From contig JAISNR010000175.1 in assembly GCA_031276135.1 (NCBI GenBank), forward strand, positions 1 to 36,224: a stretch of 36,224 nucleotides of DNA, given 5' to 3'. The notes under the pieces were generated by a model. That model was not told where the DNA came from. It did no database searches and worked only from the letters and a program-made list of their open reading frames with translations. The DNA comes from Eubacteriales Family XIII. Incertae Sedis bacterium (GTDB taxonomy: Bacteria; Bacillota; Clostridia; Peptostreptococcales; Anaerovoracaceae). Both the position numbers and the translations under genes were made by a program. This document shows, in pieces, positions 1-36,224 of the stretch (the stretch's first letter is position 1; the number at the start of each line of letters is the position of its first letter).

Positions 1-194
1 CGATCGAATCCTGCGGCCGTCCCGGGTCTGCGGTTGAAAGTCCAAGCCGGCTGCGGGCAAAAGGACCCACGTAAACCGGACCGCGATTGCGGCGGCGAGC
101 ATGGCGCAGTTTAGATGTAAGTCCTTCCGGGAAAACCGGCAGGCGAGTGTGGGGGCAAAGACCGGGTCAGCCGGACGGCCGCAGGATTCGATCG
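1..194. repeat. 22-bp perfect inverted repeat (1-22 and 173-194) bracketing a GC-rich, non-coding, potentially structured segment
   Basis: cgatcgaatcctgcggccgtcc (1-22) is the exact reverse complement of ggacggccgcaggattcgatcg (173-194). The left edge is cut by the window. Confidence 0.8.
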
Positions 195-228
195 AGCGGA
201 TTTCAAAAAAAACAGCATGCAAGGCCTT

Positions 229-450
229 TTGTCCACATGCGGGAAACATCGGCGCGGGTTTGGGCGCGCGCGGACGCCGTTCGCGTTCATGAATATTTAT
301 TCAAACGAAAAGCCGTTGGAATCTCGTGACATTTCGCGTTATATGGAAAAATGTGGAACGAAACGCGCATATTCTTTCCCTCCGGGAATCCATCCACATT
401 CCAAAGCGCGCGGTTTCAATTAACCACAGGGTTATCCACAGTTTTCACAG
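229..450. promoter_or_regulatory. Cluster of DnaA-box-like 9-mers (possible oriC or DnaA-binding region)
   Basis: TTGTCCACA at 229-237, TTAACCACA at 420-428, perfect TTATCCACA at 432-440, near-box TTTTCACAG just after, plus degenerate boxes near 353 and 392. AT-rich stretch at about 580-610. No convincing CDS in 1-755. Confidence 0.4.
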
Positions 451-609
451 CCCGATCGCCGTGCCGAAGGATCGCGAAAAATCGCACCTCGCGGGTCCGG
501 GGTTTTATGGAAATCGGCTTTCCCGTGAATGCTCCATGAATAATTTCATGTCGGCTTGCGCTTGCGCAAACGCCACGCAAAAAACAAAAAATCACATCTC
601 AAAAAAATC

Positions 610-638
610 TTGCCATCCGGCGGAATCTATGATGTAAT
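610..638 (+). promoter_or_regulatory. Sigma70-type promoter for the acyl-CoA dehydrogenase-etfBA operon
   Basis: TTGCCA (610-615), 17-bp spacer, TGTAAT (633-638). Confidence 0.55.
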
Positions 639-755
639 GATAACAGAGCAAGTCGCAAACGAAAACCGCGCGGATCGCACGGGGCGTTTGCATAGAAAAC
701 CACACATTTCTCGTTTCATGTTTGCGGCAGCCGAACGGTTGCACCGGAGGTAAGA

Positions 756-1898
756 ATGGATTTCAAATTGTCAAAAACACATCTGTTGCAACAGGAGCTC
801 TTTCGCCGTTTCGCCGCAGCGGAGATCGCGCCGCTCGCCGAGGAAATGGACGAAACGGAGGTATACAACCTCGATCTCCTGAAAAAGTTGCACAAGTACG
901 GGATGATGGGCATTCCCTATTCGAAGGAATACGGGGGCGCCGGGGCGGATTACCTCACGTATGTGCTCTGCATGGAGGAGCTTTCCGCAGCGGACGCCTC
1001 CACGGGAATCACGATCTCCGTGCACACCTCGCTGGCCTGCTCCTGCATCGACGGTTTTGGAACGCCGGCGCAGAAGGAGAAATGGCTGCGTCCCTTGGTC
1101 AGCGGCCTGAAAACGGGTTGCTTCGGCCTCACCGAACCGAACGCGGGCTCCGACGCGGCGGGACAGCAGACGAAGGCCCTTCTCGACGGCGACGCGTATG
1201 TGATCAACGGCGCGAAGATCTTCACGACGAACGCGGGCTTCGCTGACACCTTCGTCATGTTCGCGATGACCGACAAATCGCTCGGAACCAAGGGCATCTC
1301 CGCCTTCGTCATCGACAGGAACACGCCGGGCCTGACCGTCGGCAAGAACATCCACAGGATGGGGATCCGCGCCGCCTCGAACTGCGAGGTCGCCTACGAC
1401 AATGTGCGCGTTCCCGTCGAGAACCGCCTCGGCAAGGAGGGCGAGGGCTTCAAGATTGCGATGAAAGCCCTCGACGCCGGCAGGATCGGCATCGCGGGGC
1501 AGGCCGTCGGCATCGCGCAGGGCGCGCTGAACGAGGCGATCAAATATATAAAAGAAAGAAAGCAGTTCAACAAGCGGATTTCATCGTTCCAGAATACGCA
1601 GTTCCGCGTCGCGGACATGCAGACGCTGATCGACGCCGCGCGGCTCTTGGCCTACAGGGCGGCGGTCACCAAAGACAACGGCGAGAATTACGGTCCGCAG
1701 GCGGCCATGGCCAAGCTCTACGCCTCGCGGATCGCCAACGACGTGACGCGGGATGCCGTGCAGTTGATGGGCGGTTACGGCTATTCGCGGGAATACCCGG
1801 TGGAAAGGATGATGCGGGACGCGAAGATCACGGAGATCTACGAGGGTACGTCCGAGGTCATGAAGATGGTGATCTCCGGCTCGATGAAGATCAGCTGA
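756..1898 (+). CDS. Acyl-CoA dehydrogenase (short-chain/butyryl-CoA dehydrogenase-like)
   Basis: 380 aa. Motifs CFGLTEPNAGSDA, ITNAGFAD-type flavin-binding region, QLMGGYGYSREYPVERMMRDAKITEIYEGTSEV. SD ggagg upstream. Adjacent to etfBA. Confidence 0.95.
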   Translation: MDFKLSKTHLLQQELFRRFAAAEIAPLAEEMDETEVYNLDLLKKLHKYGMMGIPYSKEYGGAGADYLTYVLCMEELSAADASTGITISVHTSLACSCIDGFGTPAQKEKWLRPLVSGLKTGCFGLTEPNAGSDAAGQQTKALLDGDAYVINGAKIFTTNAGFADTFVMFAMTDKSLGTKGISAFVIDRNTPGLTVGKNIHRMGIRAASNCEVAYDNVRVPVENRLGKEGEGFKIAMKALDAGRIGIAGQAVGIAQGALNEAIKYIKERKQFNKRISSFQNTQFRVADMQTLIDAARLLAYRAAVTKDNGENYGPQAAMAKLYASRIANDVTRDAVQLMGGYGYSREYPVERMMRDAKITEIYEGTSEVMKMVISGSMKIS

Positions 1899-1958
1899 GC
1901 GGCAACGGATTCCCATGCGATGTTTTGGCGGCCGAGGGGCCGCGACGGAGGCGACAGA

Positions 1959-2747
1959 ATGAAAATTGTAGTTTGCATCAAACAGGTTCCGGACACGAAC
2001 GAGGTCAAGCTCGATCCGGTGACGAACACGCTGATTCGGGAAGGCGTCCCGAGCATCATCAACCACGACGACAAATCCGGCATAGAGGCGGCGCTGCGGC
2101 TTCGCGACGAGGCCGGCGGCACGGTCACGGTCCTGTGCATGGGTCCGCCGCAGGCGGACACGGCGCTGCGCGAGGCGCTGGCCATGGGCTGTGACGAGGC
2201 GATCCTGATTTCGGGCAGGGAATTCGGAGGCTCCGACACGTGGGCGACGGCGGCCATCATCTCGGCCGCGCTGAAGAAGATCGGCTACGACGTCGTGATC
2301 ACGGGCCGGCAGGCCATCGACGGCGACACGGCGCAGGTGGGGCCGCAGATCGCGGAAACCATCGGCGTACCGCAGGTTTCCTACGTGGAGGAATTGCGCG
2401 CGGAGGGCGAAAAGCTCGTCGTGCGGCGGCAGTTCGAGGATCGCCGGCACATCATCGAGGTAAAGCCGCCCTGTCTGCTCACGGCCCTTTCGGAGTTGGC
2501 GGCGCCCCGCTACATGCACGTCGGCGGCATCGTGGACGCCTATCAAAAGGACATACGGATCCTCGGCTTCGACGATTTGAAAGACGACTTGAACCCCGAT
2601 TTCATCGGTCTGAAAGGTTCGCCCACCAATGTTGTGAAATCCTTCACAAAGCAGGCCAAGGGCGCGGGCACGATCCTCGCGGATGTCGGCGCGGACGAGG
2701 CGGTCGCGGCCATTATCCGGAAGATGGAAGAGAAGCATATCATTTAG
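1959..2747 (+). CDS. etfB: Electron transfer flavoprotein beta subunit
   Basis: MKIVVCIKQVPDTNEVKLDP...; ITGRQAIDGDTAQVGPQIAE signature; SD ggaggcgacag upstream of the internal ATG at 1959. Confidence 0.95.
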   Translation: MKIVVCIKQVPDTNEVKLDPVTNTLIREGVPSIINHDDKSGIEAALRLRDEAGGTVTVLCMGPPQADTALREALAMGCDEAILISGREFGGSDTWATAAIISAALKKIGYDVVITGRQAIDGDTAQVGPQIAETIGVPQVSYVEELRAEGEKLVVRRQFEDRRHIIEVKPPCLLTALSELAAPRYMHVGGIVDAYQKDIRILGFDDLKDDLNPDFIGLKGSPTNVVKSFTKQAKGAGTILADVGADEAVAAIIRKMEEKHII

Positions 2748-2756
2748 GAGGTTGCA

Positions 2757-3758
2757 ATGAGCAAGGATATCTATGTGGTCGTCGAACAGAGGGACGGCGT
2801 GATCGCCAAGGTCGGCCGGGAATTGATCGGAGAGGCGACGAAACTCGCGGCGGATTTGGGGCAGAAGGTGTATGCCGTCCTGATCGGCGACGCCGTGCGG
2901 GACAAGGCGCAGTCGCTGATCGAATACGGCGCCGACGGCGTCGTCTGCGTGCAGGATCCCATCCTGAAGGAATACGTCACGGAACCCTACGCCAAGGCGC
3001 TGACGGCGGTGATCCGGGACCGCGATCCGGAGATCGTGCTTTACGGCGCGACATCGATCGGCCGCGATCTCGCGCCGCGGGTGGCGTCGCGGATCCACAC
3101 GGGGCTCACGGCGGACTGCACGAAGCTCGACATCGACCCCGAATCGAAACTGCTTCTCATGACGCGGCCGGCCTTCGGCGGCAACATCATGGCCACCATC
3201 CTCTGCAAGGTCTACAGGCCGCAGATGGCGACCGTCAGACCGGGCGTCATGAAGCAATTGGAACGGGATGCGTCCCGCAAGGGAGAGATCGAGGAATTCA
3301 AGGTCGCGTTCGAACCCTCCGACATGAACGTGGTCATTCGGGAGGTCATCAAGGAAGAGCACAAGAAAACCGATATCACCGAAGCCAAGATCCTCGTTTC
3401 GGGCGGACGCGGCATCGGCACTCCGGACTATTTCAACACCCTGCGCGAATTGGCGGATGTCCTCGGCGGTGAGGTTTCTTCGTCCAGAGCCAACGTGGAC
3501 GCCGGCTGGATCGAGAAGGACCGGCAGGTCGGGCAGACGGGCAAAACGGTGCGCCCGAGTCTGTATTTGGCCTGCGGCATCTCCGGCGCGATACAGCATG
3601 TGGCCGGCATGGAAGGCGCAGAATGCGTGATCGCCATCAACAAGAACGATACGGCGCCCATCTTCGACGTGTCGGATCTCGGCATCGTCGGCGATGTCAA
3701 GGTCATCGTCCCCAAGCTCATCGAGGCCGCGAAGAAATACAAGGCCGCGAACGCTTAG
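2757..3758 (+). CDS. etfA: Electron transfer flavoprotein alpha subunit
   Basis: Conserved C-terminal FAD-binding segment LYLACGISGAIQHVAGMEGAECVIAINKNDTAPIFDVSDLGIVGD. Confidence 0.95.
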   Translation: MSKDIYVVVEQRDGVIAKVGRELIGEATKLAADLGQKVYAVLIGDAVRDKAQSLIEYGADGVVCVQDPILKEYVTEPYAKALTAVIRDRDPEIVLYGATSIGRDLAPRVASRIHTGLTADCTKLDIDPESKLLLMTRPAFGGNIMATILCKVYRPQMATVRPGVMKQLERDASRKGEIEEFKVAFEPSDMNVVIREVIKEEHKKTDITEAKILVSGGRGIGTPDYFNTLRELADVLGGEVSSSRANVDAGWIEKDRQVGQTGKTVRPSLYLACGISGAIQHVAGMEGAECVIAINKNDTAPIFDVSDLGIVGDVKVIVPKLIEAAKKYKAANA

Positions 3759-5221
3759 ACCGACGACAGATATTCGCCGCACGCCCGCGCGGCGCGGCGC
3801 CCCTCCGCGATGCCCCACACGACCAGGCCGGGGCCGCGCCGCATATCCCCGGCCGCGAATACCGAGAGCAGACTGCTCCTGTGCGAGTCGCCCTCCGTCG
3901 CGACGTTGCCGCGCGCGTCCGTCCTGAGGCCGAGCCGGTCGATCAGCGCGCGCTCGGGTCCCGTGAAGCCCATGGCCGTCAGCACGAGCTGCGCCGGGCG
4001 CAGTTTTTCCGTTCCCGCGAGCGCGCGCGGCGCCGGACGCCCGTCCTGCGCGGACCATTCGACGCGGACGGTTTTGACGCCGCTGACGCGTCCGTTCGTC
4101 CCCACGATCTCCTGCACGGTCGTCAGGTATTCGCGCGGATCGGCGCCGAACAGCGCGATGGCCTCCTGCTGGCCGTAATCGGTCTTGTGCACCTTGGGCC
4201 AGAGCGGCCAAGGGTTCTCCGCCGTCCGCTCCGCAGGCGGTTTCGGCATGATCTCGAGCTGTGTGACGCTCTTCGCGCCCTGCCGTATGGCGGTCGCCAC
4301 GCAGTCCGTGCCCGTGTCGCCGCCGCCCACGACGATCACGTCCTTGCCGGCGGCGACGGCGGCCTTGGCGCCGGCGTCCCGCGTTCCGTCGAGCAGGTTC
4401 TTGGTCGCGGCGGTGAGAAAGCGCACCGCGCTCACGACGCCGTCGAGCTCGCGGCCCGGAACGTCGAGCGGCCGTTCCCGCGTCGCGCCCGCGCAGAGCA
4501 CGGCCGCGTCGAAATCCCGCATCAGCGCGGACACGGGGTAGTCGCCGCCCACCTCCGACGAGAGGACGAACTGCACGCCCTCCTCCTCCATCAACGCGAC
4601 GCGCGCGAGCACGAGCGATTTGTCGAGCTTCATGTTCGGTATGCCGTACATGAGCAGACCGCCGGGCCGGTCGGCGCGCTCGAACACGGTGACGCCGTGG
4701 CCGAGCCGGTTCAGGAGCTCGGCGCAGGCGAGGCCCGCGGGACCCGAGCCGACGACGGCCACGCGCTTGCCCGTGCGCAACAGCGGCGGCTGCGGCTCCG
4801 GACCGCGCCGCAGCATCTCGTCGCCGACGAAGCGCTCGATCTCCTTGATCGTGACGGGCAGCGCGTGCTCGCCGAGCGTGCAGGAGCCCTCGCACAGCGC
4901 GGGACATACACGTCCTGTAAACTCAGGAAACGGATGGGTTTTTGAAAGCCGTTTGTAGGCTTCCTCGTAATCCCCCCGATACACGAGGTCGTTGACTTCG
5001 GGTATGAGGTTGCACAGCGGGCAGCCGATGGAAAGCCCCTCCACGACGAAGCCCGCGTGGCAGTAGGGCACGCCGCAGTCCATGCAGCGCGCGCCCTGTA
5101 TGCGCAGCGCTTCGGCGTCCCGGCCCGTCACGAATTCATCGTAATCCTTTATGCGTTCGGCGACGGGACGCTTGCCCGCTTCTTCCCGTTCGTATTCCAA
5201 AAAACCCGTGGGCTTTCCCAT
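3755..5221 (-). CDS. gltD: Glutamate synthase small subunit (NADPH)
   Basis: MGKPTGFLEYEREEAGKRPVAERIKDYDEF..., CMDCGVPYCH, VAVVGSGPAGLACAELLNRLGHGVTVFE, VIVVGGGDTGTDCVATAIRQGA. The ATG at 5221 is preferred over the ORF start. Confidence 0.95.
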   Translation of the reverse strand: MGKPTGFLEYEREEAGKRPVAERIKDYDEFVTGRDAEALRIQGARCMDCGVPYCHAGFVVEGLSIGCPLCNLIPEVNDLVYRGDYEEAYKRLSKTHPFPEFTGRVCPALCEGSCTLGEHALPVTIKEIERFVGDEMLRRGPEPQPPLLRTGKRVAVVGSGPAGLACAELLNRLGHGVTVFERADRPGGLLMYGIPNMKLDKSLVLARVALMEEEGVQFVLSSEVGGDYPVSALMRDFDAAVLCAGATRERPLDVPGRELDGVVSAVRFLTAATKNLLDGTRDAGAKAAVAAGKDVIVVGGGDTGTDCVATAIRQGAKSVTQLEIMPKPPAERTAENPWPLWPKVHKTDYGQQEAIALFGADPREYLTTVQEIVGTNGRVSGVKTVRVEWSAQDGRPAPRALAGTEKLRPAQLVLTAMGFTGPERALIDRLGLRTDARGNVATEGDSHRSSLLSVFAAGDMRRGPGLVVWGIAEGRRAARACGEYLSSV

Positions 5222-5222
5222 C

Positions 5223-8200
5223 TTATTCCGCCCTCCTCTCGCGCCGCGCCGCGTCGCCGATCGCCTTTTCAAAGGCGTACATCGCGCGGTCCTCCCCCTG
5301 CAGCTTTCGGCCCTTGGCCTCCTCCATCGCGCGCAGTATGCGCCGATAGCCCTCCGGGATGATCTTCAGGAAGGACTTGGCCGACGCGCTGAAGTCGTCG
5401 AGCACGGCCTTCGCCCGCGCGCTGCCCGTGTGCGCGAAATGCGCTTCGAGCAAACCCTTGAGCTCCTTCCGGTCGCCGGCGTCGAGGGCGTCGATGTGCA
5501 GGCCCTCGCGGTTGCAGTTTTGGAGAAACGCGGATTCGGCATCCAGGACATAGGCGACGCCGCCCGACATGCCGGCGGCGAAGTTGCGTCCGGTCCTGCC
5601 GAGGATCACGACCTTCCCGCCGGTCATGTACTCGCAGCCGTGGTCGCCCACGCCCTCCACGACGGCGGTCGCACCGCTGTTCCGCACGCAGAAGCGTTCG
5701 CCGGCCAGTCCGCGTATGTAGGCTTCGCCCGCGGTCGCACCGTAGAGCGCCACATTGCCGATGATGATGTTCTCGCCGGGATCGAAGGACGCGTCCGCGG
5801 GCGGGATCACGATGAGCCTGCCGCCGGACAGCCCCTTGCCCACGTGATCGTTCGATTCGCCGCAGAGCGTGAGCTCCACGCCCCGCGCGAGAAAAGCGCC
5901 GAAGCTCTGTCCGGCGGAGCCGTCGAAGCGCAGGCGTATCGTGGCGTCGGGCAGCCCTTCCGCGCCGTGCAAGCGCACGATTTCGCTCGAAAGCATGCAG
6001 CCGATCGTCCGGTTCCGGTTGTTTACGGGCAGCTCGTAGCGCACATCGCTCTTCCGCTCCACGGCGGAACGGCAGAGGGAGAGCAGCGTGTTTTGGTCCA
6101 CGGTGCGCCGCAGCGCGTGGTCCTGCGGCTGCGTGAACCGGCGCGGCGCGCCGTCCGCGACCGCCGGCCTGTGGAGAAGGCGCGACAGATCGATCGTCTT
6201 GGCCTTGTCGTTGATGTCGTTCGGGTTTCGCTGCAGGAGCTCGACGCGGCCGACGAGGTCCTCGAATCGGCGAACGCCCATGCGCGCCATCCACTCGCGC
6301 ACCTCCCGGGCCAGAAAGCGCATCAGGTTTTCGATGTACTCCGGTTTCCCCGCGAAGCGCTTGCAGAGCTCCGGGTTCTGGGTCGCGATGCCGACGGGGC
6401 AGGTGTCGAGATTGCAGACGCGCATCATGTCGCAGCCGAGCACGACGAGCGGCGCGGTCGCGAATGCGAATTCCTCCGCGCCGAGCAGCGCCGCTATGAC
6501 GATGTCGCGGCCCGTCAGGAGCTTTCCGTCCGTTTCGAGCACGACGCGGCCGCGCAGGTTGTTCATGAGCAGGCTCTGGTGCGCCTCCGCGACGCCGAGC
6601 TCCCACGGCAGTCCCGCGTGGCGGATGCTCGTGCGCGGCGCGGCGCCCGTTCCGCCGTCGTAGCCGCTGATGACGATGACGTCCGCGAGCCCCTTTGCGA
6701 CGCCCACCGCCACCGTTCCGACGCCCGCCTCGGACACGAGCTTGACGCTGATGCGCGCGTCGCGGTTCGCGCTCTTCAGGTCGCGGATCAGCTGGGCCAA
6801 ATCTTCTATCGAGTAGATGTCGTGGTGCGGCGGCGGCGAGATCAGGCCGACGCCGGGCGTGGAACGGCGGGATTTCGCGATCCAAGGGTACACCTTGTTG
6901 CCGGGCAGATGCCCGCCCTCGCCGGGCTTCGCGCCCTGCGCCATCTTGATCTGAATTTCCGCGGCGTTGTTCAGGTAATGGATGTCCACGCCGAAGCGTC
7001 CCGACGCCACCTGCTTGATCGCGCTCGAACGGTTCTCGCCGCCTTCGTCCGGGATGAAGCGTTCGGGAATCTCGCCGCCCTCGCCCGTGTTGCTGCGGCC
7101 GCCGAGGCGGTTCATGGCGACGGCCATGCATTCGTGCGCCTCGCGGCTGATCGAGCCGTAGGACATCGCACCTGTCTTGAAGCGTTTGATGATGTCCTCC
7201 GCAGGTTCCACGGCGTCGATGGGGATCGGCTTCTCCGCGGTCACGATGCGCAGGAGGCCGCGGAGGTTCTTGAGCTCCCGCGCGCGCATGTTGACGCAGG
7301 AGGAAAAGGTCTTGAACATCTCGTAGTTTCCCGTGCGGCAGGACTGCTGCAGGTAGAAGATGTTCTCCGGGTTGAACAGGTGGTATTCGCCGTCCTTGCG
7401 CCATTTGTAATCGCCGCCGGGATCGAGGGGTTCGCGCATGGTGACGGGGTCGAAGGCGCGGGCGTGCCGCAGGGCGCATTCCGCCTCGATCTCGCGCAGC
7501 GTGACGCCGCCGATGCGCGTGATGGCGCCCGTGAAATACTTGTCCACGACCGCCTCGCTCACGCCGAGGGCCTCGAAGATCTGCGCGCCGTGGTAGCTGC
7601 GCACAGTCGATATACCCATTTTTGACATTATTTTAACAATTGTATCGGTCATCGTTTGGCGGTAGTTTGCCTTTGCCGTTTCCGCGCAGACGAGAAGCCG
7701 CCCTTCCTCCGCCATCCGATCCAGCGAGTCATAGGCCAGCCAAGGGCAGACGGCGTCCGCGCCGAAGCCGACCAAGAGCGCGAGGTGATGCGCTTCTCTG
7801 GCTTCGCCGGTATCGACGATCAGGCTGATGCGCGTGCGGTTTCCCTTGCGGATGAGATGATGGTGCAGGCCGGAGGCGGCCAAAAGCGCGGGCATCGGGG
7901 GTTTGTACGCGGACGCGCCCCTGTCCGATAGGATGATGATGTTGTAGCCGCCGCTCATGGCCGCATCGACGGCGAGGAAGAGATCGTCGAGGGCCCGCGC
8001 GAGTCCGTCTTTCGCGCGCGCGTTGAACAGGATGGGCAGCGTCACGCTCGCGAAGCCGCGCCGGTTCACGCCGCGCAGCTTTGCGAGCTCCGCTTCCGTG
8101 AGCACGGGCGTCGAATGGCGGATCATGCGGCAGTTTTCGCTCCTCGGTTCGAGCAGGTTGCCCTCGCTGCCCAGCTGGATGTCGGAGGACGTGACGAGAT

Positions 8201-9977
8201 GCTCGCGTATCGCGTCGATGGGCGGGTTCGTCACCTGCGCGAAGAGCTGTTTGAAGTAGTTGCAGAGGAGCTGCGGCCTGTTTGACAGCACGGCCAAAGG
8301 CGCGTCCGTTCCCATCGAGGAAATCGGATCCTCCGCGGTGTCGGCGATGGTTTTGAGCGTGAGGTTCAGGTCCTCCCACGTGTAGCCGAAGATCTTCTGC
8401 ACGGTCAGCAGCGGCAATTTCTTCGCGCCGGCCCCCTTGTCCGCCATCAGCAGATCGAGGCCCGCGAGGTTCTTCAAAAGCGCCTGTTCGTAGGGTGCCC
8501 CGGCGCCGCCGCGCTTTCTGGCGCGGATCACATCCTGCCACGTCGCGCCCTGCTTCCTCCCGGCGGGCAGCCTGTCGAGTTCCGTCAGGTTCCGGTCGAG
8601 CCAGCGGCGGTACGGCTTGGCCGACGCCACCTTGCCCTTCAGCTCGTCGTCCTCTATGATCCGCTTCCGCACCGTGTCTATGAGCAGCATGCGCCCCGGA
8701 TGCAGTCTGTCCTTCTTGACGATCTCGGAGGGCGCTATGGGCAGGACCCCGGCCTCGCTCGACAGGATGAGCAGGCCGTCCTTCGTCAGGCAGTAGCGCG
8801 CCGGCCGCAGTCCGTTGCGGTCGAGCGTGGCGCCCGCGACCCGGCCGTCCGTGAACGCGATGGCGGCGGGGCCGTCCCAGGGTTCGAGCAGACAGTTGAC
8901 ATATTCATAGAAGGCTTTTCGCTGCGGATCCATGTCGTCGCGGTTCTGCCACGGTTCGGGGATCGTCATCATCATGGCCTCGGGCAGGCTGCGCCCCGCG
9001 TGCACGAGCAGGGACAGAAAATCGTCGAGCATGGCGGAATCGCTGCCGTCCTCGTTTATGACGGGCATGACCTTTTGCAGGTCGTCGCCGAACACCTTGG
9101 ATTCCAGCATGGCCTCGCGGGCCTTGACCCAGTTCACGTTGCCGCGGATCGTGTTGATCTCGCCGTTGTGGATAAGCATGCGCATGGGATGCGCGCGCTC
9201 CCAGCTCGGAAAGGTGTTCGTGGAGAAGCGGGAATGCACGAGGGCTATGGCCGAAGCCACGCCGGTGTCGCGAAGATCGGGATAGAAAGCGGACATTTGG
9301 CTCGGCAGGAGCATGCCCTTGTACACGATGGTCCTGCACGAGATGCTGGCGAGGTAGAAATACAGATCCGGCTCTGTCCGCGCGCGGCGGATTTCCGCGT
9401 GCGCGCGCTTCGAAACGATGTAGAGGGCGCGTTCGAAATCGTCCTCCGAGGCGCCGTCCGGCCGCGCGATGAAGATCTGCCGTATGCCGGGGCGCACCTC
9501 GCCCGCGGTCTTGCCGACGCAGTCCGCGTAGACGGGCACGGCGCGCGTCCCGAGCACGCGCAGACCCTCCCGGCCGGCCACGCCGCAAAAGGCCGCCACC
9601 GTCCTGTCGCAGCGTTCCCGCTCCGGCGAGGCGAACATCATAGCTATGCCGTATTCGCCCGCGTCCGGCAGCGCGACGCCCTCTCCGGCCATGACGCGCT
9701 TCATGAATTCGTGCGGGATCTGAAGCAGGATCCCTGCGCCGTCGCCGGTTTCGGGTTCGCTGCCGACGCCGCCCCTGTGCGTCAGATTCTTGAGGACCTC
9801 GATCGCGTCCTCCACCAGTCTGTGAGATTTTTTGCCTTGCACGTTTACGAGCATTCCTATGCCGCAAGCGTCGTGCTCAAAGCGCGGATCGTACAGGCCG
9901 CGCCTTTGCGGCAATCCCGGAAAGCCCGTGCTTCGCTGTCGGGCGGGAAGTTCCCGCCCCTGCCCCGGATTTTCCAT
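5223..9977 (-). CDS. gltB: Glutamate synthase large subunit
   Basis: [17 protein letters not shown] (Ntn amidotransferase start), [43 protein letters not shown], C-terminal GXGXG domain. SD aaggag before the ATG at 9977. Confidence 0.95.
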   Translation of the reverse strand: [1584 protein letters not shown]

Positions 9978-10013
9978 ACTGATTTCTCCTTCATGACAGG
10001 GATATTTCAAGAA

Positions 10014-10042
10014 ATGGTACAATAAATCGCCGGGCTTGTCAA
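10014..10042 (-). promoter_or_regulatory. Sigma70-type promoter for gltBD
   Basis: On the minus strand: TTGACA (10042-10037), 17-bp spacer, TACCAT (10019-10014). Confidence 0.6.
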
Positions 10043-10081
10043 GGGGGTTTTCGGGTTTTTGGCAAAATAATTAGAAAATTT

Positions 10082-10202
10082 TGATAATTGTTACTGCTCA
10101 CCCCCCCCGCGCCATTTTTGCCGGCGCGCGGCCGGGCGCCGGCAAAACTGACGCAGCGTGTGAGCAGTTTTGATTTAAGTGGCTGAGCAGCAACTGATAA
10201 TT
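10082..10202. mobile_element. MITE-like palindromic element (10090-10194) with 8-bp target-site duplication TGATAATT
   Basis: TIRs GTTACTGCTCACCC / (rc) GTTGCTGCTCAGCC, 12/14 identical. Perfect flanking direct repeats TGATAATT at 10082-10089 and 10195-10202. Internal 12-bp perfect stem TTTTGCCGGCGC / GCGCCGGCAAAA (10116-10127 / 10136-10147). Confidence 0.8.
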
Positions 10203-10417
10203 TGCTCGTTTTGCTCGTTTTGTATGAATAAGGCAAGCGTGTTGTCCGGAACGGATATCCATGACGTGAAAAAACCGGAACCCGGGGGCCCGCCGTTTCG
10301 TCAGATATGTGAATCGCGTGTGACGCGCGGCCTTGTGCGGCGTTTCGCCGGCGGGCCCCGTTTCGTTCAAGTTTCTTCGCTTCGGTCCGGGTCAAAACAC
10401 AGGAAAGGGGTTCCGGC

Positions 10418-11449
10418 ATGAAAAAGCATATGTTAAAAGCGATCTTCCTCTTGCCCGCGGCATTGCTGTGCACCGCGCTGCTGTTCACGGCCTGCGGCGC
10501 GGGCGGCGCGAGCCGCAACGCCGTGGATTACGCGGTATCGTCCGACGTCGGGGCCGCCGAAGCGTTTCCCGAAGAGGAGGCGAGCATGGACGCGTCCGAA
10601 TACGGCTATGCCGCCCGGGAATGGGACGAAGGCGTCCTCGCGGGCGATGCCGGAGGCACGGGTCTGCCCGTGCGGCAAGGCGGCGTTTCGCTGTCGGAAA
10701 AGATCATCTATTCCGCAGAGGCCCGCATCGAAACGATCGAATTCGACGCGGCGATCGAGAAGGTCTACGATCTGCTCGAATTCTACGGCGCTTTCATCGA
10801 GAATTCCTATATCGAAGGCAGCGGCGACCGCTCCGCGAGCTTCACGCTCCGCGTTCCCCGTGAGAATTTCACCGAGATGACGGACAGCCTTCCGCAGCTC
10901 GGCAATCTGCTCTCCGTCAGCAGCAACGCGGTGAACATCCAAACGCAGTACACCGATGCGGAATCGCGCCTCGCCGCCTACCGCACGGAGGAAGAGCGGC
11001 TTCTTGCCATGCTGTCCGAGGTGAAGGACGTGGAGAGCATGATCGCCGTCGAAAGCCGCCTGTCGGACGTCCGCTATGAGCTGGAATCCCTGACCTCGCG
11101 GCTGCGGGACTGGGACAACCAAATCAACTACAGTTCTTTGAGCCTGTACATCGATGAAGTGAAGCAGCTGCGCACGCAGTTGCAGCCGAGCGCCGGCTAC
11201 GCGCAGGAGCTCAAAGACGGCTTCGTCGCCACATTGCGCGGCATCGGCGTGTTTTTCATGGAGATTTTCAAATTCGCGGTCATCGCCCTGCCGGCGATCC
11301 TCCTTCTGGCCATCGCCGCGCTCATCGTTCTCTTCATCGTGAAACGAACGCGCGCGCGGCGCGCGAAGCGCACAGACACGGAGGGGGCGAACCTGCGCGG
11401 CACGGATGGGCACGGCGCGGACGGGCCGGGCGGACGCGGGACGGAGTGA
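10418..11449 (+). CDS. DUF4349-type membrane lipoprotein
   Basis: Lipobox LLFTACG; central region (IETIEFDAAIEKVYDLLEFYGAFIENSYIEGSGDRSASFTLRVPRENF) and coiled coil typical of DUF4349; C-terminal TM helix. Confidence 0.8.
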   Translation: MKKHMLKAIFLLPAALLCTALLFTACGAGGASRNAVDYAVSSDVGAAEAFPEEEASMDASEYGYAAREWDEGVLAGDAGGTGLPVRQGGVSLSEKIIYSAEARIETIEFDAAIEKVYDLLEFYGAFIENSYIEGSGDRSASFTLRVPRENFTEMTDSLPQLGNLLSVSSNAVNIQTQYTDAESRLAAYRTEEERLLAMLSEVKDVESMIAVESRLSDVRYELESLTSRLRDWDNQINYSSLSLYIDEVKQLRTQLQPSAGYAQELKDGFVATLRGIGVFFMEIFKFAVIALPAILLLAIAALIVLFIVKRTRARRAKRTDTEGANLRGTDGHGADGPGGRGTE

Positions 11450-11611
11450 TGCCCGTCGAATCGCGCAAAAACAAAACCTTTCCGGTATGATATATATTTT
11501 ATCGCTCCGCCGGGATTTTTTCTCTTGCAATCTCATACAAAACAGTGTACAGTATCAATTGAAGCACAGGCAATTCGGCAACGCAGAAAGGATGCGCGCG
11601 GAGGCGGCGTC

Positions 11612-13057
11612 ATGAAACATGCAATCACGGCGATCTTCGTCATAAGCGCCGTCTGGCAGGGCGGCTTTTCCGATATGGCGTGGTGTGCCGCAGGTTTGGT
11701 GTTTGCCGTCTGCGTGTTCTTTGCGGCGAAGCAACTGCCTCCGAAGCGCGTGTTCTTTCCGTTTGCGGCCTTGGTCCTGCTCTACGCCGTTTCCTTTGTC
11801 CTGCACGGGGCGCATTTCGAGAGCGCGGTGCAGGCGGCGAAACCCGCCGTCGCGCTTTTGGCGCTGATCGCGCTGTACAATGCGAAATCGACGGATGTGC
11901 ATGCCATGGTGCTGCTTGCGGGCCTCATCGCCGCGATCCTCGGAATCGCGACCTTCCTCGGAATCGTGGAATTTCCGGGCGCGCGCTTCAACGGCAGACT
12001 GCAGGGGACCTTTCAGTACGCGAACGCCGCCGGGATCTTCTTCGCGGTCTGCGCCTTTTTGACGCGGACGGGTGTGCGGTCGCGCAAGCGGCACATCGCG
12101 CTTTTGTTTGAAGCGGCGCTTTTGCTCACGCAGTCCGTCGGGGCGATCGCGACCTATGTTCTCGGCCTGATGCTGCATTTTTTCGCGGAGAAAAGATGGA
12201 AGCGGCTCGCGCTGTCGTTTGGAATCTCCGCGGCCGGATGCGCCGCGCTTCTGTATGTTCGCGGCGCGGGCACGGTGGCGGCTTCCTACCTCGACCGCAT
12301 CCTTCAGATGTCCGACGGGGCCATGGTCGTGCTGCACAACCCCTTGGGCATCGGCCCGGGTCTCTGGGCCGTGCGCTTGTTGGAGCTCCAATCGGCCTTC
12401 TACACCGCGACGAAAATGCACAGCTATCCGATGGAGATGGGCGTGGACGCGGGGTTTGCGGCCATCGCGCTCTTTGTGCTGCTGGTCGCCGTTTGGGTCG
12501 GCCGCGTGCGGAAAACGGGGCTTTTGCCGCGCCACACGGCGGCGGGCATGTTGCTGTTCCACGGTTTGCAGGATGTGACCTTCAACTTCCTGACGATCGT
12601 CCTGTTGCTTTTGATGCTCGTGATCCCGGATTTTCCGGACGGGGCGGACATCCCGAAAATCCCGCGCCGCGCCGCGAGCGCCGCCCTCCTTGCGTGTTTT
12701 TTGTTGCTCGTCCATAGGCTCGGGGTGCAGAATTTGCAAATGTGGGAGCAAAGCGGGCCTTCGGCGGAGCAGCGCGTTGCGCGCTACGAAGCCGGCGGTC
12801 TCAAAACCGCAGAGGGCGAATACCTGCGCGCAAAGCATCTGCTGTCCCTCGGACGCCCGGGCGAGGCGGCCGAGGCCGCGCTTCGGTGCATCCGGCTCTC
12901 GCGCTACATGCCGGACGGCTACGAACTGCTCGAAACGATTCTGCCGGAGCTGCCGGAGGGCGAGAGGGCGCGCTGCAGGGACGAAGCCGACGCCATACGC
13001 GCGAAGGCGGAGGAGGAGGAACATCCCCTGTTTGAATATATAGAAAAATGGGTTTGA
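11612..13057 (+). CDS. O-antigen ligase-like polytopic membrane protein
   Basis: Multiple TM segments, FNGRLQGTFQYANAAGIFFAV motif, and a soluble C-terminal region. Confidence 0.65.
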   Translation: MKHAITAIFVISAVWQGGFSDMAWCAAGLVFAVCVFFAAKQLPPKRVFFPFAALVLLYAVSFVLHGAHFESAVQAAKPAVALLALIALYNAKSTDVHAMVLLAGLIAAILGIATFLGIVEFPGARFNGRLQGTFQYANAAGIFFAVCAFLTRTGVRSRKRHIALLFEAALLLTQSVGAIATYVLGLMLHFFAEKRWKRLALSFGISAAGCAALLYVRGAGTVAASYLDRILQMSDGAMVVLHNPLGIGPGLWAVRLLELQSAFYTATKMHSYPMEMGVDAGFAAIALFVLLVAVWVGRVRKTGLLPRHTAAGMLLFHGLQDVTFNFLTIVLLLLMLVIPDFPDGADIPKIPRRAASAALLACFLLLVHRLGVQNLQMWEQSGPSAEQRVARYEAGGLKTAEGEYLRAKHLLSLGRPGEAAEAALRCIRLSRYMPDGYELLETILPELPEGERARCRDEADAIRAKAEEEEHPLFEYIEKWV

Positions 13058-13144
13058 AAGACCCGCCGGGGCGCAATTGCGGATCGTGCGCGCCGGTGTG
13101 TTGTTTTTGTATTTTTACCTTGTTAAAATGGAAAGGAGTGCTAA

Positions 13145-15820
13145 ATGAAGAAAACGAAAGCAAAACTGAAAGCGCGCTTGGCTGCGGTGATCGCCGTCGC
13201 CATGCTGCTCGGGTTCTCCCCCGGAGGCCCGTCGGCGCTGAGCGCGTTTGCGGCGGGGTCCGAGTACGTGTTCAAGGTGCTCGTGGAACCGCAGTACACC
13301 TTCTATTCGGTGTATGAGTTCCATGCCGGGATGGCGCCGGTGCAGACCGCGCCAAAGGACGTGCAGAACCATGTGTACAGCTACTGGTACTACAGCCTGG
13401 AAAAACTGGATACCGTCAATCACACGAACGGCGAGGCTCTTCCCTATGATCCGGTAAGCGGACTTGCCAGGGTGCTTACCTTTGCGCCGGATGAGAGCAG
13501 CCCGTACACAACAACCTTTATAGACAAGAAAGGCCAGGTGAAACCCATCACCATGCCAGCGGGTTATGACGGCTACTCGTTCTCATACGAAGGCTTCAGC
13601 GACGGGCTTCTTCAGATTTCAAAATTCGACAAATCTCAGGAAAGGTACAGGTCCTACGCTTTCCTCACGCCCAACGGCACGATCGCTCAGGGCTTGGACA
13701 AGGAAGCACTTGCCCAATACAGCCTCATAGGCGACTTTTCCAATGGCTACGCGGTAGCTTACAAGTACGATTCTCTCGGTCAGCGGGGTTACATCGACAA
13801 AACAGGAAACTATTACGCCGGCAATCCGCCCAAAGCCTCACTGGAATTTCCAAACAATCTCACATATTCCGAAGGAGGTGACACGGCGGCCGACGGCTAC
13901 AGGCAATATGCCTTCAAGGACGCCGACGGCAACGACATCGCCCTGCCCGGGGGCTACAGCGGAGCCTATTTTTACCACGACGGCTACGCGTGGGTGCTGA
14001 AGGACGGCAAATGGGGAATCGTACAGCTGCGGGAAAACTACGAAGTGATTGTCAGCCCCGCCGCCGTCACGCTGAAACCGGGGGCGAGTTTCCAATTCGG
14101 CGCGCGGATCGAAGGGGACAATCCGACCCAAACCGTGATTTGGAGCTTGGACGGTGAAAACAGTGCCGGAACCTCGATCAGCACGACGAGCGGCGCTTTG
14201 ACGATCGCCGCAGACGAAACGGCAACTACCCTGACGGTGAAGGCCGCGTCCGAGGCAAGGAAAGAGGTCTTTGGCACGGCGACGGTAACCGTAAGCAACG
14301 ATCCGCAGCCGCCGGCGACGGTCTCGTCCGTGGAGGTCTATCCTCAGAACGTCAAGTTGAAGCGGGGCGAAAACTTCCAATTCAGCGCGTGGGTCCACGG
14401 CGCAAACGCGCCGACGCAGGCCGTGACGTGGAGCGTGGCGGGCAACAGCTCTGCAACGACCGCGATCACCACGAGCGGCGGCGCCCTGACGATCGCCGCA
14501 GACGAAACGGCGACATCGCTGACCGTCCGGGCAAGCTCGGCTTTGGATCCGGAGAAGAGCGGCGAAGCGAAAGTTGAAGTGATCACGCAGCAGAACGGCG
14601 GCCCCGTGATCGGAGGTGGCGGCGGAGGCGGCGGAGGCGGCGGCGTCCAGACCGTTCCCGCGGCGGATGACGGCGCGGTGCGCCTGAGCTTTACGCAATC
14701 GGGCGGAAACGTGACGCTCGTCCTGCCCGACGACAAGGTAAACGAGATCATCAAACACTCCACGACCGTGGCGACCGTGGATTTGTCCAAGGTGACGAAC
14801 GCGACGGCGGCCGTGCTGCCGAAGGCCGCTTTGGAAAAATTTGCGGCTGCGGGTTTGGCGGTGGAATTCAAACTGCCGCGGGGCACGGTCACGCTCGATG
14901 CCGAGGCCGTGAAGTCCGCAGCGGCGCAGGCTGCGGGGAGCACTGTGTCCGTCGCGCTCAAATCCGTGGCGCAGTCCGAGCTGAACGCGCGGCAGCGGAC
15001 GGCTGTCGGAGAGGCCCGCGTCTATGATATTTCCGTGTCGAGCAACGGCAAGTACATCACGAGCTTCGACGGCGGCCGGGTCACCATTGCCCTGCCTTAC
15101 ACGCTCAAAGCGGGCGAGAAGGCCTCCGGCGTCGCGGTGTGGTATCTCGACGGGGAGGGGAACATCCAGAAGATGGATGTCGTGTACGACGCGAGCGCGG
15201 CGGCGGCGATCTTCACCGCAGACCACCTTTCGCTGTACGCCGTGGGCTACGACCCGGCTTGGGAGAACCCCTTCAGCGACGTCAAAGAGAGCGACTGGTT
15301 CTACGGCGATGTGGAATTCGTCCACGTGAACGGACTCTTCTCCGGCACGAGCGCGACGACCTTCGGCCCGAACGCGCGCATGACGCGCGGGATGCTCGTG
15401 ACGGTGCTCGGACGGCTCCACGGTGTGGAAACGAACACCCGCAGCGCCATCTCGTTCAGCGACGTCGCGGTGGACAAGTATTACGCAAACTACGTCGCCT
15501 GGGCGAAGAATGCCGGCATTGTTGACGGCACGGGCGGCGGCAAGTTCGCGCCGGACGCCGAGATCTCACGGCAGGATATGGCGGTGATCCTCTCGCGCTA
15601 CGTCGATTTCGCGAAAAAGAATTTCCCCGTCACGCTCCAATACAGCATCTTCGCGGATGAAAGCGCGATCGCGGACTATGCCAAGAACGCCGTGCAGACC
15701 ATGTACAGCGGCGGCATCCTGAACGGCAAGCCGGAGAACAAATTCGATCCGCAGGGCGACGCGACGCGCGCGGAGGTCGCGGCGATGCTGCACAGATTCG
15801 TCGAAAAAACAACTGATTAA
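13145..15820 (+). CDS. Secreted surface protein with WG-repeat-like N-terminus, two Big-like domains, poly-Gly linker and three SLH domains
   Basis: Signal peptide; duplicated ALTIAADETAT(T/S)LTV segments; 11-Gly run; C-terminal SLH repeats (FSDVKESDWFYGDVEFVHVNGLFSG..., FSDVAVDKYYANYVAWAKNAGIVDG..., FADESAIADYAKNAVQTMYSGGILNG). Confidence 0.9.
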   Translation: MKKTKAKLKARLAAVIAVAMLLGFSPGGPSALSAFAAGSEYVFKVLVEPQYTFYSVYEFHAGMAPVQTAPKDVQNHVYSYWYYSLEKLDTVNHTNGEALPYDPVSGLARVLTFAPDESSPYTTTFIDKKGQVKPITMPAGYDGYSFSYEGFSDGLLQISKFDKSQERYRSYAFLTPNGTIAQGLDKEALAQYSLIGDFSNGYAVAYKYDSLGQRGYIDKTGNYYAGNPPKASLEFPNNLTYSEGGDTAADGYRQYAFKDADGNDIALPGGYSGAYFYHDGYAWVLKDGKWGIVQLRENYEVIVSPAAVTLKPGASFQFGARIEGDNPTQTVIWSLDGENSAGTSISTTSGALTIAADETATTLTVKAASEARKEVFGTATVTVSNDPQPPATVSSVEVYPQNVKLKRGENFQFSAWVHGANAPTQAVTWSVAGNSSATTAITTSGGALTIAADETATSLTVRASSALDPEKSGEAKVEVITQQNGGPVIGGGGGGGGGGGVQTVPAADDGAVRLSFTQSGGNVTLVLPDDKVNEIIKHSTTVATVDLSKVTNATAAVLPKAALEKFAAAGLAVEFKLPRGTVTLDAEAVKSAAAQAAGSTVSVALKSVAQSELNARQRTAVGEARVYDISVSSNGKYITSFDGGRVTIALPYTLKAGEKASGVAVWYLDGEGNIQKMDVVYDASAAAAIFTADHLSLYAVGYDPAWENPFSDVKESDWFYGDVEFVHVNGLFSGTSATTFGPNARMTRGMLVTVLGRLHGVETNTRSAISFSDVAVDKYYANYVAWAKNAGIVDGTGGGKFAPDAEISRQDMAVILSRYVDFAKKNFPVTLQYSIFADESAIADYAKNAVQTMYSGGILNGKPENKFDPQGDATRAEVAAMLHRFVEKTTD
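14612..14644 (+). repeat. Poly-Gly-encoding GGN tract with (ggcggaggc) tandem units
   Basis: ggaggtggcggcggaggcggcggaggcggcggc encodes 11 consecutive Gly. Confidence 0.9.
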
Positions 15821-15847
15821 GCACGAAAAACCCAAATTGTTCGGAAA

Positions 15848-15878
15848 GGGCCGCCTCGCGCAGAGGCGGTCCTTTTTT
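15848..15878 (+). terminator. Rho-independent terminator of the SLH-protein gene
   Basis: gggccgcctc-gcgca-gaggcggtcc stem (one G-U) followed by TTTTTT. Confidence 0.9.
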
Positions 15879-15880
15879 GC

Positions 15881-16726
15881 TCATCCGCGCTTGGGGTTTT
15901 GCCAGACATCCCGCTTCATTTGCAAGTAAATGTAAATGCCGCCGGCGACGGCCGAAAGCAGAAACATCACCGTGGCGAGTGCGGATGCCATGTTCTGCGA
16001 GAAGAAAACGGAGAACTCTTGATAAAGCGCCACGCCCAGCATTCTGGGAAAATTTGCGCCCGCCAGAAACGGCACGGTAAACGCGCCGATACAGCCAATA
16101 AAGACGAATACCGCAGAAAGCAAGGCCGCTTTGTAGGTGAGCGGCCAGATCATTTTGAAGAAAATTTCGAGAAAATTTGCGCCGACATCGCGTGCACTTT
16201 CCAACAGCGAGGTGCTGATCCCCGCCAGCGAAGAACTGAGAATCATCGCAGCAAACGGAATGTTGAACCACAGATTCATGAACACAAGGCCCGGCCCTGT
16301 ATACAGCAGCTGCGGATCGAACGAAATGCCGAACAGCATGAAAAAACGATTGACCGAACCCGTATCCCGGATGACATTCATCAGGGCAAACGTCGCCACA
16401 ATGCCCGGCACGAACAGAGTCGTCGCATACATCGCGTCGACGACACGAGCGATCCTGCTTTTTGAATAAGTGGTATATATGGCCAAAGGGTATGCGATCA
16501 ACATGTTCAGTCCGACCGTGGGGAGCACCACCGAAAGAGAATAAACAATGTTTTTATAATAAGACGGATCCGTAAAAATCAGGCGGTAGTTTTGCAAGGT
16601 GAACCCGCCGGATTCATCCCGGAAGCCGGTGACGACCGCTTCGATGATCGGAACAAAGACCACCGCCACCATGAGGGCAAAGGACGGGAACACCATGGCG
16701 AGGCCCTGCAACTTCTCTTTTTTCAC
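15881..16726 (-). CDS. ABC transporter permease (PotB/PhnU-like)
   Basis: Six-TM permease with EAA-type loop SLLESARDVGANFLEIFFKMIWPLT; GTG start with SD taggag. Confidence 0.85.
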   Translation of the reverse strand: MKKEKLQGLAMVFPSFALMVAVVFVPIIEAVVTGFRDESGGFTLQNYRLIFTDPSYYKNIVYSLSVVLPTVGLNMLIAYPLAIYTTYSKSRIARVVDAMYATTLFVPGIVATFALMNVIRDTGSVNRFFMLFGISFDPQLLYTGPGLVFMNLWFNIPFAAMILSSSLAGISTSLLESARDVGANFLEIFFKMIWPLTYKAALLSAVFVFIGCIGAFTVPFLAGANFPRMLGVALYQEFSVFFSQNMASALATVMFLLSAVAGGIYIYLQMKRDVWQNPKRG

Positions 16727-16741
16727 GCGAATCTCCTAAGC

Positions 16742-16786
16742 GGCTGCGGACCCCGGCGGCGTTGCTCGCCGCCGGGGTCCGCAGCC
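16742..16786 (-). other. 20-bp perfect GC-rich hairpin between transporter genes
   Basis: GGCTGCGGACCCCGGCGGCG (16742-16761) - ttgct - CGCCGCCGGGGTCCGCAGCC (16767-16786). No T-tract on the coding strand. Confidence 0.9.
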
Positions 16787-17782
16787 CTAGCCGGCGCATA
16801 CGGATTCTTCAAGCCGAAATACGCGCTCATTGGAAAAGCGCAATCCCACCGCATCCCCGGGCCGGTAGGGGACCGTCCCTCTCGGGCTGAACATCTTCAC
16901 GTTCCCGCGCGCGGTTTCGATATGGACTTCCAGATAATGCCCCAGGATTGTGACAAAGGTGATGACCCCCTCCAGTCCGCCCTCTCCGGAGGGGTACAGG
17001 CTGATGTCTTCCGGACGCACCGCGAGAACACTCCCCGCCTGCACCTCGATAAAATTCATATTTCCGATAAAATGGGCCACAAAGCGGCTGGCCGGGCAAT
17101 CGTAAATGTCTTTCGCCGTGCCGATTTGTTCGATGATGCCCTTGTGCATCACCGCAATCCTGCTGGAGATCGACATGGCCTCTTCCTGATCGTGCGTGAC
17201 GAAAACGATCGTGATGTTCAACTCCCGCTGCAATTTTTTCAGCTCCTCGCGCATCTGCAAGCGAATCTTCGCGTCCAGCGCGGAAAACGGCTCGTCCATC
17301 AGCAGGACGGCGGGCTTTAACAAAAGCGCCCGCGCGATCGCAACGCGCTGCTGCTGCCCGCCCGAAAGCTGTGCGGGATACTTCTTTCCGACTTCGGACA
17401 TGTTCACCATATCGAGAATCGCCTCGACCTCCGCGCGGATCTGCTCCTTGCGCTTTTTGCGCAGGCGCAGACCAAACGCGAGATTGTCGAAAACGGTCAT
17501 GTGCGGCCAGAGGGTGTAGCTTTGAAACACCATGGTGGTCGGGCGCTTTTCGGGAGGAATTCTCGCCACATCCACCCCATCCAGCACAATGCGGCCGCTG
17601 TCCGGCGTCAAAAATCCTCCGATCATCCGCAGAATGGTCGTTTTTCCGCATCCCGACGGGCCAAGCAGGGTCAGAATCTCGCTCTCATATATCGTCAGTT
17701 CGATGTCGCGCACACCGTCTCCGTTTGCGAACACCTTTGTCAGATGTTCCAAAGACATTTTTACTTTCAGGTTTTCAGACAT
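16787..17782 (-). CDS. ABC transporter ATP-binding protein (PotA/PhnT-like)
   Basis: Walker A GPSGCGKTT, signature LSGGQQQRVAIARAL, Walker B LLMDEPFSALD, C-terminal TOBE-like region. Confidence 0.95.
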   Translation of the reverse strand: MSENLKVKMSLEHLTKVFANGDGVRDIELTIYESEILTLLGPSGCGKTTILRMIGGFLTPDSGRIVLDGVDVARIPPEKRPTTMVFQSYTLWPHMTVFDNLAFGLRLRKKRKEQIRAEVEAILDMVNMSEVGKKYPAQLSGGQQQRVAIARALLLKPAVLLMDEPFSALDAKIRLQMREELKKLQRELNITIVFVTHDQEEAMSISSRIAVMHKGIIEQIGTAKDIYDCPASRFVAHFIGNMNFIEVQAGSVLAVRPEDISLYPSGEGGLEGVITFVTILGHYLEVHIETARGNVKMFSPRGTVPYRPGDAVGLRFSNERVFRLEESVCAG

Positions 17783-17838
17783 GTCGTCCTCCTCATTGAC
17801 AAGACCAAGCCGAAACGAAACGGGACTCCGGCGGCTGT

Positions 17839-18678
17839 TTACCGCAATTTAAAACCATCAGACAGGGAACGTATTCCAAACGCTTTTCCGGCAAGCAACA
17901 CGAGGACGACGGTCGGGATCACGAGAATGATCGAAAAGACCGCACCCGCGGAGATCGGATAGTCAAAAATAACCGAATACATCACCACGGGGATTGTCTT
18001 GATCTCCGGAAAACCGATCAGCAGGGAACCCTGCGCCTCCTCCATCGAGCCCAAGAACGTGAAGATCGAGGCGACAAGGATGCCCGGCGCGGCTGTGGGG
18101 AGCGTCACCGCGATAAAGGTCTGAAGCGGTGTCGCGCCCACGTCTCGCGCCGCTTCCTCCTGACTTCTCGGCACATTCTCAAACGCGTTGGCCGGCAGCC
18201 AAGTCATGAACATCAAGGTATTGACGATATGAATCAGCACAACGCCCGTAAGCGTTCCCATCAGATCCGTCCTGTAAAAAATCACGCCGATGGCGATGTA
18301 CAGCCCGATCTTGGGAAATGCGTTTGAGAGCAGATACGCAAACTGAAAAAAACGCTTTCCGGGAAAATCGAACCGCGCGAGCGCGTAAGCGGCGGGCAGA
18401 CAGATGCACAGAGAGATCGCCGTCGTCAGGATCGCCACCGCCAATGAAGTGACCATGGACGCCACCAGATTGTCTTGCGCCAGAACAAAGCGCCACCATT
18501 TCAAAGAAATCACATTCGGGAAAAAAGCCGGGTATTCATACGACTCGGTGAATGCAAGCATGGCAAGGTTCATCAGCGGCCCGTAAAAAAAGAGCAGAAA
18601 AACCATGAAAAACAGATATTCGACAAACCTGTGCACACCCAGCGCATAGTAAAGGCCTTTCAATCCGAGCCTGCCCAT
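17839..18678 (-). CDS. ABC transporter permease (PotC/PhnV-like)
   Basis: Polytopic; EAA loop EEAARDVGATPLQTFIAVTLPTAAPGI. Confidence 0.9.
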   Translation of the reverse strand: MGRLGLKGLYYALGVHRFVEYLFFMVFLLFFYGPLMNLAMLAFTESYEYPAFFPNVISLKWWRFVLAQDNLVASMVTSLAVAILTTAISLCICLPAAYALARFDFPGKRFFQFAYLLSNAFPKIGLYIAIGVIFYRTDLMGTLTGVVLIHIVNTLMFMTWLPANAFENVPRSQEEAARDVGATPLQTFIAVTLPTAAPGILVASIFTFLGSMEEAQGSLLIGFPEIKTIPVVMYSVIFDYPISAGAVFSIILVIPTVVLVLLAGKAFGIRSLSDGFKLR

Positions 18679-20210
18679 ATCGCACCTTCTTCATCGGTTC
18701 CGGCCCGTTCGCCGGCGGCATCCCGCCCGCCGCATGCGAAACCGGAGATCGCTGCCGTGCCGGGCTGTTGCGCTTCCCGGTACACCGCATTCGTAAAGGC
18801 GATCAAGCTGTTCGATTCGTCATACAGCGCCAATCGCATCCAACAAATCCCATTAATATCCAGTGAGATCTGCGCCGTCCCGTCGGGGCAACGCCCCCGC
18901 CAAAGCGTTCCGCCGTTGCTTTCCAGCGCCAGAACATCACCCGGCTGCCGGGCGCGGCACCCGGAAACAAGGCCCTCAGACACGCCGATCCGCGCCAGAA
19001 CCGCCGTCAGACCGCCCGGCATTTCTGAGCCGATGCCATAAGTCGCATCGCCCGCGGAATCGTACAGTTCCAGAATCGGAACCGGTCCGGTGGACACGAC
19101 CGCACAGCCGGCGCGCAGAGCCGCAAGGCAGGCGTCCGGATCTTGCTGCTCTGCGGGCGCGCACAGATACGTAGCCGAAAGCCCGTTCATCTCTTTGAGA
19201 GGCGCATGCCAGTCTCCCCCCGCAACCGCAACAATCCTCAAGCCGCTGTCGAGCAGCCGCGTCCACAGCCGGTAGGCGGCCTCATTGGATTTTTTATTGC
19301 CCGCATATGTCTTGGACCAGACCTCCAGATAATCGATCGGCGCCCAATCTTCCAACTCAAATTCGAATCCGCACCCGGCGCAGCCGATTCCTCCGCAGAT
19401 CAACGGATGCGCGATTCCGACCAGCATGTGCGGATGCCGCTTCCGTACCTCTCTGAGGGTCTGTGTGAGATTCTGCCGTGTCAGACCGCGCCAATCGAGA
19501 TATTCCCGGCAGTTCAAAAAAAGGATATGTCCGTAAAAGGTGGTCCATTCCATCCCGTCAATCCGAACGAGCGCGCTTTTGCGGCCGGCGCGATGCCATT
19601 CGCGCTGTCCGGAAACGGTATTGTGGTCGGTCAGCGCCAATCCGCGGTAGCCGAGCGCCGCCGCCTGTTGCGTCAATTCTTCCACCGTCTGCGTCCCGTC
19701 GCTGTGCACCGTGTGGCTGTGCAGTTCGAACGGGTACCATGCCCGCTCCTTGAGCGGCTCCCCATACACCTCCAGCGTATAGGCGCAACCTTCCGACCAG
19801 ATGGAAAAGACGCTGATTACGATGCACAGGCAGCCTTTCGGTACCATCCCCGGCCTGAAACCCTCCGTGGTCAAGCCGCCGACGCCGATACAATGCCGCT
19901 GCTCGGCCGTATGCATGTGCGTCATGCCCCGGATGCCGTCCGCATCCTCCACCGAAAGCATCAGCACATTGCGGTATTCCGGCTGTTCGGGCGCCTGCGT
20001 TTCCCGGTCCGGCTTTTCCCCGAGGCTCCATTTCGGAAACGTCAGCTCCCGCTGTGCCCGGGGAAGCTCCTCGACATCGACCCGGTGCGGCGCATAACAA
20101 AACCGGATCTCAATCATGCGAAAATCCCGGTGCAATGCCATCTCATGCCGTATATGCGTTCGGTTGTGTTCAAACGTCGGCTTCCCTTCCATTCGCTTTA
20201 GCAATTCCAT
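18660..20210 (-). CDS. PHP-domain metallohydrolase, CehA/McbA-like, with N-terminal extension
   Basis: FELHSHTVHSDGTQTVEELTQQAAALGYRGLALTDHNTVSG, IAHPLICGG, VAVAGGDWHAP. SD agaggaat before the ATG at 20210. Overlaps the next permease gene by 19 bp. Confidence 0.8.
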   Translation of the reverse strand: MELLKRMEGKPTFEHNRTHIRHEMALHRDFRMIEIRFCYAPHRVDVEELPRAQRELTFPKWSLGEKPDRETQAPEQPEYRNVLMLSVEDADGIRGMTHMHTAEQRHCIGVGGLTTEGFRPGMVPKGCLCIVISVFSIWSEGCAYTLEVYGEPLKERAWYPFELHSHTVHSDGTQTVEELTQQAAALGYRGLALTDHNTVSGQREWHRAGRKSALVRIDGMEWTTFYGHILFLNCREYLDWRGLTRQNLTQTLREVRKRHPHMLVGIAHPLICGGIGCAGCGFEFELEDWAPIDYLEVWSKTYAGNKKSNEAAYRLWTRLLDSGLRIVAVAGGDWHAPLKEMNGLSATYLCAPAEQQDPDACLAALRAGCAVVSTGPVPILELYDSAGDATYGIGSEMPGGLTAVLARIGVSEGLVSGCRARQPGDVLALESNGGTLWRGRCPDGTAQISLDINGICWMRLALYDESNSLIAFTNAVYREAQQPGTAAISGFACGGRDAAGERAGTDEEGAIWAGSD

Positions 20211-20262
20211 TTTATTCCTCTCGGTGTTTTGCCGCGGACGGATCCGTTGCAATCCTTGCGCA

Positions 20263-20284
20263 GGGCCGGCCGAACAGCCGGCCC
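20263..20284 (-). other. GC-rich hairpin immediately downstream of the solute-binding-protein gene
   Basis: GGGCCGGC (20263-20270) / GCCGGCCC (20277-20284). Intra-operonic, no U-tract on the coding strand. Confidence 0.75.
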
Positions 20285-20298
20285 TTTTGCAAAAAACG

Positions 20299-21513
20299 TC
20301 AGTTCAGGATTGCGATTTCTCTCTGCCATCTTTCTTGGAGCTCGGTATTGAGCTTGCCGATGCTGTAAACGCGATACGTGTCGCTTTTGAATCCGTTGAG
20401 CAGTTCGTTGGCCTCGGCTGAGAGGGAAGCGGAATCGATGATCGGAATGATCTTCTGGGATTTAACCAGAATCTCCTGACCTTCCGGCGAGTCAATGTAA
20501 TCGATGAGCCTGCATGCCGCCTCAAATTTGCTGTCGTCGGAGGCCGCCGGAATGCCCAAGGAAATCATGCCGCCGGTCAGCGGAGGGGTGATCTGTGCGA
20601 TTTTGATGTTCTTGGGCAACTGGCCGCGCGCAAGCTGATCGAGCGCCATATCCGCCCAAGCCGGAGCGATGTCGATCGAGCCGGCGGCCAGCAGATCGAG
20701 GGTTCCCTGATTTTTGGCCGGATACTGCACATGGCCGGAAGCCTTGTACAGGTAGGGGTGGATCTCTTTGAGCAGATCCATGCCCTGTTCCCATTCTGCC
20801 TTCCATTTTTCGTCAGAGGAATTGAGCGCCTCTTCGGGCAACGGGTTGTAGATCGAAGTGATCAAAAACGCCAGGCCCGCCCCTCCGGTCAAGGGATCGT
20901 TGTAGGCGAAGCGCCCCGGATGATCTTTGATCCATTGGATAAGCTCGTCATATGTCCGAGGCGGCTGCGCAACGGTTTCGCTGTTGTAGGCGAGCAACAC
21001 GGTGTTGCCGCGGAAAACGGTCGCCCTGCCTTGGGAGAGCTGCGACTGTTCGGGAATCGCGGCCATGGCCGGGATGTCCTTTTCGCTGAGCGGACGCAAC
21101 GCCTCGTAACCGACCTCGCCTGTGATTTGGACGAGATCGTTGTCGCTCATTTCGATGACGTCAAACTCGATGTTCTCTTTGCCGGATTTGACCGCCGCGA
21201 TAAACTTTTCAGGCAGAGTTTGACCGCCGGTTCCGGACGGCAAGAATTGAAGTTCGGCCTCGATGTCCGCGTTTTTTGCGTGGAATCCCTCCAAGATCGC
21301 CTCCCAAGCGATGCGCACATTGTCGGAGCCGTAGGACCAAAGGTTGATCCGGACGGGTTCCGCCGCCGCCGCGGCGTTCTCCTCCGTTTTGTCGGATCCG
21401 GACGACGAGGCCGCCCCCGCGGCGTCCGACTGTGCGGCGCCGCAGCCGATCAACGGCGCAGCGCAGAGAACGATGGCGAGAGCCAACGCTCCAAGCCGAT
21501 TTTTTTGTTTCAT
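20299..21513 (-). CDS. Family-1 extracellular solute-binding lipoprotein (PotD/PhnS/YnjB-like)
   Basis: Lipobox AAPLIGCG; mature SBP sequence RINLWSYGSDNVRIAWEAILEGF...; adjacent to PotABC-type transporter genes. Confidence 0.88.
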   Translation of the reverse strand: MKQKNRLGALALAIVLCAAPLIGCGAAQSDAAGAASSSGSDKTEENAAAAAEPVRINLWSYGSDNVRIAWEAILEGFHAKNADIEAELQFLPSGTGGQTLPEKFIAAVKSGKENIEFDVIEMSDNDLVQITGEVGYEALRPLSEKDIPAMAAIPEQSQLSQGRATVFRGNTVLLAYNSETVAQPPRTYDELIQWIKDHPGRFAYNDPLTGGAGLAFLITSIYNPLPEEALNSSDEKWKAEWEQGMDLLKEIHPYLYKASGHVQYPAKNQGTLDLLAAGSIDIAPAWADMALDQLARGQLPKNIKIAQITPPLTGGMISLGIPAASDDSKFEAACRLIDYIDSPEGQEILVKSQKIIPIIDSASLSAEANELLNGFKSDTYRVYSIGKLNTELQERWQREIAILN

Positions 21514-21609
21514 GATGTTACCTCCTCTGTTATCACATGTATTTTCTGTAGCAATTTTATATAAACAGCGTGGGAAAGGTACCACGCAGAGGAATTTTCC
21601 GCAGGGCCG

Positions 21610-22215
21610 TCAGCCACCATACTTTTGGCAGAAGGCATGCAGATCTCGGATCTCGTCAAGCCGCTCTCGCAGTTCTTCGTGCGTCCAATCCCACCAGCGG
21701 CTGGCTTGTATTTTTTGTATGATCTCCTGCGGGAATCTGTATTTCAAATGGCGCGCGGGGATCCCGACCACGATTTCATAGGGTTCGACATCCCTTGTGA
21801 CAACGGCCATCGCGCCGATTGCGGCGCCGTCCCCAATCGTTACGCCGCCCATCACAACGGCGTTATAGCCAATCCAGACGTCGTTTCCGATCACCGCGCT
21901 GTTTTGTCTGCGCCAATCGAAAAAGGCTTCGTCATTCTCTCCAAATCCGTACTGCGCGCAACGGTATGTAAAATGATTTTGCGCCACCCTCGCATAAAGG
22001 GGGTGTTGGCCCGGGTTGATCCTTGCCGCGGCGGCGATGGAAGCGAATTTTCCGATATCCGCGTAGATAATCTCATTGTGGCCGCTGCAATAGGAATAAT
22101 CGCCGATCTTGCTTTCGCTGATCTCACAGCCTTGGCCGATTGTCACATAGCGCCCCATTTCCGTCTGTACGACTTTGGCATCCGGATGAATGTGCGGCTC
22201 GATTCCAAGTTTCAT
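21610..22215 (-). CDS. Hexapeptide-repeat acetyltransferase, phosphonate-operon type
   Basis: Left-handed beta-helix repeats (VIGNDVWIGYNAVVMGGVTIGDGAAIGAMAVVTRDVEPYEIVVGIPARHLKYRF); located in a phn operon. Confidence 0.85.
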   Translation of the reverse strand: MKLGIEPHIHPDAKVVQTEMGRYVTIGQGCEISESKIGDYSYCSGHNEIIYADIGKFASIAAAARINPGQHPLYARVAQNHFTYRCAQYGFGENDEAFFDWRRQNSAVIGNDVWIGYNAVVMGGVTIGDGAAIGAMAVVTRDVEPYEIVVGIPARHLKYRFPQEIIQKIQASRWWDWTHEELRERLDEIRDLHAFCQKYGG

Positions 22216-22284
22216 ATTTTTAATCCTTTCCCATAAAAATCCATACGGCGTTCCTGTGCGCAAAGCCCGAGCGATACCCCGTTT

Positions 22285-23136
22285 TTACAGGCGGCGCAGC
22301 CAATCCAAGGGGGAAAGCCGGAAACCGAGCTTTTCCGGTTTTCCGAACGCGCCGTGATAATCGCTGCCTCCCGTCACAAAAAGCCGATGCCGTTCCGCCA
22401 GATCCCGAATGCGTTCCAAATCCCTTTCTGTATGCGCGGGATGGCACAGCTCCAGCCCGTCCAAGCCGTCCGAAAGCAACTCCGGGATCAGGTCGTAGGA
22501 ATCGAACATCCCCGGATGCGCGAGCACCGCGAGGCCTCCGTCTGCTTTGACGGCCCGCACAGCGGCCCGCGCGTCGCAGTACGCGATATCGCCTGCGGCG
22601 ACGCCGCCTTCTTTGAAAAGCCGCCGATAGAGCGTTTGGTATTCCTCCGACAAAAAAGGCGACGCGGTGATGGCCGCCATGATGAACTGCTTATACAAAA
22701 CGCCGCTGTCACGGGTGAGGCGTTCGATTGCGTCTTCTTCCACGCGTATGCCGCTCTCCCTGATTCGCGCAAGTTGCCAACGGGAATGCGCGTTTCGATT
22801 TTCAAGCGTTTTCCCGCATAAGGCGTCGATGCGGGCGGCGGCCGAATTGTATCGGTATCCCAATATGTGAACCTTCCGGTTGCGCTTGTAATCGTACGCG
22901 GAGATTTCAATGCCGGGCACAAGGGCGATCTTGTTTTGCCGCGCCGCTTCAAGCGCCGGCGCATGGGTTTTGGTCGTGTCGTGGTCGGTGAAGGAAAGAT
23001 GCGTAATCCCTGACGCGGATGCCATTTCGCACAATTCCCAAACGGTGCAGGAACCGTCCGAGCAGGTGCTGTGAACATGCGCGTCCATCTTCAAATTCGC
23101 AGAGTCCCCTCCGCCGAAACGGTTTGAAAAATCCAT
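22285..23136 (-). CDS. PHP-domain phosphodiesterase, PhnPP-like (predicted 5-phosphoribosyl 1,2-cyclic phosphate phosphodiesterase)
   Basis: MDAHVHSTCSDGSCTVWELCEMASASGITHLSFTDHDTTKTH, LVPGIEISAYDYKRNRKVHILGY, LAHPGMFDSYDL, TGGSDYHG. SD gaaagagg before the ATG at 23136. No phnN or phnP visible in the operon. Confidence 0.8.
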   Translation of the reverse strand: MDFSNRFGGGDSANLKMDAHVHSTCSDGSCTVWELCEMASASGITHLSFTDHDTTKTHAPALEAARQNKIALVPGIEISAYDYKRNRKVHILGYRYNSAAARIDALCGKTLENRNAHSRWQLARIRESGIRVEEDAIERLTRDSGVLYKQFIMAAITASPFLSEEYQTLYRRLFKEGGVAAGDIAYCDARAAVRAVKADGGLAVLAHPGMFDSYDLIPELLSDGLDGLELCHPAHTERDLERIRDLAERHRLFVTGGSDYHGAFGKPEKLGFRLSPLDWLRRL

Positions 23137-23152
23137 TGCTTTTCCTCTTTCT

Positions 23153-23881
23153 CTACGAAGAGCGCGCGTGCGCAAAGGGCTGCGCGTCGGGCGGCACGGA
23201 CTCTTCCGCCCGCTCCATGTCGTAAATCCGATCGCATAGTCCTTCCATAAAAACTAAATCATGGAAGATGCCGATCATGGTGGTTCCGTTTTGCTTGAGT
23301 TTTTCGATCGCTTCCCGCACCTTGTATTTGGAAGCGTCGTCGAGGCTTGCCGTCGGTTCGTCGAGCAACAGCAGACGCGGCCGCTTGACCACGGCCCTTG
23401 CGATATTCAGCCGGACCTTTTCGCCGCCGGAGAAGTTGAGGGGATAATTGTCCCACAGAGCTTCGGGCAAACCGAAGTGACGCAGGGTTTCTTTCGCGAT
23501 GCGGTTTGCTTCCTCGCCCTCCGCGTTCATCTCCCACAGGGCTTTTTCCACCAGCTCCAGCGCGCTGCGCCTCGGCAGGATGTTCAGGAACTGCGAAACG
23601 TATCCGATCTCGTTTTTTCGCAGATAGATCATTTTCCGCATGTCGGCGCGCACGAGATCAAGCGTTCCGAACGCGGCAGAATCGTACAGGATCTGTCCGG
23701 CCTCGGGAAGATAGGTGCGATAGATGCTCTTCAGGACGGTGGACTTGCCGCTGCCGCTTTTTCCGACGATTCCGAGAAATTCCCCCGCGCGCACCTCAAA
23801 GCCGATTCCCCGGACGGCGGGGATGCTTCGTTTTAAATGATGGATATAGAAGCTTTTTCCCAAATTTTCTACTTTAATCAA
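23153..23881 (-). CDS. phnL: C-P lyase system ATP-binding protein PhnL
   Basis: Walker A GKSGSGKST, IGYVSQFLNILPRRSALELVEKAL, FSGGEKVRLNIARA, LLLDEPTASLD. Confidence 0.93.
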   Translation of the reverse strand: MIKVENLGKSFYIHHLKRSIPAVRGIGFEVRAGEFLGIVGKSGSGKSTVLKSIYRTYLPEAGQILYDSAAFGTLDLVRADMRKMIYLRKNEIGYVSQFLNILPRRSALELVEKALWEMNAEGEEANRIAKETLRHFGLPEALWDNYPLNFSGGEKVRLNIARAVVKRPRLLLLDEPTASLDDASKYKVREAIEKLKQNGTTMIGIFHDLVFMEGLCDRIYDMERAEESVPPDAQPFAHARSS

Positions 23882-25074
23882 GAAAGCGCACCTTCCTTTC
23901 GCCGATACATGCTTCGGAACACGACGTTCCCGTCAACCATGCAGGTTGCCACATAGGGCAATGAATCGATTTCCCTTACAATCAGCACATCCGCCTTTTT
24001 GCCCGGCTCGATGGAGCCGATTGTATGATCCAATTTGACGGCTTTTGCCGGGTTCAGGCTTACCATCGCAACCATTTCCGCCAAGGGAACGCGATGCCGG
24101 CGCACCATCTTGAAAACGCTCTGCAACAGGGCTGCGGGGTAATAGTCGCTGCATAAAATATCAATGGCGTTTTCCAGAATCGCTTCCGCTATGTTCAGAT
24201 TGCCCGAGTGCGACGCCCCAAGGAGCACGTTCGGGCTGCCGCCCACCGTAAACATGCCCATCCGCTTGGCCTCCTTCGCCGCCTCCGGCGTAATGGGGAA
24301 TTCGCTGATGGCAAAGCCCAAGTCATGAATCAAGTCCACTTTTTCGACGGAATCATCGTCGTGGGAAGCTATTACAATCCCCTTGTCTTGAGCCAGTTTT
24401 GCGAGCTCGCGGATGGCCTCAAGCGTCAAAACCTCTTTGTTCATATGACCCTCGATCAGATGTTGCAGCTGCGCTTCGGACATATTGTTATAGGCTCGGA
24501 CGGTCTTGCAATAGGTTTCGAGGCTCCGATATTGTCCCTGTCCCGGCGTATGATCCATAAAGGAAAGAAGGTCAACGACCCCGCTTTCCAGATAATTGCG
24601 CAATTCTTCCACCTTTCCGGCGTTGTCGATCTCAAAGCGCAGATGGAGCTTATTGCGTATCAAATGATCGGATGCCCTTGCTGCCGCAATATTCGCAATC
24701 ATTCTGCCGATGTTGTCCCCGTGCCTTATCGATTTTGCGGAGAACGCATCCGCCCCGATCAGAGAAAGGCTGTGGTAGATCGTCGTAATCCCGTGCACCA
24801 TCAGCATTCGCTGCGCCTCGTGAACACTGGTTTCAAAATCCATCAGGGCCGTGGGCCGCGGGGATGCGACGGTTTCTATATAGTCGGAATGAATGTCCAC
24901 AAATCCCGGCATGACATAGCCTCCGGCCGCGTCGAGCCGCCGGTCTTCGCTGCGGATTCCGAGGCGTCTTCCGCTTGGAAGCAGCTCCGCAATCCTGTCT
25001 TTCTCGATCACGACGGTACAGTTTTCCAAAACCTCGTTTTCCGTAACGATTCTGCCGTTTTCGATTACCGTCAT
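23878..25074 (-). CDS. phnM: Alpha-D-ribose 1-methylphosphonate 5-triphosphate diphosphatase PhnM
   Basis: Amidohydrolase fold: VMPGFVDIHSDYIE, SFMDHTPGQGQY, ASHDDDS, CSDYYPAALLQ. Confidence 0.95.
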   Translation of the reverse strand: MTVIENGRIVTENEVLENCTVVIEKDRIAELLPSGRRLGIRSEDRRLDAAGGYVMPGFVDIHSDYIETVASPRPTALMDFETSVHEAQRMLMVHGITTIYHSLSLIGADAFSAKSIRHGDNIGRMIANIAAARASDHLIRNKLHLRFEIDNAGKVEELRNYLESGVVDLLSFMDHTPGQGQYRSLETYCKTVRAYNNMSEAQLQHLIEGHMNKEVLTLEAIRELAKLAQDKGIVIASHDDDSVEKVDLIHDLGFAISEFPITPEAAKEAKRMGMFTVGGSPNVLLGASHSGNLNIAEAILENAIDILCSDYYPAALLQSVFKMVRRHRVPLAEMVAMVSLNPAKAVKLDHTIGSIEPGKKADVLIVREIDSLPYVATCMVDGNVVFRSMYRRKEGALS

Positions 25075-25111
25075 CTGCGTACTCCTCTCTTGCCGAACGG
25101 TTTCCCGGTTT

Positions 25112-25954
25112 TCACAGCAGGGAATAAACCAGCTGTTGCGTATAGGGATGCTGCGGATCCTCCAGAATCTGATCGGTCAGGCCCTCTTCGATGATTTGAC
25201 CGTTGCGCATGACAACCGTGCGGTCGGCCAGCATCCTGATGACAGACAGGTCGTGGGAAACAAGCAAGATGCTGTTTCGGTTTGCCCGCTGAATTTTTTG
25301 TATCAATTCCAGCACGTCGGCCTGAACCGACAAATCCAGCCCCGTCGTGATCTCGTCGAGCAGCAAAACAGGCGGCTCGTTTGCCAGCGCCTTGGCGATC
25401 TGCACCCTTTGCTGCATGCCTCCCGAAAAATTGCAGGGATTGTCTTTTCTTCTGGCCGGCGGGATGCTCACCCGCTCCAACAAATCGTTTCCCCGCGCCA
25501 CCATCGAATGCACGTCGCGGTTGCCTGCGGCGATCATTTTTTCGGCGATGTTGCTCTGCGCGGAAAAATGCATTTTCAAGCCCATAACCGGATTTTGGTA
25601 CACCATGCCCAAAAGCATGTTGCGCACCCATTTTTGCTGCCTGCGGGAATCGGCAAAAATGTTCCTTTCTCCATTTTTGTAAGCGTCAAGATAATATTCC
25701 CCGTCGGTGGGTTCGCTGTCAAAATACAGTGCCTGCATCAGGGTGGATTTGCCGCTGCCGCTTTCGCCGACGATCCCGACAACCTCGCCGCAATACACGC
25801 ACAGGGAAACATCCCGGCACGCATAAATTGTGCGGCATTTCGGACAGCAACCGCCCTTCAGGTTTTCGGGCTTGTCTTTGCAAAACGAGCACCCGTTTCC
25901 AAAGGTCTTGTTGAAGTTTTTGAGGGTTAAAACCGGCTTTTCCCACTGTGTCAT
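25112..25954 (-). CDS. phnK: C-P lyase system ATP-binding protein PhnK with Cys-rich N-terminal insertion
   Basis: GEVVGIVGESGSGKST, MVYQNPVMGLKM, NFSGGMQQRVQIAKAL, PQHPYTQQLV. N-terminal FGNGCSFCKDKPENLKGGCCPKCRTIYACRDVSLCVYCGE. Confidence 0.93.
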   Translation of the reverse strand: MTQWEKPVLTLKNFNKTFGNGCSFCKDKPENLKGGCCPKCRTIYACRDVSLCVYCGEVVGIVGESGSGKSTLMQALYFDSEPTDGEYYLDAYKNGERNIFADSRRQQKWVRNMLLGMVYQNPVMGLKMHFSAQSNIAEKMIAAGNRDVHSMVARGNDLLERVSIPPARRKDNPCNFSGGMQQRVQIAKALANEPPVLLLDEITTGLDLSVQADVLELIQKIQRANRNSILLVSHDLSVIRMLADRTVVMRNGQIIEEGLTDQILEDPQHPYTQQLVYSLL

Positions 25955-26805
25955 TCGGTTTGCATCTCCGTTTCCCGATTCAGATGTTCCAGCAAATAGC
26001 TTGAATCGTTGATCTGGTAATAGATCTCTCCGGTCGTTTCATCCGTCAGCTCGTCCAGATACACATCCGACAGGCCGGTCAAGCGGCACTTTTCCCCCGC
26101 AAAGCGTTCCCGCCGAAACGGGTAATCGTCGAACGCGAGCGAAACCACCTGCGTGTACGGAGGAACCGCGTAGATTTTCTTTTCCCGGCCCGCGCCGAAC
26201 AGCAACAGCGCGGGGCTGTTGTCGAGCTTGGGATTGTCGAACCGCGGAATCGGACTCGGCGCCATCACATACCGGCCGTCCACGCACACCGGATGGTCCG
26301 CGCCGGTCGCGGTCTGCCCGTAACGCATAATGTCCTCGAACATTTTCAGCCAAGCACCACTGTAATCCCCTTCGCCGTGCAGTTTTTTCGTTTTGTATTC
26401 GCTGGGTTCCACATTGCGCAGCGGTTCCGGAAGCGGCACCTGCAGGATCAAAATCTGTCCTTCCTTTAAGGGCGTTTCGGGAATGCGGTGCCGCGTCTGG
26501 ATCAGCGTGGCCTCCTGTGTGCGGATGGTGGAGCGCACATTTGTCGTTTCTTGAATCAGGTTGCGCAGACTCACCGCGTTGACGGATTCGTCCGAGCCCT
26601 GATCGATGACCTTGACAATATCGTCCTCGCCGATCAACGACAGGGTGATCTGCAAACCGCCTGTGCCCCATCCCCTGGCGATCGGCAGCTCGCGCGACGC
26701 AAAGGGAACCTGATATCCCGGAATTGCCACGGCTTTCAGCACGGCTCTGCGTATTTCCTTCTTCGAGCTTTCGTCCAAAAAGGCAAAATGCTTCTCTTTA
26801 AACAC
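25951..26805 (-). CDS. phnJ: PhnJ-family protein (C-P lyase core subunit), lacking most of the canonical Cys motif
   Basis: LKAVAIPGYQVPFASRELPIARGWGTGGLQ, ATLIQTRHRIPETPLKEGQILI, PLPEPLR, GRYVMAPSPIPRFDNPKLDNSPALLLFGAGREKKIYAVPPYTQV; C-terminus KCRLTGLSDVYLDEL...QINDSSYLLEHL. Confidence 0.95.
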   Translation of the reverse strand: MFKEKHFAFLDESSKKEIRRAVLKAVAIPGYQVPFASRELPIARGWGTGGLQITLSLIGEDDIVKVIDQGSDESVNAVSLRNLIQETTNVRSTIRTQEATLIQTRHRIPETPLKEGQILILQVPLPEPLRNVEPSEYKTKKLHGEGDYSGAWLKMFEDIMRYGQTATGADHPVCVDGRYVMAPSPIPRFDNPKLDNSPALLLFGAGREKKIYAVPPYTQVVSLAFDDYPFRRERFAGEKCRLTGLSDVYLDELTDETTGEIYYQINDSSYLLEHLNRETEMQTE

Positions 26806-27919
26806 GGCTTTGTTCCTTTCGGATATTGCGTATGCGATCCAGTTTTGACCGGAAGGTCACGTAATGCGGCAGCTTGAGATGGGAAACGAATCCCGTCGAT
26901 TCAACCGCGTCTACATGCAACAGAACAAATTCTTCGTCGGACGTGGGATCGCCGGGGCCGGGATTCTCCATCGAATGCTCCAGAACGCCCATTGCGATGG
27001 CTTTCGTTTCATTCCGGCCGAAGCACAGCCCGTACCCAAGGCCGATGCCGAGCACGTTTTCCGCCTCTTCCCCCCGGCAATGCGCCTCCATGAAAATTTC
27101 CGCCTCCGTCGCTTCGATTTCTCCGATATAGTATTCCTCCTGCGCGCCGGAAAGATCCGAAAGGATATGCAACGGAAGAGATCCGACGCGCAGCTCCCCG
27201 ATGTTGGGATGATGGCTGATCCCGAAGCCGCGGATTTTGGCATAGCCCAAAGCGGTGACCGCGCCCGTCATGCCTCTGGTCAAAATCTGAAGGCGGCTGC
27301 TGCGCGCCGAAGGAAAAACCAAGGGTTCGGTGGTGATATCATGCGGCGGTTCATCGGACAAATCGGGATTCGAAACGAGATTTTGGGAACGAAGGAAGTC
27401 CACGAGCTTCGGCAGCCGACCCCTGTTGCCGCTCTGCTCCGCGCTTGTCCGCTCGCTCGCCTCCCGGATATTCGCCTCGTATTGCCGCGCAAAGTCTTGT
27501 GCGTCCGCAGGGCTTTGCGCGCACAGCGCATAATCGAGCAGGCGATGCCGGTAATCCGGGGAATCGCCCAGTATCTGCCCGCCCGGTATATCTTTAAAGG
27601 CGGCGGATATTCTTCTTTCGACGCGCATGTGGGCCGTGTCGGTGACGGTTGTAAAATACAGCCGCGGCAGTGTCGAGCGGTGCGCCCGCAACAAAAAGAC
27701 CGCCTCGGCCGGATCCCCCTGTGCCTGCTTGATTGCCAGCGCGGCCAGCTCGGGGCTGTACAGGCTGCTTTCCGACATTACTGAATCAACCATTTTTTTT
27801 AGATTTTCCCTGATATCCTCTACGCTGATTGCGCGTCCGGCGCGGCAGTTGTTGTATTCCGCCAGAAGGTTGGCTTCTTTGATCGCCTCCGCACCGCCTT
27901 GAACCGCCACATATCCCAT
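26798..27919 (-). CDS. phnI: C-P lyase core subunit PhnI
   Basis: MGYVAVQGGAEAIKEANLL..., SHHPNIGELRVG, STGFVSHLKLPHYVTFRSKL. SD aggag before the ATG at 27919. Confidence 0.95.
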   Translation of the reverse strand: MGYVAVQGGAEAIKEANLLAEYNNCRAGRAISVEDIRENLKKMVDSVMSESSLYSPELAALAIKQAQGDPAEAVFLLRAHRSTLPRLYFTTVTDTAHMRVERRISAAFKDIPGGQILGDSPDYRHRLLDYALCAQSPADAQDFARQYEANIREASERTSAEQSGNRGRLPKLVDFLRSQNLVSNPDLSDEPPHDITTEPLVFPSARSSRLQILTRGMTGAVTALGYAKIRGFGISHHPNIGELRVGSLPLHILSDLSGAQEEYYIGEIEATEAEIFMEAHCRGEEAENVLGIGLGYGLCFGRNETKAIAMGVLEHSMENPGPGDPTSDEEFVLLHVDAVESTGFVSHLKLPHYVTFRSKLDRIRNIRKEQSRV

Positions 27920-28521
27920 CAGACTCCCTCCTTTCCCGGTTGTCGATCCAGCTTCGCGGTTCTGGGCAGGGAGAGAAGATTGCCTTCGCCGTCCACAAAT
28001 ATGCAGTCGATTCCGAGCGGAAATTCCGTATTTTTCTCTCTGCGGCTTTTCTCCCAGTTCCAAGAGCATTGAACGGCGATCCGGATTGCCGCATCAATCC
28101 CGGGGCCCCGGCAGAGATACGCGCTTCCCCGCAAAACCGACCGGCATTCAATCAATACGGTTGCCGAACAATGCGGATCGTAGATTGTTCCGGTTTTTGC
28201 CGCTTCCACGTGCCGCGCCGCGTTTTCCGCCGCGTCCGCCGGGATCACGATAAAATCCGCCGCTTCGGGCTTTTCCGGGTATGCGGAGGTCCGGAGCCTT
28301 ATTTCCCGAACCGTATTCTCATCCGCGTCGCCGCAGAAGAAGCCCGTGGTCGTGTCCAGAAGGGTTTGGAGGATTTCCATCGTGGCGGGGAAAAGCCGGT
28401 TGTCGGGATACTCCGAAATGCATTCCTTCGGAATCCGGACGGGCCTGCCGACATAGGCCATGGATTGCAAAACCTTCCTGAATATTTTTTGTGTCCTGTA
28501 AGCACGCGTCTTGTTGTCCAT
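27919..28521 (-). CDS. phnH: C-P lyase core subunit PhnH
   Basis: RKVLQSMAYVGRPVRI, LLDTTTGFFCGD, GPGI; between phnG and phnI and overlapping phnI by 1 bp. Confidence 0.9.
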   Translation of the reverse strand: MDNKTRAYRTQKIFRKVLQSMAYVGRPVRIPKECISEYPDNRLFPATMEILQTLLDTTTGFFCGDADENTVREIRLRTSAYPEKPEAADFIVIPADAAENAARHVEAAKTGTIYDPHCSATVLIECRSVLRGSAYLCRGPGIDAAIRIAVQCSWNWEKSRREKNTEFPLGIDCIFVDGEGNLLSLPRTAKLDRQPGKEGV

Positions 28522-28528
28522 TTTTTTC

Positions 28529-28954
28529 TTACTCTTTCATCGTCCGAAAATCGACCTTGGTTTTTTCGCGGATCGCGAGCCACATTTTGTCTTGGGTGTT
28601 TTCCCTTTCGAGAATCCTTGCCCAATACGCGTCCCAGCGATTGGTTTCGGGCAATTCGGCGCGGCAAGCGGCATCGACGACGGCCAAGGCTTCGCAAAGC
28701 GCAGGGCGGCTGCCCGTTACGACGCCCAAGCCTATATGCCCGCCGATTCTCGCTTTCGCCTCGGTGATCAGAACCTCACCCAGACAAAACAGGGTCTGCC
28801 CGGCCGTTTCTCTTACCTTGATCATCGCGAGGCCCTCCTGCGGACGGCTGATCCATTCAATCGGATATTTCTCGGTTATTTCATTTGCCATCTGCAACGC
28901 TTCCCCGTTTCCGCAACGGATCAACAGTCGCGTGCGCTCTTTGCAGTCATGCAT
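28529..28954 (-). CDS. phnG: C-P lyase core subunit PhnG
   Basis: PQEGLAMIKVRETAGQTLFCLGEVLITEAKARIGGHIGLGVVTG, RWDAYWARILERE; SD caggaggcg upstream. Confidence 0.92.
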   Translation of the reverse strand: MHDCKERTRLLIRCGNGEALQMANEITEKYPIEWISRPQEGLAMIKVRETAGQTLFCLGEVLITEAKARIGGHIGLGVVTGSRPALCEALAVVDAACRAELPETNRWDAYWARILERENTQDKMWLAIREKTKVDFRTMKE

Positions 28955-28980
28955 GATTTCGCCTCCTGTGTTTCGTATCC

Positions 28981-29015
28981 AATACAAAGATATCTTGTTG
29001 CCAAGTTGTTGTATT
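28981..29015. promoter_or_regulatory. Candidate operator: AATACAA-N21-TTGTATT inverted repeat with nested AAGATATCTT palindrome
   Basis: Located in the phnG/regulator divergent intergenic region, just upstream of phnG. Confidence 0.4.
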
Positions 29016-29087
29016 CAAATCCATGTAAATTTAAAATGAAGTTTTCGAAAAAAGGGAAGGGATCCTGTTTTCCGGCTTGGACGCATA

Positions 29088-29116
29088 TTGACAGACTTCA
29101 AATTGTTGGGCATAAT
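29088..29116 (+). promoter_or_regulatory. Sigma70-type promoter of the GntR/PhnF-type regulator
   Basis: TTGACA (29088-29093), 17-bp spacer, CATAAT (29111-29116). Confidence 0.65.
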
Positions 29117-29201
29117 AAAATTGCGGAACCGCGCATGGCAAGGGTGGCCGGGCAACAAGCCCGCGGCCGAAAAACGCCGTCGATTTTTGAAAGGAGATCC
29201 C

Positions 29202-29924
29202 ATGCCTAAGGATCATCGAAGGGAAATAGAGATTCGGGAAGAATTGGTATTTCAAATTCAAAATAACCGGTTCAACGACAATGAAAAGCTTCCCAGCGAA
29301 TACGAACTCGCGGAAAAATACAAGGTGACGCGAATGACAATTCGCAACGTGTACATTACGCTGCGGGAAATGGGTTTGATCTGTTCCAGGCAGGGAGTGG
29401 GGCATTTCGTTCAGAAAAAAAATGTAAACATAGCGCTTACTTCCAAAGAAGGGCTCGGCTTTAGCGAAAAAATGCGCTTGCGGGATATCCCTTGCACCAC
29501 GGTGAATCTTTTTTGCAGACGAATTCCCTATGCAAAATCCATCTACGACAGACTGAACGCTTCCGGAGACGAAGAGGTTTTTTGCATCGGGCGTCTGCGG
29601 GTTCTTTGCGGCAACCCGGCCGTGATTCATTTTTCCTATCTGTCAAAATCAAAATTTCCGACGATCGACAGGGACGGACCGGCCATCCTCTCGATCTTTG
29701 ACTATTACCGAAAACTGGGGCATCGGAATTTTTCGATGTTCCTCCGAATGTTGACAGCCGCTTTCCCCACGAGGGAAGAACAGGGATGGCTTCAATGCGG
29801 CTCTCTGGTGCCGCTTTTGGTCTCGGATGTCGACGATTTTGACGCGGACAGTTCCGAACTGCTGGAAACGAGCAGAATCGTCGCCCGCAGCGATATTTGC
29901 AGCATCGATTGCAGTGGGAGATGA
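29202..29924 (+). CDS. GntR/HutC-family transcriptional regulator (PhnF-like)
   Basis: wHTH LPSEYELAEKYKVTRMTIRNVYITLREMGLICSRQGVGHFV; divergent from phnG; SD aaaggag. Confidence 0.88.
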   Translation: MPKDHRREIEIREELVFQIQNNRFNDNEKLPSEYELAEKYKVTRMTIRNVYITLREMGLICSRQGVGHFVQKKNVNIALTSKEGLGFSEKMRLRDIPCTTVNLFCRRIPYAKSIYDRLNASGDEEVFCIGRLRVLCGNPAVIHFSYLSKSKFPTIDRDGPAILSIFDYYRKLGHRNFSMFLRMLTAAFPTREEQGWLQCGSLVPLLVSDVDDFDADSSELLETSRIVARSDICSIDCSGR

Positions 29925-30043
29925 CAATGCCGGGGGAATCCGTTGTCAGATTAAGTGCGGTAGGATGTCCCGCCGTTCTCAAATGAAAAGGCGCCCGGTC
30001 TTTAAGCCGGCCGGCGGCGCAATAGCTTTGGAAGCGCAAACGG

Positions 30044-30072
30044 TTGTTTTTTCGCAAAAACCTTGATATAAT
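30044..30072 (+). promoter_or_regulatory. Sigma70-type promoter for the stalk-domain protein gene
   Basis: TTGTTT (30044-30049), 17-bp spacer, TATAAT (30067-30072). Confidence 0.6.
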
Positions 30073-30202
30073 GATGGTGCACCGACGCGTTGCCCTGCGC
30101 GCCGGGCCGGCCCGGAGAGCGCGGGTTTTGACGAAGCCGGGCGTGCATCGTTTTTTTCACATCGTTCGAATTTGAAAAACAGAAAGGAAGAGAACAGAGA
30201 AA

Positions 30203-31660
30203 ATGAAAAGAAAGGCAATCGCACTGCTCATCGCGGCCGGTATGCTCCTTTGGACCGCCGCGCCCTCGTTCGCGGCCGCCGAAAGGAAGGATATCTCCGC
30301 GAGCTACAGCGGCATCACGCTCTACATCGATCTGGCGCCCGTCGAGCTTCTGGACGCAAAGGACAATCCCGTGGAACCCTTCATCGCGGACGGAACCACC
30401 TATCTGCCGATCCGGGCCATCTCCGAGGCGTTCGGCATGGAGGTATCTTGGGATGCCGGCACGAAGTCCATACGCATAAGCGAACCGTCCGAAGCCGCAG
30501 ACGCGGCGGAAGCGACGCCCGCCGCGGACGAACCCGAAGGCAAGGCGGCGGAAGCGGAGAAGCCCGAAACCGCAGCGACGGAGGACAAGGCCGCCGCGGA
30601 ATCGGCGGAAGAAGCCGCGACCGAGGCGCCCGCCGCCGAAGCGACGGAAGAAGCCGCGGCCGAGGCGCCCGCAGACGACGCGGCCGACACCGCCGCGAGC
30701 GAACCCTTCATCGGCACAAAGACGCTTTCCGCCATCTACGACGACATCTCGATCTATGTCAACGACGATGAAATTTCTCCGAAGGACGCTTCCGGCAACG
30801 CGGTTGCGCCTTTCATCGCGGGCGGCACCACCTATCTGCCCGTCCGGGCGGTCGCGGAAGCTCTGGGCCTCTCGGTGTCGTGGGACGGCGCCACGAAGTC
30901 CGTCTATCTGGGCGAGCAGCCCGGGGATGCGGCGGACAGCGCGAGCGACGTCGCCGAGGACGCCGCCGACAACACCGCCTACGCCAAGTACGAAGCGGCT
31001 GCGAAAGCGCTCGAAGCGGCCGGCTCCTACGCGTCCGATCTCAACGGCAACGTGAGCATGACAACAGGCGCCGAAAAGATGGAAACGAAGATGAGCGGCG
31101 AGATAAAAGTGGTCAACCACAGCGACACCGATATCGAACTCGCGGCCAAAACGACCGCCGTCGTTTCGGGCATCAAGAGCGAGGTAAACACGTATTACAG
31201 GAATGGATTCCTTTATATGGAAGTTGCCGGCGAGAAACTCAAGCTGGAAATGCCCATTGAGCAGGCCCTTAAACAAGCCCGGCAGGACCCCGGCTTGCAG
31301 TTCGCCGCGAGCGCGGTCAAGGCACAGTCCGTGGACGGCAATACGATCAAGCTGACATTCGACGGGAGCAAGCTCGCGGATACGGCCAACGCGGTGCTCG
31401 ACGGAGTCGACGCGCTTGGAGCTGCGGGTGCTTCTTACGACAAGATGAGCGACGTCGAATGCACGGTGACCTTGGACGACAAGGGCGCGCTGAAGAGCAT
31501 ACGCACGCTGTTCTCGACGGATTTGACGGTGGGAGACACAAAGGTGTCCGCCGCCTACGATCTCACGACCGACTACACGCAGATCGGCGGCGTGAGCATC
31601 ACGGCGCCCGCGGATCTCGCGAGCTACAAGGATCTCGCTTCGGAAACGACGACGAAGTAG
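30203..31660 (+). CDS. Secreted protein with two copper-amine-oxidase N-terminal-like (stalk) domains and an Ala/Glu-rich linker
   Basis: Signal peptide; duplicated PFIADGTTYLPIRAISEAFGMEVSWDAGTKSIRI and PFIAGGTTYLPVRAVAEALGLSVSWDGATKSVYL. Confidence 0.88.
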   Translation: MKRKAIALLIAAGMLLWTAAPSFAAAERKDISASYSGITLYIDLAPVELLDAKDNPVEPFIADGTTYLPIRAISEAFGMEVSWDAGTKSIRISEPSEAADAAEATPAADEPEGKAAEAEKPETAATEDKAAAESAEEAATEAPAAEATEEAAAEAPADDAADTAASEPFIGTKTLSAIYDDISIYVNDDEISPKDASGNAVAPFIAGGTTYLPVRAVAEALGLSVSWDGATKSVYLGEQPGDAADSASDVAEDAADNTAYAKYEAAAKALEAAGSYASDLNGNVSMTTGAEKMETKMSGEIKVVNHSDTDIELAAKTTAVVSGIKSEVNTYYRNGFLYMEVAGEKLKLEMPIEQALKQARQDPGLQFAASAVKAQSVDGNTIKLTFDGSKLADTANAVLDGVDALGAAGASYDKMSDVECTVTLDDKGALKSIRTLFSTDLTVGDTKVSAAYDLTTDYTQIGGVSITAPADLASYKDLASETTTK

Positions 31661-31668
31661 TACGGCAC

Positions 31669-31714
31669 GCGGCGCGAAGCAAATCGCCGGTTTTCGCGAT
31701 TTGCTTCGCGCCGC
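31669..31714. terminator. 19-bp perfect hairpin between convergent genes (possible bidirectional terminator)
   Basis: gcggcgcgaagcaaatcgc (31669-31687) - cggttttc - gcgatttgcttcgcgccgc (31696-31714). No long T-tract. Confidence 0.65.
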
Positions 31715-31792
31715 CTTGCGCTATTCCGTTACCCGTTCGCACGCTCTCCCTCACATACGTTCGGGACAGGCGGCACAAGCACCCTTTCCGCG

Positions 31793-32878
31793 CTATTCCG
31801 CGGCCACGCGGCTCCCGTCCTCCAGCGCGCCGTCCGGCGACACGATGACGCGCTCCCCTTCTTCCAGATTCGCGCCGATCTCGTACAAATCCTTGCCCTT
31901 CAGACCCACTTCGACGCGCCGAAGCGCGGCGCGGCCCTCGTGCACCGCGTAGACGAAATCTTCGCCGTTCAGCGAGAACACGGCCTTGCGCGGCACGGTG
32001 ATCACGCCGTTCCTCTCATCGATCACGATCTCCAGCTCCACATCGCCGCCGAGCACGAAGCCTTCTTGGTCGTCCGCCGAGATCTCAACGTCCACGCGCT
32101 TTTGCGCGATGCCCAGCTCCGAGATTTCCTCGCGCACCTTGGGAAAAATCTTCGTCACGCGCGCGGCGCGGCCCGGAAGGTCGGTCAGGAGCACGGCGTC
32201 GCCGACGCGAACCTTCGCGGCGTCGTCCGCGAGCAGGCCGGCCCGGATGTACAGCTCGCTCATGTCGGAAACCTCCACGAGGGGAGCGCCCATGACGGCC
32301 GTGTCGCCCTCCGAGACGAAGAGCTCCGTCACCACGCCGGAGCGCGGCGCTTCCACGCGATTTTCCGGGGCGTTGTCCCGCGCGCCGCGAATCGTGTGCC
32401 GCAGCGCCTCCAACCGGGAGGAAAGCTCCTTCTCCGCCGTTTCCGCCGTGTCGCAATCGCTGCGGCTCACGGCGCCGCTTTCGTACAGCGCCCAAAGCCG
32501 GCTCACGTTCAGGCGCGCCTGCGCCAGCTGCGCCTCGAGGCCCGCCGCCTGCGCTTCCAGGCTTTTCACGTCCGAATCGGCGGCGGCGACGTCCATGATT
32601 AGGAGCGTCGCCCCGGCTTCCACCGCGTCGCCGGTCTCGCAGCGGACGGACAGGATGTCGTAATTGCCCTTTGCGAGAACCACGTTCACGCGGCGCGAGG
32701 CGACGACGCCCGTTTCCTCTATGGTTTCCGCGACGGCGCCGCGCGCCGCGACGGCCGTGTCCGCCGGAATCGCGCCGGAGCGCGTGTAGCCGTACGCGCC
32801 GGCGGCAAGCGCCGCCAAGAGCGCGACCGCGATCAAGAGGATCTTCTTCCTACCCTTTTTCATTTTGCCCTTCGTCAT
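31793..32878 (-). CDS. HlyD/MacA-like periplasmic/membrane-fusion adaptor protein
   Basis: N-terminal TM, VAETIEETGVVASRRVNVVLAKGNYDILSVRCETGDAVEAGATLL lipoyl-like motif, coiled-coil hairpin. Confidence 0.88.
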   Translation of the reverse strand: MTKGKMKKGRKKILLIAVALLAALAAGAYGYTRSGAIPADTAVAARGAVAETIEETGVVASRRVNVVLAKGNYDILSVRCETGDAVEAGATLLIMDVAAADSDVKSLEAQAAGLEAQLAQARLNVSRLWALYESGAVSRSDCDTAETAEKELSSRLEALRHTIRGARDNAPENRVEAPRSGVVTELFVSEGDTAVMGAPLVEVSDMSELYIRAGLLADDAAKVRVGDAVLLTDLPGRAARVTKIFPKVREEISELGIAQKRVDVEISADDQEGFVLGGDVELEIVIDERNGVITVPRKAVFSLNGEDFVYAVHEGRAALRRVEVGLKGKDLYEIGANLEEGERVIVSPDGALEDGSRVAAE

Positions 32879-32948
32879 TTCGCCTCCCTTGGCTTTCGCC
32901 TCCCTCGGCTTGTGCGCCGCCTCATTCCGCGCCCTTTTCGCGCGGCGG

Positions 32949-35312
32949 CTACGCCCGGTTCTTGAGCGCCGCCATGAAATCCAATTTTTGTATCTTCCTG
33001 TACGTGGCCGCCTGCGCGAGCACGATGAAGCACGCGGTCAGGAGCATGCCTTGCAGATAGTGTTCCGGCCCCGCCCGCAGATGCATGGTGTACTGCTCCG
33101 TGCTGAATATGTCCGAGCTGTAGATTAGAAGCAGGTTGGCCAAGGGAACGCCGGCGAGAACGCCCGCCGCGGAGATCGCGTTGTTCTCCTTGAGCAGGAG
33201 CCGGAATATCTCTCCGCCCGAAAAGCCCAATACGCGCAGCGACGAGAATTCACGCTCCCTTTCGCCTATGCTGATGATGGTCGCGTTGTACACGATGGCG
33301 AAGCCCAGCACACCGCTCAGCAGCACCATAAAAAATATGAAGGAATTCATGATCTGCGTGTACTTTTGGAACACCTCCATCGTCGCGGCGAGCGAGGACA
33401 CGGACGCGACCGCCGGCAGCTCCAAGAGCTTGCTTTCGGCGCGCGGGTCGCCGGCGTTCAGGAAGAATCCCGTGACGACGCCCGGCTCGAAATACGCCCG
33501 CGCCAGAGCGTCCGCGCGCATGTAGGCGTTGACGCCCATGGCCTGATAGACGACGCCTTCCACCTCCATCCATCGATCCTCCCGGCCCGCGATGTACGAG
33601 TGCAGCTTGACGCCGTCGCCCACGCCGACGCGCAGCTTTTTCGCCGCGTAATCGCTGAGCAGGAGCCCGTCCTCGGGTATGGCGACCGCCTTGCCCGCCT
33701 TGTCCTTGAAATGATAAAATATGGTATCTTTTTCCAATCCGATGACCGTGAGCGCGATCTCGCGAGGGCCCGCGGACAGCAGAACGGGGTATTCCAACTT
33801 TCCCTCGAATTCGCCCGCGTCGTCCACGACGCGCGCCGCGACCGGGAGCGCCCGCTCCGAAACGGGCCGTTTGAAGGAGACGTTGTAATCCATGGATTGG
33901 AATTCCGCCAACCCCTCGCCCAGCATGTCCGACATCATGGAGGGCATGGTGACGACGTACACCAACATGCCGTAGGTGAGGAACACGCCCACCAACACGA
34001 AAACGGTGCGCTTTTTGTTGCGAAACACGTTTTTCATGGCCATTTTGTCGCTGAACGAAAGGCGTTTCCAGACGAAGCGAAGGCGTTCGAGCAAGATTCG
34101 CTTGCCGGGCTTCGGGGATTCCGTGAGCATGGAATCCGCCGGGGAAACGCGCGCCGCGCCCCGCGCGCCGAATAGCCCCGCCGCGACGCAAAACGCGCAG
34201 GCCATGCACAGCGAAAGCATCATGTACCGCGCGTCCTCGGTTCGGCCGATCGTCGGCAGATAGTAAAATTCCATGTAATAGGTGGTCATGGCGTTTGCCG
34301 CGCCCATGCCGGCGACCGCTCCCGCGAGGCCCCCGGCCAAGGCGACCAGCAGCGCGTATTTTACGTAATACAGCAGCACCCGCGCCGAGGAATGGCCGAG
34401 CGCCTTCAAGATGCCGATGGAGCGCAGGTCGCGCTTCACCATGCGTCCGAGCATCATGGCCAGAATCAGCGCGGCGATGAGCAGGAACAGGACGGGCAGG
34501 GCGGTGGCCACCGCGTTCAGCTGGTCGATTTCCGAGTTCATCATGGCGTGACTGATCTGATTTTCGCGCTTCACGACGCTCCGCAGGCCGCAATCGTCGA
34601 GCGCCTTTTCGACCTTCTCCGCGAGCGCGTCGCGCGCGTCGGCGTCGAGGCCGTCTTCTTCCATTATTTGTATATCGTTGAAGTCGGCGGGCCGGTTCAG
34701 CAGCAGCCGTCCAAGCCGCTCGTCCATATAGACGACCCCGTAGCTCGCGTTGTCGGGCAGGATGCCTTGGTCGGGATCCGTCAGATAGATGAATTCCGGG
34801 CTCGAAACGACGCCCGCCACGGAAAAATTCGCGGGGCGGCCCGCGATTTGCAGCGTGATTTCGTCGTCCGGCCGTATGCCGCGCGCGTTCGCGAACTGCC
34901 GTATCACGAGAACCTTGCGGCTGCCCTCCTCCAAAAGCTCACCCTCCTCGAGGAACAGGCGGTTGACGCGCGCGTCCGCCGGCGTCGCGATCAACTTGAC
35001 GCGCGCGCGGTCGTCTCCCGCCTCGCCCGTGAGAAAGGGCACGTCCTCGCTGATGCGCCCCTCCGCCGCCGCGACGCCGTCGATTTCCGCCAGAGAGCGA
35101 AGCTGCCGCGCGCCGGCGCCGTCCACGAGACAGGACAGATCGGCGAAGCCGTATGCGTCGTAATAGGCGTACATGCCCTGTTTCAGGTTCACGGCGGAGA
35201 TGTTCATGGTCATGTAGAAGATCAGCCCGATCGCGAGCACCGTCGCCACGGCGATGAACTGGCCCTTTGTTTCTCTTATTGTGCGGAACAAAAGCTTGTC
35301 GATCGCCTTCAT
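32949..35312 (-). CDS. FtsX/MacB-like ABC transporter permease
   Basis: MKAIDKLLFRTIRETKGQFIAVATVLAIGLIFYMTMN..., two FtsX-like TM blocks, IGEREREFSSLRVLGFSGGEI. Confidence 0.9.
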   Translation of the reverse strand: MKAIDKLLFRTIRETKGQFIAVATVLAIGLIFYMTMNISAVNLKQGMYAYYDAYGFADLSCLVDGAGARQLRSLAEIDGVAAAEGRISEDVPFLTGEAGDDRARVKLIATPADARVNRLFLEEGELLEEGSRKVLVIRQFANARGIRPDDEITLQIAGRPANFSVAGVVSSPEFIYLTDPDQGILPDNASYGVVYMDERLGRLLLNRPADFNDIQIMEEDGLDADARDALAEKVEKALDDCGLRSVVKRENQISHAMMNSEIDQLNAVATALPVLFLLIAALILAMMLGRMVKRDLRSIGILKALGHSSARVLLYYVKYALLVALAGGLAGAVAGMGAANAMTTYYMEFYYLPTIGRTEDARYMMLSLCMACAFCVAAGLFGARGAARVSPADSMLTESPKPGKRILLERLRFVWKRLSFSDKMAMKNVFRNKKRTVFVLVGVFLTYGMLVYVVTMPSMMSDMLGEGLAEFQSMDYNVSFKRPVSERALPVAARVVDDAGEFEGKLEYPVLLSAGPREIALTVIGLEKDTIFYHFKDKAGKAVAIPEDGLLLSDYAAKKLRVGVGDGVKLHSYIAGREDRWMEVEGVVYQAMGVNAYMRADALARAYFEPGVVTGFFLNAGDPRAESKLLELPAVASVSSLAATMEVFQKYTQIMNSFIFFMVLLSGVLGFAIVYNATIISIGEREREFSSLRVLGFSGGEIFRLLLKENNAISAAGVLAGVPLANLLLIYSSDIFSTEQYTMHLRAGPEHYLQGMLLTACFIVLAQAATYRKIQKLDFMAALKNRA

Positions 35313-35317
35313 ATGCT

Positions 35318-36025
35318 TTACCAGCGGATGTCGCGCGGATCCGCCGGGGCCGCGTTCACCCTGTTTTCGATCACCTCGCCGCTGCGCATGCGTATGACGC
35401 GGTCGCCCATGGCCGCGATGTCGGCGTTGTGCGTGATGACGACGACCGTCATCGCGAATTCCCGGTTCACCTTTTTCAGAAGCTCCAAAATGGTGACGCC
35501 CGTCTGAAAATCCAGCGCGCCCGTGGGTTCGTCGCAGAGCAGCAGCCTCGGGTTCTTCGCGATGGCGCGCGCGATGGAGACGCGCTGCTGCTCGCCGCCG
35601 GAGAGCTGCGAGGGGAAGTGATCCGCCCGCTCTCCGAGGCCAACATTGCGCAGGATCTCGCCGATGTCCAAGGGATCGCGGGATATCTCGACGGCGAGCT
35701 CCACGTTTTCCCGCGCCGTCAGGTTCGCCATCAGGTTGTAGAACTGAAAGACGAAGCCCACGCCGTACCTGCGGTATTCCGTCAAGCGCTTGTCGTCGAA
35801 GGCCGTGATCTCCATGCCGTCCACGAAGCAGCTGCCGCCGGACGGCGAATCCATGCCGCCGATGATGTTCAGGAGCGTGCTCTTGCCGCTGCCGCTGGGT
35901 CCGAGGATCACGACGAATTCGCCCGCGCCGATTTCAAAGCCGGCGTTCACGAGGGCGTGCACCGTCACCTCGCCCATGCGATAATCCTTCGAGAGGCCCT
36001 CGGCCCGTATGATCGGGTTTTCCAT
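35318..36025 (-). CDS. MacB/LolD-like ABC transporter ATP-binding protein
   Basis: [41 protein letters not shown]. Internal ATG at 36025 chosen. Confidence 0.92.
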
Positions 36026-36080
36026 GGGTGCCACCATTGCAACCGTTCGGCTGCCAAAACATTGCAAAAATACAGTTTGT

Positions 36081-36224
36081 GTTACTACTCACCAACTCAA
36101 ATCAGAACTACTCAAACGCCGCGTCAGTTTTGTTCAGATCGGGTTCTGCCGACCCATTTGGCTCCCGGAGCGTACACAGACGTACGTGAGGAAGCCAATA
36201 TGGGGCGGCAGGTTCCGAGATGGG
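36081..36224. repeat. Second, inverted and diverged copy of the MITE-like family, truncated by the window end; long foldback structure
   Basis: 36081-36132 is 43/52 identical to the reverse complement of 10143-10194, starting with the same TIR (GTTACTACTCACC). Then an imperfect foldback centred near GTACACAGACGTAC (36172-36185). Confidence 0.75.

Follow-up and report, generated by a model that had tools for sequence, protein, structure and literature searches.

A core-deleted palindromic element upstream of gltB and its probable MITE family with 8-bp target-site duplications in Clostridia

The element between gltB and the DUF4349 gene

The window, meaning the whole stretch of 36,224 nucleotides analysed here, is contig C93 of a gut-type Clostridia draft genome (2.62 Mb, 243 contigs) assigned to an Eubacteriales Family XIII bacterium. 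A gene for the glutamate synthase large subunit, gltB, and a divergently oriented DUF4349 gene enclose an intergenic region with a 105-bp palindromic element, bounded on both sides by a perfect 8-bp duplication (target-site duplication, TSD). The features are as follows.

5223..10022, minus strand: gltB, glutamate synthase large subunit (PF00310/PF01645/PF04898/PF01493), likely ATG start at 9977
10014..10042, minus strand: gltB promoter match TTGACA-17-TACCAT, 39 bp from the left TSD of the element
10059..10088, plus strand: divergent promoter TTGGCA-18-GATAAT, predicted from a consensus match only and directed into the element
10082..10089: left TSD TGATAATT, containing GATAAT (10083-10088), the predicted -10 of the plus-strand promoter
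10090..10194, plus strand: 105-bp probable MITE, a member without its core, with the orientation taken from the left end CACC..CCATTTTTGCC
10090..10103, plus strand: left terminal inverted repeat (TIR) GTTACTGCTCACCC
10116..10147: inner 12-bp perfect stem remaining after core loss, from comparison with loci L006 and L004
10158..10175, plus strand: subterminal repeat GTGTGAGCAGTTTTGATT, which full-length members conserve in their right end
10181..10194, minus strand: right TIR GTTGCTGCTCAGCC
10195..10202: right TSD TGATAATT
10418..11449, plus strand: DUF4349 gene (PF14257), divergent from gltB
36081..36224, minus strand: second family member, core present, truncated by the contig end (model R1, 126.5 bits, E 7.7e-33)

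The initial annotation had described the element and its flanking 8-bp repeats, and the sequence and coordinates it gave are exact to the base. Its setting between gltB and the DUF4349 gene was likewise confirmed, both genes being supported by Pfam. The element lies 39 bp from the gltB -35, where TTGACA (10042-10037) belongs to a promoter match of 10/12 positions. The terminal 14-mers GTTACTGCTCACCC and GTTGCTGCTCAGCC, annotated as 14-bp TIRs, agree at 12 of 14 positions, and comparison with other copies refines the family terminal repeat to about 11-13 bp (GTTACTRCTCA..). The perfect 12-bp inner stem is present as described, formed by TTTTGCCGGCGC (10116-10127) and GCGCCGGCAAAA (10136-10147). 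Folded as single-stranded DNA, this copy reaches -31.1 kcal/mol versus -19.0 +/- 2.6 for shuffled sequences (z -4.6), and none of the 200 shuffles equalled it.

Two further structured sequences were observed in the window, namely a G+C-rich inverted repeat GGGGGCCCGCCG...CGGCGGGCCCCG at 10280-10360 in the leader of the DUF4349 gene, and a complete raiA RNA (RF03072, 128.8 bits) at 16-179 on the plus strand.

A dispersed family with fixed target duplications

Other genomic copies, on which the initial annotation had made its MITE reading depend, are numerous in the same genome and in related ones. Exact GTTACTRCTCA ends occur 27 times in the draft genome versus 2 for a reversed-pattern control, and 45, 29 and 105 times in the relatives G003, G004 and G010, where the reversed controls gave 0-2. 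At least a dozen other clear relatives of the window element were recognised in its own genome, and a 174-bp family consensus matches 14 of 199 genomes of the bacterial family, in 10 of its 92 genera. In G010, many contig ends fall inside element copies.

The flanks of these copies carry a duplication of fixed length. Identical 8-mers stand at both flanks in 23 of 132 end-pairs, where shuffling flanks among copies predicts 0.3, and at least 7 of 8 positions agree in 34 of the 132 versus 0.7 from shuffled flanks. Identity over 5, 6, 7, 9 or 10 bp is found in only 0-1 of the 132. The majority of the end-pairs have no recognisable TSD, a point against the MITE account; part of these consist of ends that are nested, decayed or paired by chance. 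In base composition the TSDs lean towards A+T (0.63 versus 0.48 immediately outside). The recurrence of related copies with their own 8-bp duplications through the genome is far beyond chance. A fixed-length target duplication is a hallmark of DDE transposases, and the constant 8 bp therefore points to an enzyme of this type as the presumptive agent.

Full-length members measure 172-203 bp and hold a long imperfect hairpin between a left arm (..CCATTTTTGCC) and a right arm (..AAAACTGACGC..). In the 202-bp subfamily (L006) the sequence runs TTTTTGCC-[97 bp]-GGCGCGCGGCCGGGCGC, and in the window copy TTTTTGCC is fused directly to GGCGCGCGGCC with the junction at TGCC (10119-10122), as a deletion of 97 bp between TGCC repeats would leave it (202 - 97 = 105). 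By this comparison the window copy is a deletion derivative of the 202-bp subfamily that has lost the core, and it scores 42.9 bits against model R1 with 21 nt replacing 91 model positions. A second core-less copy (L004) has an identical junction, so that either the core-less form moved by itself or slippage at TGCC produced it on two occasions.

Perfect TSDs also flank two more short forms, of 104-107 bp, whose interiors differ (L073, L012). Wholly unrelated interiors between family ends were also found, with perfect 8-bp TSDs in L073 (3497-3705), L069 (827-1008) and L238 (75 bp) and with a TSD of 7/8 in the 46-bp element of L232; elements of this kind, common in ends and duplication, span 46-209 bp. 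Since such core-less or unrelated-interior elements keep the same ends and TSDs, the ends alone would be enough for transposition. GTTAC...TCA ends around unrelated interiors, some with a TCATTCCGGG palindrome, were noted in L068, L069, L073 (3497-3705), L056 and L238, the TSD being 7/8 in L056 and absent in L068. All these elements are apparently served by one transposase.

The family as a whole comprises short (46-290 bp), dispersed, multi-copy elements with TIRs and a fixed-length TSD, in which no conserved ORF was seen. The 105-bp palindrome is very probably a non-autonomous DNA transposon (MITE), the best explanation of the data as a whole, because GTTACTRCTCA... TIRs, an exact 8-bp duplication and the lack of coding capacity recur in many dispersed relatives; the annotation of the element as MITE-like is thereby borne out. 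A DDE transposase recognising the GTTACTRCTCA ends would have moved it in trans, cutting the target with an 8-bp stagger, and the core would be a structural passenger with an ERIC-like tip.

Comparable elements are known. Correia/NEMIS, RUP, EFAR and other bacterial MITEs share TIRs, a fixed TSD, intergenic location, high copy number, hairpin formation and the lack of a transposase. Their ends are different, with Correia and RUP targeting TA, and unlike other bacterial MITEs the present family conserves its interior by compensatory change across genera.

Folded core, mobiliser and the gltB target

The core was examined in an alignment of 42 copies from several genera (A1). Two-sided compensatory change was found in 20 of the 35 pairs of the hairpin, with 143 double-change cells versus 41 +/- 4 in shuffles, and 96.6% of the cells are paired, while sliding the partner leaves no more than 44%; relatedness among copies raises such counts, yet the slid controls retain it and collapse. 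Hardly any variation is seen in the internal loops GGAACC/GAACC and TCAC/GCTCC or in one wobble pair.

Such strong covariation, together with internal loops that do not vary and the U-G pair conserved at columns 59/89, would suit a core that the MITE carries but that is selected as RNA, either a structured non-coding RNA gene or a riboswitch. This account is nevertheless unlikely. One-sided (G-U) changes number 6 versus 143 two-sided ones, leaving G-U pairs almost unused, unlike in typical RNA families, which suggests that the pairing is maintained in DNA, or through template correction, and remains compatible with RNA. Full-length copies also show no bias in gene orientation, as among 53 scored copies, with ORFs called by a crude length rule, 12 lie in the same, 17 in opposite, 12 in convergent and 12 in divergent arrangement; on this count the idea that the family as a whole acts as terminator or regulator was rejected. 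No element copy reached the gathering score in Rfam, and a relaxed E-value gave only weak eukaryotic miRNA-like hits, none of them credible. The likeliest level of selection on the MITE core would be the folded single strand, either as cruciform or ssDNA or as a transcript, recognised by a conserved protein.

A hairpin with invariant mismatches is also typical of the substrates of HUH enzymes, and some copies in other genera (L084, L094) keep the core without clear terminal repeats. Both observations would fit a REP-type element moved by a HUH tyrosine transposase (RAYT/TnpA-REP) that recognises the hairpin, rather than a DDE/TIR element. We regard this as very improbable, as HUH transposition leaves no fixed-length target duplication, whereas 23 exact 8-bp duplications were observed and core-less copies carry TSDs too. 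The GTAG/CGTC tag of the REP superfamilies is also missing (PMC3733652). REP/BIME sequences of the GTAG and CGTC superfamilies are intergenic palindromes found across phyla (PMC3733652), and they differ from the present family in being 20-40 bp long, GTAG/CGTC-tagged and RAYT-linked; membership among them was ruled out by the 8-bp TSD and the TIR of about 11 bp.

For the MITE, a transposase or full-length insertion sequence (IS) with the family ends was sought and not found in these draft genomes, in which MAGs often break at these repeats; the full-length IS with the same TIRs and 8-bp TSD envisaged by the initial annotation is thus far unsupported. A parental IS is not strictly needed for an element to count as a MITE. 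Around single ends in the fetched loci, inspection by eye for transposase genes met only further short elements or ordinary genes. IS66-family MITEs are among the closest known systems, since IS66 also yields 8-bp TSDs. IS66 was rejected as the parent, as PF03050 is absent from the MITE-carrying genomes among those listed and the IS66 ends in this bacterial family are GTAAGCGTCAAA. IS256/Mutator was rejected as well, Transposase_mut exceeding the cut-off in 0 of 14 carriers. The best lead to a longer element is a repeat in G190, where three contig ends (L236, L240, L244) share an identical 118 bp starting GTTACTACTCAAGGGTATGCCG. The interior of this repeat is not in the bin; the shared 118 bp are probably the end of a longer repeated element, perhaps the parent IS. 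Viral, plasmid and phage collections yielded neither core nor full element. Six viral contigs carry the 16-mer GTTACTGCTCAAGGGT, which is probably a chance match since it has no partner end and in two of the six an ORF runs straight through it.

The gltB target was compared among related loci. The gltB promoter block is conserved in L271, L272 and L277. In the congener G001 (L272) the promoter reads AATTATCA-AAATTTTCTAATTATTTTG, with a single AATTATCA (= TGATAATT) and no element; the window has this block after the element, with AATTATCA doubled. The window's own bin contains another gltB homologue (L277, contig C144), which has AATTATCG at the target place and no element there. Of the empty-site allele foreseen by the initial annotation, the single-copy, element-free target thus exists in G001, but it can be aligned on the gltB side only, the upstream genes differing between the genomes; the upstream neighbour in G001 begins, by eye, like rpoB. 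The G001 target agrees with an empty site without proving one.

In G002 (L271, contig C54) a full-length copy occupies the same gltB target in the opposite orientation. This counts against the MITE account in one respect, as a single inherited insertion cannot give that orientation without inversion; the arrangement would reflect either two insertions into one 8-bp site or an inversion.

At L277 (G000:C144:8514-8840), the second homologue of the gltB N-terminus shows 88% amino acid identity, and a remnant of the right end of the element lies directly before its ribosome-binding site. This locus is either a paralogue or a contaminating relative. An A+T-rich block upstream of gltB, at about 10050-10089 of the window (reverse complement AATTATCRAAATTTTCTAATTATTTT), is conserved at four loci despite the differing neighbour gene, and is possibly a regulator site. 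Effects of the element on gltB or the DUF4349 gene, as suggested by the initial annotation, would be hypothetical. The gltB core promoter appears intact, and we infer that the element replaces sequence formerly upstream of this block. On the other side, a transcript from the predicted plus-strand promoter (TTGGCA-18-GATAAT), whose -10 falls in the left TSD, would begin inside the element and have the hairpin of the element as part of the DUF4349 leader.

Least credible of all is that the palindrome originated as a hairpin regulating gltB or the DUF4349 gene locally, as attenuator or terminator, and resembles a transposon by accident: its strong fold, its place 39 bp upstream of the gltB -35 and the predicted promoter reading into it fit such a role, yet dozens of copies at unrelated loci, each with its own 8-bp duplication, the element-free gltB promoter of the congener and the unbiased orientation of the 53 scored copies refute it as the origin, and judged from the sequence context the inserted MITE may have been co-opted at the gltB site.

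The apical tip and ERIC

The core tip of full-length members reads TCAC-GTAC-loop-GTAC-GCTCC and is deleted in the window copy itself. In a scan of genome contigs with this tip pattern, the matches listed are mostly from Clostridiales Family XIII MAGs, the others among them being from Pantoea, Raoultella, Curvibacter, Burkholderiales, Alphaproteobacteria, Silvanigrellales and a Nitrospirae MAG. By rough estimate a few chance matches are expected at that collection size, so that single matches weigh little and multiplicity weighs more. The matches outside Clostridia mostly lie within a larger palindrome, sometimes in tandem. With a looser pattern, in genomes selected for already having one match, 87 sites versus 0 reversed were counted in the Nitrospirae MAG, 19 versus 1 in Pantoea agglomerans and 4-7 versus 0 in three Alphaproteobacteria. 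In this Nitrospirae genome, RIFCSPHIGHO2_01_FULL_66_17 (G223; L265, L125), the 87 copies have the form TCACNNAC..GTNNGCTCC and lie within 1.4 Mb.

ERIC (IRU/RU-1, about 127 bp), which was not retrieved by the tip pattern, was chosen as a test case. Like the present family, it is a short, intergenic, palindromic MITE-like repeat, and as in the full-length members the stem at the tip of its apical hairpin is preceded by TCAC and followed by GCTCC. The ERIC primers (PMC10117815) and the copy between cusC and cusF (L259) give CAG-TCAC-TTAC-TTAT-GTAA-GCTCC-TG, and this tip folds with the same kind of internal loop as the Clostridia tips. The best match of model R1 in the 844-bp stretch with this copy falls exactly on the tip, with a score of only 6.3 bits (E 0.18). 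Beyond the tip there is no similarity. Reviews treat ERIC as a repeat of enterobacteria and Vibrio that has TA-type ends and lacks a proven mobiliser (PMC2229807, PMC10969869); its termini are TA-type with a 7-bp TIR (PMC2229807), whereas the Clostridia family has GTTACTRCTCA ends and an 8-bp TSD, and the hosts differ accordingly, Enterobacteria and Vibrio against Clostridia. Identity of the window family with ERIC was ruled out by the tip-only score and the differing termini, and the likeness appears to be that of a small motif, short of demonstrated homology.

Tentatively, and with somewhat less than even confidence, ERIC could belong, as one branch, to a class of mobile hairpins that spans several phyla. 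In this class a module of TCAC, a 4-5 bp stem, loop, stem and GCTCC would sit in palindromic repeats with quite different ends (Clostridia, Gamma-, Alpha- and Betaproteobacteria, Silvanigrellales, Nitrospirae), and a conserved protein of the host or of transposition would recognise it. If this were true, the Clostridia family would show one route by which the tip module spreads, as cargo of an 8-bp-TSD transposon. To our knowledge, the mechanism by which ERIC-like repeats move has been open since 1991. Since the present family combines clean ends and an exact 8-bp duplication with a large number of copies, its mobiliser can be sought through those ends, and a tip common to unrelated repeats in several phyla would make the job of the ERIC fold a concrete question, namely which protein or nuclease recognises TCAC/GCTCC.

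Follow-up and report, generated by a model that had tools for sequence, protein, structure and literature searches.

Bacteria obtain phosphorus from a broad range of phosphonates by way of C-P lyase, an enzyme system that also releases methane into oxic waters. Can such a machine operate when its PhnJ subunit lacks most of the cysteines to which the chemistry has been assigned? The question is raised by a phn operon in the window, by which we mean the whole stretch of 36,224 nucleotides analysed here. In the published scheme for E. coli PhnJ, C241, C244 and C266 are assigned to a [4Fe-4S] cluster, C272 to the thiyl radical that attacks phosphorus, and Gly32 to the storage of the radical (PMC7916636, PMC11978286). 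In vitro work with reconstituted E. coli PhnJ, as reviewed in PMC7916636, assigned SAM cleavage and the thiyl role to these cysteines. Published structures fit this scheme poorly, because in open and closed complexes alike some 30 A separate Gly32 from the cluster site, and because an E. coli complex expressed without phosphonate contained a ligand modelled as PRcP at the His/Zn pocket between PhnI and PhnJ (PMC9947105). The part played by a cluster site 30 A from the proposed glycyl radical is an acknowledged open problem (PMC9947105, PMC7916636).

The window carries a full, single-copy C-P lyase operon on its minus strand (21610-28987). Reading in the direction of transcription, it contains phnG (28529..28987; Pfam PhnG, E=1e-25), phnH (27919..28521; Pfam PhnH, E=1e-37), phnI (26798..27919, start codon inferred; Pfam PhnI, E=4e-125), phnJ (25951..26805; Pfam PhnJ, E=8e-136), phnK (25112..25954; TIGR02323, E=1e-57), phnM (23878..25074; NF011990 and TIGR02318, both above cut-off) and phnL (23153..23881; ABC_tran). 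PhnK is an ABC ATPase with an N-terminal Cys-rich insert and its Walker and H-loop residues kept, and PhnL is an ABC ATPase that keeps the catalytic Glu. The operon ends with a PHP-domain hydrolase resembling PRcP 1,2-diphosphodiesterase (22285..23175; NF041661, E=5e-89, under the curated cut-off) and a phn-type hexapeptide acyltransferase (21610..22263; TIGR03308, above cut-off). A divergent PhnF-like GntR/UTRA regulator (29088..29924, plus strand; Pfam GntR and UTRA) lies upstream. Directly downstream of the operon, at 15881-21585, ABC transporter genes (two permeases, a PotA/PhnT2-like ATPase and a solute-binding protein) enclose a CehA/McbA-family PHP hydrolase gene. Elsewhere in the window, the efflux region at 31785-35735 (RND-type adaptor, FtsX permease, ABC ATPase) is duplicated, at 89% identity, on another contig of the same genome (G000:C161), and the contig end (36080-36224) is a dispersed repeat of ~145 bases with dozens of copies across genomes of the genus.

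The phnJ frame is clean, as the preliminary description had stated, and encodes 284 aa. The Pfam PhnJ (PF06007) match spans the whole protein (residues 5-275), and the gene sits with phnG, H, I, K, L and M as expected of the PhnJ family. The motif CX2CX21CX5C, made up of three cluster ligands and one thiyl cysteine, is nevertheless lost. Only C240 (26086..26088, codon TGC), the equivalent of E. coli C241, is retained; T243 (26077..26079, ACC) replaces C244, I265 (26011..26013, ATC) replaces C266, and L271 (25993..25995, TTG) replaces the proposed thiyl cysteine C272, all on the minus strand. With three of the four motif cysteines replaced, the known cluster cannot be built in the known way, in agreement with the preliminary description. 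The alignment to E. coli PhnJ, described there as free of gaps throughout the C-terminus, is so in the motif segment itself, and contains one gap just before the motif. Among 87 other PhnJ sequences that served as the canonical comparison set, Cys was found at the C241 and C244 positions in 87/87 each, and at C266 and C272 in 85/85 each. At the N-terminus, K5-H6 (26788..26793, minus strand) replaces the near-invariant Y7-N8 of E. coli, a change absent from the preliminary description; position 8 is N in 86/86 canonical PhnJ. An AlphaFold model of the window PhnJ had a mean pLDDT of 47, too low for use.

The genome of the window (G000) is a metagenome-assembled draft of 2.62 Mb, 82% complete with 4.9% contamination, and the loss might therefore reflect an error in the sequence, wrong binning, or a decaying gene whose canonical counterpart lies elsewhere. 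Sequencing error is unlikely because each of the three replacement codons differs from every Cys codon by two or more bases. Only one PhnJ gene, and no canonical one, was found in G000 at its 82% completeness. The DNA flanking the operon matches other contigs of the window's genus, other members of which have a different, canonical PhnJ. Moreover, scanning 85,462 species genomes by pattern recovered the same loss independently, at the locus L048 (CALCQT010000165.1) of a metagenome-assembled Anaerolineaceae genome (G1059). Its PhnJ is 87% identical to that of the window, with C, T, T and L at the motif positions and R-H at the position of Y7-N8, and the genes of its operon are in the same order. 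PhnD stands there at the place of the transporter set found downstream of the window operon.

PhnJ is the best conserved protein of these two operons (87% identity vs 58-79% for the others). pN between the two phnJ genes is 0.09, with pS saturated, and the PhnJ/PhnI pN ratio is 0.51, compared with about 0.62-0.85 in the canonical pairs that we examined. PhnJ-specific acceleration was not seen on the stem of this pair (clade B), the stems of PhnG, PhnH and PhnI being relatively longer. PhnJ is present in only 1/147 genomes of the family to which L048 belongs, and this lone operon points to horizontal transfer. It adjoins a ppdK of Anaerolineaceae type (69-73% identity within the family vs 52-55% with genomes from the phylum of the window), and we infer that the variant operon was exchanged between Anaerolineaceae and the lineage of the window and has been maintained in both.

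The preliminary description had treated the window as a singleton, which it is not. A further group of Cys-less PhnJ (clade A) is spread over 11 Chloroflexota genomes, Thermus thermophilus plasmids (among them HB8 pVV8) and three Rhizobiales plasmids; sampling of PhnJ overall was partial, and the Thermus protein, which was read from plasmid records, is annotated as an ordinary C-P lyase. C244, C266 and C272 are replaced together in 18/18 Cys-less PhnJ, and C241 is kept in 17/18. The motif is thus either complete or reduced to its first cysteine, with a single case in which all four are gone, and no intermediates were seen (two fragments stop before the last two positions). The exception is a Chloroflexota PhnJ (L134, genome G1723), which reads WADERTG in the motif region. 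Thr at the C244 position is shared by the window, L048, Thermus and most Chloroflexota Cys-less PhnJ.

Cys loss was mapped, as the preliminary description had proposed, on a tree from which the diagnostic Cys columns had been removed. Two Cys-less groups were recovered, one of them the Chloroflexota-Thermus-Rhizobiales group and the other the window with L048, nested, with 100/97 support, in a clade of canonical PhnJ from the phylum to which the window belongs. The nearest relatives of the window PhnJ in the tree are the canonical L031 (71% identity) and L049 of Brevibacillus massiliensis (71%), which share with it the operon type with a Cys-rich PhnK but have all four cysteines. No bootstrap tree united the Cys-less groups, and a single origin was rejected by the AU test (p=0.0085) for a group named before its tree was built, with the caveat of long branches near clade A. 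These sequence comparisons show that Cys-less PhnJ arose at least twice independently. Clade A and the window have lost the same three cysteines, kept the same one and retained the pocket and a complete operon; they differ in origin, in position 8 (mostly S in clade A, H in the window and L048), in the type of cyclic phosphodiesterase and in the PhnK insert, which clade A lacks.

The operons of Cys-less PhnJ are complete in other respects, and purifying selection acts strongly on them, with dN/dS of 0.05-0.16 across five pairs in clade A, and neither the relaxed selection nor the broken frame of a pseudogene was found among Cys-less PhnJ. One Chloroflexota genome, assembled nearly into a single contig of 4.67 Mb (G1617), holds no PhnJ besides the Cys-less one, and a Microvirga plasmid carries a canonical PhnJ alongside the Cys-less one. 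Artefact or decay is already refuted for the class as a whole, given also the plasmid records deposited as complete, and has a very small probability as the explanation of the window. We found no open-access paper that describes Cys-less PhnJ, the search being confined to open-access literature, and no PhnJ relatives in viral contigs.

Other unusual PhnJ were also seen. Four plasmid-borne phnGHIJKL sets (L136, L138, L139, L140), each with an adjacent ABC transporter, have no phnM in the stretch seen; as their PhnJ keep all four cysteines, loss of phnM and loss of the cysteines are separate matters. PhnJ of L136 and L138 has Gln in place of His108, that of Falsirhodobacter sp. alg1 (L050) has Ser replacing Gly32 with its four cysteines kept, and phnJ on a Morganella morganii plasmid (L143) is annotated as two pieces.

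What have the Cys-less proteins kept? The window shares with E. coli PhnGHIJKL the family, the G-H-I-J-K-L-M gene set, the Gly32 motif and the pocket; it differs in the three motif cysteines, including the proposed thiyl cysteine, and in Y7-N8. R105-H106 (26488..26493, minus strand) correspond to the ligand-binding R107-H108 of E. coli (PMC9947105), Q124 is present, and the positions of the PhnI histidines H219, H328 and H333 are kept in the window and in L048; the preliminary description had named a conserved histidine pair in the PhnI of the former. At the positions of the PhnK-contacting E149 and Y158, the window PhnJ has D and F, as do many canonical PhnJ. Gly32, Arg107, His108 and Gln124 are all present in 18/18 Cys-less PhnJ, and the C-terminal domain has kept its length and most of its other residues. 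The preliminary description, which held that the rest of PhnJ was intact, is supported on this point, except that the glycyl radical region is weak evidence. G30 (26716..26718, minus strand), equivalent to Gly32, is retained, but tells little about a radical, because PhnH, a paralogue with no assigned radical, has the same LKA...PG motif (LLKAMSEPG vs ILKAVAIPG in PhnJ). A weak local profile alignment placed G32 of PhnJ on G29 of PhnH; a global profile alignment gave no match.

No conserved cysteine other than C241 was found among Cys-less PhnJ, and L134 lacks even that one, so the published thiyl step cannot run as described. Could the radical be provided in trans, with another protein bearing the cluster or an activase generating a Gly32 radical that PhnJ then uses? 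Glycyl radical enzymes and ThiC-like non-canonical radical SAM enzymes resemble PhnJ in that a conserved glycine is the proposed radical store, and ThiC carries a C-terminal cluster motif (PMC4389238). Cys-less PhnJ, in contrast, have no catalytic cysteine partner, no cluster motif and no nearby activase gene. The 18/18 retention of Gly32 would suit a radical in trans, and so would the Cys-rich PhnK insert of the window's phylum. On the other hand, the thiyl cysteine is gone as well, and no radical-SAM-like CxxxCxxC gene was found beside the Cys-less operons examined; the few CxxxCxxC matches near them, judged by eye, were in frames unlike those of real genes.

The insert in the window PhnK (25790-25891) reads GCxxC..CCPKC..AC. 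It occurs in most PhnK of the window's phylum and in an Arthrobacter plasmid PhnK, and is absent from E. coli and clade A; an additional CVYC is found in the window alone. We considered and rejected PhnK as a relocated cluster site, since most relatives with canonical PhnJ have the insert and clade A lacks these PhnK cysteines. L048 PhnK, too, lacks the CVYC. A radical in trans is thus improbable, and so is the cluster supplied in trans, one of three possibilities raised in the preliminary description; the other two, a variant mechanism or a repurposed complex, were the right class of explanation.

Only a few other conserved columns changed along with the motif. In a comparison covering PhnI to PhnM (PhnG and PhnH of clade A were too divergent and were left out), those altered in both Cys-less clades were N8, C244, C266 and C272 of PhnJ and R23 and L294 of PhnI, R23 being N in the window. 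Convergence of two origins on so short a list suggests that the cluster site and its surroundings were retired as one site. The N8 change is not strictly tied to Cys loss, because two rhizobial Cys-less PhnJ keep N.

The enzymes that would act on the product have also been kept. PhnM remains in Cys-less operons, together with candidates for the opening of PRcP: the window and L048 have the PHP protein, one Chloroflexota operon has a 2H phosphoesterase, and Mesorhizobium has DUF1045, which we take to be of the 2H type, with PhnN. The product is probably unchanged, because the PhnJ side of the pocket, PhnM and the PRcP-opening enzymes are all retained. The same genes, and pocket residues as conserved as before, speak against PhnJ being a non-catalytic scaffold in a complex that serves another purpose, for instance the handling by PhnI of nucleotides or of PRPP-type sugar phosphates. 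That residues to which catalysis was assigned are gone would accord with a scaffold, which we consider still less probable than a radical in trans.

We therefore regard the existence of a functional, cluster-free class of C-P lyase as highly likely. All-or-none loss in two origins, low pN, operon exchange and the short list of co-changes argue for it, as do the retained pocket and PRcP-opening enzymes and the PRcP-like ligand in the E. coli complex (PMC9947105). Judging from sequence, Cys-less PhnJ most likely belong to working machines with ribose 1,2-cyclic phosphate still as their product, and the published thiyl-radical step is probably absent from them. PhnJ would have discarded its C-terminal [4Fe-4S]/thiyl site while the machine stayed in operation. 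In our preferred reading, attack by the 2'-OH would expel the leaving group without radicals and form PRcP, which a cyclic phosphodiesterase would then open. This closure requires only what Cys-less PhnJ conserve. Unactivated C-P bonds are beyond its reach, so that the range of substrates would be a different one, confined to phosphate esters, other P-heteroatom compounds or activated phosphonates. We consider this mechanism quite possible, if short of probable. Against it, PhnD/PhnCDE transporters adjoin many Cys-less operons, in line with ordinary use of phosphonates; Gly32 persists throughout as if a radical were used, although PhnH shares the motif; and for phosphate esters ordinary phosphatases seem cheaper.

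The main rival to the non-radical mechanism makes the cysteines the ligands of a structural metal, at a site that can be replaced. Cys-less enzymes would then cleave C-P bonds as E. coli does, and the roles now accepted for the cysteines would be wrong or incomplete. Zinc-ribbon proteins exist in Cys-bearing and Cys-free forms and have repeatedly lost their ligands in an all-or-none manner with the fold kept, as PhnJ appears to have done; the PhnJ site differs in having been assigned a catalytic and not a structural role. The C-terminal domain that persists without its cysteines, the neighbouring phosphonate transporters, the distance between cluster and Gly32 (PMC9947105) and the zinc observed in place of the cluster (PMC7916636) are all consistent with a structural site. 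The in vitro assignments to E. coli PhnJ oppose it, and the co-changes at N8 of PhnJ and R23 and L294 of PhnI point to a change that goes beyond a lost structural metal. On balance we find this rival rather unlikely. The retained Gly32 does not choose between it and the non-radical reading, because PhnH shares the motif.

Natural loss of exactly these cysteines means either that they are needless, and the accepted mechanism incomplete, or that Cys-less enzymes run a different, cluster-free reaction that is new for this machine. It is possible, although we advance it tentatively, that C-P lyases form two classes, one radical and one cluster-free, the latter with at least two origins and using redox-neutral 2'-OH attack on other phosphorus compounds. 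T. thermophilus HB8 is a culturable, genetically tractable carrier of a Cys-less PhnJ. Surveys that use phnJ as a marker of methane-producing potential would count genes that may yield no methane.
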